A stretch of DNA of 64,000 nt from positions 1 through 64,000 of the forward strand of contig NZ_JSEO01000004.1 in assembly GCF_001624705.1 (NCBI RefSeq), in the 5' to 3' direction. Under the pieces are notes generated by a model. That model had not been told where the DNA came from. It ran no database searches and saw only the letters and a list, made by a program, of their open reading frames with translations. This DNA comes from Marinomonas sp. SBI8L. Its GTDB lineage: Bacteria > Pseudomonadota > Gammaproteobacteria > Pseudomonadales > Marinomonadaceae. Position numbers and translations under genes: made by a program. Below, piece after piece: positions 1 to 64,000 of this stretch (position 1 is the stretch's first letter; every line of letters begins with the position of its first letter).

Positions 1-30
1 AATCTGAGCCATGATCAAACTCTTCAGTTT
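1..30 (-). rRNA. 16S rRNA, 5' end only (partial)
   Basis: The minus strand of these bases reads as the conserved first 30 nucleotides of bacterial 16S rRNA, including the GAGTTTGATCATGGCTCAG primer-site motif. The gene runs leftwards off the window, so only its start is seen. The upstream boxA and promoter agree with this being the head of an rrn operon transcribed to the left. Confidence 0.95.
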
Positions 31-234
31 AAAATCATTGCTCACTCAAATCTTTACTGCTGACTTTAAAACTCGATCCAATCTAATGAATCAAACATAA
101 AGCGTTTTAGTATCGACTCTCGTAAGACTTCAATTTTTTTGTAGTCATTCGAACATCAATTGAATAAACAATTAACAACTCGAACAACTTGCTGAAGTCT
201 CTAGCGAGTGCCCACACAAATTATCTGATTAACT

Positions 235-246
235 ATTTTAAAGAGC
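235..246 (-). promoter_or_regulatory. boxA antitermination element in rrn leader
   Basis: The minus strand reads GCTCTTTAAAAT, close to the E. coli rrn boxA core TGCTCTTTAACA. It lies between the putative promoter at 331-358 and the 16S start at 30, where the Nus-factor antitermination site of an rRNA leader is expected. The remaining leader (31-330) shows no reading frame worth calling. Confidence 0.75.
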
Positions 247-330
247 GTCTGACTTATCTGTGTAAGATAGTGAGTTACTTGGTAACTTGTCGGTGTAGTC
301 TTGTTTGCTACCCCGTGTCAGTGGAGGCGT

Positions 331-358
331 ATAATACGCACATGATTTTTTAAGGCAA
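331..358 (-). promoter_or_regulatory. sigma70-type promoter of the rrn operon
   Basis: On the minus strand a -35 TTGCCT (353-358) and a -10 TATTAT (331-336) are separated by 16 bp. The -10 box sits in the short palindrome GCGTATTATACGC. A related box precedes the tRNA cluster at 2125, which suggests a common stable-RNA promoter style in this genome. The start site would be about 290 bp upstream of the 16S gene. Confidence 0.7.
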
Positions 359-445
359 GTACTTTTTTGAATATTTTCTAATTAATTTGAAATTTGTTAG
401 AGAGCCCAGAAAAGCACCAACCTTAAACTTATCACTAACTATGCT

Positions 446-1093
446 TTATATAGAACAAGTAACACCTGTTCCTTTAAGACCACAGTATCCATTTACGTTT
501 TTATGAAGATATTGCTGATGGTACTCTTCAGCAAAATAATAAGTATCTATCATCGCGCATTCAGTTGTGATCTCACCATAACCAGATTCAACCAGTCCTT
601 TTTGATAGGCGTTTAAAGACTTTTCAACAACCTCTTGTTGTGATTCATCAGTTGTGTATATTGCAGAACGATATTGGGTACCTATGTCATTACCCTGCCT
701 CATACCTTCTGCTGGGTTATGATTTTCCCAGAAGACCTTTAATACTGCATCCAAGCTTGTTAAGTCACGATCAAAAATAACATTCACAACTTCAGCATGT
801 CCGGTTGCTCCTGAACATACCTCTTCATATGTCGGATTTAATGTATAGCCACCAGCATATCCAACTGAAGTTACTGTAACGCCAGGTGTATTCCATAACT
901 TTCTCTCAGCTCCCCAGAAGCACCCCATACCTAAAATGATACGTTCTTCATTTGCCTGCAGGCTTTTTTTCATGTCTTGATTATTTACAGCATGGACCGC
1001 TGTAATTTTCATTTCTTCATTACGACCTGGCAGCGCTTCATTTTGAGGAACAATCGCAGCTTTAATAGCTTGTAATTTACTCTGATTAAACAT
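446..1093 (-). CDS. msrA: Peptide-methionine (S)-S-oxide reductase MsrA
   Basis: MsrA repairs oxidised methionine by reducing the S-sulfoxide, in free or protein form, with thioredoxin as reductant; it acts in the cytoplasm. The 215-residue protein has the family signature GCFWGAE with the nucleophilic Cys58, the YHQQYL motif near the C-terminus, and two resolving cysteines at about 204 and 213. This three-cysteine layout matches E. coli MsrA, as does the length, including a roughly 50-residue N-terminal extension. The gene stands alone: the next gene at 1174 is divergent and the rrn promoter lies on the other side, so it is probably monocistronic. Function is well supported by motifs. Confidence 0.96.
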   Translation of the reverse strand: MFNQSKLQAIKAAIVPQNEALPGRNEEMKITAVHAVNNQDMKKSLQANEERIILGMGCFWGAERKLWNTPGVTVTSVGYAGGYTLNPTYEEVCSGATGHAEVVNVIFDRDLTSLDAVLKVFWENHNPAEGMRQGNDIGTQYRSAIYTTDESQQEVVEKSLNAYQKGLVESGYGEITTECAMIDTYYFAEEYHQQYLHKNVNGYCGLKGTGVTCSI

Positions 1094-1173
1094 TAGGTTA
1101 CCTTTATAATTTTGTTACATTGCATAATGACAATCGTAATAGTGTTACTAAACTATCAAACTGAGAAAGCTTA

Positions 1174-2106
1174 ATGCAAAGAGTCCTTTTTGTTTGGGAC
1201 GCTCGAAACGCACCGAAACACCTTTATTTTTTTATTGATCATTTTAAAGAGATTTGTTCTGACTATGAAATTGAGCCAAGGTTCCTCTCTTTTTGTGACC
1301 AGGATTTTAACGGTATAGATAGATGCCAATATGGTATGCGAGCTTTGTTAAATGCAGTGCATCATCATAATGCCGACATTATCATAAGTTTTGGTAGTCA
1401 ATCTAACCTGCTTGCTAAGCTAATAAAGCCAACGCTAAAAGTGCCTCTTATTTGTAATAACCTACCTGATGAGCTCGAACAATCTGCGAATGTAAAAAAG
1501 AAAATAGATAGAGTAACAAAAACATTTACAGCTCATTGTAATTGGTCATTAAGCTTTAATAGCAAGAGTAATTATTACTTACCTCCTAACATTATCAAGG
1601 ACACACTAAATACTTGTATCGGTATCATTAAAGCAGACCCTATTGGACCGGTTTTAGCAAACCTAGTTCTACAGCAGGGTTTGACCTTTAAATATATTAA
1701 TAGTGAGTCTTCCAATAAAAGATTAAAGAGTCAGTTTTCTGATGTTGATTTTATGATTATCTCAACAGATGTAGATGATATCTATCGTCTCTCTAACTAT
1801 GCCGCTAGCTATGGCATTCCCAGTTTACATGTAGGCCAAAAGCTGAGGACTAAGGCAAGCAAAGAAAAGCATCCTTTCAAAGAAAAGCATCCTTTATATG
1901 AAAATGTTAGTTCTTCAATAGACATAGAGCTTATTAATAAAATTAAAGTTTGGAAGGGGTTCACGAAACCTCAAAAGCAAGAAAGCGCAAATGAAGCAAG
2001 ACACGTACAGTCAATACATAATGGTATAGACAAGTTTCTAGCTGATTTAGGTTTTCAAAAATCCCTTAAATCAATTTATATTGAACCATTTTCAAATATC
2101 TCTTGA
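1174..2106 (+). CDS. Unknown protein, possibly GT-B-fold glycosyltransferase-like
   Basis: I do not recognise this 310-residue protein. It has no signal peptide or membrane segment. An N-terminal segment with VLFVWD, a middle DIIISFGSQSN segment and a later PIGPVLANL segment hint at Rossmann-like halves such as those of GT-B glycosyltransferases, but this is only a resemblance. Residues near 233-244 contain a perfect tandem duplication (KEKHPF then KEKHPL) encoded by an 18-bp direct repeat at 1861-1896, probably recent replication slippage. The stop codon at 2104-2106 overlaps the -35 box of the tRNA promoter, so the gene and the tRNA cluster abut tightly. Codon use looks ordinary. The coding call is solid; the function is not known. 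Confidence 0.7.
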   Translation: MQRVLFVWDARNAPKHLYFFIDHFKEICSDYEIEPRFLSFCDQDFNGIDRCQYGMRALLNAVHHHNADIIISFGSQSNLLAKLIKPTLKVPLICNNLPDELEQSANVKKKIDRVTKTFTAHCNWSLSFNSKSNYYLPPNIIKDTLNTCIGIIKADPIGPVLANLVLQQGLTFKYINSESSNKRLKSQFSDVDFMIISTDVDDIYRLSNYAASYGIPSLHVGQKLRTKASKEKHPFKEKHPLYENVSSSIDIELINKIKVWKGFTKPQKQESANEARHVQSIHNGIDKFLADLGFQKSLKSIYIEPFSNIS

Positions 2107-2130
2107 CTCTCAATTGGCTCTCCCTATAAT
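2103..2130 (+). promoter_or_regulatory. Promoter of the tRNA-fMet cluster
   Basis: TTGACT (2103-2108) and a perfect TATAAT (2125-2130) are separated by 16 bp and lie 14 bp upstream of the first tRNA. The -35 box overlaps the stop codon of the preceding gene. No other promoter-like pair is obvious in the spacers between the five tRNA copies, so this one probably drives all of them. Confidence 0.85.
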
Positions 2131-2144
2131 ACGCACCTCGTTGA

Positions 2145-2221
<77 letters not shown>

Positions 2222-2257
2222 ATTATTTTTCTAATTGGATCAACGCCTTAAATTTGT

Positions 2258-2334
<77 letters not shown>

Positions 2335-2356
2335 AATTTAAACAATCTGTATTAGT

Positions 2357-2433
<77 letters not shown>

Positions 2434-2459
2434 TACAGAATACAATATAGATTATTTGT

Positions 2460-2536
<77 letters not shown>

Positions 2537-2561
2537 TTTAATTCTGTATAGCCTCATTCGT

Positions 2562-2638
<77 letters not shown>

Positions 2639-2665
2639 ATTCAAGATTCTTCAAATATACACATC

Positions 2666-3679
2666 CTAATTAAACACATTCGCAGCAATATCTTCTAACG
2701 CTAATACATTGTGTACTACTTCTAGCTTTATCGCTTCTCTTGGCATTCCAAACACAACGCAAGTTTCTTCATTCTGAGCGATAGTAAAACCACCGTTTTG
2801 GTAGATTTTTTTCATGCCTTGAGCACCATCTTTTCCCATCCCTGTCAGGATTATGGCGATTACATTGTCCATTCCAAATTCAGCTAATGAATTAAACATC
2901 AAATCAACCGAAGGTTTATGACCACAAACTTTTTCTGAATCATCAAGTTGAGTCACATAATGGCCACCTCTTTTGATTATAGTTAAATGCTTTCCACCCG
3001 GTGCCAAATAGGCAGTACCAGGCTGAATAACCTCACCGCCTTTGGCTTCAAAAACATTTAATTGAGTATGTCTATTTAAACGGTTGGCATAAGATTGAGT
3101 AAACCCAGAAGGCAAATGTTGCGTAATCACTATTCCAGGAGAGTCTGCAGGAAACTGCTCTAAGAGCTCACGTATTGCTTCAGTCCCACCAGTAGATGCT
3201 CCAATAGCTATAATTTTAGTCGCCTTTTTATTATTAATAATTTTGGGAGGGGCTTTAATTTGCTTTGGTTTACGCCTCACATTTGCTTGATTAGCAGTAC
3301 GTATTTTTTCTAGTATAAGCCCAGAGTATTGATTGATCCCATTTACAACATCCAAACTTGGTTTAGCGATAAAATCAACTGCGCCAAGCTCTATTGATTT
3401 AAAGGTGGCATCCGCACCCTCTTGAGTCAGAGTCGACATCATGACTACAGGCGTAGGCCTTGCTTTCATGAGTCGGCTCAAAAAGGTAAGCCCATCAACT
3501 TTAGGCATCTCTATATCTAATGTAATCACATCAGGTGCAAATTTATTGACTAAATCTCTAGCCACAAAAGCATCTTGTGCGGTTCCTACTAGCTCCATAT
3601 CGCTAGCACTTTTAATAATTTCAGTCATCAAACTTCGTATTAATGCTGAGTCATCTACTACTAGAACTTTAATCTTCAT
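2666..3679 (-). CDS. cheB: Chemotaxis response regulator protein-glutamate methylesterase CheB
   Basis: CheB removes methyl groups from receptor glutamates and deamidates receptor glutamines, resetting chemoreceptor sensitivity after phosphorylation by CheA. The 337-residue protein has an N-terminal receiver (acidic pair D9/D10, phosphoacceptor D55 in the LDIEMP motif, K106) and a C-terminal esterase. In the esterase the catalytic Ser162 lies in GASTGG, His188 in TQHLP and the Asp in TGMGKDG. A lysine/proline-rich linker at about 135-155 joins the domains. Length is normal. It is the last gene of the ten-gene chemotaxis operon, 24 bp after cheD. Its place directly after cheD matches the Pseudomonas che2 order. 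Confidence 0.97.
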   Translation of the reverse strand: MKIKVLVVDDSALIRSLMTEIIKSASDMELVGTAQDAFVARDLVNKFAPDVITLDIEMPKVDGLTFLSRLMKARPTPVVMMSTLTQEGADATFKSIELGAVDFIAKPSLDVVNGINQYSGLILEKIRTANQANVRRKPKQIKAPPKIINNKKATKIIAIGASTGGTEAIRELLEQFPADSPGIVITQHLPSGFTQSYANRLNRHTQLNVFEAKGGEVIQPGTAYLAPGGKHLTIIKRGGHYVTQLDDSEKVCGHKPSVDLMFNSLAEFGMDNVIAIILTGMGKDGAQGMKKIYQNGGFTIAQNEETCVVFGMPREAIKLEVVHNVLALEDIAANVFN

Positions 3680-3703
3680 AAAAATCCTTTTACTAAGAGC
3701 GAA

Positions 3704-4315
3704 TTAAAATAAATCGATATCTCCAGTTTTAGTATGACTAGAAATGTCCGTTTGATAGACAGACTCCCTATTTACAAGAGGAGCAATGTGGGCAGACTTA
3801 AGCTTTTTAATAAGCACCTTGCCTGTATCGGTAAAGAAGAAAACCTTTCGAGGTTGAGCACCTTGAAGGTCACTACTGTAAACTTCTATATGTTCTTTCG
3901 ATAAATAAAGACGAACAAATTCCGAGTTCTTCTCACCAACGGTTGAATTTGGCATTCCCGGTAGAACATTCGCTCCACCAAAAATTTTTGCCTGTAAATA
4001 CTCTTTCCTCGCCCCAAGCTTCATTAAGTGGTTTATCAATATTTCCATCGCATAAACACCATAACGTGCTGAGGCTGTTAACATGCCAGAGTCCCCTCTT
4101 TCATCAGTCGGCAATAGAAAGTGATTCATTCCTCCAATCCCTGTCATTGGGTCCCTTAAACAAACGGACACACAGGACCCGAGTACTGTAACAATCAGCT
4201 TTCTCTCCTTGGTGGCATAATATTCACCAGGTAACACCTTGATCGCATTTTCATTAAAGTTGTTATCATAAAACTGATGAGAGGCAACATGAACATTATC
4301 GAAATCAAAAGACAT
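3704..4315 (-). CDS. cheD: Chemoreceptor glutamine deamidase CheD
   Basis: CheD deamidates specific receptor glutamines to glutamates and so prepares sites for CheR. The 203-residue protein has the catalytic motif LGSCVSVCL with nucleophile Cys48 and the partner histidine in GGMNHF (His65), both conserved in the family. It lies 14 bp after cheR and 24 bp before cheB. The C-terminus ends in GDIDLF, preceded by a polar and probably disordered tail. The same ending, GEIDLF, occurs in the short MCP-like protein at the head of the operon, suggesting a shared docking peptide. No CheC partner is seen in this window. Confidence 0.95.
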   Translation of the reverse strand: MSFDFDNVHVASHQFYDNNFNENAIKVLPGEYYATKERKLIVTVLGSCVSVCLRDPMTGIGGMNHFLLPTDERGDSGMLTASARYGVYAMEILINHLMKLGARKEYLQAKIFGGANVLPGMPNSTVGEKNSEFVRLYLSKEHIEVYSSDLQGAQPRKVFFFTDTGKVLIKKLKSAHIAPLVNRESVYQTDISSHTKTGDIDLF

Positions 4316-4329
4316 CCAGATGCACTCCT

Positions 4330-5157
4330 TTAAGCTGGTTTATAAGTCGTTTTGCCAACAGCAGAAACGATGTGTGAAAAATAAGAAAAGTTTTCCGAGT
4401 GACCAGCAACATATAAACCATCTTTTGGAAGCAAACGAACCATACGAGTTAACAAAGCTTCCTGCATTTCACGATTAAAATAGATCATGACATTTCGACA
4501 AAAAATAATATTTACAGGCAAGTCTATTGGCCACTTACTATCTAAAAGATTTATCTGCCGAAATTTAACCATTCTTCTTAGCTCAGGCACCACCCTTACA
4601 AACCCTTTGTTTGAACCTGTCCCTCTATGGAAGAACTGCTTCTTCATGGATAAATTGAGAGACTGAATTCGAGACTCGTGATAAACCCCCTGTTTAGCTG
4701 TCTCTAAAACATTACTATCAATGTCCGAAGCGATAATTTCAATGTTTGTATCGAACTTGCCGAGTGCCTCTACAACACTGATGGCAATGGAGTAAGGCTC
4801 CTCACCAGTACTTGAAGCAGCACACCAAATCCGTTTAACTCCTGGTGTTTCATTAAGGTAATCTTTCAATACTTTAAAATGATGCTCTTCTCGAAAGAAG
4901 GAGGTCAAATTCGTTGTTAATGCATTAATGAAGTTTTGTTCTTCATGGGCATTAGCAGCAACATAGTCAAGATACTCAGCAATACTTGATAGATTAAGAG
5001 CTCTTACTCTTCGAACTAACCGGCTATAGACCATAGCGTCCTTGCTATCGGCCAAGTTTATGCCAGTTAGTTTATTGAGAAATACTCTAACTTTTTCAAA
5101 GTCCTCATTGGTATATAAGAACTCATGCTTGTCATCATCCTTGATTAAATTTAACAA
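4330..5157 (-). CDS. cheR: Chemotaxis protein methyltransferase CheR
   Basis: CheR uses S-adenosylmethionine to methylate glutamates on chemoreceptors. The 275-residue protein has the usual all-helical N-terminal domain (about 15-85) followed by a Rossmann methyltransferase domain with the SAM-binding segment ASSTGEEPYS and the FCRNVMIYF motif near 220. Its stop codon is separated by only one base from the MCP stop/start boundary, so it is translated in tight coupling with the receptor upstream. That receptor ends in a pentapeptide of the type known to tether CheR, which makes the pair a likely cognate enzyme and substrate. Confidence 0.96.
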   Translation of the reverse strand: MLNLIKDDDKHEFLYTNEDFEKVRVFLNKLTGINLADSKDAMVYSRLVRRVRALNLSSIAEYLDYVAANAHEEQNFINALTTNLTSFFREEHHFKVLKDYLNETPGVKRIWCAASSTGEEPYSIAISVVEALGKFDTNIEIIASDIDSNVLETAKQGVYHESRIQSLNLSMKKQFFHRGTGSNKGFVRVVPELRRMVKFRQINLLDSKWPIDLPVNIIFCRNVMIYFNREMQEALLTRMVRLLPKDGLYVAGHSENFSYFSHIVSAVGKTTYKPA

Positions 5158-8100
5158 TTAGAATTCTTCCCATTCATCTTCAGATTGTTGAGCTTGAATA
5201 GCTTGTGGCGCAGGCCTTCTTACTATCTTCTCACTCGATTTAGAAGGTAACTTTTTAACACTTTTTAGCTCTTCCTTTTCCACATCTTCAGTATCAGTTA
5301 ATTGAAATGTGGCCACCCTAGAAGTTAGTTGATCAGCTTGATGCTGCATGCTTTCTGCTGACGCAGCTGCCTGTTCAACTAATGCCGCATTTTGCTGTGT
5401 CATTGAATCCATTTGAGTAACTGCTTTACCTATTTCATCAATGCCTGCTGATTGTTCAGCAGAAGCCGCAGCAATTTCCGACATAATATCGTTGACACTT
5501 TTAATAGATGTCACTATTTCTTTCATCGTATCGCCCGAGCGCCCTACTAAAGCATTACCATCGGTAATTTTATTAACCGAATCAGAAATCAAAGCTTTAA
5601 TATCTTTCGCAGCATTCGCAGACCTTTGTGCCAGAGTTCTTACTTCTGATGCAACAACAGCAAAGCCTCGACCTTGTTCGCCTGCCCTAGCAGCCTCTAC
5701 CGCTGCATTTAAAGCTAAGATATTCGTTTGGAAAGCAATGCCATCAATAACACCAATAATGTCAGAAATTTTCTGTGAGGATTCATTTATCGATGCCATA
5801 GTTTGAACAACTTGCTGAATGAGATCTCCACCATCAACCGCCACTTCCGAAGCTTTGGAAGCCAAGGAGTTTGCTTGTTTAGCATTATCAGCATTTAACC
5901 TAACTGTACCTGTCAGTTCTTCCATACTAGAAGCGGTTTCTTCTAAACTTGCCGCCTGCTGTTCAGTTCTGTTTGAAAGATCAGCATTACCTTGGGCAAT
6001 TTCAACAGATGCTGTATTTATCGTATCTGCTGCTGTTCGTATTTCCCCTATAATTCGGGCTAAGTTTTCTGTAGTTTGATTTGAGTAATTCTTAAGTTGT
6101 TCGAAGGTACCTTTATAATCTGCTTCAACTTTTTCCGTTAAGTCACCTTCAGACAAGGCTAGCAATACTCTGGAAACATCATTCAAACCAACATCGGCAG
6201 TTTCCAATAAACGGTTAAGCCCTTCAGCCATAGATAACATAAAATCAGATTTATTTTCTGTACTTGCTCTTTCGGAGAAATTGCCATCTACCGCCGCAGA
6301 GACCAACATGGCGATTTCTTCTTCGGCCTCAACTTCTAATGTTCTATCAAGCCATTCAACAACAGAACCAAGACGAACACCGTCTTCAGAAACAATTGGG
6401 TTTGCTATCAGGCGATAGTGTCTTCTACCAACCTTGATTTGAGAGGTATAACTTGATTGTAATTTTTCAAGCAAGTTTTGCTGATGAGCAGGGTTTGCAT
6501 GAAAAATATCAATATTGCTACCAAGTACGGTGGCAGAATTAAAGTGGGGTAAAACAGCTCTCAAGTCAGACTCTGAGTCTTGCAACATGGCCATTACGCT
6601 TTCATTCATGTAACAAATATTTCTATCTGCATCAGCGATCATAACGTTTGTTGTCGTACAATTTAGAGAGGCCAGGACTCGCGCTGTCTCTTCTTCAGTT
6701 ATAAGCTTTTGTGAAATATCATCCCACTCGATGCAAGAACCAATATGAGCCCCCGCTTCATCCAAAACAGGGTTGGCATTAAGGTTAAAAGTCCGTGCAC
6801 CAATGCTTGTTCTAGATTCAATATTCTCCGTCATTTTACTAAAAGCAGACACAAATTCGACCGATTTCTCTGGGCTCGTCAACTTAGATAAAGGCATGCC
6901 AATCAAAGAATTAACATTAAAGTCAGGATCCCACCGACGAATATCATCTTGAGAGTCTTTAAATAAATCTTTGGTAGTTTGATTTACATAAAACAATTTA
7001 TTTTCTTCATCAGCCATCATAAAAGCAGTAGCACTATTATCAATCGCTTGTTTAATGGAATAATTACTTTTTGCCTCAACTTCAGCCAACTTTAGTTTCT
7101 CAGCCATAGTAGCTAAAGAATTAAAGAGTAAGCCAAACTCATCTTTACGCTTTAGATTTAAATTATGTTCAAAGTTATTATTTGAAATACTATTTGCAGT
7201 ACTCACCCCTTGATTAACACCATTAATCACTGATCGTACTATGGCTAGCCCTAACACCAGACTAACGATGATTAATACTGAAATAAATACAACCGCTTCA
7301 TATAAAAGCCAGTAAGCTTCTGTGACTTTCTCCTCTAAACGCTTTTCTAAAACTTTATTAGTATGCTCAGCGAAAAGGTCAAAATCATTCATCATTCGAT
7401 TCGCATCTTCGAAAAATTGATTCGTCGGATAAGTTAAAGCTTGTTTTTGAAAGATCTCTTGATCAATCAAATTGGCAAACTCTTGAAACTCTCTATTCAG
7501 TTTTTCAACTTCGCTTTTTAGCGAAAAGACTTCAGGATCACTCGAAGACGCAATGGAAACTTCAATATTGTGGCTTAAGAAGTAAAATGAGCTTACGACA
7601 CTATCGATAGCAACATGAAGCAAACCAGCTTGCTCAGCACTGATATATCCCTCGGCTAAAACACCAGCACCAATCCCTCTTAAACGGGCAATCCCTTCTA
7701 ACACTTTGGGTAAGTCATCATTAGATGCAATGACTAAATGATAAGTTTCAGGAGCAGGGTCATACCTGAGATAGAAAAACTCAGATACATTTGGAATCAT
7801 CTTAGAGCTAATTTCCGTAATCATTTTCGTGTGTTGATCAAATGATTCTTTTTGGGAAATATTATTGTTACGAACTTCAGATTTTAATGTTGCAAAGCTA
7901 GATGCAAGAGTACTTAAGCGCTCATTGATTTCCGTGTTAGGCATGACTTCACGGAAGTAAGGTTGAATTTCGGATAAATGCTTAGTAAGGCTTTCAGCTC
8001 TTTCATCAATATTTCTTTTGCTTGAATCTTCATTCGTTAAATAAATTGCACTTGTGCCCCTGTGACCTTGAAACAAGCCTTCAAGTTTCATCAACTTTCT

Positions 8101-8256
8101 AATAGGCTCTATCCCTGCCAACTCTTTTTCTAAAACATCGATGAGCACGACCTCTGTCTTTATAAAGAAGCCTGTTGGTAATGCAATTGCCACTAGAGCG
8201 AGTAAACCAAGTGACAACATTTTTGTTGATAACTTAAAATTGTTAAGCCAGCTCAT
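5158..8256 (-). CDS. Large methyl-accepting chemotaxis protein with two PAS domains
   Basis: A 1032-residue inner-membrane chemoreceptor. TM1 is at about 12-30 and TM2 at about 315-342, enclosing a periplasmic helical domain of some 285 residues. That domain carries a QGHRG motif near 57-62, reminiscent of nitrate/nitrite-sensing (NIT-like) helices, though this assignment is uncertain. HAMP follows TM2, then two cytoplasmic PAS domains (about 400-515 and 525-640), a second HAMP-like stretch, and the signalling hairpin with [23 protein letters not shown] split around its tip. The last residues EWEEF form a CheR/CheB-tethering pentapeptide like GWEEF of Pseudomonas McpB/Aer2. It replaces Aer2 at the equivalent place of the che2 operon. 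Start overlaps cheW by 14 bp. Confidence 0.93.
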
Positions 8257-8767
8257 TATTATTCTCCCTAATATCTAAATCACGATTACTCTCGTATAGC
8301 CCAAGCTCATCACTTGAAATCAAAGCTTCAATATTAACCAATATAACCATCTGATCTTCTAGCCTTGCTAATCCATGTAAATACTGGCTATCAAAAGCAA
8401 CCCCAAACTCAGGTGCCGGTTTAATATCATTCATTGACAGGTTAATCACATCAGATACACCATCAACGACTATTCCCACCACACGATTAGCAATGTTCAG
8501 CATAATCACTATGGTAAAATCATCATAAGTAACCTGACCGACTTCAAACTTAATTCTAAGGTCGATAATAGGTACAATGTCGCCACGTAAATTTAAAACA
8601 CCTTTAATAAATGGTGGCGCATTCGCTATTTTGGTTACCGCCTCATACCCTCTAATTTCTTTCACTGTCATAATATCTAAGGCGTAATGCTCCTCCCCCA
8701 AAATGAAGGTTAAGAACTCTTGCCCATCCATGATTAAGTTTTCTTTTTCATTTGAAGCTTGATTCAT
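8243..8767 (-). CDS. cheW: Chemotaxis coupling protein CheW
   Basis: CheW couples receptors to the CheA kinase in the array. The 174-residue protein is a single CheW domain with short polar tails. Diagnostic segments are [32 protein letters not shown] and the VDGVSDV motif. Its start codon overlaps the end of cheA by 4 bp and its end overlaps the MCP start by 14 bp, so translation of cheA, cheW and the receptor is coupled. Confidence 0.96.
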
Positions 8768-10839
8768 ATTGCTTCCGCCTGTTGAACATATTCTTGTGAA
8801 GTGACTGAATGAGAGAGAGACTCGACATCTAAGATCATCGCGACACTGCCATCACCCATAATTGTTGCTCCAGCAACCCCAGGAACTCTTTTGTAATGCC
8901 TTTCTAAACTTTTAATAACAACTTGCTGTTGCCCAACAAGATCATCCACTAATAAGCCAAAACGCTTTTTAGCACTTTCAACTAACACGACAATGCCTTT
9001 AGAAGGGTCCTCAATCGCATTACTGACTGACAAACAACTACCTAAGGGGATGATTGGCCAGTACTCTCCACGCACCCATAACAAAGGTTCGTTTTTAATT
9101 AATCTGATTTGAGTTTGATCTGGCTGAATTGACTCAATGATATTAACGAGAGGAACAACGAAGATTTCACCCGCTACATCAACTGTCATACCATCGACAA
9201 TCGCCAAAGTTAGCGGTAAATGTATGTGAAAAGCGGTACCTTGGCCGGCTGTCGATTCAATTTCAATTCGGCCACCTAAAGATTCGATATTCCGCTTAAC
9301 CACGTCCATACCAACACCGCGGCCTGATACGTCAGTTACCTCAGCAGCAGTCGAAAAACCTGGTGCAAATATCAGATTCCAAACATCACTATCTTGGAAG
9401 TTTTTCTGTAACGGAATATTATTTTCAGCCGCTTTATTTAAGATTCTTTCACGATTAAGGCCCGCACCATCATCGATAATACTAATTAAAATAGATCCGC
9501 CCTTCTGCTGAGCTTTAAGCGTGATGGTTCCTTTTGCGGTTTTACCTGCTTTGGCTCTTTCTTCTGGCACTTCAATGCCATGGTCAATACTATTTCGAAC
9601 TAGGTGAGTTAAAGGGTCAGCCAATTTTTCAATCAAGCTTTTATCAATCTCAGTCGTTGCGCCTTCTAAATTGAGGTCTACTGTTTTATTGAGTTTGCTA
9701 GATAAATCCCTCACCAATCTCGGAAAGCGGTTAAACACAAACGAGATAGGAAGCATTCGAATAGACATGACAGCTTCTTGAATTTCTCGGGTATTCCTTT
9801 CAAGCTCGACTAAAGCGATGAGCATTTTTTCACTAACACCTTCATCCACTTCTTCTTCAATCATGGCAAGCATAGATTGAGTAATTACAAGCTCGCCGAC
9901 TAAATTGACTAAGGTGTCCACCTTAGATGTTTCGACTCGAATAGTGGAGGATTCTGGTGTTTTTTCTACAGGTTTAAGAGGCCTTCGAGCCGCTTTAACA
10001 GGTGTAGCCGCTGGTTTAGTTGTTGCAGGTACATCATTTGCTTTTGCTTCGACAACTTTAGCGTCATTAGCAACGGGGTTAGGAACACTCTTAACAACAG
10101 AGGCAACAGAATTAGAAGGCTCTTTTTCCTGGGAAGTAATTTCTGCAGGTGGCTCACTATTGTTACTTTGCACAACCTCTTTATCATCAGCTTTTGCTTT
10201 CTCCTCTAAAGCAGGTTCATCTTGATCAAAGAAGCCAAAACCCTCTTCATCGTCATTAGATTCTTCCTTAACGTCTTTATTCTCAACATCTTCGAAGAAC
10301 CCGAAGTCTTCGTCATCAGAAGCAGAGACTTTTGATGCCTGTGGATCTTCAAAAAAACCAAATTCTTCGACTTCCTCTTTGATAATGGGACTTTCAAAAA
10401 AGCCGAAATCCCCTTCATTATCAGACTCGTCTACTGGCTCATCTTCAGAAGTAACTTTAACGGCATCTTCTAAACGGCGAGTACTGGTACCGACTAGTTC
10501 CCAATCAATATCAGAATCATTTCGATAGCAGGCTAAAATCGACTTCAAGACGTCGATCATTTCGAGTAAAAGATCAACAATAGAAACAGATAATTTGATT
10601 GTTTGCTTACGGGCTCTATCGAGTAAGTTTTCCATTACATGAGTCAAGCCAGTTAACGCCTTAAAGCCAAAGATATCACTCCCACCTTTTATTGAGTGGG
10701 CAGCTCTAAACACGCTATTCAATGCTTCTGGATCTGGATCATTAAGATCTAGCTCCATCAACAAGTGCTCCATTTCATCAAGATGTTCCTGACTTTCTTC
10801 AAAGAAAACATCATTGAACTGACTCATATCGATAGTCAT
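8764..10839 (-). CDS. cheA: Chemotaxis histidine kinase CheA
   Basis: CheA autophosphorylates under receptor control and passes phosphate to CheY and CheB. The 691-residue protein has an HPt domain with phospho-accepting His48 (AAHSIKGGS), a long acidic linker, a dimerisation domain from about 300, the HATPase domain (HLVRNSIDHGIE and GRGVGMDVV motifs) and a C-terminal CheW-like domain. A clear P2 domain is not seen. Instead the linker carries four copies of an acidic-FGFF-acidic motif at residues 145-148, 160-163, 179-182 and 201-204, followed by an Ala/Pro/Lys-rich stretch. These repeats look like short linear docking sites, possibly replacing P2. It overlaps cheW by 4 bp. Confidence 0.96.
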   Translation of the reverse strand: MTIDMSQFNDVFFEESQEHLDEMEHLLMELDLNDPDPEALNSVFRAAHSIKGGSDIFGFKALTGLTHVMENLLDRARKQTIKLSVSIVDLLLEMIDVLKSILACYRNDSDIDWELVGTSTRRLEDAVKVTSEDEPVDESDNEGDFGFFESPIIKEEVEEFGFFEDPQASKVSASDDEDFGFFEDVENKDVKEESNDDEEGFGFFDQDEPALEEKAKADDKEVVQSNNSEPPAEITSQEKEPSNSVASVVKSVPNPVANDAKVVEAKANDVPATTKPAATPVKAARRPLKPVEKTPESSTIRVETSKVDTLVNLVGELVITQSMLAMIEEEVDEGVSEKMLIALVELERNTREIQEAVMSIRMLPISFVFNRFPRLVRDLSSKLNKTVDLNLEGATTEIDKSLIEKLADPLTHLVRNSIDHGIEVPEERAKAGKTAKGTITLKAQQKGGSILISIIDDGAGLNRERILNKAAENNIPLQKNFQDSDVWNLIFAPGFSTAAEVTDVSGRGVGMDVVKRNIESLGGRIEIESTAGQGTAFHIHLPLTLAIVDGMTVDVAGEIFVVPLVNIIESIQPDQTQIRLIKNEPLLWVRGEYWPIIPLGSCLSVSNAIEDPSKGIVVLVESAKKRFGLLVDDLVGQQQVVIKSLERHYKRVPGVAGATIMGDGSVAMILDVESLSHSVTSQEYVQQAEAI

Positions 10840-10852
10840 AAAACATCCCTGT

Positions 10853-11218
10853 TTAATTTAAAACTTTTGCAACAACCTGTAGGAGTTTTTTCGGATCAAA
10901 AGGTTTAACCATCCAGCCCGTTGCGCCAACAGCCTTGCCTTGTGCTTTCATAGCGTCACCAGCTTCTGTTGTTAGCATAATCAGTGGAGTGCGTTTATAG
11001 GCATCCAAGGCACGTAATGATTTAATTAAAGTTAAACCATCCATTCTCGGCATATTCTGATCGGTTAAGACAAAATCGAAACGTTTTGTCTTACAGAGGT
11101 CCAGTGCTTCTTTTCCATCTTTAGCAGAAGTCACTGTGTAACTTGCAGATTTTAATGTCGCTTCAATCATTTGCCTAACTGAGGCTGAATCATCAACAAT
11201 TAATAAATTATTGCTCAT
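10853..11218 (-). CDS. cheY: Chemotaxis response regulator CheY
   Basis: A single-domain receiver of 121 residues that accepts phosphate from CheA. Acidic pair D9/D10, phosphoacceptor D53 (LTDQNMP), the Thr in MLTTEAG and the Lys in VKPFDP are all present. The chosen ATG at 11218 is preceded by GGAGTGAG at a good distance; an in-frame ATG 42 bp further upstream would add a poorly conserved hydrophobic stretch and lacks such a site. It lies 13 bp before cheA, as in the che2 clusters of Pseudomonas. It may signal to something other than the flagellar motor, as proposed for that class. Confidence 0.95.
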   Translation of the reverse strand: MSNNLLIVDDSASVRQMIEATLKSASYTVTSAKDGKEALDLCKTKRFDFVLTDQNMPRMDGLTLIKSLRALDAYKRTPLIMLTTEAGDAMKAQGKAVGATGWMVKPFDPKKLLQVVAKVLN

Positions 11219-11326
11219 ATATATCTCACTCCATCGAAATAAAAAACACATATAATCCACAATGAAATTATATAAATAAGGTTAGATTCACATTTTAATT
11301 TTTGCCATTAATCATTGATGTTTTTA

Positions 11327-12469
11327 TTAAATTTTCTCGAAATCTATTACACAAATTGAAATATCATCATTTACAGGCATATTTCCTCTAAATGAATTGC
11401 TTTTATCCATAACGCTATCGACTAATACTTCAACCGAGGTTTTATTAATCACCTCAAAGACTCTCTGCTCACCAAACTCTTCACCCACTTTATTACACTG
11501 CTCTGTTAAACCATCGCTATACATGAATAAAAAGCCTTTTTTAGGCAAAGGCATAGTTAAAAAGTTAGTATCGAACTCCTTCTCACCTAAAATGCCAAGT
11601 GCCATATTTTCTGATTCTGCTTCTTTTTCTTTCATATTATTTTCGGCATAGATAAGCACTGTTGGCATACCACCATTCCATACCTTCAATTGCTGGCTAT
11701 AAAGGTCTAGCTCAATTAAAATCGCCGATATAAATCGGTCTGGAGGGATATAATCACCCAGTTTTGAATTTAACTCCTCAAGTACCATTTCAGCAGAGTG
11801 GCCTTTACTTATCATGGACTTAAAGATGGAAGCCAAGGGGAAAACACTGATTGCTGCCGCTAGGCCATGACCAGTAGCATCCGCTAATAAAATATAATGA
11901 GAACCTGAGGGTGACTGTGAGTGCAGTTGAATATCACCGCTAAAATTATCTGCGGAAAGAGTATAAGAGTGTAAGAAGTCGGGTTTATCTTCCTCGCCTA
12001 TCATATGGTTATATACATAATACGCGATACTTTCTTCAACTTTATGTTGATGCATAAGCTCACCTAAGAGCTTTGATTCCTCTTTTGATTTTTTCCTTTG
12101 CACATCATCATCAAGTATCTTCTTAACTTTACACCAGAAAAGCTTTAAGTTTAAAGGCTTGATAAAATAATCAGATATTCCAATTTTAAAATATTTATCA
12201 ATATTTTTTTCTTCTTCCTTGTCAGTAACAATAATGATGGGATACTTTGATGAAAACTCTAAAACAAAAGAAAACAAGGACTCATCACTTAACATGTCAT
12301 CATTAATAATGATCATAGAATAGTCTTTTGTCTTTTCCTTTAATTTTGCTTCAAAGAATGTATTAAAGACATTTAATTCAAAGTTATTACTTGAAAAAAC
12401 ATCATTCATTATAGAATCGACAGCATAATCATTACTTACAAGTAATAATTTAACGATTAAGTCATTCAT
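11327..12469 (-). CDS. PP2C (SpoIIE/RsbU-type) serine phosphatase with degenerate receiver
   Basis: Probably dephosphorylates the STAS protein encoded just upstream, as in bacterial partner-switching modules. Residues 1-120 have receiver-like order, but the usual Asp pair is SND and the phosphoacceptor position reads Asn (IINDDML), so it is probably not phosphorylated. The C-terminal PP2C/SpoIIE domain (about 180-380) keeps the metal-binding motifs DATGHG, YSDGLTEQ and NDDISI, so it should be active. ATG at 12469 has GAGTGAGA ahead of it and is preferred over a TTG at 12487 that would overlap the STAS gene. No RsbW-type kinase domain is fused or nearby. The partner controlled by the STAS protein is therefore unknown. 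Confidence 0.88.
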   Translation of the reverse strand: MNDLIVKLLLVSNDYAVDSIMNDVFSSNNFELNVFNTFFEAKLKEKTKDYSMIIINDDMLSDESLFSFVLEFSSKYPIIIVTDKEEEKNIDKYFKIGISDYFIKPLNLKLFWCKVKKILDDDVQRKKSKEESKLLGELMHQHKVEESIAYYVYNHMIGEEDKPDFLHSYTLSADNFSGDIQLHSQSPSGSHYILLADATGHGLAAAISVFPLASIFKSMISKGHSAEMVLEELNSKLGDYIPPDRFISAILIELDLYSQQLKVWNGGMPTVLIYAENNMKEKEAESENMALGILGEKEFDTNFLTMPLPKKGFLFMYSDGLTEQCNKVGEEFGEQRVFEVINKTSVEVLVDSVMDKSNSFRGNMPVNDDISICVIDFEKI

Positions 12470-12479
12470 ACTTAAAATC

Positions 12480-12764
12480 TCACTCAAAAGCGTATAGTTT
12501 TTGAAAATTAGCCATTTTCAATATCTCAGCTGTTTTTCCCGATACGTTTTTTACAGTTACTTTTTTATTGCATGCCTGAGCTTTTCTATATAATAAAACC
12601 ATCATTCCCAAGGCAGAACTATCAAGGTAGCTTACTCGGCTAAAATCAAGCACTATCTCAGAAACACTGGCATTTATAATTGAATCATCATATTTTTTCG
12701 TAAACTCCTTATGAAAACTAAAATCAAATTTATCGGGTAATGAGATTACATTGGTATCACTCAT
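12480..12764 (-). CDS. STAS-domain anti-sigma-factor-antagonist-like protein
   Basis: A 94-residue STAS protein of the SpoIIAA/RsbV type, a switch protein controlled by serine phosphorylation. The key loop SYLDSSALGM carries the conserved phosphorylatable Ser. The start at 12764 is chosen because AAAGGTGAT precedes it and the STAS fold begins there; longer reading through the upstream gene is out of frame with it. Gene order MCP-like, STAS, PP2C at the head of a che operon suggests a partner-switch attached to the chemosensory array, or a structural role in it. A cognate kinase and sigma factor are not in the window. Confidence 0.9.
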   Translation of the reverse strand: MSDTNVISLPDKFDFSFHKEFTKKYDDSIINASVSEIVLDFSRVSYLDSSALGMMVLLYRKAQACNKKVTVKNVSGKTAEILKMANFQKLYAFE

Positions 12765-12783
12765 AAAATAATCACCTTTTAAT

Positions 12784-13965
12784 TTAGAATAAATCAATTT
12801 CTCCACTTTCGATGTCAGTAGAAGAAACAGGGTTCCTTGCAGTATCTTGCCTTTGTTTAATTTTTTCAGCATAAGAGTGAACATCATTTTTAACAGACTC
12901 AAAGTCATTAAAGTTTAATGAACCAAGCTCTTTAGATAAGAAAGCCAAGGTCTCATTGGTAAAAGTAATATTCTGACTATTAATATCATCGAACTGTAGC
13001 GCTCTTATGGCGTTATGAATTGAATCTTCAAGCTGAGAAGAAATACCATCTAAGCGATCTGTTACCTCTTCATCCGACTCTGCTTTCTCGATGATTTTCT
13101 TCAGAGCATCTTGCATATAACGTTTAGAGTCCATGATATAAGTAACATCTTGAGAGGCTAGAATTTTAACCCCTTCAGACAAGTCTTCTATACGATTACA
13201 AATACTACTAATTTTTGATTGTATTGATTCACTGAACCCAGATGAGCGATTTGACAGAGCTCTTACCTCATCAGCTACAACAGCAAAACCTCTTCCAGCT
13301 TCTCCCGCTCTAGCGGCTTCAATCGCCGCATTTAGTGCCAATAAGTTTGTCTGGGAAGAGATTTGATCTATGTCTTTTAAAGCGGATACAACCAATGGCA
13401 ACTCTTCGGCAATGGTATTTACTTTTTGCAGCAATTCCATGGAAGAGGCAGACATTTCAACGGTTGTATTTATAAATTTAGATAGGGTTTTACCTGTATT
13501 ATCTGCAAATAGCTTCATTGCAGTACTGTATTGCTCATCCTGATTATCCTCACTTTTACCCACCTTAATTAAGGTTTGAATACACTCATTCTCTTCTTCC
13601 ATAAGTCGATTAAAATCAGCGAAAGATTCAGTTAAAAGCTCAACCGCCCCTTTTTGAGTTTCAAAAATACCATCAAGATTTGTTTGGCATTCTTGCAAAA
13701 CAGGGTGAATCTCTTGCACTAAGCCAAGCATGCCAGATTCACTTACCTCTTCATTACTCACTTCATTTACAGGGTTTTCTTCAGGCTCAGCTTCATTTTC
13801 ATCTGACACTTCAGAAGGAGGATTTTTGGTAAGAAAAAATTTCATTGAAACAACAGATATTAAGGTACTGACTACAACGGCTACATAGGTATAGCCAGTT
13901 GAAACCAAAGCAATGCCAGCAAGAAGTGCAACAACGACACCAAAAAGCATCTTCGCCCTATCCAT
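12784..13965 (-). CDS. Short membrane-anchored MCP-like signalling protein
   Basis: 393 residues. Two closely spaced transmembrane helices (about 7-27 and 29-47) with essentially no periplasmic loop are followed by an acidic stretch (about 50-75) and a methyl-accepting signalling domain with [18 protein letters not shown] and [12 protein letters not shown] motifs. There is no HAMP or sensor domain. It ends in GEIDLF, nearly the same as the GDIDLF end of CheD in the same operon. A strong AAGGAGGT site precedes the ATG. As the first gene of the operon it could be a scaffold or a cytoplasmic-signal receptor. Typical MCPs are longer, so a full receptor role is uncertain. Confidence 0.85.
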
Positions 13966-14372
13966 GGAACCTCCTTAAAATTTTAAAACTCAATCGGTGA
14001 AATTAAATAAACAATTGATTTAATTAAGTTTTAAAACCAGTCCATAACAAATTAAATAGCCCAATTTCTCTTCGAAAATTTAAATATATACAATGAGGCA
14101 GTATAGATTGCATTTAAGATATATCCATTATCTCACCCTTAATTTTATTGAATAAATTAACCTCTGCGAGCACACCTCAAAGCCCATTAGGTAAACTCAC
14201 TATCTAATGAAAGCTCAAAAATAGTCTTAAATTAAGCGTAGCAGTAAAGGCAAAAAGTAAAAGTGAGGAGACCTAAAAAGTGTTAATTTTTGTCATAAAA
14301 GACAATGAGATTAAAATGATAATCTCCTAGGAAGGTTTAAATCACTCATCATCTTGTAAGGCGAGAAAATTA
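13966..14372. other. Gene-free region upstream of the chemotaxis operon
   Basis: 407 bp, AT-rich, without a convincing reading frame. It should hold the promoter of the chemotaxis operon, whose RBS is at about 13966-13978, and the 3' end of the transcript from the permease gene at 14373. I found no clear sigma28 or sigma54 consensus and no strong terminator hairpin. Confidence 0.5.
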
Positions 14373-15119
14373 TTATTCATAAAATGTTAGTAAACTTTTG
14401 CTAATAATAATGAAGGCTGAAAATATCGATAAAAAAATGATACTTTTTTTACTAGGTGAGATCACCGCAAAAAGTTTATACCTTGATAGTAAAAAACCTA
14501 TCAACACACCCGGCATCATTTTCACACTCAGTACAAAGGCTTGCAGGCTAAGCTCTCCAGCTAAAGCTAGCAAAAGAATAGAAATAGGTGTGCCAATTAA
14601 AAAAAAGCTGATCAAAGCCTTACGCGTATTAACTGGCGATTCATTTTGATAAATAAGCGCCATAATCGGCCCGCCGATAGACGTAATAGTGCCAGAAAAG
14701 CCTGAAAAGAAACCCGCTAAAAACAGGTTTCTAGCGTTTAAAGGAATGGATAATTTTATAAAAGAAAGTAGCGAAGCAAACAAAAGGCTCACCCCGATAG
14801 CCATACCAAGTAGCCATTGGGGGAGGTAAATAAGGATGACAACACCGAACCAAGAACCGGGAAAGCGAGCAGCGATAGCAGGTAAAACTATTTTGAGAGA
14901 TAAGCTTTGTTTTTCGCTAAAGAACAATAAAAGAGACAAGGTAAAGCCCAAAATTAAAATAGGGCCAGGCATGTAGCTTTCATTGATAATGAAAAGTAGA
15001 GGCGCACTTAAAAGCGCAAAACCAATCCCTATCCTTGCTTGAACAAGAATGCCCAAGATCACAATCGCTAAGGATAAAAGGTCAATAGTACTATAAGCAA
15101 AAACAGAAAAAGGGAGCAT
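14373..15119 (-). CDS. TauE/SafE-family sulfite exporter-like permease
   Basis: A 248-residue integral membrane protein with about eight hydrophobic segments and the two family half-motifs, one in LVQARIGIGFALLSAP and the other in GFFSGFSGTITSIGGP. Family members export sulfite, sulfoacetate or related organosulfur anions, but substrate cannot be read from sequence. Its predicted start at 15119 lies in the loop of a hairpin (15104-15133) that also contains its RBS, so translation may be controlled by that structure. It follows the DUF3726-like gene by 37 bp, probably beyond a terminator. A second, different TauE/SafE gene is at 57983. Confidence 0.85.
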   Translation of the reverse strand: MLPFSVFAYSTIDLLSLAIVILGILVQARIGIGFALLSAPLLFIINESYMPGPILILGFTLSLLLFFSEKQSLSLKIVLPAIAARFPGSWFGVVILIYLPQWLLGMAIGVSLLFASLLSFIKLSIPLNARNLFLAGFFSGFSGTITSIGGPIMALIYQNESPVNTRKALISFFLIGTPISILLLALAGELSLQAFVLSVKMMPGVLIGFLLSRYKLFAVISPSKKSIIFLSIFSAFIIISKSLLTFYE

Positions 15120-15133
15120 TTAACTCCCTTTTC
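15104..15133 (-). terminator. Hairpin at start of permease gene (terminator and/or RBS-sequestering)
   Basis: ACAGAAAA-GGGAG and its complement pair around a 7-nt loop with one bulged base, and the minus strand continues through a T-run. The loop holds the ATG of the permease gene, and the stem holds its AAGGGAG Shine-Dalgarno paired with CTCCC of codons 2-3. It could end the transcript of the upstream pair of genes, block permease translation, or both. Confidence 0.6.
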
Positions 15134-15156
15134 TGTGGTTTATAGACAGACTCAGT

Positions 15157-15906
15157 TTAACTTGCACCAGCACCCTGTCTTGACTGTTCAGAGTTCTCTA
15201 CCAAAACAGCCGCACCGATCTGATTGATTTCTTGCCAAAGTTTTTCATCGATTTCGATACCATTATCTATGGTCTTCTCTTTCTCTTTCGCAATCTCTTT
15301 CGCACTCATATGGAATCGAGTTTGATGATCATTTGAGTTTTGCAAAGAAGAAGTTAAATCAACTCGAGAACTACAAATAATGGTCAATGCTTGCTTGTCC
15401 TGCTCATTGCTCTCAAGATTAGTCACAGCTTGGCTAAAAGAAGGGTAACGCGCACCAGCATTAATAGCAGCCGTATATTCAGTTACCACGTCCGATCCAT
15501 TGCGCCAGTAAGCCACCACACTGATACCACGACGGCCACAATCAGTCAGTGCTTTTAGTATGAACTTACGGTTATGACAATTGTGTACACTAATAGTCGC
15601 AATACCACATTCAAGTGCCTTTGCATGGGCTAGATCAACCGCTGAAGCAATACAGTTCAGCGCACTTCGGCCATGGCTATCAATAGTAGCGGAGGTGCTA
15701 TCTTCATAGATGACGGTACTCATATCCTTATATCTATCTTCTTTAATATAAGGCAAGGTTCTTTGTAATTCTTGCAGTCCATTTAAGCCATGCTTTTCTA
15801 GCCATAGGATCATGTTGGCAGCATCTTCGTAATTACCAACAAAATAGTTAGCCGCTTCAAAGCAACGTCGTAAAGCCGCTTTCAACTCATTCATAGAAAC
15901 ATGCAT
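15157..15906 (-). CDS. DUF3726-like protein of unknown function
   Basis: About 249 residues, soluble, no signal peptide. The start (MHVSMNELKAALRRC...) resembles DUF3726 proteins as I remember them; that is recall, not a search. The middle has an IDSHGRSAL then AHAKALECGIA then VHNCHN pattern that is reminiscent of the Ldh_2-type (sulfolactate/malate) dehydrogenase fold, again only a resemblance. The C-terminal 40 residues are polar. ATG at 15906 overlaps the stop of the upstream 573-residue gene by one base (TAATG), so the two are translationally coupled and probably work together. It belongs to the LysR-dehydrogenase locus by position. Confidence 0.65.
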   Translation of the reverse strand: MHVSMNELKAALRRCFEAANYFVGNYEDAANMILWLEKHGLNGLQELQRTLPYIKEDRYKDMSTVIYEDSTSATIDSHGRSALNCIASAVDLAHAKALECGIATISVHNCHNRKFILKALTDCGRRGISVVAYWRNGSDVVTEYTAAINAGARYPSFSQAVTNLESNEQDKQALTIICSSRVDLTSSLQNSNDHQTRFHMSAKEIAKEKEKTIDNGIEIDEKLWQEINQIGAAVLVENSEQSRQGAGAS

Positions 15907-17627
15907 TAGACATTCTCCTCTGCTTTTGGCGCCAATGGCATAAACCAATCATCATTAAAACTAGTCCCAATATCTTCTAATAAAGGTGCGCCTTGAAACA
16001 TGGTATTTCGCACCCAAAGTTTGGATCTAGGATCAAATTTACTCACCCCAAAGAAGGCAAGTTTGGCTCTTAGCAAATGCATAGGAAGTACATTTTTATC
16101 AAGCAAGTTAGCCTGAATATCACCATAAACACAACGGTTCATACTTTGAATACGTCTAACAATGCCTCTCAATTTAGGCTTAGTAACCATAAAACGAGCG
16201 GTTGAATGTTCTGGGAATTCATTAATATATTCGCACAGCTGGTCATAGCATTTACGTACGGCATAACCCACACCTAATGCCATTTGTTTATCTTTCCCTT
16301 TTTCGGTCGCCGCTTGACCTAATCTTGGCTCCATCTTCTCTTCTGATCTGTACCAGAAAATATCTCTAGAACCACTTTCACTAAAGTCTATTTTCAGTGC
16401 CCATGCATAACGAGTTTCAATCACCTGTTTAAGTGTTTGCAGCGGCATAACTGGGTCTAGATCTAAAAACTCTTCAGAACCATGATAGCCCTCTAAGTCG
16501 TCAACCAACTCAGGGTGAAGCTCTAATAACAAAGAGACTAGAAGCTCTTGCCCTTGCAAAGAGCAAGCCTCTTCACTCCAAACAATCAAGCTATTCCAGC
16601 TGTCTACACCAAGGTCAAGACGTGCTTTTAGCTGTTCAAGATCTGCCAAAACAGCAATATTATTGTTTGTTTGCCACTCGTCTTCCGTTTCTGTTTCAGC
16701 CATATGGCTTTGTACACGGCTGATTAAACGCTCTAGCTTCTCTTTTGCATTTTCATCATAAAGCCCAAGCAACCTCACTCTTGCTAAAGCAAGCTCACGC
16801 ATCTCAACCCATTGGTTAATTAATAGAGGATGGTTCATGAGATAGGGCGCCATGCCTAAACCTGTTGAGTTACCAATACCAAAGTAGCGCTTAATTTCTG
16901 GTTTCATTGGGTTATAAGTCGCTGGCGTACGTTTTTCAGCAATATGCTCAGCTTGGAACAAACTAAAATTTCTCAACATGAAGCACACGAACATTTCTGC
17001 CGAGAAAGGTCGCGCAAAATCAGGCCAGCGAGTAGATACCTTCTCCCAATCCGCCATGCCTAATTTACCACTGCCGTAAACAGCCGTTGTACGATATAAA
17101 TAGCCCACTTTAGCTATCTTATTAATGTCCGGCTGACCGCCGTTCGCTAATTGATCAACAACGTATTCAAAGTTACGTGCACTTCGGTTAGCACGTGATA
17201 AGACAAAGACACGGGAATCAACTCGACCCGCTTCTTGTTTAGGGACATTTTGGCGCAAGCTTTCAACGTAAACCTCATCCACTTTACCAGCAACCAGCGC
17301 CATTGTGAGATCCCATTTTGAAGCGATTACCCTATCATTTCTCTCATCTGGAGACAGATAATCAGAAAAGATAACAAAGCTAAACAGGTCATGAGGTGTT
17401 TGAATTTCATAAATAGCCGTACCATAGCCCTCGTCATTTAAAGACATGGTCGTCATATTTATCTGCCAACGCTCGCGCATCACATGGCGAACCAAGATGC
17501 GCATAAAGCTTAATCGGCTTTGATGCATAGCACCTAATCGCTCCAAATCCATTACCTGGTCGATAGGCCGAAGTGGCAACGCATTATTTCCTCTTAACGA
17601 GGAGTCAATCGCGGCGGGCGTGGTCAT
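15906..17627 (-). CDS. Unknown conserved-looking cytoplasmic protein
   Basis: I do not recognise this 573-residue protein. It has no signal peptide or transmembrane segment. Notable stretches are YRTTAVYGSGKLGMADWE (about 200), RYFGIGNSTGLGMAPYL (about 265) and a Trp-rich EEWQTNNNIAV region. The glycine-rich IGNSTGLGM segment could bind a nucleotide, but this is a guess. ATG at 17627 with an AGAGAG site upstream is preferred over GTG at 17636. It is coupled to the DUF3726-like gene by a one-base overlap and lies next to a LysR gene transcribed in the same direction. The pair may form an enzyme complex in the same pathway as the dehydrogenase and BCCT carrier on the other side of that regulator. 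Confidence 0.65.
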   Translation of the reverse strand: MTTPAAIDSSLRGNNALPLRPIDQVMDLERLGAMHQSRLSFMRILVRHVMRERWQINMTTMSLNDEGYGTAIYEIQTPHDLFSFVIFSDYLSPDERNDRVIASKWDLTMALVAGKVDEVYVESLRQNVPKQEAGRVDSRVFVLSRANRSARNFEYVVDQLANGGQPDINKIAKVGYLYRTTAVYGSGKLGMADWEKVSTRWPDFARPFSAEMFVCFMLRNFSLFQAEHIAEKRTPATYNPMKPEIKRYFGIGNSTGLGMAPYLMNHPLLINQWVEMRELALARVRLLGLYDENAKEKLERLISRVQSHMAETETEDEWQTNNNIAVLADLEQLKARLDLGVDSWNSLIVWSEEACSLQGQELLVSLLLELHPELVDDLEGYHGSEEFLDLDPVMPLQTLKQVIETRYAWALKIDFSESGSRDIFWYRSEEKMEPRLGQAATEKGKDKQMALGVGYAVRKCYDQLCEYINEFPEHSTARFMVTKPKLRGIVRRIQSMNRCVYGDIQANLLDKNVLPMHLLRAKLAFFGVSKFDPRSKLWVRNTMFQGAPLLEDIGTSFNDDWFMPLAPKAEENV

Positions 17628-17867
17628 GGCAAACACTCTCTTATTTTAGTAATTGAAAATTGTCTTCCTAGTGAATAGACATTCATGTTTCACTTGATGG
17701 TCTCATCATTGATCATGCGCCCTCTCCCATCAAATCAAAAAGCTATATCATTAGATAAGCTTTTCTAATCAAAACACCTCAAACCATTACTTTTCCTAGG
17801 TTTTACCCTTTTATAAAAAAATGAGCTCTTTTCAATTCTTTGACCAGTATCAAACAAACACAGCCAA

Positions 17868-18761
17868 TTAGCGCTTTGCCTTGCTCAAAATAAAGTCAAC
17901 AAGCGCACTCGCAGCAGGTGATAAAGATTTGTTATTAAGCTGCACTAAACCAATTTTGCGCACCACAAAAGGTGTATCCAAAGGGATAAAACACAAAGTT
18001 GAGCTCTCTTTAGGGAAGGCATATCGAGGTAAGGTTGTAATTCCTACACCCGCTTCAAGCATGGCAATTAAAGAGATCATATTAGAAATATAGAACTGTG
18101 AACGGCCAAGTAAAGGGCTAGCCTCACTGTCTTCTAGCAAGCGCGAAGTACCATTACTAATAAACCTATGTTCTAACAATGTTTTCCAATGAATCCCCTT
18201 AAGCTCAGCTAAAGGGTGATCTTTAGGGCAAACAACGCCTATCTGATCTTCCCAGATAGCTTCAAAGGTTTTATCGGGATGTTCCTCTTCATGAAATAAG
18301 CTGGCAATACCAAAATCTACCTGCTGATTTTCAACCATTTTAAGAACGGCATCAGAGTTATCATCAAAGAAACTGACATTCAGCTCCGTCGCATCCGCAA
18401 CAAACTCAAGTAGCAATTCAGGTAAAACCTGACTTGCTATAGAAGGGACAGAAGCTAGTCGGATATGTCCTGCTTTATGATCGGCCATCAACATCATGTC
18501 TTGCGCAATACGATCATGATGAGCAATGAGTTCTTTTGCCTTAGGTAAAAACAGTTCACCAAAAGGTGTCAACTCAGCCTTAGCAGACTTAGTTTTACGT
18601 TTTTCAAAAACAGACTCACCCAGTTTACTTTCCAAATCTTTTATCGATAAAGAAATCGCAGGCTGAGTTCTATGGGCCCGCTCAGCAGCCACATGAAAGC
18701 CTTTAAGCTCAGCAACCCAAACAAAATGGCGTAGTTGAGTAATTTTAAGTTCTGGCATCAT
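17868..18761 (-). CDS. LysR-family transcriptional regulator
   Basis: 297 residues with an N-terminal winged helix-turn-helix (RAHRTQPAISLSIKDLESKLGE at about 22-43, written here in part) and a periplasmic-binding-protein-like effector domain. It is divergent from the dehydrogenase gene at 18855; the 93-bp intergenic region contains an AT-rich partly palindromic stretch (18780-18812) suited to a LysR operator. It may also affect the two unknown genes downstream on its own strand. The likely effector is the substrate of the BCCT-dehydrogenase locus. Confidence 0.93.
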   Translation of the reverse strand: MMPELKITQLRHFVWVAELKGFHVAAERAHRTQPAISLSIKDLESKLGESVFEKRKTKSAKAELTPFGELFLPKAKELIAHHDRIAQDMMLMADHKAGHIRLASVPSIASQVLPELLLEFVADATELNVSFFDDNSDAVLKMVENQQVDFGIASLFHEEEHPDKTFEAIWEDQIGVVCPKDHPLAELKGIHWKTLLEHRFISNGTSRLLEDSEASPLLGRSQFYISNMISLIAMLEAGVGITTLPRYAFPKESSTLCFIPLDTPFVVRKIGLVQLNNKSLSPAASALVDFILSKAKR

Positions 18762-18854
18762 AATAAAAAAACCTTATCACTTAATATTAATTATTAATTT
18801 TTATTATTAAACCATGGGTACTAGTATGATGCCAATACCACATAGGAGTAGATC

Positions 18855-20300
18855 ATGTCCGATTCAGTTTTTCGTAATTACATCGCCGGTGAATGGGTTG
18901 ATGGAAACAAAGATAATATAGATAACATTAGTCCAGCTGACACCAAAGATAACATTGGTACTTATGCTCAAGCAGATAAAGCGCAAACACTTGCAGCGAT
19001 TGAAGCGGCTAAGCAAGGTCAAGCTGAATGGGAAAAAAGCGGTCTAGAGCAAAGATACTCTGTCTTGATGGCTATTGGTGACGAGCTGATCGCACGTAAA
19101 GACGAGCTAGGTGAATTGCTAGCCCGAGAAGAAGGTAAAACATTAGCAGAAGGCGCTGGTGAGACTTACCGTTCAGGTCAGTTCTTCCACTATTATGCTG
19201 CTGAAGTACTTCGTCAAATGGGCGAAACAGCTGACTCAGTTCGTCCAGGTGTTGAAATCGAAACTCGCCGTGAGCCAGTTGGTGTTGTAGGTATCATCAC
19301 ACCTTGGAACTTCCCAACAGCAACAGGCGCTTGGAAAATTGCCCCAGCACTTGCATACGGTAACTCAGTTGTTTGGAAACCCGCTAACCAAGTACCAGCA
19401 AGCGCTTGGGCTTTAACAGAAATCATTTCTCGCCAAGGTCTACCAGCAGGCACAGTAAACCTAGTAATGGGTCCTGGTGCTGAAGTAGGCGATACGCTGA
19501 TTCACTCAAAAGATATCAATGCACTGACTTTCACAGGTTCTTTAGAAACTGGCCGTAAAGTCGCTGTTGCAACAGCTGCAAACCTAATCAAATGCCAACT
19601 AGAAATGGGCAGTAAAAATGCACTGATCGTTCTAGACGATGCAGACATTGATAATGCTGTTGAATGTGCCGTTGGTGGTGCTTACGGTGGTACAGGTCAA
19701 AAATGTACAGCCTCTTCACGTTTAATCGTTACTGAAGGTATCCACGACGAATTCGTTGCAAAAATGATTGAGCGCATGAAGAAATTGGTTGTTGGTCACC
19801 CTCTTAAAGAAGGTGTTCACATCGGTGCGGTTGCTGATGCACGTCAAATGGAACAAAACCTATCTTACCTTGAGCTTGCTAAGAAAGAAGGCGGCGAATT
19901 GGCATATGGTGGTGAAGTACTGACAGAAGAAGCAGATGGTTACTACATGCAACCAGCGCTTTTCACTAACACAACAAACCAGATGACAATCAACCGTGAA
20001 GAAGCTTTCGCGCCTATCGCTTGCATCATCAAGGTTGCGGATTACACAGAAGCACTAGACACACTAAATGATACAAACTTTGGTCTAACAGGTGGTATTT
20101 GCACAACTTCTCTTAAATACGCTAACGACTTCAAACGCAATGCTAAAACGGGTTGCGCCATGATCAACTTGCCAACAGCAGGTACGGATTACCATGTGCC
20201 ATTTGGCGGACGTAAAGATTCAAGCTTTGGTCCACGTGAGCAAGGAACTTACGCAAAAGAGTTCTACACCGTGGTTAAAACCACTTATATGCGCGCATAA
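18855..20300 (+). CDS. NAD(P)-dependent aldehyde dehydrogenase, alpha-ketoglutaric semialdehyde dehydrogenase-like
   Basis: 481 residues of the ALDH superfamily. Catalytic Cys lies in GQKCTASS and the general base Glu in LEMGSKN; the cofactor loop PWNFPTATGAWK is present. The C-terminal DYHVPFGGRKDSSFGPREQG motif is typical of alpha-ketoglutaric semialdehyde (2,5-dioxopentanoate) dehydrogenases, which finish hydroxyproline and sugar-acid breakdown, so this is the best guess; other semialdehydes are possible. GGAG lies 7 bp before the ATG. It heads a probable operon with the M19-like gene 14 bp downstream and the BCCT carrier, divergent from the LysR gene. Confidence 0.9.
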   Translation: MSDSVFRNYIAGEWVDGNKDNIDNISPADTKDNIGTYAQADKAQTLAAIEAAKQGQAEWEKSGLEQRYSVLMAIGDELIARKDELGELLAREEGKTLAEGAGETYRSGQFFHYYAAEVLRQMGETADSVRPGVEIETRREPVGVVGIITPWNFPTATGAWKIAPALAYGNSVVWKPANQVPASAWALTEIISRQGLPAGTVNLVMGPGAEVGDTLIHSKDINALTFTGSLETGRKVAVATAANLIKCQLEMGSKNALIVLDDADIDNAVECAVGGAYGGTGQKCTASSRLIVTEGIHDEFVAKMIERMKKLVVGHPLKEGVHIGAVADARQMEQNLSYLELAKKEGGELAYGGEVLTEEADGYYMQPALFTNTTNQMTINREEAFAPIACIIKVADYTEALDTLNDTNFGLTGGICTTSLKYANDFKRNAKTGCAMINLPTAGTDYHVPFGGRKDSSFGPREQGTYAKEFYTVVKTTYMRA

Positions 20301-20314
20301 CAAAGGGCTGAATC

Positions 20315-21307
20315 ATGCATCAGGATCTTATCGTCATAGATGGTTTGCAATACTCGAATTGGGACAGAAACATCTTCTTACAGCTTAAAGAAGGTGGTGT
20401 CACCATGGTACATGCGACCATTGTTTACCATGAACAAATTCGCGAAACCCTATTGCGTATTGGTGAATGGAATACTCATTTTGAGCGTAACGCTGACCTA
20501 ATTATGCCGGTTCGCTGTGCTGATGATATTCGGATCGCCAAACAAACAGGCCGTGTCGGCATCATGTTTGGCGCTCAGAATTGCTCACCGATTGAAGACG
20601 ACATTGCCATGATCGAGATAATGCGTGAGCTGAATCTTATGATCATGCAGCTCACTTATAACAACCAAAGTCTGCTGGCTTGCGGTTGTTATGAGGCAGT
20701 CGATAGCGGTGTCACTCGCTTTGGTAAACAAGCAATCAAGGAAATGAACCGTGTTGGCATGATAGTCGATATGAGTCATAGCGGTGAACGCAGCACCCTT
20801 GATGCGATAGAAATATCAGAGCGTCCTATTGTGATTTCTCACGCTAATCCGCTGAGTTTCCATGAAGCAAAACGCAACAAGTCAGACCTAGTTCTTAAAA
20901 ACCTTGCCGAATCAGGTGGTTTATTAGGTTTCAGTTTATATCCATTCCACCTAAAAAATGGGTCTAACTGCCGCCTTGATGAGTTCTGCGACATGATAGC
21001 TAACACAGCAGATTTAATGGGCATTGACAATATTGGTATAGGTACAGATTTATGCCAGCAGCAACCACTTTCTATTCTTGAATGGATGCGAAATGGTCGT
21101 TGGTCAAAAACAAAGGATTACGGGGAAGGGTCTAAATCCAATGCGGATTGGCCTGAACCACTCACTTGGTTTAGGGATAGCCGAGATTTCCCAAATCTCA
21201 CCAAAGGCCTGATTGATCGAGGCTTTAATCAAACTGAGGTAGCAAAAATAATGGGCCAAAACTGGTTACGATTCTTCGACGAAGGATTAACACCACAGGG
21301 TTCATAA
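20315..21307 (+). CDS. Peptidase M19 (renal dipeptidase)-family protein lacking usual metal ligands
   Basis: 330 residues with the overall M19 amidohydrolase layout, including the later histidines in VDMSHSG and VISHANPLS and the GIGTD motif. The canonical HxD of the first strand (DGHND) is replaced by DGLQY at residues 9-13, and the bridging Glu is replaced by Gln88 (FGAQN). I recall the same changes in the Pseudomonas dipeptidase-like protein PA5396 from the glycine betaine catabolism locus, so this is probably a betaine-associated subfamily with a different activity. It is 14 bp after the dehydrogenase gene and followed by the BCCT carrier, which supports a role in breaking down an imported quaternary amine. 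Confidence 0.8.
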   Translation: MHQDLIVIDGLQYSNWDRNIFLQLKEGGVTMVHATIVYHEQIRETLLRIGEWNTHFERNADLIMPVRCADDIRIAKQTGRVGIMFGAQNCSPIEDDIAMIEIMRELNLMIMQLTYNNQSLLACGCYEAVDSGVTRFGKQAIKEMNRVGMIVDMSHSGERSTLDAIEISERPIVISHANPLSFHEAKRNKSDLVLKNLAESGGLLGFSLYPFHLKNGSNCRLDEFCDMIANTADLMGIDNIGIGTDLCQQQPLSILEWMRNGRWSKTKDYGEGSKSNADWPEPLTWFRDSRDFPNLTKGLIDRGFNQTEVAKIMGQNWLRFFDEGLTPQGS

Positions 21308-21399
21308 AGGTAACCCAAGTTAACGGGCATACAGGCATGCTCGTTAACGCCGGATAATTCCAATAAATATAAAAAATAAATATCCTTCAGGAGACTACC

Positions 21400-22956
21400 A
21401 TGAGTAGAGTTTCTCAAGACGGCGTACAGCCAAATCAAGCTAGCAACGGCACTGGATTATTAGCAGGGGTAGATTTATCCGTGTTTTTCATCAGTGGTGG
21501 CGGTTTAGCACTCTTCGTAATTGCCGCTCTGTATGACATCAATATGGTTTCATCTTGGGTAAATAGCGCATTTGCCACATCCACTAAACTCTTTGGTGCT
21601 TATTGGCAAGTATTGTTGTTATTAACCTTTATTATCGGCTTATTCCTAGCGATTGGTCGTTCTGGTGCAGTGGTACTTGGCGGCATCAAGACCCCTGAGA
21701 TTTCTACTTTTAAGTGGATATCAATCATCATGTGTACCCTACTTGCCGGTGGCGGTGTGTTTTGGGCAGCAGCAGAACCTATGGCTCACTTCACTTCTGC
21801 ACCACCATTGTTTGGTGAAGCAGAAGGTGCACAAGCAGCTTACAATGCATTAGCACAAAGCTTTATGCACTGGGGTTTCCTAGCATGGGCAATCTTGGGT
21901 AGCTTAACCGGTATCGTTTTCATGTACCTACATTATGAAAAAGGTCTACCACTTAAGCCAAGAACTTTGCTTTACCCTGTGTTTGGTGACAAGGTAATGA
22001 CTGGTCCATTCGGTGCTATCGTTGATGCAAGTTGTGTACTTGCTGTTGTAGCCGGAACAGTTGGCCCAATCGGCTTCCTAGGTCTTCAGGTTAGCTTTGG
22101 TTTAGAAAAACTATTTGGCATTCCTGATACCTACACAACTCAGCTTGTTATCCTACTTTCTTTAATTGGTATCTATACCCTTTCAGCAGTAAGTGGTGTG
22201 ACTAAAGGCATCCAGATTCTAAGTCGTGCCAACGTGATTCTTGCTGTTGTTCTGATCGCTTTCATTCTATTGTTTGGACCAACTGCTTTCATCATTGATA
22301 GCTACCTACATTCTTTTGGTATCTACCTTGATAAGTTCATCCCAATGGCAACATTCCGTGCTAGCCCAGGCTGGTTGGACTGGTGGACAGTATTCTTCTG
22401 GGGCTGGTTCCTAGGTTACGGTCCTCTTATGGCCATGTTTGTCGCACGTATTTCACGTGGTCGTACCATTCGTCAAATGGTGCTATTGATCTCAGTTGTT
22501 GCTCCCATCATCACAACATTCTGGTTCACAATCGTTGGTGGTAGTGGTTTAGCGTTTGAAATCGCAAACCCAGGTGTTATCTCTGAACCTTTCACAGGCT
22601 TCAACCTACCAGCAGCACTATTGGCTATCACAGAACAATTGCCTATGGGCTTCATGATCTCAGTCTTGTTCCTGATTTTAACGACTATCTTTGTCGCAAC
22701 AACAGGTGACTCAATGACCTATGCCGTATCTATGGTTATGACAGGCACAGACCAACCACAAAGCTCTATCCGTGTGTTCTGGGGCATCATGATGGGTGTT
22801 GTCGCAGCACTGCTTATATCGATTGGCTCTGGCGGTATTTCTGCCTTGCAATCTTTCATCGTGATCACGGCAGTACCGGTTTCTTTAGTACTACTACCGT
22901 CACTTTGGACTGCACCACAAATTGCGAAGAAGATGGCAGAAGAGCAAGGCTTATAA
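21400..22956 (+). CDS. BCCT-family betaine/carnitine/choline transporter
   Basis: 518 residues, twelve predicted transmembrane segments. The family signature is visible in GWLDWWTVFFWGWFLGYGP with the aromatic cation-binding tryptophans, and in the FVARISRGRT loop that follows. BCCT carriers import trimethylammonium compounds with Na+ or H+. The long C-terminal osmosensory tail seen in BetP-like carriers is absent, which fits a catabolic rather than osmoregulatory role. CAGGAG lies 7 bp before the ATG. It is third in the operon with the semialdehyde dehydrogenase and M19-like genes and is followed by a terminator at 23041. Confidence 0.93.
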   Translation: MSRVSQDGVQPNQASNGTGLLAGVDLSVFFISGGGLALFVIAALYDINMVSSWVNSAFATSTKLFGAYWQVLLLLTFIIGLFLAIGRSGAVVLGGIKTPEISTFKWISIIMCTLLAGGGVFWAAAEPMAHFTSAPPLFGEAEGAQAAYNALAQSFMHWGFLAWAILGSLTGIVFMYLHYEKGLPLKPRTLLYPVFGDKVMTGPFGAIVDASCVLAVVAGTVGPIGFLGLQVSFGLEKLFGIPDTYTTQLVILLSLIGIYTLSAVSGVTKGIQILSRANVILAVVLIAFILLFGPTAFIIDSYLHSFGIYLDKFIPMATFRASPGWLDWWTVFFWGWFLGYGPLMAMFVARISRGRTIRQMVLLISVVAPIITTFWFTIVGGSGLAFEIANPGVISEPFTGFNLPAALLAITEQLPMGFMISVLFLILTTIFVATTGDSMTYAVSMVMTGTDQPQSSIRVFWGIMMGVVAALLISIGSGGISALQSFIVITAVPVSLVLLPSLWTAPQIAKKMAEEQGL

Positions 22957-23040
22957 ACGATTACCTTGCTATGAGAACCTAGCTATTAATGCTTAGCCTT
23001 ACCCTTTGGGTAGGGCAATAGCAAAAGCAGCAATAAATAG

Positions 23041-23062
23041 AAGGGAGCCTCGGCTCCCTTTC
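23041..23062 (+). terminator. Intrinsic terminator after BCCT gene
   Basis: AAGGGAGCC (23041-23049) and GGCTCCCTT (23052-23060) form a nine-pair inverted repeat followed by a short T-rich run. It lies 85 bp after the BCCT stop and 67 bp before the RidA start, so RidA probably has its own promoter or depends on read-through. Confidence 0.75.
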
Positions 23063-23128
23063 TAGGTGCAAACTCTGCAGTTTTCAGAGTTCACTATTTA
23101 TTGAAAACACATAGGACACACCAAGACC

Positions 23129-23524
23129 ATGGCTCAGCCAATCAAAACCCCCGTTAAAACAGACCTTTTCGCATCAAAAGCACCACTTGAATGGGCAGTC
23201 ATTGCTAACGGGCAACTATCGACAGCTCAAATTCCAATTGATCAAGAAGGTAAAGTCGTTGAAGGCGGTATCGAAGCTCAAGCACGCCAAACAATGGACA
23301 ACCTAAAGCACACGATAGAAGCAGCTGAATTGACGATGGACCATGTCACTCAAGTACTTATCTATGTTACCGATAGATCTCAACTTCCAGTATTTAACAA
23401 GGTTTATGCAGAATACTTTGCAGCACCTTACCCAAACCGCGCAGCTATGATAGTGGCAGGTTTAGCGAGAGAAGAGATGCTATGTGAAGTGGTTGCTTAT
23501 GCCGTCGTTCCTGCACAAAACTAA
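23129..23524 (+). CDS. RidA/YjgF/Rid-family protein (enamine/imine deaminase-like)
   Basis: 131 residues, single Rid domain, probably a homotrimer. The family core is seen in NLKHTIEAAELTMDHVTQVLIYVTD and the PNRAAMIVAGLAREEMLCEVVA end. Rid proteins hydrolyse reactive enamine/imine intermediates made by PLP or flavin enzymes. The active-site Arg of RidA proper (PARxxxxV) may be matched by the Arg in PNRAAM. Other Rid subfamilies act in specific catabolic pathways, and its place after the BCCT locus suggests that role here. Start ATG has AGGA 11 bp upstream. Confidence 0.88.
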   Translation: MAQPIKTPVKTDLFASKAPLEWAVIANGQLSTAQIPIDQEGKVVEGGIEAQARQTMDNLKHTIEAAELTMDHVTQVLIYVTDRSQLPVFNKVYAEYFAAPYPNRAAMIVAGLAREEMLCEVVAYAVVPAQN

Positions 23525-23884
23525 GCTATCAAAAGCAAGCTTTCAAATTTAAGCGCTCAAAACTAGATAGCTGAAAACAGTGTTGATAATGTGGTTAATC
23601 CATTATCAACACGATTAAATGCGTTCTTTTAATGGGCAGGTTCTCCCCCCGCTTTTCTTACCCGTCACAATTGTTTGTGGCTAAGAATTTGGTAGAGCTT
23701 GCTTCTTTTTTCCCCTCCCTCTCTGAAGCAAATAAAAGGCTTCAGGTATAAAGATTCCAAAACGACGACTAAACACATTCCTGCGACAAAATCCTTGTCT
23801 TAATCCATAGAGATTGGCATGCTGCACTATTTTTCAATTCGAACTTTATTCGTCATTATGTTTCGCTATTTATAGGGATGTAAT
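23525..23884. other. Gene-free region with strong hairpin at 23580-23612
   Basis: 360 bp between RidA and the MFS gene. A perfect 12-bp inverted repeat GTGTTGATAATG...CATTATCAACAC lies at 23580-23612 with a 9-nt loop. It lacks a T-run directly after it, so it may be a terminator of weak type or an operator. No reading frame in the rest is convincing. Confidence 0.55.
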
Positions 23885-25102
23885 TTGCAAGCTAGCCACT
23901 CAAACCCACCAAAAAAGCCCTATACCTTAATCATTATCAGCCTGATATTAACGGCTTGTAGTGCTGTAACACATGGCTTTAGCATGTTTTTGTATTCTGC
24001 TCTTTTACCCGAAGTAAGAGACTTATTTCAGCTTAGCTATAGCACAGCCTCTTTCATCTCGGCCCTACTTTTTATTGCCTATATGCTGACCTCATTGATA
24101 AGTGGTGTTCTTCTAACAAAACTAGGTGGCTATAAGCTCTTTTTACTCACCATAGGGATTAGCCCTGTCTTACTGGCATTAGCCGTACTCTCTCCTTGGG
24201 CATTAGGCTTCGCTATTTGCCTTGCTTTTGTATCAGGTTGCGCTGTTGCAAACTGGAATGCCATTGTTGCCTTATCAAGCGATATTATCCCGCTAAAGTT
24301 TCGTAATCGTATCCTTGGATTAGCGTCTGCAGGTGCCGCCTTTGCGATTACATTGAATGGTATTTTAATCGCCTTATTTTTACCTGAGTTGAGCCTGCAA
24401 GCTTTTTGGTTTGTATGCGCCGCTATCACAGCCGCCATTGCACTTTTATCCTTTATCTACCTGCCTAAACCAAAAGAAGAATCCCAAGAGCAAAACTATC
24501 AAAAGCCAAGCATCAATCCTAAAACCATTCTTAAATCTCACCCTGTCGCTTTACAAGCCGTGCTTTTAAGCGCTTTTATTGGCTTTATTTCAGGGCCGTT
24601 TTTAACCTTTTTATCACCTTTTATTGTGGATGTACTCAAAGGCGATTCAAATCAGACAGGTTCGATTTGGACCATGATAGGCGTAGCTGGGATAGTGGGC
24701 GGCATTATCATAGGCGCACTTGCCGATAAGTTTGGCATTATCCAAGTTATTAAACTCACCTTGTTAAGCTTTGCTGCCTGCATACTTCTATTATTGTGGG
24801 ACGCCAAACTTTGGGTACTCTGGGCTTGTGCCAGCATTTTTGCTTTCTTGTACTTCCCTGTCTGGGGGCTAATCGCCAGCCATATTAGCGACTTTGTCGA
24901 TAGTAAACAGAGCGCCCTTATCGTCAGTTTAGGCATGGTTGGCTACGGCTGCGGCAATGCTTTCGCCAGCAGCCTTTGTGGCATATTACTCGATATCAGC
25001 ACTCAATATAGCCAAGTAGATGGCTTCACACTCGTTTACAGTTGGATACTTGCCGCAGCCTGTCTCGCCGCACTTTGGTGCCAGAGAATGCAGAAAGCTT
25101 AG
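23885..25102 (+). CDS. MFS transporter
   Basis: 405 residues with twelve hydrophobic segments and the major facilitator loop-2/3 type motif near GGYKLFLL and GALADKFG. Substrate is not predictable. It begins with TTG at 23885 with AGGGA just upstream; the next ATG would cut into TM1. The last 105 bp of the gene (24997-25102) are repeated at 29927-30038, beyond the Hachiman genes. The 3' end here differs from that copy at a few mostly synonymous positions and by a 6-bp deletion before the stop. This means the original 3' end was displaced when the island entered. Confidence 0.88.
   Translation: MQASHSNPPKKPYTLIIISLILTACSAVTHGFSMFLYSALLPEVRDLFQLSYSTASFISALLFIAYMLTSLISGVLLTKLGGYKLFLLTIGISPVLLALAVLSPWALGFAICLAFVSGCAVANWNAIVALSSDIIPLKFRNRILGLASAGAAFAITLNGILIALFLPELSLQAFWFVCAAITAAIALLSFIYLPKPKEESQEQNYQKPSINPKTILKSHPVALQAVLLSAFIGFISGPFLTFLSPFIVDVLKGDSNQTGSIWTMIGVAGIVGGIIIGALADKFGIIQVIKLTLLSFAACILLLLWDAKLWVLWACASIFAFLYFPVWGLIASHISDFVDSKQSALIVSLGMVGYGCGNAFASSLCGILLDISTQYSQVDGFTLVYSWILAAACLAALWCQRMQKA
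24997..25102 (+). repeat. Left boundary repeat of Hachiman island (MFS 3' end)
   Basis: These bases match 29927-30038 with about three substitutions and one 6-bp indel, including some 69 bp without a mismatch. Downstream, 25130-25149 matches 16 of 20 bases of 30087-30106, the 3' end of the neighbouring binding-protein gene. Read on the minus strand it encodes ENALELS then a stop, compared with ESALELS in the intact gene. So the repeat spans the junction of two convergent genes. Confidence 0.9.
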
Positions 25103-25325
25103 GACAGTATAGCTCTCACTCTAATCAACTTAGCTCTAAAGCATTTTCCTTTTTAAATCTATGAAGCTCGCCATAAACTTTCTAAAAGACACTTAAATTA
25201 AACACTTTTTCAACATTTTTGGGTTATTATTAGCCTTATAAAAAATTTGAAGCTTAGTGTTTTATATACATAAAAAACAAATTAGAGTACTGTATATAAA
25301 AACAGTATCAGATTGGAAGGAAGTC

Positions 25326-26183
25326 ATGAGTAGAGTCAAAAAAAGTGTAACTGTAAGATTTTTCTCTATAGATGCAAGTAGTGCTTTTTTTGAAAATTTT
25401 TCTGCAAACTTCCTCATCAGTAATGAATCTCAAGCTAGTGCTAGAATTATAACTATCAGAAATACTAAAAATTTCATCAAAGCCGCACACAGAACTGATG
25501 ATCAATTCTTTATTGCCGTAGTCAGAGAAAGAAATGCTTGGCAAACCAAAGCCTCTCGAGATGGCAATATTACTGGCCTTGCAATCAATCAAGGCATTAT
25601 TGGCGACCCTTATTACTTCTGCGTCATACCTAACAAAAAAGTAGTTCTAGGATTTACTACAGGTCCAATCGGAAGTTTAAAGGCTGTTGCAAGTGTTGCT
25701 TTAGAGCAGTTTAAGACTCTGAGGAACGATAAAATAATGCTATCTCTTATACCTAAAGAAAAAGAATTTTCGAAGCTATTAGAGTTGCCTGAATACAACA
25801 GCCTCCATTTCAAAATTAACTCTTCATCTTTAGCTGATGTAGCAGAAGATGCTCCGGCTTTAATCAAAAACCTTAGCTCAGCACCTTACATTGAAAACAA
25901 TGTTCAACTATCTTTAGACTTGGACTGTGGAGATGAACCAGATAGCATAGTTACTAAAGACAATATCATTGAGATTGTAAATTATTTATCAGATAGTGAT
26001 TCCTGTACTGTTCTTAAGGTCAAAGGGAAAAATGAAGAAGGCCAAAATATAAACTTAGATTTTGGCAATGCATTCATAAACTATAAAAGTGAACTCAATA
26101 CGAGAAATAAATACATTGACGAAAGTACAGCAATTAAAGTTTTAAGCTCAGCTTGGAATGAAAGTTCACTACTGACTAAGTAA
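25326..26183 (+). CDS. Unknown protein inside the Hachiman island
   Basis: I do not recognise this 286-residue protein. It has no signal peptide or membrane segment and seems to be two mixed alpha/beta halves: about 1-150 with a KNFIKAAHR then FFIAVVRERNAW segment, and about 190-286 with an acidic LDLDCGDEP segment. The ATG at 25326 follows GGAAGGAAG and is preferred over an upstream ATG at 25257. It is convergent with hamB and their ends overlap by 15 bp. It lies between the two boundary repeats, so it came in with hamA and hamB as cargo. It could be a third component, an accessory defence gene, or an anti-toxic partner. Base composition is AT-rich like hamA. Confidence 0.7.
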   Translation: MSRVKKSVTVRFFSIDASSAFFENFSANFLISNESQASARIITIRNTKNFIKAAHRTDDQFFIAVVRERNAWQTKASRDGNITGLAINQGIIGDPYYFCVIPNKKVVLGFTTGPIGSLKAVASVALEQFKTLRNDKIMLSLIPKEKEFSKLLELPEYNSLHFKINSSSLADVAEDAPALIKNLSSAPYIENNVQLSLDLDCGDEPDSIVTKDNIIEIVNYLSDSDSCTVLKVKGKNEEGQNINLDFGNAFINYKSELNTRNKYIDESTAIKVLSSAWNESSLLTK

Positions 26184-28664
26184 GAATTTTACCTCTTTCT
26201 GTGTTACGGGGTGAGTATTGGATAATAAGCCTCGTTCTAGCAAAGAGAGTAAATCATAGATTGACTTAACCTCAATACCTCTGGGAATAGATTCCTGAAT
26301 TTCCTTTGCCGCCTCTCTTGATAGTCCGAAATTTATAAGGTTTATCATTCTATCTTCACAAGCTCCTAACTCAAGATAGGTATGAAGCTTCACAGAAACT
26401 TTATCAATTCCTTTCAACTTCATACTGTTAGTTAAAAGGATATGATAGCAACTGAGTGCATTCCTCAATCTAAACGTAATATCATTATTTATAATTTTAA
26501 TTACATTACGCACAGATTGGTTTACATTTGCTGTTGCTGGCTCATTCTTATCCCATGCTATTTGCTCTGTGATTATTTCTTTCAGACTTTTTCCCACAAC
26601 CCACTTTGTAGCGACAACAGAAACATGTTCTATTGAGTAGCCATCACCATTTGTATACACACCAAGTTCAAAGAGTTTTTGAGTAATACGAACTATAGAG
26701 GGATATAAATCTTTCGACTTAGGATGTGGCAATACCCAATCATCATAATTATCTAGAGAGTCAAAAAATAGAGACAAATTATTCTGTTGAATGTAACCAA
26801 TAGTAGGATTAGCTTCTAATATAAACGGCGCTATCCTCAATGCATTACGAGCACTTTCAACATGTTTTATTAGCTGATATTTTTCAGAAGCACTTAACTG
26901 AAGCTCTTCTGCATTTAACCGTTCATCCAAACTACCATTTTCAAGTTCTCTAATTAGTTTATTAGCAATAGTATAAAAGCGGTACTGATCCTCTTTGTCA
27001 TGCGGGTACTTCCCTTGCAGAGCAGAGACAACTAAATGCAGGTCTTCATTTAATGTCTTATAATAAGTAGGAATCTTCTCCTCTTTTACATCACTTTCTT
27101 CAAAATAATCTTGGTATTTCCATGAGTCATGATTCAATAAAAAAACGTTTCCAGAAAAGTGCTCAACCATTCGGCCTGCTCTTCCAGTTATATTGTTAAT
27201 TTTAACTTCTTCTAATTTTTCAGGCTGCTGAGCTCTAATTGGTCTAAAAGGGTTAGTTAGAAATAAGTTCTTCGCTGGAAGATTGACACCTTCTGCAAGA
27301 GTACTTGTGCACACAATGTATTTTATATCTCCAGCTTTGACCAAGTTTTCAACCATTACTCTCACGGAGCTAGGTAAAGGCCCATAATGGAATGCAACAC
27401 CTTTCCTAAGGCTAGAAGCTAGAGTAAAGTTCTTATGAATAAATTGCTCTATATAGTCCGCTGCTTCTTCTAAAGCTGGAGTCGTATCATACTCAAGAAT
27501 TAGTGCGGCTATATCTCTAGCAGTATTCTCACAATGGTTGGTTTGGTTTCGGTATATAATATTGCTCTGACCTTGACCTAATCGAAGAACAACATCAGCA
27601 GTTTTTCTACCTGTAAAGTTTTTTGATATGGTTGCTTTGTCAGAAGTGTTATACCTTTCAACTTCAATGTTTTTACCTTTTAATTCGACAGCTAATAGCA
27701 GTTTTGCAACTGGTGAGTGCCTAGTAATTTCTTTCTGGAATTCAACACCATTAAAAACAGCTGAAAAGGCATTTTGGTAACTATCAGAAGGCATACTAAC
27801 GATAATTTGAGGAGAGCTATCGTCAAGAACCTTTTCTAAAGTTAAATGTAATAAAACACCTCTCCCATCATCAGATATATTGTGAGCTTCATCAATAAAT
27901 AGGTAGTCAAAGCTCAAATCCCCTCGCTGAATAAGCTCATACAAACGCTCTTGAGTCATAACAAAAACGGTCTTTGCACTGAACTCTTCATCCTTAGGGA
28001 CTGTACATATCTCTAGCTCATTCTCGACATCTATTCCTTTTGCTATTTCAAAAACCTTACTTGATACTTCAGATATCAATGCACGGGTTGGCACAACGAT
28101 TGCTGCGAATGCTCCATCCGATTTCACAACTTTGTTTACTAGATACGTAAGAATAATATGTGTTTTTCCCGCGGATGTCGGTGCGATAGTTATGACATCA
28201 TTATCCGAATCAAGGTTACCCCATAGCATCCTCTGAAAGTCAGTTAAAGGAAAAGAAAGCTCATCTACAGAGTTCATTTCTGCCTTCAATTCAAACTTCG
28301 CTGTAGTGTTAAAGCCATAACCCATAATTACATTGGGATGCCTCTTTTCTAGTAATGAGACATTGGGAAAATCTCCAGAGTTAATAAAGATACTCTTTGC
28401 AATAGGAATCAAGTCAGGATAGTCATCACCAGCAATATCTAGAATCATAGCAAGCAAAGCGACCGCTTCTTTCTTTAGCTTTTCATCTTCACATTTGTGG
28501 AATACTTGAATTGACGTTGAAAGGCGCTTAACTAAACTTCTATCCAAATGTGGCTTATTGCCAGCAAGTTGCTCTACGTACTGTCCGAAGACTACATTTC
28601 TATCCTGCTCAAAATCATCATGTAAGAGGATATCTCTCCCAAGCTTTAACGCAATCCTACTCAT
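26169..28664 (-). CDS. hamB: Hachiman defence helicase HamB
   Basis: An 831-residue superfamily 2 helicase. Walker A TIAPTSAGKTHI is at about 159-170, the DEAH box (FIDEAHNISDD) at 258-261 and the motif VI region in NNITGRAGRMVEHF near 500. In Hachiman systems HamB surveys DNA and on phage infection releases the HamA nuclease. The ATG overlaps the end of the upstream gene by 4 bp (ATGA), the usual hamA-hamB coupling. The C-terminal 250 residues are helical without recognised domain. Length fits HamB proteins. Its 3' end overlaps the convergent unknown gene by 15 bp, so transcripts may interfere. Confidence 0.9.
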   Translation of the reverse strand: MSRIALKLGRDILLHDDFEQDRNVVFGQYVEQLAGNKPHLDRSLVKRLSTSIQVFHKCEDEKLKKEAVALLAMILDIAGDDYPDLIPIAKSIFINSGDFPNVSLLEKRHPNVIMGYGFNTTAKFELKAEMNSVDELSFPLTDFQRMLWGNLDSDNDVITIAPTSAGKTHIILTYLVNKVVKSDGAFAAIVVPTRALISEVSSKVFEIAKGIDVENELEICTVPKDEEFSAKTVFVMTQERLYELIQRGDLSFDYLFIDEAHNISDDGRGVLLHLTLEKVLDDSSPQIIVSMPSDSYQNAFSAVFNGVEFQKEITRHSPVAKLLLAVELKGKNIEVERYNTSDKATISKNFTGRKTADVVLRLGQGQSNIIYRNQTNHCENTARDIAALILEYDTTPALEEAADYIEQFIHKNFTLASSLRKGVAFHYGPLPSSVRVMVENLVKAGDIKYIVCTSTLAEGVNLPAKNLFLTNPFRPIRAQQPEKLEEVKINNITGRAGRMVEHFSGNVFLLNHDSWKYQDYFEESDVKEEKIPTYYKTLNEDLHLVVSALQGKYPHDKEDQYRFYTIANKLIRELENGSLDERLNAEELQLSASEKYQLIKHVESARNALRIAPFILEANPTIGYIQQNNLSLFFDSLDNYDDWVLPHPKSKDLYPSIVRITQKLFELGVYTNGDGYSIEHVSVVATKWVVGKSLKEIITEQIAWDKNEPATANVNQSVRNVIKIINNDITFRLRNALSCYHILLTNSMKLKGIDKVSVKLHTYLELGACEDRMINLINFGLSREAAKEIQESIPRGIEVKSIYDLLSLLERGLLSNTHPVTQKEVKFLLSQ

Positions 28665-29554
28665 TTTGTGATTCCCATGTATAAGATAAATTCATCGACT
28701 AACTTGTCAACACATCCGAAAGGCAACATCAATAAAGTAACTTCCTCAATTTCGAGCTTCTGCTTTTCAACTTTGCTAAAAAAATCACCAACATATTGGC
28801 AGGCAAGCTCTTGGTAGTGTTTCAAAAATGATGCTTCATTCTCAAAAATAATGTCTGGCTGAGTAAAACCAATAAAGCAAGGAGAGTGGATTTTATCTTC
28901 TAAATCTGCGCCATATGGGTTTAGATAGGTCAAGATTGTTTCTTCAAGTTCATCTGTCAAATTTGGAAAGTCGAGATAACTGTCTAATAATAAAAACTCG
29001 TCTTCAAATTTACCTTTTGCGTTAGCAATTGAGCTTGTAGCATCTGCTGCTGCTGATTTAAAGTTTTTATGCAGCTTGGATTCTCCCAAATAAACTCTAA
29101 ACCCGTCACCTAAAAACTGCCCATGAACAGCGTCAGCACCAAAAACAGGCATCCTAGGATTAGTTTTCATTGAGATTTTACTCAGCAATTTAGGTGCTTG
29201 GATATACACATCTAACAAGGTAAACAAAATCAGCTCCCCAAGCTCACCTTTGGCAGTATGCTTACTTAGTTTTTTAATCGCTTTATCAAAAAGATCCACC
29301 ATCGCAGTATCAGAGGCTCTCCCTAACTTTTTTTGCATTTCTTTATAGGAAAAAACAAAATTTTGAAGAACTCCTTCTTTGATACACTCAAAAAGAGCAT
29401 CATGCGAAGTCTTTTTATCCTCAACACTTGGTAAGTAAATCAACAGAGTTTCAACTCTTCTACCATCATTCAGTTTGAACGATATAGGTGCTTTTTTTAG
29501 AACATCTTTTATTTTATTTGGATTTTGTAACTGAACTTGAAGTGAACTACTCAT
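28661..29554 (-). CDS. hamA: Hachiman defence nuclease HamA (DUF1837)
   Basis: 297 residues of the DUF1837 / HamA family. The PD-(D/E)XK-type nuclease core is seen as E107 in GELGEL, D141 in GADAVH, and E158/K160 in LGESK. Family knowledge: HamA is held inactive by HamB and, once freed, degrades DNA without sequence preference, causing abortive defence. The four-base overlap with hamB and the gene order hamA-hamB on one strand are typical. Its promoter must lie in the AT-rich region 29555-29926. Sequence composition is AT-rich like hamB and unlike the flanking MFS fragment. Confidence 0.9.
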   Translation of the reverse strand: MSSSLQVQLQNPNKIKDVLKKAPISFKLNDGRRVETLLIYLPSVEDKKTSHDALFECIKEGVLQNFVFSYKEMQKKLGRASDTAMVDLFDKAIKKLSKHTAKGELGELILFTLLDVYIQAPKLLSKISMKTNPRMPVFGADAVHGQFLGDGFRVYLGESKLHKNFKSAAADATSSIANAKGKFEDEFLLLDSYLDFPNLTDELEETILTYLNPYGADLEDKIHSPCFIGFTQPDIIFENEASFLKHYQELACQYVGDFFSKVEKQKLEIEEVTLLMLPFGCVDKLVDEFILYMGITK

Positions 29555-29926
29555 CTGAAGCTGATTCCTAGTAACATAGAAAACTTACAGTTAGATTTTT
29601 AAACAAGAAAGCTATTCTAAAAGAGATTAATAACAACATCACCTGAACAAGATTCACTTCGTTCTTTTTAAAACTTTATGTTTGAAGGCATAACAGATTT
29701 CATTAATTAATGACTAACCGAAAGGCTTTTTTATATTTGAGGCGAAAAAACTAATGCTAGAACTTCTTGAGAATAAGCGAAAACTTAAAGAAAAATGTTT
29801 ACAAGAATTAATCCAAAACTGACATCCTCAAATAGAATTAAAACTCCTCCAATATTAAATAAATGACATCATAATTTTCACGGTAGGGACTTAAATGGGA
29901 TAAAAAATGGGTTACTTCCTAAACTA
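29555..29926. other. Non-coding region between hamA and right island boundary
   Basis: About 370 bp, very AT-rich. It should contain the hamA promoter on the minus strand. The only frames are short, such as a 22-codon one at 29754-29822 with a distant GAGG. No recombinase fragment, tRNA or inverted terminal repeat is seen. Confidence 0.5.
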
Positions 29927-30038
29927 CAGCGCTCAATATAGCCAAGTCGACGGCTTCACACTCGTTTACAGTTGGATACTTGCCGCAGCCTGTCTCGCCG
30001 CACTTTGGTGCCAGAGAATGCAAAAAGCGAAAGCTTAG
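29927..30038 (+). pseudogene. MFS 3'-end fragment, right boundary repeat of Hachiman island
   Basis: This encodes the last 33 or so residues of the MFS protein (SAQYSQVDGFTL...QRMQKAKA, shown in part) in frame to a stop at 30036-30038, with no gene upstream. It duplicates 24997-25102. Because the intact binding-protein gene at 30073 follows it at natural convergent distance, this copy is probably the ancestral 3' end, cut off from its gene by insertion of the island. Confidence 0.9.
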
Positions 30039-30072
30039 AGTAAATAAAAACAGCTTGATCACATCACTTCGC

Positions 30073-31161
30073 TTAGTCCAACTCACTTAATTCTAAAGCA
30101 CTCTCCCAACTGCGGATAAAACGGCTTTGTTTAGCATGATCTCGACCAACCAATAGTTGCTGGTCTAGCTCTATGATGCGGGTGGGATGTGATCGTTTTT
30201 TACTGAGGTTGATTGCTTGGCTTGCATCGCCGATGGGGAAGAGTAGGTTTTCCGACAACATTAAACTTTGTACTTTTTCAGATAATAAGAAGTCAATGAA
30301 TTTACCAGCATCTTCGGCATTTGGCGCAAGTTTAGGGATTAACACTGAACGCATCATAAGCAGGGTGTAATCTGTTGGCATTATCATGGTGAGTCTAGGG
30401 TCACCCAAAGCACGCTTATGCGCATAAGAGCCCACTAGGTTATAACCAAGCAATAAGTCCCCTGCGGCCACATCATCTATCATGGCACTAGTACAACAGT
30501 AGGTTTTCACCTTGTGGCTACCAAAGGCCTCAATCATACGGCCCCATGTGGCGTCAGCTTGGCGAGCATCTTGGCTCGCTAATAAATAACCTACTCCACT
30601 TTTACGAATATCATAGGTGCCTATCTTGCCGTGAAAGGCTTGGCTGTGATGACGCATTATTTGTAATAAATCCAACCGATTTTTTGGTAGTTCACCACCT
30701 GGAAACAGATTCTGGTTTACCAACATCACCACGGGTTCTAACGAGAAAGCAAAGATTTGATTCCGCCACTTTGCCATTTCTGGTAGGGCTTGAGTCATAC
30801 TGGATTGATAGGTTTTGGCATAGGCATCATTAACCAGCTTCAATTGTAAATCCATCGCACTGCTAACAATCAAGCTGGCTTTGGGCCTGTCTTTTTCTGC
30901 CATCACCTTATGATAGAGTTCGAGGGAATTCACATCATAATAGGCAACTTTAGTCGCTGGATAGGTTTCAACAAAAGCTTTTAAAATAGGTTCAAACGCA
31001 TCAAGGTCGACTGTGGAGTAGATATTTAAAGTTCTCTGCTCTTGGAAGAAGTTACCTCCTTGGTCCAACGCTGAGTCAGATTCGTACACAACAGGGTTTG
31101 CCATTAAGCTTGCCACATAAGCAAATATGAGTGCGACCAACACTTTTTTCAGACTTCTCAT
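30073..31161 (-). CDS. Periplasmic solute-binding protein linked to two-component system
   Basis: 362 residues. A signal peptide at 1-22 (basic start, hydrophobic core, MANPVV cleavage region) is followed by a family 1 / Fe(III)-type extracellular binding-protein fold with STVDLDAFEPILKAF and GDLLLGYNL motifs. No ABC permease or ATPase lies near. Its start overlaps the histidine kinase gene by 4 bp (ATGA), and order on the strand is regulator, kinase, binding protein. This resembles PgtC-type proteins, in which a binding protein delivers the ligand signal to the kinase, so I infer a sensory accessory rather than a transporter part. The 3' end forms the right edge of the Hachiman island target. 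Confidence 0.85.
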   Translation of the reverse strand: MRSLKKVLVALIFAYVASLMANPVVYESDSALDQGGNFFQEQRTLNIYSTVDLDAFEPILKAFVETYPATKVAYYDVNSLELYHKVMAEKDRPKASLIVSSAMDLQLKLVNDAYAKTYQSSMTQALPEMAKWRNQIFAFSLEPVVMLVNQNLFPGGELPKNRLDLLQIMRHHSQAFHGKIGTYDIRKSGVGYLLASQDARQADATWGRMIEAFGSHKVKTYCCTSAMIDDVAAGDLLLGYNLVGSYAHKRALGDPRLTMIMPTDYTLLMMRSVLIPKLAPNAEDAGKFIDFLLSEKVQSLMLSENLLFPIGDASQAINLSKKRSHPTRIIELDQQLLVGRDHAKQSRFIRSWESALELSELD

Positions 31162-32618
31162 AACTCACCTTCTCGATCAAAATATAAAGGGAAATCTACA
31201 CTGATAGTCGCCCCTTTAGGCTGAGTGTCAGTCACTTTGATTTTTCCTTGATGCCTATCACTAATTTCTTTTACCATGGCAAGCCCTACTCCTGTGCCTG
31301 ATATTTCATAGTTAGCTCGATAAAAGCGTTCAAACACTCGCTTTTTCTCGTCATCAGCTATCCCATCCCCATAATCGATAATGCTTAATCTTACAGATTG
31401 CACATCTTGTTTGATGCGGATTTCAACCAGTTGCTCATTCTGATCATTTAGGCCATTACCTGCACTGTATCTCACCGCATTATCGAGAAGGTTGTTAAGC
31501 ATTTGTTGTAGAGAAAAAGCCTCCCCAAGTATCATTACTTTACTGGTGTCTGATTCGAAAGATAAGTGAATCCCTTGCCTTAAAGCCGCGACAGCTTGCT
31601 CCATACAAGACTGCTTTATAAGAGCAACCAAATCCAGCGGAATGAGACGCTGAGTTTGCAGGCGGTGAGACACCACGGCCTGATTAAGTAAGATGGTCAC
31701 AGTTTCACTTAAGGTTTCACTTTGCTGCACTATCTGCTCTAGGGCTTCTTCTTGCCTTTCTGGTGTGGTTTGATCTCTGGCATTTTCAGCTAGCGCTTTA
31801 AGGCTGGCTAGAGGTGTGCGTAATTGATGCGCTGATTCTGCCGTGTAATTTTCAAGCTGCTCTAAGTTTTTATTTAACCGCGCCATAAAATGATTAAGGG
31901 CAATTTTAAGTTGGTAAGTTTCTTTTGGTGTATCCAACTTGATAGGTGTTAAATCACCGGGCTGTCTTTCTTCCAGTAATTCTTCAATACGATGCAATGG
32001 GTTAAGTACCAGATGGCTCCCCAACATGATAAGCACTATGGCGACAATTGCGATTAAGAGAATCACTTGTACTGCACGGGTAGTAATAGAAGACGCCATG
32101 GTTTCACGGGACAAACGAGTTTGCCCTAATAAAATGGTTACGCTACCTTGGATATTTGCTTCGGTGACATCTCTTTCCAGCCAAACAAGCCTTATCATTT
32201 CACCAGAAAAAGTTTGATTATAAAACTGAGGTTTGCCTAATTCAGACGGTGACGGTGGTGTACTTTCGAGACTTTGATTTCCTGTAATATAACCATCAAC
32301 CGAGCTTTCGACACGATAAAAAATTCTATCTTCGTTAGCCTGTGCCAAGGTAGAAAAAGCAGACCAAGGAATATCAATGGATAAGCGCCCATCCTCTGCG
32401 AGTATGTTTTCATCCATTTGCAATAAAGCACTTAGCAATAGTCTATCGTAGGATAAATCCGCCAACCTTTGGCTATAGTTAAACACCAGATTAATCGCGA
32501 TAAGCGCAATAACACTTATCACGCCAGCACCAGATAAAATAAAGCGCTTTCTTAGAGAAGGCGCTTTTTGTAGCTCTAACGCTTCATTTTCAGCCAGACT
32601 AGCTGATTTCTGCCACAT
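31158..32618 (-). CDS. Sensor histidine kinase, TctE/QseC-like
   Basis: 486 residues: TM1 at about 27-50, a periplasmic domain of some 120 residues, TM2 near 180-205, HAMP, then the dimerisation domain with phospho-His in ESAHQLRTPL, the N-box NLLDNAVRYS and G-boxes DYGDGIAD and GTGVGLAMV. It belongs to the kinases that govern tricarboxylate and related carboxylate uptake. It overlaps the regulator gene by 20 bp and the binding-protein gene by 4 bp, a tightly coupled three-gene unit. The adjacent tctCBA operon on the same strand is its likely target. The sensed carboxylate is not known. Confidence 0.93.
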   Translation of the reverse strand: MWQKSASLAENEALELQKAPSLRKRFILSGAGVISVIALIAINLVFNYSQRLADLSYDRLLLSALLQMDENILAEDGRLSIDIPWSAFSTLAQANEDRIFYRVESSVDGYITGNQSLESTPPSPSELGKPQFYNQTFSGEMIRLVWLERDVTEANIQGSVTILLGQTRLSRETMASSITTRAVQVILLIAIVAIVLIMLGSHLVLNPLHRIEELLEERQPGDLTPIKLDTPKETYQLKIALNHFMARLNKNLEQLENYTAESAHQLRTPLASLKALAENARDQTTPERQEEALEQIVQQSETLSETVTILLNQAVVSHRLQTQRLIPLDLVALIKQSCMEQAVAALRQGIHLSFESDTSKVMILGEAFSLQQMLNNLLDNAVRYSAGNGLNDQNEQLVEIRIKQDVQSVRLSIIDYGDGIADDEKKRVFERFYRANYEISGTGVGLAMVKEISDRHQGKIKVTDTQPKGATISVDFPLYFDREGEL

Positions 32619-33264
32619 AACCCAAACCCCTTAAGGTGCTTATGGTAAGTGAGCTCTTCACCAATTTTTTACGTAATCGACCCACATAAAGCTCAATGGC
32701 ATTTGGCCCTGGGGTTTCATCGTAATTAAATAAATGCTCGGTAATTTCATCCTTACTTAATACTCGGCCAAGGTGTCCGACAAACACTTCCAGCAAACAA
32801 AACTCACGATTTGTCACTGGCTGTATTTCACCATTCACTGTTACTTGGCGAGCATCCCTATCAATGGTCAAATTACCATGCTCTGTAATATTCGCCGCAT
32901 AACCATGATGCCTTCTTAGCAAAGCACGGCAACGGGCTTCTAATTCTCGAAAATTAAAGGGCTTAGTTAAATAATCATCAGCTCCAGCATCGAGAAGAAT
33001 CACCCTATCATCCATTTGATCTCTTGCGGTCAAGATCAAAACAGGGGTCTCATTTGCTCTGGCCCTTAATTGTTTGAGAATTTGCAGGCCAGACATGCCC
33101 GGCAAATTGAGATCTAAAATAATCAGATCCAATGTTTGGTACTTTAGAATTTCATTTGCTTGTTCGCCATTCGTTACAAGATCTGCCCCATGACCCAAGC
33201 TTGTCAGGCGATCACAGATCGCTTGACCTAAAACTTCAGTGTCTTCTACAACCAATACACGCAT
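32599..33264 (-). CDS. OmpR-family response regulator, TctD-like
   Basis: 221 residues: receiver with acidic pair in VVEDTE, phosphoacceptor Asp in LILDLNLPG and Lys in TKPFNF, followed by an OmpR/PhoB winged helix (NREFCLLEVF, then NAIELYVGRLRKKL). It pairs with the overlapping kinase gene. The ATG at 33264 with AGAGAG six bases upstream is preferred over one two codons earlier. It lies 171 bp downstream of tctA on the same strand, beyond a terminator at 33371, so it has its own promoter. Confidence 0.94.
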   Translation of the reverse strand: MRVLVVEDTEVLGQAICDRLTSLGHGADLVTNGEQANEILKYQTLDLIILDLNLPGMSGLQILKQLRARANETPVLILTARDQMDDRVILLDAGADDYLTKPFNFRELEARCRALLRRHHGYAANITEHGNLTIDRDARQVTVNGEIQPVTNREFCLLEVFVGHLGRVLSKDEITEHLFNYDETPGPNAIELYVGRLRKKLVKSSLTISTLRGLGYVAEIS

Positions 33265-33370
33265 AAACATCTCTCTTGCTGATCTTATTTTTATAATTAG
33301 CTTTTTTATTTAGTCTCTAACGCTTTTTATTGATCCCTTGATATCAATAGATTATAGCCTTTCAAACGTA

Positions 33371-33402
33371 AAAAATTCGGAGCAGTCTGGCTGCTCCGAA
33401 TT
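33371..33402 (-). terminator. Intrinsic terminator after tctA
   Basis: A perfect 12-bp inverted repeat (33374-33385 and 33391-33402, AATTCGGAGCAG and its complement) with a 5-nt loop. On the minus strand it is followed directly by TTTTTACG. It lies 34 bp after the tctA stop and ends the tct operon transcript. Confidence 0.92.
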
Positions 33403-33435
33403 CCATTTCTTAGACGGTTTCGTCTGTTTAAAAAT

Positions 33436-34956
33436 CTAACTCGATGTTGCTTCTTTAGATTTTGACATTTTTGCTCGAACCATAGGCCCAACAATAACTG
33501 GAAGTACCAAACCAAGAATCGCTACGGTCCAAAGACCAATACTTAAACCACTGTTTAGTAGAATACTCCAGTCACCATCAGATAATACCAAGGCATGACG
33601 AAGGCTTTTTTCCATTTCAGGCCCAAGTAGCATACCTAAAATAACAGGTACTAAAGGCACATCAACTTTACGTAAAACATAACCAATCACACCAAAACCA
33701 ACCATGAAATAAAGGTCTAGGGCACTGTGACTTACTGAGTAAATACCAACAGATGCGACCAAGGTAACAATCGGCATTAGGTATTTAGGCGGTACGCTAA
33801 GCAACTTAACAAATATACCTATCATTGGAATATTCAGTAATAAGAGTACTAGGTTACCAACAAACAAAGCCGCGATTACACCCCAAACTAAATCTGCATT
33901 TTGAGTAAATAACATAGGGCCAGGTGTCACGTTTAGTGAGATCAACATAGCAAGTAACACGGCGGTTGTACCACTACCAGGTACACCTAAAGTCAACATA
34001 GGAACAAGCGCCCCTGATGCCGCGCCGTTATTACCCGCTTCTGGTGCTGCAATACCACGAGTATCACCTTTACCAAACTCTCCTTTATCACCAACGACTT
34101 TCTTTTCAAGCGTATAACTGATGAAGCTCCCCAAAGAAGCACCTGCTCCTGGCAATACACCTGAAACGAAACCAAGTAAGGCACCACGAAGTGACGTAGG
34201 TAAAACCTTAACAATATCGCCCATAGTCAGTTTTAGCTTATTAATAGCCACTTTTTTAAGGCCATCACCCGCATGCTTTTCGATGAAAAAGAGTAATTCA
34301 CTGATCGCAAACAAACCAACAATAGCGATAATAAAGTCCACCCCTTCAAATAACTCTAGGGTGTTATAGGTATAACGCTGCACACCACTTGAGATATCAA
34401 TACCAACAGAAGCAATCATCAAACCTAAAGCCGCCGCCATTAGGGTTTTAAATTGGTTTTTACCTGTGATACCACCTAAGGTCGCAAAGGCTAATGCAAA
34501 TAAAGCAAAGTATTCTGAAGGACCAAACTTAAGCGCAAATTTCGCCAAGATAGGAGCAAGAATCACAAGACCTATGGTGGCAATAAAACTACCAATAAAA
34601 GAGGCAATAGCAGAGATAGCCAAAGCTTCAGCCGCCTTACCCTTTAACGCCATAGGATAACCATCAATACAGGTCATCATGGCAGGTTCATCACCTGGGA
34701 TATTGAGCAAGATGGAGGAAATACGTCCACCATACATGGCACCGGCATAAACAGAGGTTAACAATATCAAAGAAGATGTTGGCGATAACCCTAAACTAAA
34801 CGCAAGAGGGATAAGAATCGCAACACCATTTGCAGGGCCAAGGCCAGGCAAAGCACCAATTAAAGTACCTAAGATGGCACCTATAATGGCAAACATCAGG
34901 CTTTCTGGGATTAAGGCAACAGCAAAACCCTGCATTAAAAAATCTAAGGTTTCCAT
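33436..34956 (-). CDS. tctA: Tripartite tricarboxylate transporter, large permease TctA
   Basis: 506 residues, about twelve transmembrane segments, TctA family (PF01970-type). Signature parts are GALPGLGPANGVAILIPL near the N-terminus, with the related GVLPGAGASLGSFISY later, and GVPGSGTTAVLL. TctA carries the substrate through the membrane, driven by an ion gradient, after delivery by the TctC binding protein. Two bases separate it from tctB. Substrate could be citrate or another tri- or dicarboxylate; sequence alone does not say. Confidence 0.95.
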   Translation of the reverse strand: METLDFLMQGFAVALIPESLMFAIIGAILGTLIGALPGLGPANGVAILIPLAFSLGLSPTSSLILLTSVYAGAMYGGRISSILLNIPGDEPAMMTCIDGYPMALKGKAAEALAISAIASFIGSFIATIGLVILAPILAKFALKFGPSEYFALFALAFATLGGITGKNQFKTLMAAALGLMIASVGIDISSGVQRYTYNTLELFEGVDFIIAIVGLFAISELLFFIEKHAGDGLKKVAINKLKLTMGDIVKVLPTSLRGALLGFVSGVLPGAGASLGSFISYTLEKKVVGDKGEFGKGDTRGIAAPEAGNNGAASGALVPMLTLGVPGSGTTAVLLAMLISLNVTPGPMLFTQNADLVWGVIAALFVGNLVLLLLNIPMIGIFVKLLSVPPKYLMPIVTLVASVGIYSVSHSALDLYFMVGFGVIGYVLRKVDVPLVPVILGMLLGPEMEKSLRHALVLSDGDWSILLNSGLSIGLWTVAILGLVLPVIVGPMVRAKMSKSKEATSS

Positions 34957-34958
34957 AG

Positions 34959-35399
34959 TTATAACTCCAATAAACCAAGAGGTAGTGCAAGTTCCAGCAC
35001 ATTATTAAAGATCAAGAAGATAGCCACCGAACTACTCACGCCTATGATGAGGCTCATCTTCAAGTCAGCCCCCATACGCCAAGCAAGGTAAGTTACGACA
35101 CCAACAGCTGCTGGGATAAAGCCAAGCGGCTCAATCGCCCAAGCAAACACTAAGATGGCAACGACAACACTAATCAGCTCAAGCAACATAGGTAGAACAG
35201 GCCAAGCTTCATCTGGATCTGGTTTAAGCATCATGTAAATGGCGCTGGCACCAAGAAAGAAGGATAAAATGATAGGAAAGGTTTCAGGGCCAACACTTTC
35301 TTCGCCGCCAAAGGGTTCAGGAAATTGTGTTGCTTCCCACCCGTAGACTACAGCTAGAATTAGCATCAACATGCCAAATACACGATCGTTTAAGCGCAT
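34959..35399 (-). CDS. tctB: Tripartite tricarboxylate transporter, small permease TctB
   Basis: 146 residues with four hydrophobic helices, the expected size of TctB. It has low sequence conservation, but the PETFPIILSFFLGASAIY segment and the position between tctC and tctA are diagnostic. It forms the membrane complex with TctA. Its 3' end is 2 bp from the tctA start, and a hairpin at 35491 separates it from tctC. Confidence 0.92.
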   Translation of the reverse strand: MRLNDRVFGMLMLILAVVYGWEATQFPEPFGGEESVGPETFPIILSFFLGASAIYMMLKPDPDEAWPVLPMLLELISVVVAILVFAWAIEPLGFIPAAVGVVTYLAWRMGADLKMSLIIGVSSSVAIFLIFNNVLELALPLGLLEL

Positions 35400-35490
35400 G
35401 ATTGTGCTCCAAAAATAAATTGATCAAGGGTAACGAGTTGAATAAGACAAGGCTTATTCAATATTTAAAGCGGATAGCTTTAATCTAATT

Positions 35491-35528
35491 AAAAAGGGTT
35501 GGGCAGTGAGACTAATAACTGCCCAACC
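35491..35528 (-). terminator. Attenuator hairpin between tctC and tctBA
   Basis: GGTTGGGCAGT (35497-35507) pairs with ACTGCCCAACC (35518-35528) around a 10-nt loop; the minus strand then reads CTTTTTAATT. Placed 17 bp after the tctC stop, it should end most transcripts there and give more binding protein than permease. Confidence 0.85.
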
Positions 35529-35544
35529 AAACACCTCGAGGAGG

Positions 35545-36549
35545 TTACTTAATTAGACCAATATCCTGAGAAAGAATGCGGATATCCAATGTTTGATTCT
35601 TCACAAATTGAGTGAATTCAGCACCGGTTTTATGGAATGGCATCAAACCATTTTTAGCCATAATATCTTTCCATTCTTGAGTTTGATAAAGCTCATCTAT
35701 GGTATTTACCCACCAATCATAAGAGTCATCACCTGCATTACCAGGTACATAGAATCCACGCCAGTTAGGCGCTACTGAGCTAACCCCTTGCTCCAGTGCT
35801 GTTGGGATATTATTAAGTGGCGCAGGAAGACGTTCTTCAGATAAAACGGCAACAACACGAATGTCACCAGAATCTAAAAAGCCTTTAACTTCTGAGATAT
35901 CACCTGTAAATGCATCAATATGACCACCAACAACCTGAACTAAAGCTTCACTACCACCATTGAATGATAGGTATTTAATTTTTGGCAATTTAGTCACATT
36001 AGCTTCTTTTGCTGTGATTAACACTTTTAGGTGATCCCAACCACCAGTGGCACTACCACCTGCAAATTTAACTGAGTTTGGATCTTTACGAAGGGCGTCC
36101 ATTAATTGAGAAAGGTTCTGATATTCAGAGTCTTTAGAAACAGCAATAATGCCGTAATCAGCACCTAGCGTACCAACCCATTTTACTTGGTCAGAGTTCA
36201 TTCCTGGGAACTGGCCTTGAGCAAGACGTGTTGTCGTTGCTGTACTTGCGGCAACAATAAGCGCATCATCTTTAGAACGTTTACTAACAGTATGAGCAAA
36301 AGCAACACCACCGCCGGCACCACTCATATTCACTGTTTGTACGTTACCCTTGATATAGCTTAAATCGACTAAAGCTTTACCAACACTACGACAAGTAAAA
36401 TCCCAGCCACCGCCTGGGTTAGCAGGCGCAATACACTCAGCAGAGCGCGCAGGTTCATAAGCTTGAACACTCGTTGATGCAAGGGCAATTACACCAGATG
36501 CCATGATAGATTTGAGTGCGAGGGTTTTGAATGTACTTTTGGTTTTCAT
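35545..36549 (-). CDS. tctC: Tripartite tricarboxylate transporter substrate-binding protein TctC
   Basis: 334 residues with a signal peptide (about 1-29, ending STSVQA before YEPARS) and the Bug/TctC fold. APANPGGGWDFTCR is the typical anion-binding start of the family, followed by GAGGGVAFAHTV. It binds a carboxylate in the periplasm and hands it to TctAB. It is first in the tctCBA operon. The large distance (some 400 bp) to bfd upstream holds its promoter and probably the operator of the nearby OmpR-type regulator. Confidence 0.94.
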   Translation of the reverse strand: MKTKSTFKTLALKSIMASGVIALASTSVQAYEPARSAECIAPANPGGGWDFTCRSVGKALVDLSYIKGNVQTVNMSGAGGGVAFAHTVSKRSKDDALIVAASTATTTRLAQGQFPGMNSDQVKWVGTLGADYGIIAVSKDSEYQNLSQLMDALRKDPNSVKFAGGSATGGWDHLKVLITAKEANVTKLPKIKYLSFNGGSEALVQVVGGHIDAFTGDISEVKGFLDSGDIRVVAVLSEERLPAPLNNIPTALEQGVSSVAPNWRGFYVPGNAGDDSYDWWVNTIDELYQTQEWKDIMAKNGLMPFHKTGAEFTQFVKNQTLDIRILSQDIGLIK

Positions 36550-36882
36550 AATCTAATTCCAATTGTTATTTTTGTATTAATGAATCTTTTTGTGCCTTTC
36601 CTTTTGCGCCAAGAAACTCGACTCATTCAATCTAGCACACCAAACTGTCGCCAACCTGTCATCCAACTCGAAAGTCAATTTCGCTCATTTTTAAAAAATC
36701 TGAAACTCATCCTGGCGCTATTTTGCTAGCCTTTTGCACTGTAAATAAATAGCGGTATAAAACGACATTGACACTCAAACAAGCCCTGAAAGCGAAAATT
36801 TGATTGTTTAGAAGGGGGAAATTCAGAAGAAAAGGGATTAATTTTTAACGAGAAAGCATCTTGTTATCTAATGATTAAAACC
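36550..36882. other. Gene-free region upstream of tctC
   Basis: About 330 bp, AT-rich, without a credible gene. It should contain the tctC promoter and regulator sites. I see no repeat pair strong enough to name as an operator. Confidence 0.5.
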
Positions 36883-36919
36883 AAAAAAGGCGATCTAATT
36901 AGCTTAGATCGCCTTTTTT
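36883..36919 (-). terminator. Intrinsic terminator after bfd (bidirectional)
   Basis: A perfect 16-bp inverted repeat (36883-36898 with 36904-36919) with a 5-nt loop and A/T runs on both sides, so it can work in either direction. It lies 27 bp after the bfd stop. Confidence 0.93.
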
Positions 36920-36945
36920 AAATTCTGTGTAATAGTAATTTTGCG

Positions 36946-37143
36946 TTAGACAGCGTATGCCAAGCTATCCATCATGCGCATTTCATCTTGAGTTTGTTTA
37001 ACCAAGCGTTTAGCACATTGGCCACAAGACCCACATTCTGACGCTACACCCATAGACTTACGAATATCACGCAGGCTAGCTCCCGCTTCAACCGCGCTCT
37101 GAATCTCTTTCTGGGTAATCCCTTTGCAAATACAAACGTACAT
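36946..37143 (-). CDS. bfd: Bacterioferritin-associated ferredoxin Bfd
   Basis: Bfd is a [2Fe-2S] protein that reduces iron stored in bacterioferritin so it can be released. About 65 residues from the ATG at 37143, starting MYVCIC; the ligand cysteines are in CIC and CGSCGQC. An upstream ATG at 37158 would add five residues not seen in E. coli Bfd, so it is not used. No bacterioferritin gene lies next to it here. Two Fur-box-like sites upstream (37192-37229) fit the usual induction by iron starvation. Confidence 0.93.
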   Translation of the reverse strand: MYVCICKGITQKEIQSAVEAGASLRDIRKSMGVASECGSCGQCAKRLVKQTQDEMRMMDSLAYAV

Positions 37144-37191
37144 AAGAAACAATCTCATTACTATTCAACCTGAAATAGAGTTTAGTAGTAA

Positions 37192-37206
37192 TGAGAACGG
37201 TTTTCA
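37192..37206 (-). promoter_or_regulatory. Weaker Fur-box-like site upstream of bfd
   Basis: TGAGAACGGTTTTCA matches 10 of 14 positions of the 7-1-7 Fur consensus TGATAAT-N-ATTATCA. It lies nearer to the bfd start than the stronger site and could bind a second dimer. Confidence 0.5.
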
Positions 37207-37214
37207 ACAATAAT

Positions 37215-37229
37215 TGATAAATATTCTCA
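37215..37229 (-). promoter_or_regulatory. Fur box upstream of bfd
   Basis: TGATAAATATTCTCA matches 12 of 14 positions of the 7-1-7 Fur consensus. It is about 72 bp upstream of the bfd ATG. Fur control of bfd is well known in other gammaproteobacteria. Confidence 0.7.
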
Positions 37230-37297
37230 TTTATATTTGCAAATTATTTGTAATCATCAGATTAATAGAAAAAAACTATTAGAAAACACATTCTAAT

Positions 37298-38518
37298 TTA
37301 AGAAAAGTGTTTAGGTGTTTTCTGCAAATAGACTTCTAATTGCGCCATACCTGTTGGCAAGTCCACTTTTACACCCAAGTCTCTCATACTACTTCCAAAC
37401 GCATGAAGCGCTCTGAAAAGGTTATGTTCACGACATTGTTCTCCCATCTGGCCGATACGAACAACAGGCTGGCCAAATGAGCCTGCAATTTCTACCCGGT
37501 ACTTATGAGAAATGTGGTGACAGATATCCATGGCAGTTAAACCTTCTGGAATACAAATGCCGATTACCGAGTTTAAGCGTGAGTGCTCAGGTACAAATAG
37601 CTCTAACCCCATAGACTCGATTCCCTGCTGTAATGCTTTCGAGCATTTCAGGTGTCGATTGAATCGTGCTTCTAAGGTTTCTTCGCATACAAGCTTAAGC
37701 GCTTCGTGCAAAGCCATAATGCCAGATACAGGTGCGGTATAGTGGTAACCGTCCTTATGCCAAAAGTTAGTGGCTAACTTAGCATCAAGACACCACTGCA
37801 CTACTTGCGTTTCTCTTTCTTGAATACGTTGCCAAGCCGCCTCAGAAAAAGCTAACAAAGACACACCTGGAATCGAAGATAAGCCTTTTTGGCCGCCTGT
37901 GATCACAGCATCAATTTGCCACTCATCCATTTTTAACAGCATGGTACTTAAAGTACAAACCGCATCGACAACCACTAAACAAGCGTACTCTTTCGCAATG
38001 CTCGCAATCTCTTTTAAGTGGATATTACACACTGTATTAGAGGTTTCCCCTTGTACCATGGTAAGTACTTTTGGGTTATGTTGCGCCATAGCTTCTCTAA
38101 TCAAGCTTGGATCAGCAGCGGATTTAACATCGATTTTCAGCTCTATCACATTGGCTCCAACACGTGCCGCCATTTGCGCCATACGATTACTGAAAAAACC
38201 ATTACTGATACTTAAAACAGTATCACCTGGTTCAATCAAGTTTGCTGCTGCCATTTCCATTGCAGCAGAACCAGGGCCTGCTACACCCATTACCCAAGGT
38301 GAACGTGTTTGAAATACATACTGAGCCATGACTTTCACTTGCTCTATTACCTTAGCCATAGCACCACCAAGATGGTTTACCACTAAAGAGTTTGCTCTGG
38401 CGACACGGGCGGGAATTGGCACAGGACCAGCCCCCATCATTAACAGAGGTTCTTGGGGTAAAATATCATCAAGGGACATTAAGCTAGGAGGAACAATGTT
38501 GAGCGAGTCAAGACTCAT
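37298..38518 (-). CDS. Class V aminotransferase, alanine-glyoxylate / serine-pyruvate type
   Basis: 406 residues of the PLP-dependent class V family. The PLP lysine lies in TGGQKGLSS, and the N-terminal GAGPVPIPARV and GVAGPGSAAMEMA segments are typical of alanine-glyoxylate and serine-pyruvate aminotransferases. It probably moves an amino group from alanine or serine to glyoxylate; exact donors cannot be told. ATG at 38518 is preferred over a TTG at 38536. No pathway partner lies beside it: bfd is downstream on the same strand behind its own Fur sites. Confidence 0.88.
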   Translation of the reverse strand: MSLDSLNIVPPSLMSLDDILPQEPLLMMGAGPVPIPARVARANSLVVNHLGGAMAKVIEQVKVMAQYVFQTRSPWVMGVAGPGSAAMEMAAANLIEPGDTVLSISNGFFSNRMAQMAARVGANVIELKIDVKSAADPSLIREAMAQHNPKVLTMVQGETSNTVCNIHLKEIASIAKEYACLVVVDAVCTLSTMLLKMDEWQIDAVITGGQKGLSSIPGVSLLAFSEAAWQRIQERETQVVQWCLDAKLATNFWHKDGYHYTAPVSGIMALHEALKLVCEETLEARFNRHLKCSKALQQGIESMGLELFVPEHSRLNSVIGICIPEGLTAMDICHHISHKYRVEIAGSFGQPVVRIGQMGEQCREHNLFRALHAFGSSMRDLGVKVDLPTGMAQLEVYLQKTPKHFS

Positions 38519-38662
38519 AATAAAACCTAAATACAAACAAAAGTGTGAAAATCGAAAAGGAAGTAGTTTAAAATTTTGTTTTTTTTAATTTAACGAAATT
38601 TTATTCGGCAATAATAGCGTATTTGACTTTTAAATAAGAGATATCAAGAGCAATACAGTGTT

Positions 38663-38746
38663 TTATTCTTCACTTAGCATTTTTACAGTACTTTCCCACC
38701 CTGTTTTAACTAAATTACCAGTACGACTTACTTCAATATTCGGCAT
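38663..38746 (-). CDS. Possible 27-residue small protein
   Basis: A short frame (MPNIEVSRTG..., 27 residues) begins with ATG 9 bases after AAGGTG, a good ribosome site. It is soluble and I do not recognise it. It may be a true small protein or the start of a gene that was lost. It lies in the 345-bp gap between the aminotransferase and the DUF3010 gene, otherwise empty apart from their promoters. Confidence 0.35.
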   Translation of the reverse strand: MPNIEVSRTGNLVKTGWESTVKMLSEE

Positions 38747-38863
38747 TTAAAACACCTTATAAAACAGTATTTTAATCTCAAATAGAAAAATTGGCTTAGG
38801 GTTAGGGCGTGGCTTAGGTTTTATGGGATAATAGCGCCACTAAAACCCGATTAGGATCTTAAA

Positions 38864-39301
38864 ATGTTAACCTGTGGCATTGAAATTAAAGGTAGTGATG
38901 CCATCTTGTGCTTACTTTCGAAGCAAGATGGATTATTTCAAATAGCGGATTGTCGTCAAACTCGCGTCTCCTTGGTGAAATCAGAATTAAGCGAGAACTT
39001 AAAAAGCTTTCAATTCACATTAAAAAAACTTTTTGAGGACTATAAAGTTGATGAAGTCGTGATCCGCGAGCGCCCGACCAAGGGTAAATTTGCCGGGGGT
39101 TCTGTAGGCTTCAAGATGGAGTCAGCGATTCAATTAATTGATACAGTCAATGTTACTTTAATGAATAATGCTGAGATCAAATCTCGTATCAAATACACGC
39201 CTATGCCAGTCCCTTTTGCAGCAACTGGCCTTAAAGCGTTTCAAGAAGGCGCTTTTAATACAGCTTATGCTTCTCTTTGCCCAGAAGCGCCAAAAGAGTA
39301 A
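38864..39301 (+). CDS. DUF3010-family protein
   Basis: 145 residues, cytoplasmic. The MLTCGIEIKGSDAILCLL start and the VIRERPTKGKFAGG middle are characteristic of DUF3010, a small gammaproteobacterial family of unknown function with a probable RNase H-like (RuvC-type) fold; the family name is from memory. It stands alone and is convergent with the DMT gene, with a shared bidirectional terminator between them. Confidence 0.82.
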   Translation: MLTCGIEIKGSDAILCLLSKQDGLFQIADCRQTRVSLVKSELSENLKSFQFTLKKLFEDYKVDEVVIRERPTKGKFAGGSVGFKMESAIQLIDTVNVTLMNNAEIKSRIKYTPMPVPFAATGLKAFQEGAFNTAYASLCPEAPKE

Positions 39302-39310
39302 AAGCACCAA

Positions 39311-39343
39311 AGTTAAACCTGACAACTCATGTCAGGTTTAACT
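39311..39343. terminator. Bidirectional terminator between DUF3010 and DMT genes
   Basis: A perfect 14-bp inverted repeat (39311-39324 with 39330-39343) and 5-nt loop lies between the two convergent stop codons. The T-runs are short, so termination may be moderate in each direction. Confidence 0.8.
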
Positions 39344-39379
39344 ATCTCATTCTTGCACAAGCTACAGAGATAAAGTCGA

Positions 39380-40306
39380 CTAGGCTTTTTTAAGTAAGAC
39401 AATCATCACACCACCCAAAACCATGACGCTTGATATAACAAAGTGTAATTCTATCCCTTCTCCCAAAAAGCTTATGCCCATAGCCGTTGCAATCACAGGG
39501 ACAAGTAACTGACTCACTGAGGCGAGCGTACCACTTAGTTGCTTCACTACCTGATACCAAATGGCATAGCCTATACCCGAGGTAAGTGCACCGGATACTA
39601 TTGCTAAGTAAATCCCATTTGCTTCAATTAATAAGTTATCTCCCCCTACAAAAAGCAAGTTAGCAATAAGCAGAAGCATTACGAAGGGCATAGACCAAAT
39701 AAAGTTGCGGCTTGTTTTCATTAAAGCGGATTCATTTACATCAGTTTTTTGCTTAGCGAGTAGGCTATACACACCCCAGGCAACCCCAGCGATTGTCATC
39801 AAGACAAAACCTTTTAAGCTTGGAGACGATAAAGTTGGCAATAAAAGGTAAATGAAACCACTAAAGCTCAAAAGTATGCCGATCCATTGTACTAAATTAG
39901 GCCTTTCTCCTTTTACGACATTAATGCCTATCATGCTAATTTGCACAGCAGCAAAAAGAATAAGTGCGCCTATGCCTGTTTCTAAAGATAGGTAAGCGTA
40001 GGAAAAGCCAGCCGCATAGGTAAAAAGTAAAAAGGGGCCGAATATAGGCATTACTCTTTGCTTGAAACTTCTTGGCCTTACATCAGCTTTGTTTAAATTG
40101 AGAGCAAACACTTGAGCAACAGGCTTTCTTTCTAAGAGTACAAATAAGAAAACTAAAGTAATCGCGCCGGACAATAACCGAATAAGAGTAAAACTAAGAG
40201 CATCTATTTGTTGTCCCGCAAGTGCCCAGCGACATAAAAATGAATTTCCAGCAAAGGCAATTAGCGCTACACTAGTGAGTAAAAACAACCTAGGATCAAA
40301 TCTCAT
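39380..40306 (-). CDS. EamA-domain DMT-superfamily transporter
   Basis: 308 residues, ten transmembrane segments in two EamA repeats (about 5-150 and 165-305). The second repeat contains GVAWGVYSLLAK and the last segment LGEGIELHFVISSVMVLGGVMIVL. Family members export amino acids, nucleosides or drugs; substrate unknown. It stands alone on its strand. Confidence 0.9.
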   Translation of the reverse strand: MRFDPRLFLLTSVALIAFAGNSFLCRWALAGQQIDALSFTLIRLLSGAITLVFLFVLLERKPVAQVFALNLNKADVRPRSFKQRVMPIFGPFLLFTYAAGFSYAYLSLETGIGALILFAAVQISMIGINVVKGERPNLVQWIGILLSFSGFIYLLLPTLSSPSLKGFVLMTIAGVAWGVYSLLAKQKTDVNESALMKTSRNFIWSMPFVMLLLIANLLFVGGDNLLIEANGIYLAIVSGALTSGIGYAIWYQVVKQLSGTLASVSQLLVPVIATAMGISFLGEGIELHFVISSVMVLGGVMIVLLKKA

Positions 40307-40782
40307 ACAAGCGCCTTAGTAACACACAAACAAAATTGAAATTATCTGACAAGATTATAAGAGACCAGTTCAAACTGAATGGCATTTTTATGCTTTCCCT
40401 CTGTATTTTTATCTGGGTCAATCACAATAAGTTTTAAATTTTCTGACAATATCATTCGTAAACTGCCCCAAATTATCCCTAAAAAAGCACTGTCTAAGCC
40501 ATTATTTAATTTATTAACAATTTAGTAACTTTATAACACAAACAAGTTAAGCCATTGATATTAAATGCTTTTAAAGCATCAATCACTATACGAAATTATG
40601 ACTATATCCTTAGTTGATATGTCAAATACCCCCTTAACTTTCATTTTTATGTACTATATGTCGGCGAATTTTTCGAACAGATTATTTTAGCGGAGTGACA
40701 CTCTTACTCGCTAATCAAGGGGGCCAAAAGCCCTCTTACATTCATTTTACAATACTGCTTGTAAACGTTAGGGGAAAACCAC
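40307..40782. other. Promoter and leader region of icd
   Basis: 476 bp without a gene. It separates the divergent DMT and icd genes. An eight-pair hairpin at 40717-40737 (AAGGGGGC with GCCCTCTT, one G-T pair) lies about 45 bp upstream of the icd start, possibly a leader structure. AGGGGA precedes the ATG. Promoter boxes could not be fixed. Confidence 0.5.
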
Positions 40783-43005
40783 ATGTCAGATAATCAAACT
40801 ATTTATTACACTTTGACGGATGAAGCACCCGCTCTTGCGACAGCGTCATTACTTCCAATTCTTCGTTCTTTCACAAAAGAAGCGGGCATTGAAATCGAGC
40901 TTACCGATATCTCTTTAGCTGGCCGTATTATTTCTAGCTTTCCAGAAAAACTAGAAGATGGACAAAAAATTGTAGATGGCCTTAAGTTTTTGGGCGAACT
41001 TACTCTTAAAGAAGACGCTAACATTGTTAAGCTACCTAATATCAGTGCTTCTCTTCCTCAGCTAACGACTTGTATTGCTGAGCTTCAAAGCCAAGGTTTT
41101 AACGTTCCTAACTACCCTGAAGTTGCTAACTCTGATGAAGAGAAAGACGTTCAAGCACGTTATGCAAAAATTCTAGGTAGCGCGGTAAACCCAGTTCTAC
41201 GTCAAGGTAACTCTGACCGTCGCGCACCTTCTGCTGTTAAAGCATCTGCACGTAAAAACCCACACTCTATGGGTGTTTGGAATAAGTCTTCTCAAACTCA
41301 CGCTGACTACATGCGTGACGGTGACTTCTTCTCAAGCGAGCAATCAACAACAAGCAAAGAAGCACAAGAAGTACGTCTTGAGTTTGTTTCTGAAGCGGGT
41401 GAAGTTAGCGTTAAGAAAGTATTGCCTCTTCAAGCGGGCGAAGTTCTAGACAGCATGAACATGAGCAGCAAAAAACTACGTGCTTTCTTTGAAGAGTCTC
41501 TAAACGACGCTAAAGAAAACAACATCATGTGGTCTCTGCACGTTAAAGCAACCATGATGAAGGTGTCTCACCCTATCGTATTCGGTCACGCGGTAACTGT
41601 TTTCTATAAAGAGTTATTTGATAAGTACGGTGAACTTTTTGAAGAGCTAGGCGTAAACCCTAACAACGGTCTAGGCAGTGTTACTGATAAGATCAAATCA
41701 CTTCCTCACTCTCAGCAGGAAGAGATTCTAGAAACTATCCACTCTTGCTACGAGCACAGACCAGAGCTTGCTATGGTTGACTCTGTACGTGGTATTACCA
41801 ACCTTCACGTACCAAGTGATGTCATCGTTGATGCGTCTATGCCAGCAATGATTCGTAGCTCAGGTATGATGTGGGGCCGTGACGGCAAGTTGAAAGACAC
41901 TAAAGCTGTTATGCCTGAGTCAACTTATGCACGTATTTACCAAGAAGCAATTAACTTCTGTAAAACAAATGGTGCATTCGATCCAACCACTATGGGTACT
42001 GTACCTAACGTTGGTCTTATGGCTCAAAAAGCGGAAGAATACGGTTCTCACGACAAGACATTCGAAATTGCTGAAAGCGGCGTAATGCGCGTTGTTGATG
42101 CAAACGGCACTGTGTTGATGCAACACAATGTTGAGAAAGGTGATATCTGGCGTGCATGCCAAACTAAAGATGCGCCTATCCGTGACTGGGTGAAACTAGG
42201 TGTTACTCGTGCTCGTCAATCTAATACACCAGCCGTTTTCTGGTTAGACGAAGAACGTCCACATGATAACGAACTTCGTAAGAAGGTTGAGCTATACCTA
42301 CAAGACCACGATCTTGAAGGTCTAGATATCCGCGTTATGTCTTACAACGAAGCAATTCGTTTCTCTATGGAACGCATCAAGCGTGGCCTAGACACTATCT
42401 CGGTAACGGGTAACGTACTACGTGATTACCTAACTGATTTATTCCCAATTCTTGAGCTTGGTACTTCTGCAAAAATGCTTTCTGTTGTACCTATGCTAGC
42501 TGGCGGCGGCATGTATGAAACAGGTGCAGGTGGTTCTGCTCCTAAGCACGTACAACAGCTAGTTCAAGAAAACCACTTACGTTGGGACTCTCTAGGTGAG
42601 TTCTTGGCTGTGGCAGTTTCTCTAGAAGAGCTTGGCATCAAAAATGACAACGCTAAATCTAAAGTACTTGCAGCAACACTAGACCAAGCGACAGAGCGTT
42701 TATTGGATACTAATAAGTCACCATCTCGTAAAGCTGGCGAACTTGATAACCGTGGCAGCCACTTCTACCTAGCTATGTACTGGGCTGAAGCACTTGCAGC
42801 ACAATCTGATGATGCAGAACTTGCGGCTAAGTTTGCAACACTAGCAAGTACACTAACTTCAAACGAAGCAAAAATTGTCGCTGAATTAAATGAAGTTCAA
42901 GGTAAGTCAGCGGGTCTTGAAGGTTATTACCACATGGATCTAGCTGAAGTTGCTAAAGTAATGCGTCCAAGTGCGACACTAAACGAAGCACTAGCAGCAC
43001 TTTAA
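40783..43005 (+). CDS. icd: NADP-dependent isocitrate dehydrogenase, monomeric type
   Basis: Oxidises isocitrate to 2-oxoglutarate and CO2 with NADP+ in the TCA cycle. At 740 residues it is the monomeric enzyme, not the 416-residue dimeric one. Diagnostic stretches are [20 protein letters not shown] at the start, [21 protein letters not shown] (positions about 145-165) for substrate binding, and [14 protein letters not shown]. It is followed by a strong terminator and is monocistronic. Codon use is richer in C-ending optimal codons (GGT, CGT, AAC) than neighbours, typical of high expression. Confidence 0.97.
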
Positions 43006-43075
43006 TCGTAACTCGCAATTAAAGCGTTAGTCCTTGTTATTTGAAAAGCCTTTAAATAAGGTTTTCAAATAACTC

Positions 43076-43112
43076 AAAAAGCCTAGGCTCTTTATGTGCC
43101 TAGGCTTTTTTT
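43076..43112 (+). terminator. Intrinsic terminator after icd
   Basis: AAAAAGCCTAGGC (43076-43088) and GCCTAGGCTTTTT (43098-43110) form a perfect 13-bp stem with a 9-nt loop, ending in seven T residues. It is 70 bp after the icd stop. Confidence 0.95.
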
Positions 43113-43187
43113 GTACTTTAAAAAAGCATCATCCATGGCTTACACTCACATGGTTTTCACTCTCATGATTTAAATGCAGGTAGCAGT

Positions 43188-43874
43188 ATGAGTAATCTTC
43201 TTTTTCCGGCACCAGAGCCAACTACAATCACCATTCAAAACAGCGATCAAGTATTCCCTGTTCGTAGGGTATATTGCATTGGTAGAAACTATGCTGATCA
43301 CGCTATCGAAATGGGCCATGATCCAGATAAAGAACCTCCTTTTTTCTTTCAGAAAAACACAGATAACATTAATACCTCAGGTCAATTCCCCTACCCGAGT
43401 ATGAGTCAAGACGTTCACTTTGAAATGGAGCTGGTGATTGCACTAGAAAAAGGTGGCAAGAATATCCCGCTAGATGCAGCTCTAAACCATGTCTACGGTT
43501 ATGCCTTGGGTCTAGATATGACACGCCGTGACTTACAAGCGCAAATGAAAAAAATGGGAAGACCATGGGAAATTGGCAAAGCGTTTGAGCAATCAGCTCC
43601 TGTCAGCCCTATCTACCCAGCAAGTAAAATAGGCCATCCACAGCAAGGTAGTATAAGCCTTAGAGTCAATGATGAGGTCCGTCAACAAGGGGACCTGAAC
43701 CAAATGATTTGGAAAACAGCTGAAATGATCAGCTATCTCTCTAACTATTATGAACTCGCCCCTGGTGACCTCATTATGACAGGTACACCAGCAGGCGTTG
43801 GCGCAATACAAGTTGGCGATAAGCTAACGGGGGAAATTGAAAATCTAGGCAAATTCGAAGTAGATGTTGTTTAG
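43188..43874 (+). CDS. Fumarylacetoacetate hydrolase-family protein
   Basis: 228 residues of the FAH fold. The active-site pattern is seen in YCIGRNYADHAIEMG, the metal-binding glutamates in HFEMELVIAL, the LDMTRRDLQ motif and GDLIMTGTPAGVGA near the end. The closest functional type is probably fumarylpyruvate or acylpyruvate hydrolase (NagK/FAHD1-like), which cleaves beta-diketo acids or decarboxylates oxaloacetate. No aromatic-degradation genes are nearby, so a metabolite-repair role is plausible. It ends near a terminator shared with the convergent HDOD gene. Confidence 0.9.
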   Translation: MSNLLFPAPEPTTITIQNSDQVFPVRRVYCIGRNYADHAIEMGHDPDKEPPFFFQKNTDNINTSGQFPYPSMSQDVHFEMELVIALEKGGKNIPLDAALNHVYGYALGLDMTRRDLQAQMKKMGRPWEIGKAFEQSAPVSPIYPASKIGHPQQGSISLRVNDEVRQQGDLNQMIWKTAEMISYLSNYYELAPGDLIMTGTPAGVGAIQVGDKLTGEIENLGKFEVDVV

Positions 43875-43905
43875 ACTCAAAGTTTAATCAGTTGCTTAAA
43901 AGCTA

Positions 43906-43948
43906 CTTATATAGAGAAAGGTGCATCAAAGTACCTTTTCTATATAAG
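43906..43948. terminator. Bidirectional terminator between FAH and HDOD genes
   Basis: A long, slightly imperfect inverted repeat (43906-43924 with 43931-43948) lies between the convergent genes. The last codons of the HDOD gene fall inside it. Confidence 0.8.
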
Positions 43949-44764
43949 GCCATCTAGACCAGATTCCATATTCAATACACCTTCTACATCGTCCAGTATT
44001 TCTACCTTAAGACCAGCAAGCTGAATAACCTTTTTAGGCATAAAGACAATAACCTCATCTATTTCTCTTTTATCCGTAATAGCGCCATTAATATAATTGG
44101 CTAGGTTTAATATTGCACTTAAAGGAGATGGCACTTCATAGGTATAAGGTCGCTTATACTGTTTGATTGCAACACCTAGTTCTTCTGGTAGCCCCCACAT
44201 ATCTAATAGGGCCTTACCTGCATCTTGAGAGGTAAAACCTAAACGCTCAGTTTCTGCAGCAACTCGACTAGCTTTCGTTTCTTTTACCAAAGTTTGTATT
44301 GCTTTAGCACGTTTTGGCGCAGCCAAATGAAGTAAAAGTCGTCCTATGTTATAAATTACACCTGTGGTGAAAGCCACATCCGCCCGAACTGTATCAGACC
44401 TTTGCGCCAACCATTGAGCAATAGAGGCAACCATAAAACTATCGCTCCAAAACTCTCTCATATCTAGACCGTCAACCTCTGACGCAGAGTTAGCCATACC
44501 AGAGGCGATCACTAAGGTGTTAAGTTTATCCATGCCTAAAATAACCACGGCTTCGTCTATAGTGGACACTTTTCTTGTCAAGCCAAAATGTGCAGAGTTC
44601 ACTAGTCGTAAAATTTTAAGTGATAAGGTTTGGTCCTTCGCGACCTTTTCCGCTATCAAATTATAATCTGCATCTGGATCACCTAAAGCCTGCATTAACT
44701 CTCTAACCACTTCGGGAACATTAGGTAACTTGTCGGTCTGTTCTAATAAATCACTGATTTCCAT
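43940..44764 (-). CDS. HDOD-domain protein
   Basis: 274 residues: an HDOD domain (about 10-210) with LPNVPEVVRELMQ, LSLKILRLVNSAHFG and VVILGMDKLNTLVIAS, as found in signalling proteins, but without catalytic HD metal ligands. Such proteins often act as adaptors in c-di-GMP or two-component signalling. The remaining 60 residues have no recognised domain. It is a lone gene; role cannot be given more closely. Confidence 0.88.
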   Translation of the reverse strand: MEISDLLEQTDKLPNVPEVVRELMQALGDPDADYNLIAEKVAKDQTLSLKILRLVNSAHFGLTRKVSTIDEAVVILGMDKLNTLVIASGMANSASEVDGLDMREFWSDSFMVASIAQWLAQRSDTVRADVAFTTGVIYNIGRLLLHLAAPKRAKAIQTLVKETKASRVAAETERLGFTSQDAGKALLDMWGLPEELGVAIKQYKRPYTYEVPSPLSAILNLANYINGAITDKREIDEVIVFMPKKVIQLAGLKVEILDDVEGVLNMESGLDGLI

Positions 44765-44969
44765 AAAGACACCTTAAAGCAAACAAGATTTATGAAAGAA
44801 ATAGGTTTCTTGATAAGCACACTTGAAAAGTAAGAGGACCAATAAATTGCTGGTTACTACTTATTGTTTTAACTCACCATTTCCTAGCTTTAAATAACGA
44901 TTCTTTCAGCCTAGCTTTGCTTTTGGAAAAATTAAAGGTGAAAACAAAATATATATATTCGCTTTAGAT

Positions 44970-45290
44970 TTAGCTGACTCCTAACAATCTCAGTAGTGCC
45001 GTAGTAGATGCCGCCAATAGGATAACAATCAGCAAAGGGACTCTTTTATAAGCCAGAATCGCAGCCACAATAAAACCCATCAAACGGGCAAAACCAGCAA
45101 ACTCATTCGCCTCGAACAATGCCGTTGCAATTGCCAAACTAAAGAGAAGTATTTGGCCTAGCTCATTTGATAATACTTCTATATTAGGAAACCTTGTAAG
45201 CTGCTGTCGCAAGTACGGACCAGCTAGTCTTAAGCTGTAGCTGCCAAGGGCAAGCACTAAAATACCTAACAAAATATTTTGATTATCCAT
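44970..45290 (-). CDS. azlD: AzlD-family branched-chain amino acid exporter subunit
   Basis: 106 residues, three to four hydrophobic helices, the size of AzlD. It acts with AzlC as a two-part exporter of branched-chain amino acids or azaleucine. Its start overlaps the end of azlC by 8 bp. Typical segment: GSYSLRLAGPYLRQQL. The specific substrate is not proved by sequence. Confidence 0.88.
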   Translation of the reverse strand: MDNQNILLGILVLALGSYSLRLAGPYLRQQLTRFPNIEVLSNELGQILLFSLAIATALFEANEFAGFARLMGFIVAAILAYKRVPLLIVILLAASTTALLRLLGVS

Positions 45291-45954
45291 TGCTAGTTAC
45301 CCTCTTCATAAAAATACCCATTAAAGAAAGTAAGGCAGGAAGACCAGCAGGTAAAAAAGGTGTGCTCGCCACACAAAGCACGGCGCCAGTCGAAGCTGTC
45401 ACTCGCATTGTCGAGCTATTTAGCTTAGGTAATACAAGTGCAATCAAGATAGCAGGAAACATCACATCTAATCCTAAAGCATGGGTGCTCTCAATGATTT
45501 CTCCCAATACAGCACCAAAGTAAACGCCCAATGGCCAAGCAACTAATATCCCTAGCCCAGAGAGCCAATAAGCTTTCTTGTTCAATTCAGAGCTTGGTTG
45601 GCTAATTCCAAATACAACCGATTCATCATTCATCAAATGGCACCCAAGAAACCTACGCCAGCCTTTTCCTAATTGCGTATTCAAACTAAGACCAAATGCT
45701 AATAAGCGTGAGTTAACCAATAAACCCGCTATGGCAGCAGTAACAGCCCCACCACCTGACGCAACAATACCGATAAATAAAAATTCAGAGGCCCCTGCTA
45801 GTACTAAAATGGATAAGGAAAGAGGTACCCATAAATCAAATCCAAGGCTTATCGCTAAAGCGCCATAGGACACACCAACAAGGGCATCAGCAAGACAAAC
45901 AAAAAGTATTTGAAAGCCTAATTGAGAAGAGTTTGAACGAATAAGTTTTTTCAT
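45283..45954 (-). CDS. azlC: AzlC-family branched-chain amino acid exporter subunit
   Basis: 223 residues and about six hydrophobic segments, AzlC family (GVSYGALAISLGFDLWVPL, GASEFLFIGIV, and the NDESVVFGIS motif). Larger half of the AzlCD exporter. It is divergent from an XRE-cupin regulator gene that is commonly paired with it and probably controls it through the repeats at 45972 and 46019. Confidence 0.9.
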   Translation of the reverse strand: MKKLIRSNSSQLGFQILFVCLADALVGVSYGALAISLGFDLWVPLSLSILVLAGASEFLFIGIVASGGGAVTAAIAGLLVNSRLLAFGLSLNTQLGKGWRRFLGCHLMNDESVVFGISQPSSELNKKAYWLSGLGILVAWPLGVYFGAVLGEIIESTHALGLDVMFPAILIALVLPKLNSSTMRVTASTGAVLCVASTPFLPAGLPALLSLMGIFMKRVTSNG

Positions 45955-45971
45955 AACACCATTTCCATCAT

Positions 45972-46027
45972 GAACGTTTGATCGATATAATGAACAAAAC
46001 CTATTACATCGTCAAGACGAACGTTTG
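45972..46027. promoter_or_regulatory. Paired GAACGTTTG sites in azlC-regulator intergenic region
   Basis: GAACGTTTG occurs at 45972-45980 and 46019-46027, 47 bp apart start to start, one next to each divergent gene. Each contains the palindrome AACGTT. They are candidate operators for the XRE-cupin regulator. Confidence 0.5.
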
Positions 46028-46054
46028 TATTTTATATCGAACAGGCAAATATTT

Positions 46055-46615
46055 ATGACTAAAGAAAACCAACTTCCTATTGAAATTGTTGCTAAAGCAT
46101 TGGTCAGAGAAAGGCGTAAGACGGGCTTATCTATGGCAGAAATTTCCCGTCAGGCTGGCATAGCAAAATCCACTCTATCCCAGTTGGAATCTGGTATTGG
46201 GAATCCAAGCCTAGAGACGCTTTGGGCTTTAAGCATTGCGTTAAAAGTACCTTTTTCTAAATTAATTGAGCCGGTACAAAACGAGATCCAATTAATTCGC
46301 AAAGGGGATGGCATAAAAATAGAGTCTGAACATGCAAATTATACAAGTTTGCTTTTATCAGCCTGCCCATCAGCTGCGCGCCGAGACATTTATCAGATAA
46401 TGGTTGAACCAGGGCAAGCAAGGCAATCAGAGCCCCATATGACCGGTGTTGTCGAGCACATTATTGTCACTCAAGGCAGCGCTCTAGTCGGCCCTAATGA
46501 GCAAACCCATACCTTATATCCAGGCGATTACATCAGCTACCCTGCAGATCAGGCCCATATTTTCGATGCCCTAGAAGAACACACTCAAGCCATCGTCATT
46601 ATGGAACAAGCCTAA
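46055..46615 (+). CDS. XRE-family regulator with C-terminal cupin domain
   Basis: About 186 residues. Helix-turn-helix of XRE type at about 15-60 (GLSMAEISRQAGIAKSTLSQ, then ESGIGNPSLETLWALS) and a cupin barrel at about 110-185 (PHMTGVVEHIIVTQGSALV). It is probably the regulator of the divergent azlCD genes. ATG at 46055 gives a normal N-terminus; a TTG at 46025 is less likely. The cupin may sense a small molecule such as an amino acid. Confidence 0.92.
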   Translation: MTKENQLPIEIVAKALVRERRKTGLSMAEISRQAGIAKSTLSQLESGIGNPSLETLWALSIALKVPFSKLIEPVQNEIQLIRKGDGIKIESEHANYTSLLLSACPSAARRDIYQIMVEPGQARQSEPHMTGVVEHIIVTQGSALVGPNEQTHTLYPGDYISYPADQAHIFDALEEHTQAIVIMEQA

Positions 46616-46627
46616 ACTTATTCGGCC

Positions 46628-46662
46628 AAACCCTACTGACATATCTTGTCAGTAGGGTTTTG
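46628..46662 (+). terminator. Intrinsic terminator after XRE-cupin gene
   Basis: A perfect 14-bp inverted repeat (46628-46641 with 46647-46660), 5-nt loop, then TG. It lies 12 bp after the stop. Confidence 0.88.
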
Positions 46663-46814
46663 TTATACTGCTTCTTTATCGCTAAAAAAGGCCATTTTCC
46701 TTACCCAAATTAAAAAGCGATCTTGGCGTGATGAAATGAACTGACTAAATGCTGAAAAAGTTCCTGCCTCAATAAGAATCTCATCCTTATTGAGCATGAG
46801 TAAAAGGAGTGAAG

Positions 46815-47519
46815 GTGTTACCCACAAATCGATTATTTAGCATTATTCAACTGCTTCGAAACGCCAGATACCCTGTCAAAGCACAACAGCTGGCGGATAA
46901 ATTTGAAGTATCTGTACGTACAATTTATCGAGACATTGCAGAACTTCAGAATCAACTTGTTCCGATTCATGGTGAAGCAGGTGTGGGCTATGTGCTGAAA
47001 CCGGGTTATGAAATGCCACCTCTAATGCTGACAGCTAATGAATTAGAAGCCGTCGCACTTGGCGCCCATTGGGTGAGCCAAAGGGGAGATAAATACCTAA
47101 GTCAGTCAGCTAGCTCTTTATTAGAAAAAATTAAAGAGGTGGTACCTGAGCACTTACAAAGTGTCGTTCTGGATACTAATTTGGTATCTGCAAACTTCGC
47201 TCAAGCAGTTGAAGACAGCATTAATATGGACGATGTAAGAGAAGCCATTAGACAACAAAATAAGCTCTTCATTGCCTATAAAGATGTTAAAGAAAATATC
47301 AGCCACAGGATTATCTGGCCTATTATGGTTGCCTATTTTCATAGTGTCCGCTTAGTTGTTGCCTGGTGTGAAAGCCGCCAAGATTTTCGTCACTTTCGCA
47401 CGGATAGGATCAATAAGGTTGAAGTCTTAGCGGAGAATTACCCTAGATCACGTCAAATACTCAAACTTGAATGGCAGCAAAAAGAGAAAATCTCACTGCC
47501 TCAAACCAACTCTCAATAA
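46815..47519 (+). CDS. YafY-like HTH/WYL-domain transcriptional regulator
   Basis: About 234 residues. An HTH_11 domain at the N-terminus (AQQLADKFEVSVRTIYRDIAEL) is followed by a WYL domain (about 135-210) with the RIIWPIMVAYFHSVRLVVAWCE core and the FRTDRI motif. WYL regulators sense nucleic acid or nucleotide ligands and often control stress or DNA repair genes. The GTG at 46815 has AAGGAG at a good distance; a GTG two codons earlier is too close to it. It is convergent with the Lrp gene 10 bp away. Confidence 0.88.
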   Translation: MLPTNRLFSIIQLLRNARYPVKAQQLADKFEVSVRTIYRDIAELQNQLVPIHGEAGVGYVLKPGYEMPPLMLTANELEAVALGAHWVSQRGDKYLSQSASSLLEKIKEVVPEHLQSVVLDTNLVSANFAQAVEDSINMDDVREAIRQQNKLFIAYKDVKENISHRIIWPIMVAYFHSVRLVVAWCESRQDFRHFRTDRINKVEVLAENYPRSRQILKLEWQQKEKISLPQTNSQ

Positions 47520-47529
47520 AGGTATTTCT

Positions 47530-47991
47530 CTAGAGGGCAATCTCGGTACTAAACTTATTACGAGTCATGGATATCAAGGTTCTAAATTTACGCATATTCG
47601 TCTCGCCGTAAAGCACTCGATTTGAAAAGTCTTTAAACATCTTCATATTCGCCACATTCACAATCAATACAAAGTCGACTTCTCCCGTTACTTGATAACA
47701 CTGAGTGACCTCAGGGCTGGCTTGAATACGCTTGATAAAGAGCTCATTCATATCACGCCTATCCCTTTCCATCTCAACCTCAACAATAATCACAATACCT
47801 TCGCCGATAAGATGAGGATTAAGAATGGCAACACTCTTCTCGATCACGCCTTTGTCATAAAGTGCTTTTACTCGCTTTAGACAAGCGGGAGCGGATAGGC
47901 TAATCATGTCAGCCAAAGCCGCATTGGTGATTTTATTGTCTTTTTGAAGAACCCTTAAAATTCGTTTATCTATTTCGTCTAGCTCGATCAT
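47530..47991 (-). CDS. Lrp/AsnC-family transcriptional regulator
   Basis: 153 residues: N-terminal helix-turn-helix (ITNAALADMISLSAPACLKRVKAL) and a C-terminal RAM/AsnC domain (about 65-150). Such regulators respond to amino acids. It is divergent from the membrane-protein gene at 48132, which is the likely target. The intergenic region is very AT-rich. Confidence 0.93.
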   Translation of the reverse strand: MIELDEIDKRILRVLQKDNKITNAALADMISLSAPACLKRVKALYDKGVIEKSVAILNPHLIGEGIVIIVEVEMERDRRDMNELFIKRIQASPEVTQCYQVTGEVDFVLIVNVANMKMFKDFSNRVLYGETNMRKFRTLISMTRNKFSTEIAL

Positions 47992-48131
47992 TAATTAATT
48001 CACCATCAACATATCTCATAAATGAGAAATAATATTAATTAAATAAGACAATATAAGAAATAATATATTTTTGCATTTATTTAAAATTATGTTCTGTAAA
48101 TCATCACAAAGTTAATTTGAGCGACACAAAA

Positions 48132-49094
48132 ATGAAAACTTTTTTTAAAGAACTGCTAATCGAAATATGGGATGTTTCCTACACTCTTTTTAAACTTATG
48201 ATCCCCACCATCATAGTGGTAAAGATTTTAGAAAGTCTTGGCTTTTTAGAGTACTTTGCCTTGGTTCTCGGCCCAATTATGCATTGGGTTGGTTTACCTG
48301 AGTCTATGGGGATTGTTTGGGCAACCACTATATTGACCAACATTTATGCTGGTATGCTGGTCTTCTTCTATGCTCAGCAAGCAGAAACACTAACAGTTGC
48401 GCAAGTAACGGTTCTTTGTATTCTCATGCTCTTTGCCCATGGACTCCCCGTTGAAGCGCGTATTGCTCAACAGGCAGGTATTCGCCTTAGATTTACGCTT
48501 TTACTTAGGGTTGGAGGCGGTTTAGTGCTGGCATGGATACTCAACAAGCTTTACCTTGAATTTGATTACCTACAAGAGGTTAATCAATTGTCATGGCAGC
48601 CTGAGCCTGCTGACACGAGTTTACTTGGTTGGGCCAAGGGGCAGATTGAAAGCTTAATCATGATTCAAATTATCATTGCGGGCCTCTTATTTGCGCTAAA
48701 AATACTCAAACTATTGGGCATTGAAAAACTGATGGGCTATATGCTGTCACCCTTATTACGAATGCTAGGGATCAGCCGTCAAGCAACAACCATTACTATC
48801 GTTGGCTTTACCTTAGGAATTAGTTTTGGTGGTGGTTTGTTGATTAATGAAGCAAGACAAGGACATGTTTCAAGACGAGATATTTTCGCTTCTATGAGCT
48901 TACTCGCCCTTTGTCATAGCATGATAGAAGACACAATTCTCATGCTCTTATTAGGCGCTGACTTCGCAGGTGTTTTTTGGGCTAGAATCCTATTCTCATT
49001 TATTGTCATTGCCTTTCTAACCAGGGTAATGGATTTACTACCTGCTAGAGTATGGGATAAACACCTAACCAATAAACATATTCAGCCAGGATAA
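48132..49094 (+). CDS. Nucleoside-recognition (Gate) domain membrane protein
   Basis: About 320 residues, eight or more hydrophobic segments, Gate/nucleoside-recognition repeats: LMIPTIIVVKILESLG and GFTLGISFGGGLLI with an N-terminal half related to SpmA. Members transport nucleosides or other solutes, or act in spores; here function is uncertain. ATG at 48132 is preferred over a TTG at 48117. It is divergent from the Lrp gene, which suggests an amino acid-linked role. Confidence 0.82.
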   Translation: MKTFFKELLIEIWDVSYTLFKLMIPTIIVVKILESLGFLEYFALVLGPIMHWVGLPESMGIVWATTILTNIYAGMLVFFYAQQAETLTVAQVTVLCILMLFAHGLPVEARIAQQAGIRLRFTLLLRVGGGLVLAWILNKLYLEFDYLQEVNQLSWQPEPADTSLLGWAKGQIESLIMIQIIIAGLLFALKILKLLGIEKLMGYMLSPLLRMLGISRQATTITIVGFTLGISFGGGLLINEARQGHVSRRDIFASMSLLALCHSMIEDTILMLLLGADFAGVFWARILFSFIVIAFLTRVMDLLPARVWDKHLTNKHIQPG

Positions 49095-49107
49095 TCATAG
49101 TAAACAC

Positions 49108-49132
49108 AAAGGGGCTAAAGTCTGACCCCTTT
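49108..49132 (+). terminator. Terminator-like hairpin after Gate-domain gene
   Basis: AAAGGGG (49108-49114) pairs with CCCCTTT (49126-49132) around an 11-nt loop. It lies 14 bp after the stop, before the convergent LysR gene. Confidence 0.65.
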
Positions 49133-49154
49133 CATTTCATCATCCTTTTATTCG

Positions 49155-50039
49155 TTATTTAGCTTCTGCTAGTAAAGAATCTAAAGCTTCAAACAACCAA
49201 GTCATCACAGGGCCAATGGCTTTATCTCGACGGTTCACCACACCAATCTCCACCATCAAAGGGGAAGGAATGCACTCACTCGAAAGCTCCACCAACTCTT
49301 CTAATACCCAATCAGATTTCGCCACATGCTCAGGAATCAAAGCCCAACCAACACCTCTCATCACCATCATAGAAATATAATAGTAGCTGTCTATTTGCCA
49401 GTGGTTTGCTGATAAAGGCGGCTCTTGGGTTTGACCTTTTCGATCACAAATAATGATTTGTCTATACTGGGCTAATTGGTGAATTGTCGGTGCTTTAAAT
49501 TGAGCTAATGGATGTTGAGCGCTTACAACTAGACTATGCCTAAAGTGTCCAATCGACATAAACTCAAGTGAGTCAGCTAAGGTGCTGATGTAAAACATAA
49601 TACCGATATCGGCAATACCTTGCTCTACCCATTGGGCGATATCTTCTTGAGAACCATTAATGATAGTGAGTTTTAACGAAGGGAATTCATCCGCTAATCG
49701 CTGAAACATGACTTCAAAAGCCGTATTAGGAACCGCTTCATCCAAGGCGACTTTGAGAGTCAACTCTTCACCTATGGTTACTGCTTTTGCTCTCGCCTCA
49801 AGACGCTGACACTGAGCAAGCACAGCTTGTGCTTCGATAAACATTTGCTCACCATCTTTTGTTAAAACTGGCAACTTGGCACTTCGATCAAACAGCTCAA
49901 AGCCTAAGTCTGCCTCAAGGTTTGCTATTGCCGTACTAATACGAGACTGCACTTTTCCCATTTTTCGTGCCGCGGCCGAAAAAGAGCCAAACTTAACTGA
50001 ATAAACAAACGCAGTTAATTCATCTAATGTCCAATTCAT
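49155..50039 (-). CDS. LysR-family transcriptional regulator
   Basis: 294 residues: winged helix-turn-helix (FGSFSAAARKMGKVQSRIST) and a LysR substrate-binding domain. It is divergent from the MATE gene at 50164, its likely target. GAGGAG lies 5 bp before the ATG at 50039; a GTG at 50045 is too close to it. Confidence 0.93.
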   Translation of the reverse strand: MNWTLDELTAFVYSVKFGSFSAAARKMGKVQSRISTAIANLEADLGFELFDRSAKLPVLTKDGEQMFIEAQAVLAQCQRLEARAKAVTIGEELTLKVALDEAVPNTAFEVMFQRLADEFPSLKLTIINGSQEDIAQWVEQGIADIGIMFYISTLADSLEFMSIGHFRHSLVVSAQHPLAQFKAPTIHQLAQYRQIIICDRKGQTQEPPLSANHWQIDSYYYISMMVMRGVGWALIPEHVAKSDWVLEELVELSSECIPSPLMVEIGVVNRRDKAIGPVMTWLFEALDSLLAEAK

Positions 50040-50163
50040 GAGCACTCCTCAGCTTAACACTCTCTTTTTACATCTCTAAAAGAGATAACAACTAACTAAC
50101 ATCAATCTTATTATAAGGTTATCCTGATGTGAATATATTCTCGGACACAGACAGCTATTGCCC

Positions 50164-51597
50164 ATGAACACATCTATGACAAAACAAACGCAAGCTAAAT
50201 ACATTCGCAGTACATTTTGGCGCTATAGCTTACCCGCGATTACCGCCATGTTGGTGAATGGGCTTTATCAGGTTGTCGATGGTATTTTCATTGGTAAGGT
50301 AATTGGTTACAGCGGTTTGGCAGCAATTAACATGGCTTGGCCAATTATCTTTTTTTTGGTGGGCTTTGGCATCATGGTGGGAATAGGCGCCGGTAGTCTG
50401 TTATCTATCCACCAAGGTGAGTCTGAAATAGCTCAGGGCTCTAACGCTAAATCCAACTATAGCGCTAAGCTTTTAATGACAAGTTTGTATGTCATGATAG
50501 CCCTTGGCCTTGTTTCATCTTTTTCATTGAGTTTAATGGGTGAGCTTTTATTAGAGCTCCAATCAGGAACATCAGAAGGAATTATTCTAGCCAAAGCTTA
50601 TCTAGATTGGTTTAGCATAGGCGGTGTTCTTAGCATTTTTGCCGCAGCCCTTCCCTTACTGATTAGAAATGATAATAGCCCTATGATCGCCACAGGGTTA
50701 ATGGGCTTTGGCGCCTTACTCAATATTGTATTAGATTACCTATTTATTGATTATTTCAATCTAGGCTTAGCAGGCGCCGCGATTGCGACTCTAATTGCTC
50801 AACTTATTGTTTGTATCTTGGGTCTTAGCTATTTCTTCAGCCACTATTCAACAAAGCCTTTTCAATTAGAAAGTGGCACTGAGGATAGAACTCAAAATAA
50901 AGCAGAAGATTCCTACCTTACTTTTGACCCTAGTCTAGCTAAAAAGGTGATCGCCTTAGGATCTTCAAGTCTCATCATTTATTTATACACCAGCGTTATG
51001 GTGGGCCTGCATAACGCCTTATTTATGGAGTACGGCAATGCACTTACCGTTGGCGCCTATGCCATAGTCGGTTATCTAATGGTCATATATTACTTTGTTG
51101 CAGAAGGTATAGCTGATGGGTCTCAACCTCCTATCAGCTACTTTTTTGGAGCCAAAAGACAAAGTGATATTCAGGCTTTAGTCATGCTATCCATTAAAGT
51201 CACCTTATTCGCAGGACTTAGTTGGACATTACTGCTAAACCTCTTCCCTAATGAGCTAATTCAACTCTTTAATCATGAAGACGAGGCCTTAGCGCAAGCA
51301 ACGATTCACGGTATTCAGTTACACCTATTCGCACTGGCTCTTGATGGCTTTATCATGCTGGCATCTATTTATTTTACCAGTGTCAATCAACCAGGAAAGG
51401 CACTAAGTATCGCATTCGGAAATATGTTTATTCAGCTACCTTTCTTATATCTTTTACCCAAGTTTTTTGGGCTAGATGGGGTTTGGTTGGCTATGCCTGT
51501 ATCCAACATTGTGCTCTTCTTAATCGTCGCGCCCATGCTTTTTTTGGATCTCAAACAACCCCAAAATTTATTCCAAAAAAGAGCGGCTGTCAGGTGA
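50164..51597 (+). CDS. MATE-family multidrug efflux protein
   Basis: About 477 residues with twelve transmembrane segments in two MATE bundles. VDGIFIGKVIGYSGLAAIN and LALDGFIMLASIYFTSVNQPGK are family segments. It exports cationic drugs or metabolites with Na+ or H+. A 15-residue tail of polar residues follows the last helix. The divergent LysR gene probably controls it. No strong RBS is seen at ATG 50164, so start is uncertain by a few codons. Confidence 0.9.
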   Translation: MNTSMTKQTQAKYIRSTFWRYSLPAITAMLVNGLYQVVDGIFIGKVIGYSGLAAINMAWPIIFFLVGFGIMVGIGAGSLLSIHQGESEIAQGSNAKSNYSAKLLMTSLYVMIALGLVSSFSLSLMGELLLELQSGTSEGIILAKAYLDWFSIGGVLSIFAAALPLLIRNDNSPMIATGLMGFGALLNIVLDYLFIDYFNLGLAGAAIATLIAQLIVCILGLSYFFSHYSTKPFQLESGTEDRTQNKAEDSYLTFDPSLAKKVIALGSSSLIIYLYTSVMVGLHNALFMEYGNALTVGAYAIVGYLMVIYYFVAEGIADGSQPPISYFFGAKRQSDIQALVMLSIKVTLFAGLSWTLLLNLFPNELIQLFNHEDEALAQATIHGIQLHLFALALDGFIMLASIYFTSVNQPGKALSIAFGNMFIQLPFLYLLPKFFGLDGVWLAMPVSNIVLFLIVAPMLFLDLKQPQNLFQKRAAVR

Positions 51598-51748
51598 TAT
51601 GTTAGTTCGAGTGAAACTAATACCTTAATGAGTTAATAGAGATGTTTTGAATTGAGTTAATTTCGTCTGATTACTTTCAAGTGTAACGCTGATCAGTTTA
51701 GCCTTTAGATATGAGGCTATAACTATCTGCTGAAGCTTTCAAAACAAG

Positions 51749-52465
51749 CTAAGTAACGGCTGTATTTGAAGCTAATGTGACCTTTATTTCTCTTGTTAAG
51801 ACTATGCTTTCTAATTCAATTAACCGGTTTAGATGCTTTTCATTTAGCTCGATACCAGCACATATCAAACAGGAGCCATTTTTGGTAAAGATGCCCTCCA
51901 CCAATACCATACCTTCTTTGAGTTGCTTGATATTCGGAATGCTTTGAATACCTTCTAGACTAGGTAATGAGGCATTCTCACAAAAGTCATCAACCTCAGC
52001 CAGACTTAAAGTATCGTCACTTAAACTATCAAAAATGGTTTCAACATCTTGATACCTAGCTTCATGATACAAGCTAGATGACTCTAAAACAGCACTGTTT
52101 ATCTTCTCAGTTAAAGGTTTAACCGCGAGAGGCTTCACTAAGAAACCATCAATATCTAACTCCATACAGGTGGTTATCACCTTTATATTTGAGTAAGAGG
52201 TCACCGCGATAATTTTAAGCGCTTTGTTGTTTTTCGTTTTTCCAAGCCTAATCTGCTTTATCAATGTCATACCATTCATACTTGGCATATTGATATCAGT
52301 GATCACTAGGTCAATTTTATGCTGATTAAGACGCTCAATTGCAAGATCACCATTTTTAGCCGATAAAACATTTTCAAAGCCAACACGTAGCAGCATTGCT
52401 AAGGTTTGTTTTCTAGAAAAGTCATGGTCTTCCACCACTAGAATGGTCATTGAAGCGCTTTTCAT
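51749..52465 (-). CDS. Response regulator with receiver and unrecognised C-terminal domain
   Basis: About 238 residues. Receiver at 1-125 with VVEDHD acidic pair, phospho-Asp in VITDINMPS, Thr/Ser and VKPLAV lysine. The C-terminal 110 residues (a GIQSIPNIKQLKEGMVLVEGIF stretch, in parts) have no DNA-binding motif and resemble output modules next to HD-GYP or HDOD domains. It lies 19 bp after the hybrid kinase gene and is its probable partner. ATG at 52465 has GGTGGGA upstream and is preferred over GTG at 52477. Confidence 0.9.
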   Translation of the reverse strand: MKSASMTILVVEDHDFSRKQTLAMLLRVGFENVLSAKNGDLAIERLNQHKIDLVITDINMPSMNGMTLIKQIRLGKTKNNKALKIIAVTSYSNIKVITTCMELDIDGFLVKPLAVKPLTEKINSAVLESSSLYHEARYQDVETIFDSLSDDTLSLAEVDDFCENASLPSLEGIQSIPNIKQLKEGMVLVEGIFTKNGSCLICAGIELNEKHLNRLIELESIVLTREIKVTLASNTAVT

Positions 52466-52483
52466 AATTAATCCCACCCTGAG

Positions 52484-55400
52484 TTAAATAATACTTTCCT
52501 GTTGCAGATACTGTTTGATTTTTTCCAACTCGTTCACACTTTTAGCATAAAGTTCGCTTAGTTCATCCCACTCTTGTTGTGTTGCCGTATTCTGAATTTT
52601 GAGTAGTTGTTCAGCTAATGCATCTGCACCGGCTGAATTCGCAGCCCCTTTCGCAGCATGAGCAAGCTCTTGAAGTTCCTGACTATTATGTAAATCTAAT
52701 GCCTGTTTTAACTTATCAAAGTCATCGCAAACGGATTCCCAATACCCTTCTAAAAGTGGAATTATCACCTCATCATCTAAAGTACCTAAAATATCATTTA
52801 GCTTAGAAAGATTGATCGGACTGTTATCTATGGCTTCAGCAATATCGATAGACTTATGATTTAACTGAGTCTCTTCTTTCCCTTCAACAGCTCTGGTTAA
52901 AGAAGCTTGTCTAATCCATTTCTGTAAAGCTTTACCTAGCTCTGATAACTCCACAGGTTTCGATAAGTAATCATCCATACCAGAGGCAATACATTGCTCT
53001 GCTGAACCAACTAATGCGTTGGCCGTAATTGCAATAACCGGCGTGTGCCCTAAACTTTTATCTTGGCTTTCCATTAACCTCACTTCTTTGGTTAATTCAA
53101 AGCCATCCATAATAGGCATGTGACAATCCGTTAGAATTAAATCAAACTCGCCTTTTTTCCATTTGTTCAACGCCGCTTTACCATCATTTGCCATTTCACA
53201 GCGATAGCCTAAGCGCGTTAACTGACGTTGCAGTACATCTCTATTGGTTGGCTGATCTTCAGCGACTAAAATAAAAGCGTCGGTACCAACAGAACTATCA
53301 TTTGAACTGTCTAACAAAGCCTCTTTTAACGTACTATCACTCTGAATATTTGGACTACAAATGCCAAACAAAGAGGCTATAGCATTAATGAAATTGCTAG
53401 GCTTTAGTGGATGAGCGGCCAATATGTAGGAGTTAGGTTTTACTATACCTTTACTTTTAGAAGGGTTATTTGTCATTGAGACAATTTTCAGATCATCGTA
53501 GGCATCATAACCAACATGACTTTCTTTTCGCTCTTGAATATCATCAAGACTGTATTCAGGACAAAGTAGCAGCATGTCAAAGGCTTCACCTTCATTTTTA
53601 GCATGACACAACACCACTTCTGCTTTGTCTATCGTAGTCACAAAGCTTAAGTCACATTCATAATATTCCAGGTTTTCTTGTACTGCGGACTTTAAGTTCG
53701 CATCACTATAAATACATAATATTTTTTTTGAGCTTAGGTCTATTTCATTGCTTTCTTGCTGATTTAAAGAGGCGGTCTCAATAGGAACGTTAATTTTAAA
53801 AGTACTCCCCATTCCTATTTCACTTTTAACACTAATAGTGCCTCCCATCATTTCCAGTAAGGTTTTGGTAATTGATAGGCCTAGCCCTGTGCCGCCATAC
53901 ATACGAGTGGTCGAAGTGTCAGCTTGAGTGAATGCGGTAAACAATTTAGATAATTGTTTTTTTGTCATGCCAATACCATTATCTGCAATAATAATATCAA
54001 CCGAGTCTTTATCACCCTGGCTATTTAAATAGGTTTTAAGCCAAATCTCTCCGAATGAATGCTCATCGCCTCCACAAAACTTCACTGCATTACCCAATAC
54101 ATTGATCAGAATTTGGCTCAGCCTCACACCATCACTCATTATTGTTTGCGGTATTTTGGGGTCGTGGGTTATATAAATAGAAATATTCTTATTATTGGCC
54201 TGTAGCCAAAGTACATCTGCGGTTCGCTCTACCACTAATTGAAAATCAACTGGAATAATTTCTAATGACATTTGCCCTGCTTCAATTTTTGAGAAGTCCA
54301 AAATATCATTAATAATATTAAGCAAGGTTAGCGCTGAGTCCCGAATGGTTGAGACCATAATTTGCTGATCTTGGTTCATATCCGTTTCATGTAACAAGCT
54401 CACCATACCAACAACACCATTCATTGGTGTACGTATTTCGTGGCTCATATTTGCGAGAAACATAGATTTAGCTTCATTGGCTGCTTGAGCTATTTCACTC
54501 TCTTGTCTTAAGAATTCTTGAGCATTTTTTTCCTTGGTGATGTCTATGTTCACCCCACCCATACCGACTGCTTCACCTGTATCCTCATCAAAAATGACAT
54601 CGGCAGCCGCCTTAATCCAATGCACTTCACCAGACTTCAATCGAATTCTAAACTCACTATTAAACTGAGATAAAGTTTCTCTGGCTAATGCGAGTTCATT
54701 TTCGGCAGTGTCAACATCTTCAGGTAAGACTCTGCCACGCCACATTTCATAATTATTAAGCGAATCTTCCTTATCAATGTCGTAGAGAGAATACATTCTA
54801 TCGTCCCACTCTAATTCATTAGTTATGAAGCTCCAGTTCCAGATTCCTATTCCTCCTGCTTCTGTTGCTAGGTTTAACCTATGAAGAATTTTCTGCAAAT
54901 GCTTTTTACTAAGATTCAGTTCATATTCTGTCACTTTAGCAACACTGATATCCCGTAAAGTACCGAAGTAAAATATTTCATTATTAAAAACGAAACTATT
55001 AGCATGAATAGAAAGTGGGAAGATTTCGTTATCACAAGATTTACCCGTTGTTTCTATTGTTTCTCCAGATAATTGTGTTTGGGTAATATAGTTAATACTC
55101 ACAAGGTTCATATCAGAATCGTCAGAAAACTCTAATAAAGTACTAAAACGTTTTCCTATAATATTTTCTTTTTCGTATCCAAACATTTTCAGCGCTGATT
55201 CATTAATATCTAATAACTCTTCATTATCATTAGCGATAAACATACCGTCGATAGCTGATTTAAATACGGCCTTCATTCTATTCTGGGAGCTTTCTAATTT
55301 ATTATTTGTTGTATGTAATATTTCTTCTAAGGCAAGATTGGCAGACTCTGAGAAGTTTTCTGCGTTACAGATTTCAGTAATATCTATATGTACTGCAAGA

Positions 55401-56023
55401 AATCGATCTACGCAGTTTTCTTTATTGAAAATGGGCAAAATATGAATATTATTCCAATAGCTTGTACCATTGTTCTTAACATCTTGAATCGTCGTTTCAT
55501 AAGTATCATAGTTAGAAAGAGATTGAGAAAACTTTTCATATTCAGATGCACTCTCTTTTATTTTTTTAATAAAAAGAGATGACTCCCCTAAAACACTTTC
55601 TTTACCTTTTCCGGTGATATTTAAATATTCATCATTCACATAACAAACTGTGCAGCTAAAATCATTATTATAAAATTCAGTTATGCCCACATTAGCAATT
55701 TCAATTGCTTTAGACTGAATAAAAACGCGTTCTTTCAAAAAAATATTTTCATTTAAAATATTCTCAAAAACAGAATGATCTTCATCATTTTTCATTTCCA
55801 ACTTATGAGTAAAGTCATCAAGCTCTTTATCTTTAAAAAAGATAATTTTCTCAACAATGTTAAATATATAAAAACCTAAAACGAACAGAAGAAATGATGT
55901 TAGAGCAAACATAATACTCAACATTGGCTCTATATGGTCTTGAAAAAAAGCGCTGATTACATCAACAAGTAAAAACGTGGTTAAGAACGAAAAGAACATA
56001 ATTTTTGTCTTTTTGATGTCCAT
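52484..56023 (-). CDS. Hybrid sensor histidine kinase with PAS, receiver and HPt domains
   Basis: 1179 residues. Two transmembrane helices (about 7-27 and 36-56), three PAS domains (about 100-215, 250-365, 385-500), dimerisation domain with phospho-His528 (MSHEIRTPMNG), HATPase (NVLGNAVKF to GGTGLGLSI), a degenerate receiver (about 760-890, with FDMLLLCPEY where an Asp is expected), a normal receiver (VAEDQPTN, ILTDCHMPIMDG) and a C-terminal HPt domain with the His in AHAAKGAANS. It is a complete phosphorelay in one chain. It precedes the response regulator by 19 bp, which receives the signal. Confidence 0.95.
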   Translation of the reverse strand: MDIKKTKIMFFSFLTTFLLVDVISAFFQDHIEPMLSIMFALTSFLLFVLGFYIFNIVEKIIFFKDKELDDFTHKLEMKNDEDHSVFENILNENIFLKERVFIQSKAIEIANVGITEFYNNDFSCTVCYVNDEYLNITGKGKESVLGESSLFIKKIKESASEYEKFSQSLSNYDTYETTIQDVKNNGTSYWNNIHILPIFNKENCVDRFLAVHIDITEICNAENFSESANLALEEILHTTNNKLESSQNRMKAVFKSAIDGMFIANDNEELLDINESALKMFGYEKENIIGKRFSTLLEFSDDSDMNLVSINYITQTQLSGETIETTGKSCDNEIFPLSIHANSFVFNNEIFYFGTLRDISVAKVTEYELNLSKKHLQKILHRLNLATEAGGIGIWNWSFITNELEWDDRMYSLYDIDKEDSLNNYEMWRGRVLPEDVDTAENELALARETLSQFNSEFRIRLKSGEVHWIKAAADVIFDEDTGEAVGMGGVNIDITKEKNAQEFLRQESEIAQAANEAKSMFLANMSHEIRTPMNGVVGMVSLLHETDMNQDQQIMVSTIRDSALTLLNIINDILDFSKIEAGQMSLEIIPVDFQLVVERTADVLWLQANNKNISIYITHDPKIPQTIMSDGVRLSQILINVLGNAVKFCGGDEHSFGEIWLKTYLNSQGDKDSVDIIIADNGIGMTKKQLSKLFTAFTQADTSTTRMYGGTGLGLSITKTLLEMMGGTISVKSEIGMGSTFKINVPIETASLNQQESNEIDLSSKKILCIYSDANLKSAVQENLEYYECDLSFVTTIDKAEVVLCHAKNEGEAFDMLLLCPEYSLDDIQERKESHVGYDAYDDLKIVSMTNNPSKSKGIVKPNSYILAAHPLKPSNFINAIASLFGICSPNIQSDSTLKEALLDSSNDSSVGTDAFILVAEDQPTNRDVLQRQLTRLGYRCEMANDGKAALNKWKKGEFDLILTDCHMPIMDGFELTKEVRLMESQDKSLGHTPVIAITANALVGSAEQCIASGMDDYLSKPVELSELGKALQKWIRQASLTRAVEGKEETQLNHKSIDIAEAIDNSPINLSKLNDILGTLDDEVIIPLLEGYWESVCDDFDKLKQALDLHNSQELQELAHAAKGAANSAGADALAEQLLKIQNTATQQEWDELSELYAKSVNELEKIKQYLQQESII

Positions 56024-56200
56024 ACAATCTCCCTGTTTAACCTTTCATATCCTATTGTTATCTGTAAAGAATTATAGGTGAAATTAATTTATGCACAGGG
56101 ATTTATACGTTTAATTTTATGATTTTTAATGAACGAGACTCACAAATATCAAAGTTTTCTAAAGAAAAAACGAACCTCTGAACGAGATTTAGTGATAGGC

Positions 56201-56234
56201 AAAAAAAACCAACTAACTATTACTAGCTAGTTGG
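56201..56234 (-). terminator. Intrinsic terminator after alpha/beta hydrolase gene
   Basis: CCAACTA (56209-56215) pairs with TAGTTGG (56228-56234) with further pairs in the loop, and the minus strand ends in eight T residues (56201-56208). It lies 63 bp after the hydrolase stop. Confidence 0.85.
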
Positions 56235-56296
56235 CTAAAAATACCAATCAAGCTGACAGACTTAACCGGTATATAAGAAGAAGTTAACTATTTAAT

Positions 56297-57166
56297 TTAC
56301 TTACCTTTAACAAGATTAAAGAAATGAGTATCACTGGCGACAAAATCTGAGATCGCCTTCAGAACTGGCTGAGCTTTTAGAATTTTTCTATGTCCAAAAC
56401 CTTGAGTTGTCATCAAGTGAGCATTTTGTAGCACACTTTCCAGTCGTTTAGATTCACTGTGCAGTACCTCTTTATCACTCTCATCATGAATCAACAGAGT
56501 GGGGATTTGGCATTCTTGTAATAAGTTAGTGGCATCAAGTTGATGAAATGGAACACCCACATATTGAGCAATACGAGCAATGAAATGATCAGAAGTCCGC
56601 TTATTAAAACCGATTAAACTAACAAAATGTCTAATTGAATTTTCAATTGAAGAAGGGCCAGATATTAAAACCATTTTCTCTGGCGATACACCCTGACCGA
56701 CGGCGATAGACGTAGCAGAAGCCCCCATAGAGTGGCCAATAATTACACTAAACTCGCCTAAAGACTGCTCAGCTAATAATATCGTTTGCGCAAAAAGGTT
56801 AGCATTAGATGATTTCCCCGGTGATTGGCCGTGACCTGGCATATCTAAGCCTACTACGTTATAACCTTGTTCGAGCAAACCATCGACCAAACCGTACATA
56901 TGAGTTGCCCTACTTTCCCAACCATGTACTAACAAGATCTGTTTATTATTTGATTTAGCTGCCTCAGCACGCCATTTAATTGCGCTTACTTCATCACCTA
57001 AATTGATTCGTTCACCTTTTAATTCAGCTCTTAGCTCCCAATCTTTCACTTCAGAACGCTTAGGTTTTAAGAAAACTTCAGCAAATTTATGAGCAGTATC
57101 CGCCGAAGCAATCAAGCTGGTAAGCTGGTTCTTTAAACGGAAAAGTGTAAATGCGATATTCATCAT
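56297..57166 (-). CDS. Alpha/beta hydrolase
   Basis: 289 residues. The nucleophile elbow GHSMGASAT carries the catalytic Ser, LVHGWESRATHMYG holds the oxyanion-hole HGW segment, and DMPGHGQSPG follows. A catalytic Asp (HDESDKEV) and His (GFGHRKIL) complete the triad. Substrate unknown. An operator identical to the one at the TetR start lies about 50 bp upstream of its start, so it is probably under TetR control and induced with it. A terminator follows at 56201. Confidence 0.9.
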   Translation of the reverse strand: MMNIAFTLFRLKNQLTSLIASADTAHKFAEVFLKPKRSEVKDWELRAELKGERINLGDEVSAIKWRAEAAKSNNKQILLVHGWESRATHMYGLVDGLLEQGYNVVGLDMPGHGQSPGKSSNANLFAQTILLAEQSLGEFSVIIGHSMGASATSIAVGQGVSPEKMVLISGPSSIENSIRHFVSLIGFNKRTSDHFIARIAQYVGVPFHQLDATNLLQECQIPTLLIHDESDKEVLHSESKRLESVLQNAHLMTTQGFGHRKILKAQPVLKAISDFVASDTHFFNLVKGK

Positions 57167-57215
57167 TTAGCCTCGGCTATTCATCTTTTAATAAGGTGTT
57201 TTCAATAAAGCCTAA

Positions 57216-57233
57216 ACCTGACGTAAGGTAGGT
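57216..57233 (-). promoter_or_regulatory. TetR operator copy upstream of alpha/beta hydrolase
   Basis: On the minus strand it reads ACCTACCTTACGTCAGGT, identical in 18 of 18 bases to the site at the TetR start (57841-57858). It lies between the TetR stop and the hydrolase start. Confidence 0.8.
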
Positions 57234-57250
57234 TTTTAAGGCAAATTTTT

Positions 57251-57838
57251 TTAATCTGTTCTTTGATCCGGCATTAGATAGCAGTTGATGACTTTCACAG
57301 CACTTTCAAAGGCTTGTTTAGAGTCATAGATGCGACACACTAATAGACAACCTTGTATACATGACACTATCCACTGGGTAAGTTCATCAATACTTTGCCC
57401 TTGATCTTTAAAGTCACCGTTTTCTATACCAGCGGTTAATACACTCTTGAGCCCTTTAGACTGAGTAATTAGTAGTTTTTTAACCGTTTCTTGAACAGGT
57501 GGCGATAACTTATCCCACTCACCAGCAAAAGCGCCAGCTGGACAAAGTTTTTCGCTTGGAATCACGTATAAACGATAGATATTAAAGTAATAATCAAGTC
57601 GTTGTTTTGGTGTTTTACCTATACCTCTCTCAAAACTTTCACGTAAATCTATGTTTGCCCTTTCTAATAAAGCCAAGGTCAAATCATCTTTAGATTCAAA
57701 ATGATAATACATGCTCCCTTTTTTGATGCCCGTGCGTTTAGCTAGCTCTTGAAAACTAACCCCACTGATTGACTGGCGCTGAACCAAGTCTTGCGCTGCA
57801 TCTAGGATGGCGGTACGTGTGTCTTTATTAATACTCAT
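57251..57838 (-). CDS. TetR-family transcriptional regulator
   Basis: 195 residues. N-terminal helix-turn-helix (SGVSFQELAKRTGIKKGSMY) and a C-terminal ligand domain of the TetR_C_6 type (PAGAFAGEW motif, typical of the AcrR/NemR-like LfrR group). It is in tandem with the hydrolase gene, 84 bp upstream. Its RBS lies within the operator at 57841, so it probably represses itself. Likely ligand is the hydrolase substrate or a related toxic compound. Confidence 0.93.
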   Translation of the reverse strand: MSINKDTRTAILDAAQDLVQRQSISGVSFQELAKRTGIKKGSMYYHFESKDDLTLALLERANIDLRESFERGIGKTPKQRLDYYFNIYRLYVIPSEKLCPAGAFAGEWDKLSPPVQETVKKLLITQSKGLKSVLTAGIENGDFKDQGQSIDELTQWIVSCIQGCLLVCRIYDSKQAFESAVKVINCYLMPDQRTD

Positions 57839-57840
57839 TC

Positions 57841-57858
57841 ACCTACCTTACGTCAGGT
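57841..57858 (+). promoter_or_regulatory. TetR operator at the TetR gene start
   Basis: ACCTACCTTACGTCAGGT, an imperfect palindrome two bases upstream of the TetR ATG (57838). It contains the AAGGTAGG ribosome site on the minus strand. Second copy at 57216-57233 in inverted orientation. Confidence 0.82.
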
Positions 57859-57982
57859 GTGTGATTTGTGTCAACATCGCATTATGAAATATCTGTTTCT
57901 TAATCAGAACAATAAATCCAAAACAACTTAATATTTTCTAAATTAGTATTTATAGACAATCACTTAACTAGTCTTGACTCAA

Positions 57983-58738
57983 TTAAACTGCTTGTAAAAT
58001 TAAACTGAATCCTGATGTAAATAAAATAAGGTAAACAAACTGCTTCATTCGTTTTGAGGAAAAAGGTAACGGAAAATAACCTACTGCAAGGGTCGCTAAA
58101 ATAACCACAGGAACACCTAATGCACTTAATAAGTAGGCTTGTTCATTCACCTCTTGGCTGGTTATGACGAATGCTAAACGAATCACTGAAGTAAAAGTAA
58201 ACGCCATTAAAAGCGTCGCTCTTATCGTTTCAAAACTAATGTTTTGACGATACATAATATAAGTCATAGGCGGGCCGAAAGCCGCAAACATTCCCCCCAT
58301 GACACCAGAAATAAGGCCACTTAGGAGATAGCCAAATTTACTCGTTTTGGATGTTTTTTCACTCACCTTAATTAGCATGGCTAAACTACTAATAAGAATA
58401 CAACAGCCAAGAATGAGCTTGAGCAAAGCAAGCTGACTCTCACCAAAATAAGCTAATAAGTAAACGCCTAAAAAAGTCGCCGGCACACACGGAATTAAAA
58501 GATACCCTAACGCTAATTTATCAACTTTACGCCATAAGCGACCTTGTAAACCAATAGAAGAGTTTACCAAGCTTAAGAAGCTGACAACAAAGGCGGTTAC
58601 TTCAATAGGCGCTAAATCAAAAGCCGTTACACCACTCATGACAACGAGAGCAAACGCAAAACCCGTACTGGCTTGTATATAACTAGCTAAGATCAAAAAA
58701 ACCAATAATAAAATATGTGTTACGTCTAACATGGCCAC
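57983..58738 (-). CDS. TauE/SafE-family permease
   Basis: 251 residues, about eight membrane segments, with the ASTGFAFALVVMSG first motif and SGVMGGMFAAFGPPMTY second motif of the TauE/SafE family. Substrate probably an organosulfur or sulfite-like anion. It is not closely related in sequence to the member at 14373. Lone gene between TetR and the dpp-like operon. Confidence 0.85.
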   Translation of the reverse strand: MAMLDVTHILLLVFLILASYIQASTGFAFALVVMSGVTAFDLAPIEVTAFVVSFLSLVNSSIGLQGRLWRKVDKLALGYLLIPCVPATFLGVYLLAYFGESQLALLKLILGCCILISSLAMLIKVSEKTSKTSKFGYLLSGLISGVMGGMFAAFGPPMTYIMYRQNISFETIRATLLMAFTFTSVIRLAFVITSQEVNEQAYLLSALGVPVVILATLAVGYFPLPFSSKRMKQFVYLILFTSGFSLILQAV

Positions 58739-58779
58739 GACCTTTTCATTTTAAAGCGCTTTCTCTAAAATTTAAAAGC

Positions 58780-58807
58780 AAAAAAAGAGCTGCTATAAAA
58801 GCAGCCC
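58780..58807 (-). terminator. Intrinsic terminator of the dpp-like operon
   Basis: GAGCTGCT (58787-58794) pairs with AGCAGCCC (58800-58807) with one G-T pair, and the minus strand then has seven T residues (58780-58786). It lies 107 bp after the last ATPase gene. Confidence 0.75.
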
Positions 58808-58913
58808 AAAAGTGGATATACATTTCAGGAGACTGGTGAGTCTATATATCCAATTCATGTATCTGTTTTAAGCAAACTGATTTATCAAGTCGATAAACAA
58901 GTCTCTCAACAGA

Positions 58914-59894
58914 TTAAATAGCGTCAATAAGATGGCATTGGGCTTGATGTCCACTGGTTGAATACCTCATTTCAGGTACTTGAGAACGACAAATATCTTT
59001 GGCATGTGGACATCGTGTATGAAACTCACAACCCATAGGTCTCTGTAAAAGGCTCGGAACCTCTCCTTGTAATTCAATCCGCTCTGAATGAGCGTCTGGG
59101 TCTGGGTCATGATTAGCAGACAAAAGAGCTTGAGTATAAGGATGCTTAGCCTGCTCAAAAATATCATCTGTATTGCCTTGCTCAATAAATCGGCCTAAGT
59201 ACATTATCCCCATACGATCACTAATATGGCGTACAACACTTAAGTTATGCGTAATAATCAGCAGACTTAGACCTAACTCACTCTGTAGTGTTGCTAGCAG
59301 ATTAAGTATTTCCCCTTGAACAGATACATCCAGCCCGGCGGTTGGCTCATCAGCCACAATGAGTTTAGGTGAAAGGGCCAATGCTCTTGCTACCCCAACT
59401 CGCCTCGCTTGACCTCCACTTAACTGAAAAGGATAACGACTGGCAAAATGAGCAGGTAATCCAACCATAGATAAGAGCCGCCTTGCTTCTTCTGCATAAT
59501 CATCAACTTTGACTCCGTGTATTTTAAATGGCTCGGTAATAAGAGATTCGACTGTTAAGCGCGGGCTCAGTGACCCTATTGGGTCTTGAAACATCATGGC
59601 AATATCTCGACGCAAAGGTCTGAACTGTGAACTACTTAAACCAATTAACTCTTTATCTAGGTATCTGATACTGCCTTCTTGGGCTTTAACTAACCCTGTG
59701 ATAGCTCGTGCTAATGTGGTTTTCCCCGAACCACTCTCTCCCACTATTGCAAAGGTCTCACCAGGTTTAACATTTAAAGAAACACCACAAACGGCATCTA
59801 AAAAAGGGTCATCATCACGCTCAATTAAAGACTTGATAACGGATTTGCTACGAAAACGTACCCTCACATCACGAGCTTCTAATAAATTAAGCAT
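58914..59894 (-). CDS. ABC transporter ATP-binding protein, DppF/OppF-like
   Basis: About 326 residues. Walker A GESGSGKTTL, signature LSGGQARR, Walker B LIVADEPTAGLD and the C-terminal oligopeptide-transporter extension with four cysteines (C-x-F-HTRC-PHAKDIC) that may bind an Fe-S cluster. ATPase of a dipeptide/oligopeptide-type importer. ATG at 59894 has AGGAG six bases upstream; it overlaps the preceding ATPase gene by 8 bp. Confidence 0.92.
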   Translation of the reverse strand: MLNLLEARDVRVRFRSKSVIKSLIERDDDPFLDAVCGVSLNVKPGETFAIVGESGSGKTTLARAITGLVKAQEGSIRYLDKELIGLSSSQFRPLRRDIAMMFQDPIGSLSPRLTVESLITEPFKIHGVKVDDYAEEARRLLSMVGLPAHFASRYPFQLSGGQARRVGVARALALSPKLIVADEPTAGLDVSVQGEILNLLATLQSELGLSLLIITHNLSVVRHISDRMGIMYLGRFIEQGNTDDIFEQAKHPYTQALLSANHDPDPDAHSERIELQGEVPSLLQRPMGCEFHTRCPHAKDICRSQVPEMRYSTSGHQAQCHLIDAI

Positions 59895-60873
59895 AAAGAG
59901 CTCCTGCTTCATTCAATAAGTGGCAACTAGCCATATGATTATCATTTAACTGACTGACTTTAGGCTTATTCTCATGGCAATTTGCACTTGCAGAATCACA
60001 ACGTTCGGCAAAAATACACCCTTTAGGCACTTCGATAAGATCGGGTAAACTACCTAGAATGGTCGGCAAGTCTCTGGTTTTTTGTTTGATGGCAGCAGGA
60101 TCACATTGCAGAAGTTTTTGGGTATAAGGGTGACTAGGGTTATGAAAGATATCCCTAACACTGCCTTTTTCTACCACCTCACCCGAATACATAACCACAA
60201 CTTCATCACACAGCTCAGCAATGACACCAAGATGGTGTGAGATAAACAAAATAGAGCACCCTTGGCTTGCTTGTAACTCTTTCAAACGATAGATAATTTG
60301 CACTTCTAAGGTTGCATCAAGTGCAGTCGTTGGCTCATCAGCAATCAATAGTTCTGGCTCGACTAATAAAGCCATAGCAATGGCAATTCGTTGTAACATG
60401 CCGCCGGAGAATTCATGTGGGTATTGAGATAAGCGGCTTTCAGGATCAGGAATACCAACCTTATCTAACATAGCAGCGGCCTTAGCCGCTTTCTCTTTTT
60501 TGCTTATTTTGTCTCGGTATTGAATATCTATCATTTGATTACCAATCGAGACAACGGGATTTAAGCTCGTCATTGGATCCTGAAACACCATAGAGAAACG
60601 ATCTCCTCTTAATGCTTGCATCTGTTTTTTTGACAAGTTAAACAGCTCATCTTCAGCAAGTTTTACACCGCCTTTAGTCACTTCTGCATTGGAAGCGAGT
60701 AAGTTAATAATGGCACCAATCAAGGTAGATTTACCGCATCCACTCTCACCAACTATGCCTACAATTTTTCCTTTCGGGATTTGCATATTAATATTGCGTA
60801 GAGCTTTCAATTTACCTCTTGGGGTACGGTAATCAATCGATAAGTCATGCACATCTAAAATTAATTCAGTCAT
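59887..60873 (-). CDS. ABC transporter ATP-binding protein, DppD/OppD-like
   Basis: About 328 residues. Walker A GESGCGKSTL, signature FSGGMLQR, Walker B LLIADEPTTALD and the same C-terminal cysteine-bearing extension (PKGCIFAERCDSA). It works as a heterodimer with the DppF-like subunit. ATG at 60873 with AAGGAT upstream is preferred over an upstream start that would overlap the permease gene. Overlaps the following ATPase gene by 8 bp. Confidence 0.92.
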   Translation of the reverse strand: MTELILDVHDLSIDYRTPRGKLKALRNINMQIPKGKIVGIVGESGCGKSTLIGAIINLLASNAEVTKGGVKLAEDELFNLSKKQMQALRGDRFSMVFQDPMTSLNPVVSIGNQMIDIQYRDKISKKEKAAKAAAMLDKVGIPDPESRLSQYPHEFSGGMLQRIAIAMALLVEPELLIADEPTTALDATLEVQIIYRLKELQASQGCSILFISHHLGVIAELCDEVVVMYSGEVVEKGSVRDIFHNPSHPYTQKLLQCDPAAIKQKTRDLPTILGSLPDLIEVPKGCIFAERCDSASANCHENKPKVSQLNDNHMASCHLLNEAGALYA

Positions 60874-60877
60874 GGTA

Positions 60878-61774
60878 TTAGATATCCTTACGCAATTTAG
60901 GGTCAAAAATATCCCTCAATGATTCACCTAAAAAGGTGAAACCTAAGGTACATAAAATAAGAGGAATCCCGCCCGCTATAATCATCCAAGGAGTATTACG
61001 AATAAATAAGTAACCATCGTTTAAGATAGTGCCCCAACTTGGCGTTGGAGGCTGAATACCTAAACCTAAAAAGCTCAAGCCAGCTTCAATGGTGATCACA
61101 ATAGGCACATCCATACTGGCAAGAATTAAAAGTTGACCAATAACATTAGGAAGCATATGCACACCTAATATTCTTGGCATGCTGGCACCCAAAGCTCGCT
61201 CAGCCAGAATAAACTCTTGTGCACTAAGTGCTTGAGTTTGCGTTCTAACAACACGACCATAAATGGGTATTGAGGTAACCACTATTACTAGAATAATGGT
61301 GGTTAAGCTAGGTCCTGTTAATGTCACCACTGCTAGAGCAAAGATGATCGTTGGGAATGATCGAACCGTATCAAATAAGGTCACGATAATATGATCCAAC
61401 CAAGCTGGACCAAAGCCTGCAATCAGCCCTAACAACAAACCGAAACCAAGTGCTAATGAGATGGCTGAAAAAGCCACTTTTAATGCTACCTGACTCCCCA
61501 TTAATACTCTGGAAAAAATATCCCTACCAAGTTGGTCTGTGCCAAGCCAATGCTCAGCCGACGGCCCTTTTAAGCGATTCAAAACATCAATAGCAATCGG
61601 ATCGTGAGGCACTATCCAAGGCGCTAAGATTGCACTCCCTACAATTAAGGTAACAAGAATTAGACCCAGTAAACCCAAAGGCTCTTTACAAAGGCGCTTA
61701 ATCGCTAATTTAAAACCTGTTAAAAATTCAAAACTAGGCATAACTAACATCTGCTTGAGGCTTGAAACAGTCAT
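60878..61774 (-). CDS. ABC transporter permease, DppC/OppC-like
   Basis: 298 residues with six membrane segments and the coupling motif EFILAERALGASMPRIL (EAA-loop) that contacts the ATPases. N-terminal part has the OppC_N helix. Pairs with the DppB-like permease 8 bp upstream. Ends 4 bp before the ATPase start. Confidence 0.92.
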   Translation of the reverse strand: MTVSSLKQMLVMPSFEFLTGFKLAIKRLCKEPLGLLGLILVTLIVGSAILAPWIVPHDPIAIDVLNRLKGPSAEHWLGTDQLGRDIFSRVLMGSQVALKVAFSAISLALGFGLLLGLIAGFGPAWLDHIIVTLFDTVRSFPTIIFALAVVTLTGPSLTTIILVIVVTSIPIYGRVVRTQTQALSAQEFILAERALGASMPRILGVHMLPNVIGQLLILASMDVPIVITIEAGLSFLGLGIQPPTPSWGTILNDGYLFIRNTPWMIIAGGIPLILCTLGFTFLGESLRDIFDPKLRKDI

Positions 61775-61782
61775 ACATACTC

Positions 61783-62733
61783 CTAAGCATGGGCTCTAAT
61801 ACGTGGGTCTAAAAGGGCATTAACAAAGTCTGCTAAGGTGGTCACTATGACAAACAAAATGGTGGTAATCAGGACTGATCCCATGACGATTGGGTAGTTT
61901 CTGGTAGATACAGCATCAAAAATCAGCTTACCGATACCAGGTCTTGCAAATACAATTTCTGCAAATAATGCCCCCGAAAGGAGATAACCCACTCCAACAC
62001 CTAATAATGTGATGGTAGGTAGTATGGCAATACGCAAGCTATAACGATAAATGATTACTCTTTCAGGTAAGCCAAAGGCTCTTGCCGTACGGATATGGTT
62101 CGCACCTAAGGTTTCCAACATTGATGAGCGAACTAATCGTGAGATGTAACCGACCCAACCTAGTCCTACTGCTAATGATGGCAAGATAAGATGAGTAAGT
62201 TGGTCTGCGATATCACCTGAATCACCTGCCCCTATGGCTGGTAACCAGCGCAAGGTGACAGAAAAAATGAGTAAGCCATAGATAGCCACAACAAAGGAAG
62301 GAATCGCGATTGTACCAACTGATAGAATAGCGCTGATTTTATCGAACAAAGAATTCTGATAAATAGCAGAATAACAACCAAGAGGAATACCAATCGCTGC
62401 TGCCCACATGATACTGACAAGAATCAAAATCAGGGTATGTGGTAATTGCTCCATTATGATATCAATTACAGGCCTTTGACTAAAAACATCAAAGCCCAAA
62501 TCCCCTTGAAAGACATCCTTAAAGAAGTTAAATAATTGGATCAAAATGGGTTGATCTAACCCCATTTTAACAGCTAACGCTGCTTTCATTTCTTCCGTTG
62601 CCCTTGGCCCTAAAATAATACTGGCCGGGTCTCCTGGAATAGAATGAATCATTAGATATAAAGCCGTTACGGCTAAACATACAATGAGTACACCTAAGCC
62701 ACAGCGTTTAACTAGAAAGAACCACATAATCAT
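61783..62733 (-). CDS. ABC transporter permease, DppB/OppB-like
   Basis: 316 residues with six membrane segments. DppB-type motifs are IPGDPASIILGP near the N-terminus and the EAA-loop HIRTARAFGLPERVI. It builds the transmembrane pore with the DppC-like protein. It follows the binding-protein gene by about 116 bp that include a hairpin at 62811. Confidence 0.92.
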   Translation of the reverse strand: MIMWFFLVKRCGLGVLIVCLAVTALYLMIHSIPGDPASIILGPRATEEMKAALAVKMGLDQPILIQLFNFFKDVFQGDLGFDVFSQRPVIDIIMEQLPHTLILILVSIMWAAAIGIPLGCYSAIYQNSLFDKISAILSVGTIAIPSFVVAIYGLLIFSVTLRWLPAIGAGDSGDIADQLTHLILPSLAVGLGWVGYISRLVRSSMLETLGANHIRTARAFGLPERVIIYRYSLRIAILPTITLLGVGVGYLLSGALFAEIVFARPGIGKLIFDAVSTRNYPIVMGSVLITTILFVIVTTLADFVNALLDPRIRAHA

Positions 62734-62810
62734 CTCACTTAATAACGGGTGAGCACTTAAACCGGGCCAATTTAGGTCTGGCTTAACACTTGAATAAAGG
62801 CAATAACAGA

Positions 62811-62838
62811 TAAAAGAGGCTTAATAAGTTAAGCCTCT
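62811..62838 (-). terminator. Attenuator hairpin between binding-protein and permease genes
   Basis: AGAGGCTTAA (62815-62824) pairs with TTAAGCCTCT (62829-62838) with a 4-nt loop, and the minus strand then has TTTTATC. It lies 12 bp after the binding-protein stop, so it probably lowers permease and ATPase levels relative to the binding protein. Confidence 0.85.
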
Positions 62839-62849
62839 CAACTCAACTA

Positions 62850-64000
62850 TTACTGAAAGCTTCTGTACAAAGGCGTGCCGTCAGGGCGTAATGCAGGAAC
62901 AATAGCATTGCGATAAATAATGGGAGTTGATTCATGTGTGATGAATCGATATGAACCAGATTCTTCCATAATATCTTGCATCTTTTGATACATGATCGAA
63001 CGTTTTGGTTCAGATGATTCACTCAGCGCCTTTTCATGAAGCTCATCAAACTCTTGATTACGAAAGCGCTCCCAGTTCCAAACACCCACTTGCTTTTCGA
63101 CAAACCACTGGCTTGCATAATAAGGATCTGGCGTCATAGAGAATCGGTTCATCACCAGCTCAATATTTTTCCAACGATCACCAGAACTTTCAGAACCTAA
63201 TGCCCAGAAAGAACCTGATTCATGTAGGTTAACTGTTAAACGAATACCCACAGTTGCCATTGTCGCCTGCATAATTTGTGCAGCTGTCACAAAGGTACTC
63301 TTGTTCAAAATATCAATGGATAAGTCCAGCCCAGACCCGTAGCCAGCTTCATTTAGAAGTTGCTTAGCTTTTGCATAATCTGCTGCAGGTGCCAGTATGC
63401 TTTTCTCTCTATGGCCAGTTAGTCCAGGGGCGATAATCCCTGTGGCGGCATCAGCAGCATCAAAATAGGCAGCAGCGAGAATAGAAGGTACATCAATTGA
63501 AAGCTGGATCGCTTGACGAACTTTAGGGTCTAACAGTTTGCTGTTTTCCTGGTTGATTCCCACCCAAACGTAAAATAGAGAAGGGTTTTCACTTAATAGC
63601 GAGTCCTTAGGCGGTGTATCACGGTAGTTTTGCAATGAACTCAAGCTGATACGGGTAAAGTCTATATCACCTGCTTCAAAAGCAATTTCAGCCGTTTTTT
63701 CATCATCTATCTGGTGAATATGAATTTCATCATAAACTGGCATCTTGCCTGTCCATAATGGATTTCGTTCTAGAATAACAACTTGTTTAGGCTTCCACTC
63801 TTTAATTTGAAATGGGCCAGAAATAGCAGGCGGCTTACTACCAAACTTACCACCAACAGATTCAACCGCTTTCTTTGATAAAATATTACCAGCCGCATAA
63901 GGCAGCGTAATATTCCAAAGTGGTTGGAAAGCCTCTTTTAATACGATAACCCCTGTATATTTTCCGGTTACCTCAACATGGTCTAAGGTTCCCCAATCTG
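62850..64000 (-). CDS. ABC transporter substrate-binding protein family 5 (partial, N-terminus off window)
   Basis: The frame is open to the right edge (base 63998 is the first base of a codon, reading DWGTLDHVEVTG...), so 383 C-terminal codons are present and the start lies beyond 64000. The segment PAISGPFQIKEWKPKQ then NPLWTGKMPVYDEIHI is typical of the SBP_bac_5 (dipeptide/oligopeptide/nickel) family. It delivers a substrate, possibly a peptide, to the permease encoded downstream. Substrate cannot be told from this part. It is the first gene of the operon with both permeases and ATPases. Confidence 0.93.
   Translation of the reverse strand, partial: DWGTLDHVEVTGKYTGVIVLKEAFQPLWNITLPYAAGNILSKKAVESVGGKFGSKPPAISGPFQIKEWKPKQVVILERNPLWTGKMPVYDEIHIHQIDDEKTAEIAFEAGDIDFTRISLSSLQNYRDTPPKDSLLSENPSLFYVWVGINQENSKLLDPKVRQAIQLSIDVPSILAAAYFDAADAATGIIAPGLTGHREKSILAPAADYAKAKQLLNEAGYGSGLDLSIDILNKSTFVTAAQIMQATMATVGIRLTVNLHESGSFWALGSESSGDRWKNIELVMNRFSMTPDPYYASQWFVEKQVGVWNWERFRNQEFDELHEKALSESSEPKRSIMYQKMQDIMEESGSYRFITHESTPIIYRNAIVPALRPDGTPLYRSFQ

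Follow-up and report, generated by a model that had tools for sequence, protein, structure and literature searches.

A three-gene Hachiman island in Marinomonas with a LexA-boxed gene as a possible damage-timed modulator of HamAB

A 64,000-nucleotide stretch of the Marinomonas sp. SBI8L genome (contig NZ_JSEO01000004.1, positions 1 to 64,000; hereafter the window) carries a Hachiman defence island of three genes between two copies of a gene end. Beside the nuclease and helicase genes hamA and hamB stands a convergent third gene, here called gene C, which accompanies hamAB throughout one Hachiman clade and is preceded in this genome by a LexA/SOS box. From this arrangement we infer that gene C would be induced in the SOS response and may modulate HamAB in time with DNA damage, most likely as a brake. 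Taken as a whole, this reading of the island and of gene C is possible and falls a little short of an even chance.

Gene content of the island

The region between the repeat copies contains three convincing genes, as the initial annotation had claimed; the remaining open reading frames of at least 40 aa inside the island reach at most 94 aa and all overlap one of the three. The island genes and a repeat next to them are as follows.

25326..26183, + strand: gene C, 285 aa, convergent third gene of a Hachiman clade, distantly DUF6731-like, present in 6/6 close Hachiman loci
26169..28664, - strand: hamB, 831-aa DEAD-box helicase (PADLOC HamB, 1441.7 bits over 1-830; Pfam DEAD)
28661..29554, - strand: hamA, 297-aa nuclease with an invariant D...E-S-K (PADLOC HamA, 479 bits; Pfam HamA, 120 bits)
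29595..29723, no strand assigned: repeat upstream of hamA, with at least 17 sites in the same-genus genome G036 and at least four other sites in the genome of the window

hamA and hamB overlap by 4 bp, and residues D141, E158 and K160 of HamA are invariant across alignment A4 (three sequences). Hachiman (HamAB) is recognized by a HamA (DUF1837) with D-E(X)K residues and an adjacent SF2 DEAD-box helicase, HamB, and both are found here. The island is best read as a three-gene variant of this system, for which phage protection and activation by damage are predicted. HamA and HamB would form the known abortive defence complex that senses DNA damage. Hachiman is reported to be activated by DNA damage and to be toxic under mitomycin C, and its interface with repair 'is of future interest' (PMC12278908). 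Searches with HamB matched 12 plasmid records (26-29% identity) and two phage records (about 25%), returned no match in E. coli, and in the class samples, at cut-offs of E 1e-100 or 1e-150, found only the genome of the window.

Several known systems resemble the island in part. Hachiman type I (PMC12278908, PMC8565338) has the same overlapping pair of a D-E(X)K HamA and a DEAD-box HamB, to which the window adds a convergent, LexA-boxed third gene without a match to any PADLOC-DB 2.0.0 model. Type II, described as hamAB plus HamC (DUF3223), also has a third gene adjoining hamAB (PMC8565338); however, Pfam does not place gene C in DUF3223, no PADLOC model matches it, and the island has no other convincing gene for that place. 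Gene C is not the HamC published there. At one related locus, L089, a DUF3223 gene and a weakly HNH-like gene lie near hamAB in addition to gene C. HamMAB (PMC12799240) is likewise a Hachiman system with an acquired extra gene. Its MBL-fold nuclease gene is described as typically upstream and its protease as fused to HamA, whereas the HamA of the window consists of the HamA domain only and retains D...E-S-K, gene C matches neither a nuclease nor a protease, and the island holds no gene of either kind. AbpAB (PMC10732053) pairs a HamA-domain protein with a helicase and is triggered by DNA damage, its activation by mitomycin C being independent of RecA or LexA. In contrast to the window, the available part of that description mentions no SOS-boxed partner gene.

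Several copies of the repeat upstream of hamA adjoin RAYT-type (Y1) transposase genes. Its copy numbers are lower bounds, since scoring covered 14 of 55 first-look candidates for G036 and 14 of 52 for the genome of the window. A reading as an integron attC site was set aside because of the copies beside transposase genes and of others upstream of single genes. No Rfam family was found at 23000-32000, and promoter and terminator scans yielded no more than shuffled sequence.

Gene C and its LexA box

Aligning gene C with five homologues placed its start codon at ATG 25326; were the in-frame GTG at 25257 used instead, the protein would have 308 aa and the LexA box would fall inside the gene. The convergent 3' ends of gene C and hamB overlap by 15 bp in the window, and they overlap in 4/6 loci. 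The Pfam match, DUF6731, is below cut-off. Neither PADLOC nor PDB gave a match at E 1, the best NCBIfam match was no better than E 0.04, and the family and structure-database searches detected no enzyme signature. The initial annotation had listed 'one unknown gene' at this place. The gene is present, but its standing as a conserved, SOS-boxed partner of hamAB had been missed.

In all six loci of one Hachiman clade gene C is convergent with hamB, and the six HamB proteins concerned form a single clade with a support of 1.000. None of ten more distant HamB loci has the gene. The six loci occur in different settings; among them are L072, a viral contig that also encodes an integrase, and three genomes from the same order. 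Gene C without hamAB was found in none of 397 other phylum-sampled genomes, in none of 21 other genomes of the family of G1019, and in no plasmid or phage; the sole viral contig with gene C is that of L072, where it lies beside hamAB. Stray copies could be missed by these scans because those of viral contigs were built on short peptide patterns and those of genome contigs used HamB only. The tree and the scan for boxes at hamA excluded two loci, L070 and L095, the latter with a broken hamB and a hamA that was not recovered. On this distribution, gene C is very probably a conserved partner of hamAB. Its promoter region contains the following element.

25288..25307, + strand: LexA/SOS box TACTGTATATAAAAACAGTA, 18 bp before the start codon of gene C, the sole 20-mer of the window scoring at least 15/20

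The core motif of this box also adjoins lexA, ruvC, dinB, yebG and a umuD-like gene in the same genome, where seven sites of the box pattern exist besides that of gene C, five of them beside SOS-type genes and two without a clear SOS link. The six loci (132,783 bases) contain four perfect CTGT-N8-ACAG sites, and three of these fall in the 250 bp ahead of gene C (binomial p 6e-6, an optimistic value because the window's own box prompted the count; without that box, 2/3 perfect sites are upstream of gene C). No perfect site lies upstream of hamA at any of the six loci. The box is found in three gene C loci, at -36 in the window and at about -100 in L069 and L087, which are sister branches, and is absent from the other three. 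A host-type LexA box in the promoter region is the mark of the LexA (SOS) regulon, and in this genome gene C is in all likelihood LexA-controlled. Both the conservation of gene C and its SOS box are well supported by the sequences compared.

The duplicated junction and the arrival of the island

The island is flanked by two convergent genes and by duplicated parts of their ends.

15160..25099, no strand assigned: block of eight genes of recent common ancestry with G036 (dS 0.14-0.72), ending at the island
23885..25102, + strand: intact MFS transporter gene whose end forms the left repeat copy (Pfam MFS_1; 95% aa to G036)
24997..25098, + strand: left copy of the MFS 3' end, a direct repeat
25115..25149, - strand: diverged stub of the 3' end of the binding-protein gene (ENALELS-stop)
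29927..30028, + strand: right-hand copy of that MFS end, resident-like, collinear with the empty site and contained in a 43-codon ORF remnant (29907-30038)
30073..31161, - strand: extracellular solute-binding protein gene, the original convergent neighbour of the MFS gene (Pfam SBP_bac_6/8; 84% aa to G036)

The recurrence of the MFS 3' end with a few substitutions and a 6-bp indel, reported at the outset, is borne out: the two copies are identical at 98/102 positions without gaps, and just past this match the left copy is 6 bp shorter (MQKA-stop against MQKAKA-stop on the right). Besides five tRNA-Met copies (2141-2650), it is the sole direct repeat of at least 40 bp reported in the window. 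The resemblance of 25130-25149 to 30087-30106 also holds up as part of a second, weaker block, in which 25115-25149 matches 30072-30106 at 25/35 positions and the empty site of G036 at 27/35. Its local score against G036 is 20, a value attained in 5 of 5,000 dinucleotide shuffles and in none of 1,147 control windows, so the stub, though short, is probably a genuine relic of the binding-protein gene end (ENALELS-stop against ESALELS); when the comparison is limited to the right copy, 110 of 5,000 shuffles attain the score.

A close relative of the MFS gene occurs in one of 48 other same-genus genomes, namely G036, and all remaining matches outside the window's own locus are at most 30% aa. In G036 the MFS and binding-protein genes are directly convergent, 25 bp apart, with a single junction and without the island. 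Since G036 keeps the convergent pair without the island, the latter is almost certainly an insertion between two convergent genes. The proposed ancestral adjacency of the two genes is upheld by this empty site, found in one genome as the initial annotation had suggested looking for, but its wording 'head-to-tail' is not, as the genes stand tail to tail. The binding-protein gene has a match in 46 genomes, of which 30 fetched loci were read by eye; in the 28 that belong to neither the window nor G036, nothing unusual was seen among the genes up to 1.5 kb from its 3' end. The junction itself is present in two genomes, filled in the window and empty in G036, the one empty-site genome known. Integrase-poor hotspots are described as exchanging accessory cargo via homologous recombination at flanking genes (PMC5635113). 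The island would resemble them in this respect if it arrived by recombination, whereas it shows a visible duplication of its junction, which is known in one occupied and one vacant state.

Homologous recombination with the DNA of a related bacterium that itself had an MFS/binding-protein junction would most likely have brought the island. This route, by which a donor segment carried a diverged junction, had been put forward in the initial annotation; it is favoured, not proven, on account of the diverged binding-protein stub at the end of the left copy, and we give it an even chance. A block at 15.2-25.1 kb that is closer in ancestry to G036 than its surroundings and stops at the island also fits such recombination (several genes, for which dS had no defined value or its estimation failed, are entered as 'undefined'). 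Could both copies instead stem from a single target duplication at insertion, the left stub having decayed afterwards? The near identity of the MFS parts agrees with this, and the stub is noncoding now, hence free to decay. Yet the right MFS fragment could have decayed just as freely, and the copies differ at 10/35 positions in the stub against 4/102 in the MFS part (Fisher p 0.0002), so simple decay of one duplication fits poorly and the explanation is rather unlikely. This argument from uneven divergence would lose force if gene conversion had acted between the MFS copies.

Integrases that target gene ends leave a duplicated gene 3' end that restores the gene. The duplicated MFS end could thus represent the attachment sites of a site-specific integrase acting in trans, since lost or never part of the island, and the same module occurs on the viral contig with an integrase gene (L072). 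However, neither an integrase nor a transposase gene is seen between the repeats, as had been noted; the homology extends beyond the gene end into the diverged neighbour stub, and the divergence between the two repeats is uneven. We regard an integrase as improbable. Repeats comparable to those of the window do not bracket the module in L072, L087, L088 or L089. In L069 a 45-nt repeat (73%) flanks the module on both sides.

A breakpoint inside the MFS gene was considered as proof of mosaicism and rejected. A nucleotide changepoint at 25010 (1/2,000 permutations) follows amino-acid changes (tail 8/31, body 9/356) and not silent sites: four-fold silent mismatches to G036 do not differ between tail (4/11) and body (48/159), and a breakpoint is therefore not established. 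Three of the four left-right differences fall at third positions (p 0.11, not significant).

A possible role for gene C

Read toward hamB from the opposite side, gene C would be repressed by LexA and induced upon SOS. Its product may modulate HamAB on the timing of damage, the likeliest effect being to brake self-killing caused by repairable host damage, and the overlapping convergent 3' ends may contribute transcriptional interference. That gene C acts on HamAB at all is somewhat probable; that it does so as a brake rather than as a booster is a tentative choice.

The linkage to hamAB and the LexA box would be the same if gene C were an SOS-induced booster or co-effector, with phage or HamA damage lifting LexA repression and gene C strengthening or completing immunity. 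Damage by HamA has been proposed as an amplifier of the response (PMC12278908), and the nuclease-protease variant HamMAB illustrates that Hachiman gains extra effectors (PMC12799240). However, the extra effectors in these published accounts adjoin or are fused to hamA and do not come from a separate convergent promoter, and the sequence of gene C gives no indication of an enzyme, which leaves a booster unlikely. Gene C could also be a defence or stress gene of its own that travels with hamAB and does not act on it. Defence genes often co-travel, and the convergent orientation, the separate promoter and the further genes near hamAB in L089 are in line with such independence. Against it, gene C occurs only with this HamAB clade, at 6/6 loci in varied neighbourhoods, and never alone in the collections searched, and we consider an unconnected passenger quite improbable. 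An independent SOS-induced effector is another form that gene C could take.

It is doubtful, though conceivable, that a Hachiman clade has a dedicated LexA-controlled protein that senses the SOS state of the host and restrains HamAB. If true, DNA damage would both arm an immune nuclease and raise its brake, and the ratio of the two would tell repairable damage in the host apart from attack by a phage. The junction offers a clean example of a minimal defence cargo set in place with no integrase in sight, and the list of Hachiman variants is extended by a gene outside the PADLOC-DB 2.0.0 models. As a LexA-boxed partner specific to one clade, gene C provides a concrete, testable link between Hachiman and host repair, and it could show how immunity triggered by DNA damage stays in step with ordinary DNA repair.

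Insertion of the island between convergent genes

The following features of the window are referred to below.

24997-25098: left copy of the MFS 3' end
25115-25149: second block, a probable stub of the binding-protein gene 3' end
25288-25307: LexA box
25326-26183, forward strand: gene C
29595-29723: repeat upstream of hamA
29927-30028: right copy of the MFS 3' end
30072-30106: right counterpart of the second block

The left and right copies of the MFS end form a direct repeat with 98 of 102 bases identical, which bears out the initial annotation as to its position. It is the sole repeat of at least 40 bp reported in the window, aside from five near-identical tRNA-Met (CAT) genes in tandem array at 2145-2638. 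Three of the four substitutions fall at third codon positions, which is not significant (p 0.11). The second block is weaker and matches its right counterpart at 25/35 bases; matches to G036, a same-genus genome with an island-free junction, are 27/35 for the block and 31/35 for the right copy. Against this empty site the block scores 20, a value equalled by 5 of 5,000 shuffles and by none of 1,147 control stretches taken from the window, whereas the score against the right copy only is less striking (reached in 110 of 5,000 shuffles).

Among 49 same-genus genomes, including its own, a close relative of the MFS was found in G036 only (95%), and other matches outside its own locus were at most 30%. 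The MFS and binding-protein genes of G036 are convergent with 25 bp between them. As this single junction is collinear with the right copy and the genes beyond it, the stretch at about 25150-29926 is an insertion. The initial inference of an insertion is sound in outline. GC content in 1-kb windows is 0.39-0.45 in the flanks and 0.34-0.375 in the island, and the HamB of the island is absent from all 48 other genus genomes in a search at E 1e-60. A response regulator and a 1,179-aa hybrid histidine kinase (named by reading) occupy 51749-56023, for which the G036 region under comparison has no equivalent and which would represent a second insertion or loss at comparable scale.

HamB and HamA are firmly identified; D141, E158, and K160 of HamA are invariant in three sequences. 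The repeat upstream of hamA, of about 50-130 bp, recurs at no fewer than 17 sites in G036 (73-84% identity) and at least four other sites in its own genome (71-80%), with no convincing copy in the other 47 genus genomes. RAYT-type (Y1) transposase genes adjoin several copies, and other copies sit 10-70 bp ahead of individual genes, among them that of a Cap4-type nuclease (L125).

Route of arrival

The two MFS ends match G036 to a similar extent (80/102 for the left and 82/102 for the right), and therefore parted more recently from each other than from G036. The left-copy stub is far more diverged than the MFS part (10/35 versus 4/102 differences, p 0.0002). This unevenness is consistent with a junction acquired from a relative with a similar MFS end and a dissimilar binding-protein end.

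Eight genes at 15160-25099 have dS to G036 of 0.14-0.72, in contrast to 34 of 35 other matched genes, in which dS is at least 0.98 or undefined; the exception is 40783-43002 (0.49). Both regions probably reflect recent recombination between two species that are otherwise far apart, with the rest of the window near saturation. Given these dS values, the island sits on one edge of a block whose common ancestry with G036 is more recent. A changepoint search placed this edge at 25010 (1/2,000 permutations), and a break inside the MFS gene has no support from silent sites. The coincidence of island and edge could be due to chance, since the forty or so gene borders include about four such edges. 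According to passages of PMC5635113, many hotspots lack mobility genes and recombine at flanking core genes, which makes integrase-free homologous recombination an established route. At 28 further binding-protein loci, the neighbours were ordinary-looking as judged by eye.

Gene C and its LexA box

An SOS-boxed third gene bound to one Hachiman clade is a stronger result than the junction, whose interest is moderate. The start of gene C was taken as ATG 25326, a start shared by five homologues; a GTG at 25257 is in the same frame. The 3' ends of gene C and hamB overlap by 15 bp, tail to tail. Searches gave five further loci with HamB of 51-55% identity.

Further gene C loci
L069: contig labelled Flavobacteriaceae MAG; gene C convergent with hamB
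L072: viral contig with an integrase gene; gene C convergent with hamB
L087, L088, L089: genomes from the same order; gene C convergent with hamB

Convergence thus holds at 6/6 loci including the window, with a spacing of -17 (overlap) to +64 bp. Gene C is absent from all ten more distant HamB loci (L070, L090-L098), which were scanned over their full length, including 1,070 bases or more 3' of hamB; hamA was recovered beside nine. The six HamBs from gene C loci form one clade (support 1.000, 14 sequences). Gene C without hamAB was found in none of 397 other phylum-sampled genomes, none of 21 other genomes in the family of G1019 (a further genome), and none of the plasmids or phage records searched. 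Among viral contigs, scanned with short peptide patterns, gene C was found only on that of L072; for the genome contigs collection, HamB was the sole query. At E 1, neither PADLOC nor PDB gave a match to gene C, which has an NCBIfam best no better than E 0.04, and weak matches to an unnamed phage family and to DUF6731, which is not named in any paper of the open-access literature searched.

Two closely similar nucleotidyltransferase-HEPN gene copies (L089:12043-12927 and L089:15428-16312) lie beside the hamAB-gene C module of L089, with a DUF3223 gene (the published HamC family) and a weakly HNH-like gene on its other side. In L069, a 45-nt repeat (73%) lies on both sides of the module (211-255 and 6059-6103).

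The LexA box TACTGTATATAAAAACAGTA, met through short hits from a genus search with the left island end, lies 18 bp ahead of the gene C start, and no other 20-mer in the window reaches 15/20 matches to the consensus. The pattern CTGTATATNNNNACAG occurs at eight sites in its own genome (reversed control, two). Besides that of gene C, five lie upstream of genes encoding RuvC, LexA, a DinB-type polymerase, YebG, and a UmuD-like S24 peptidase, and the other two are unclear. A DinG-like gene lies on the other side of the lexA site. Perfect CTGT-N8-ACAG, a count prompted by the window's own box, is found upstream of gene C at three of six loci (the window, L069, and L087, the latter two being sister branches). 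The six loci, 132,783 bases in total, contain four such sites, including these three. No such site lies upstream of hamA at the six gene C loci or at eight distant loci. L072, L088, and L089 have no box upstream of gene C, and their hosts' own LexA motifs may differ. The Flavobacteriaceae label of L069 may be a binning error, because SOS in Bacteroidetes is reportedly regulated by non-canonical LexA proteins, going by the title of PMC8565304. In relatives (L110-L115), the same or nearly the same box, in tandem with a second, precedes an uncharacterised gene encoding about 190-205 aa, probably a shared SOS gene of the genus.

A candidate link between Hachiman and host repair

Gene C differs from the Hachiman third genes described in the portions consulted of two papers: HamC, a DUF3223 protein (PMC8565338), and HamM, which occurs with a protease-HamA fusion (PMC12799240). 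In the open-access literature, no SOS-controlled Hachiman partner was found, and the AbpAB paper alone was found to join Hachiman, LexA, and the SOS response; its accessible text describes mitomycin activation independent of RecA and LexA (PMC10732053). DNA damage activates HamAB even when no phage is present, and the system shows toxicity under mitomycin C and bleomycin, according to sections of PMC12278908. LexA-boxed gene C is a natural candidate for a partner at the interface of HamAB with host repair. A booster of HamAB is nearly as likely as a brake; we lean to the brake, as SOS signals that damage to the host is being repaired.
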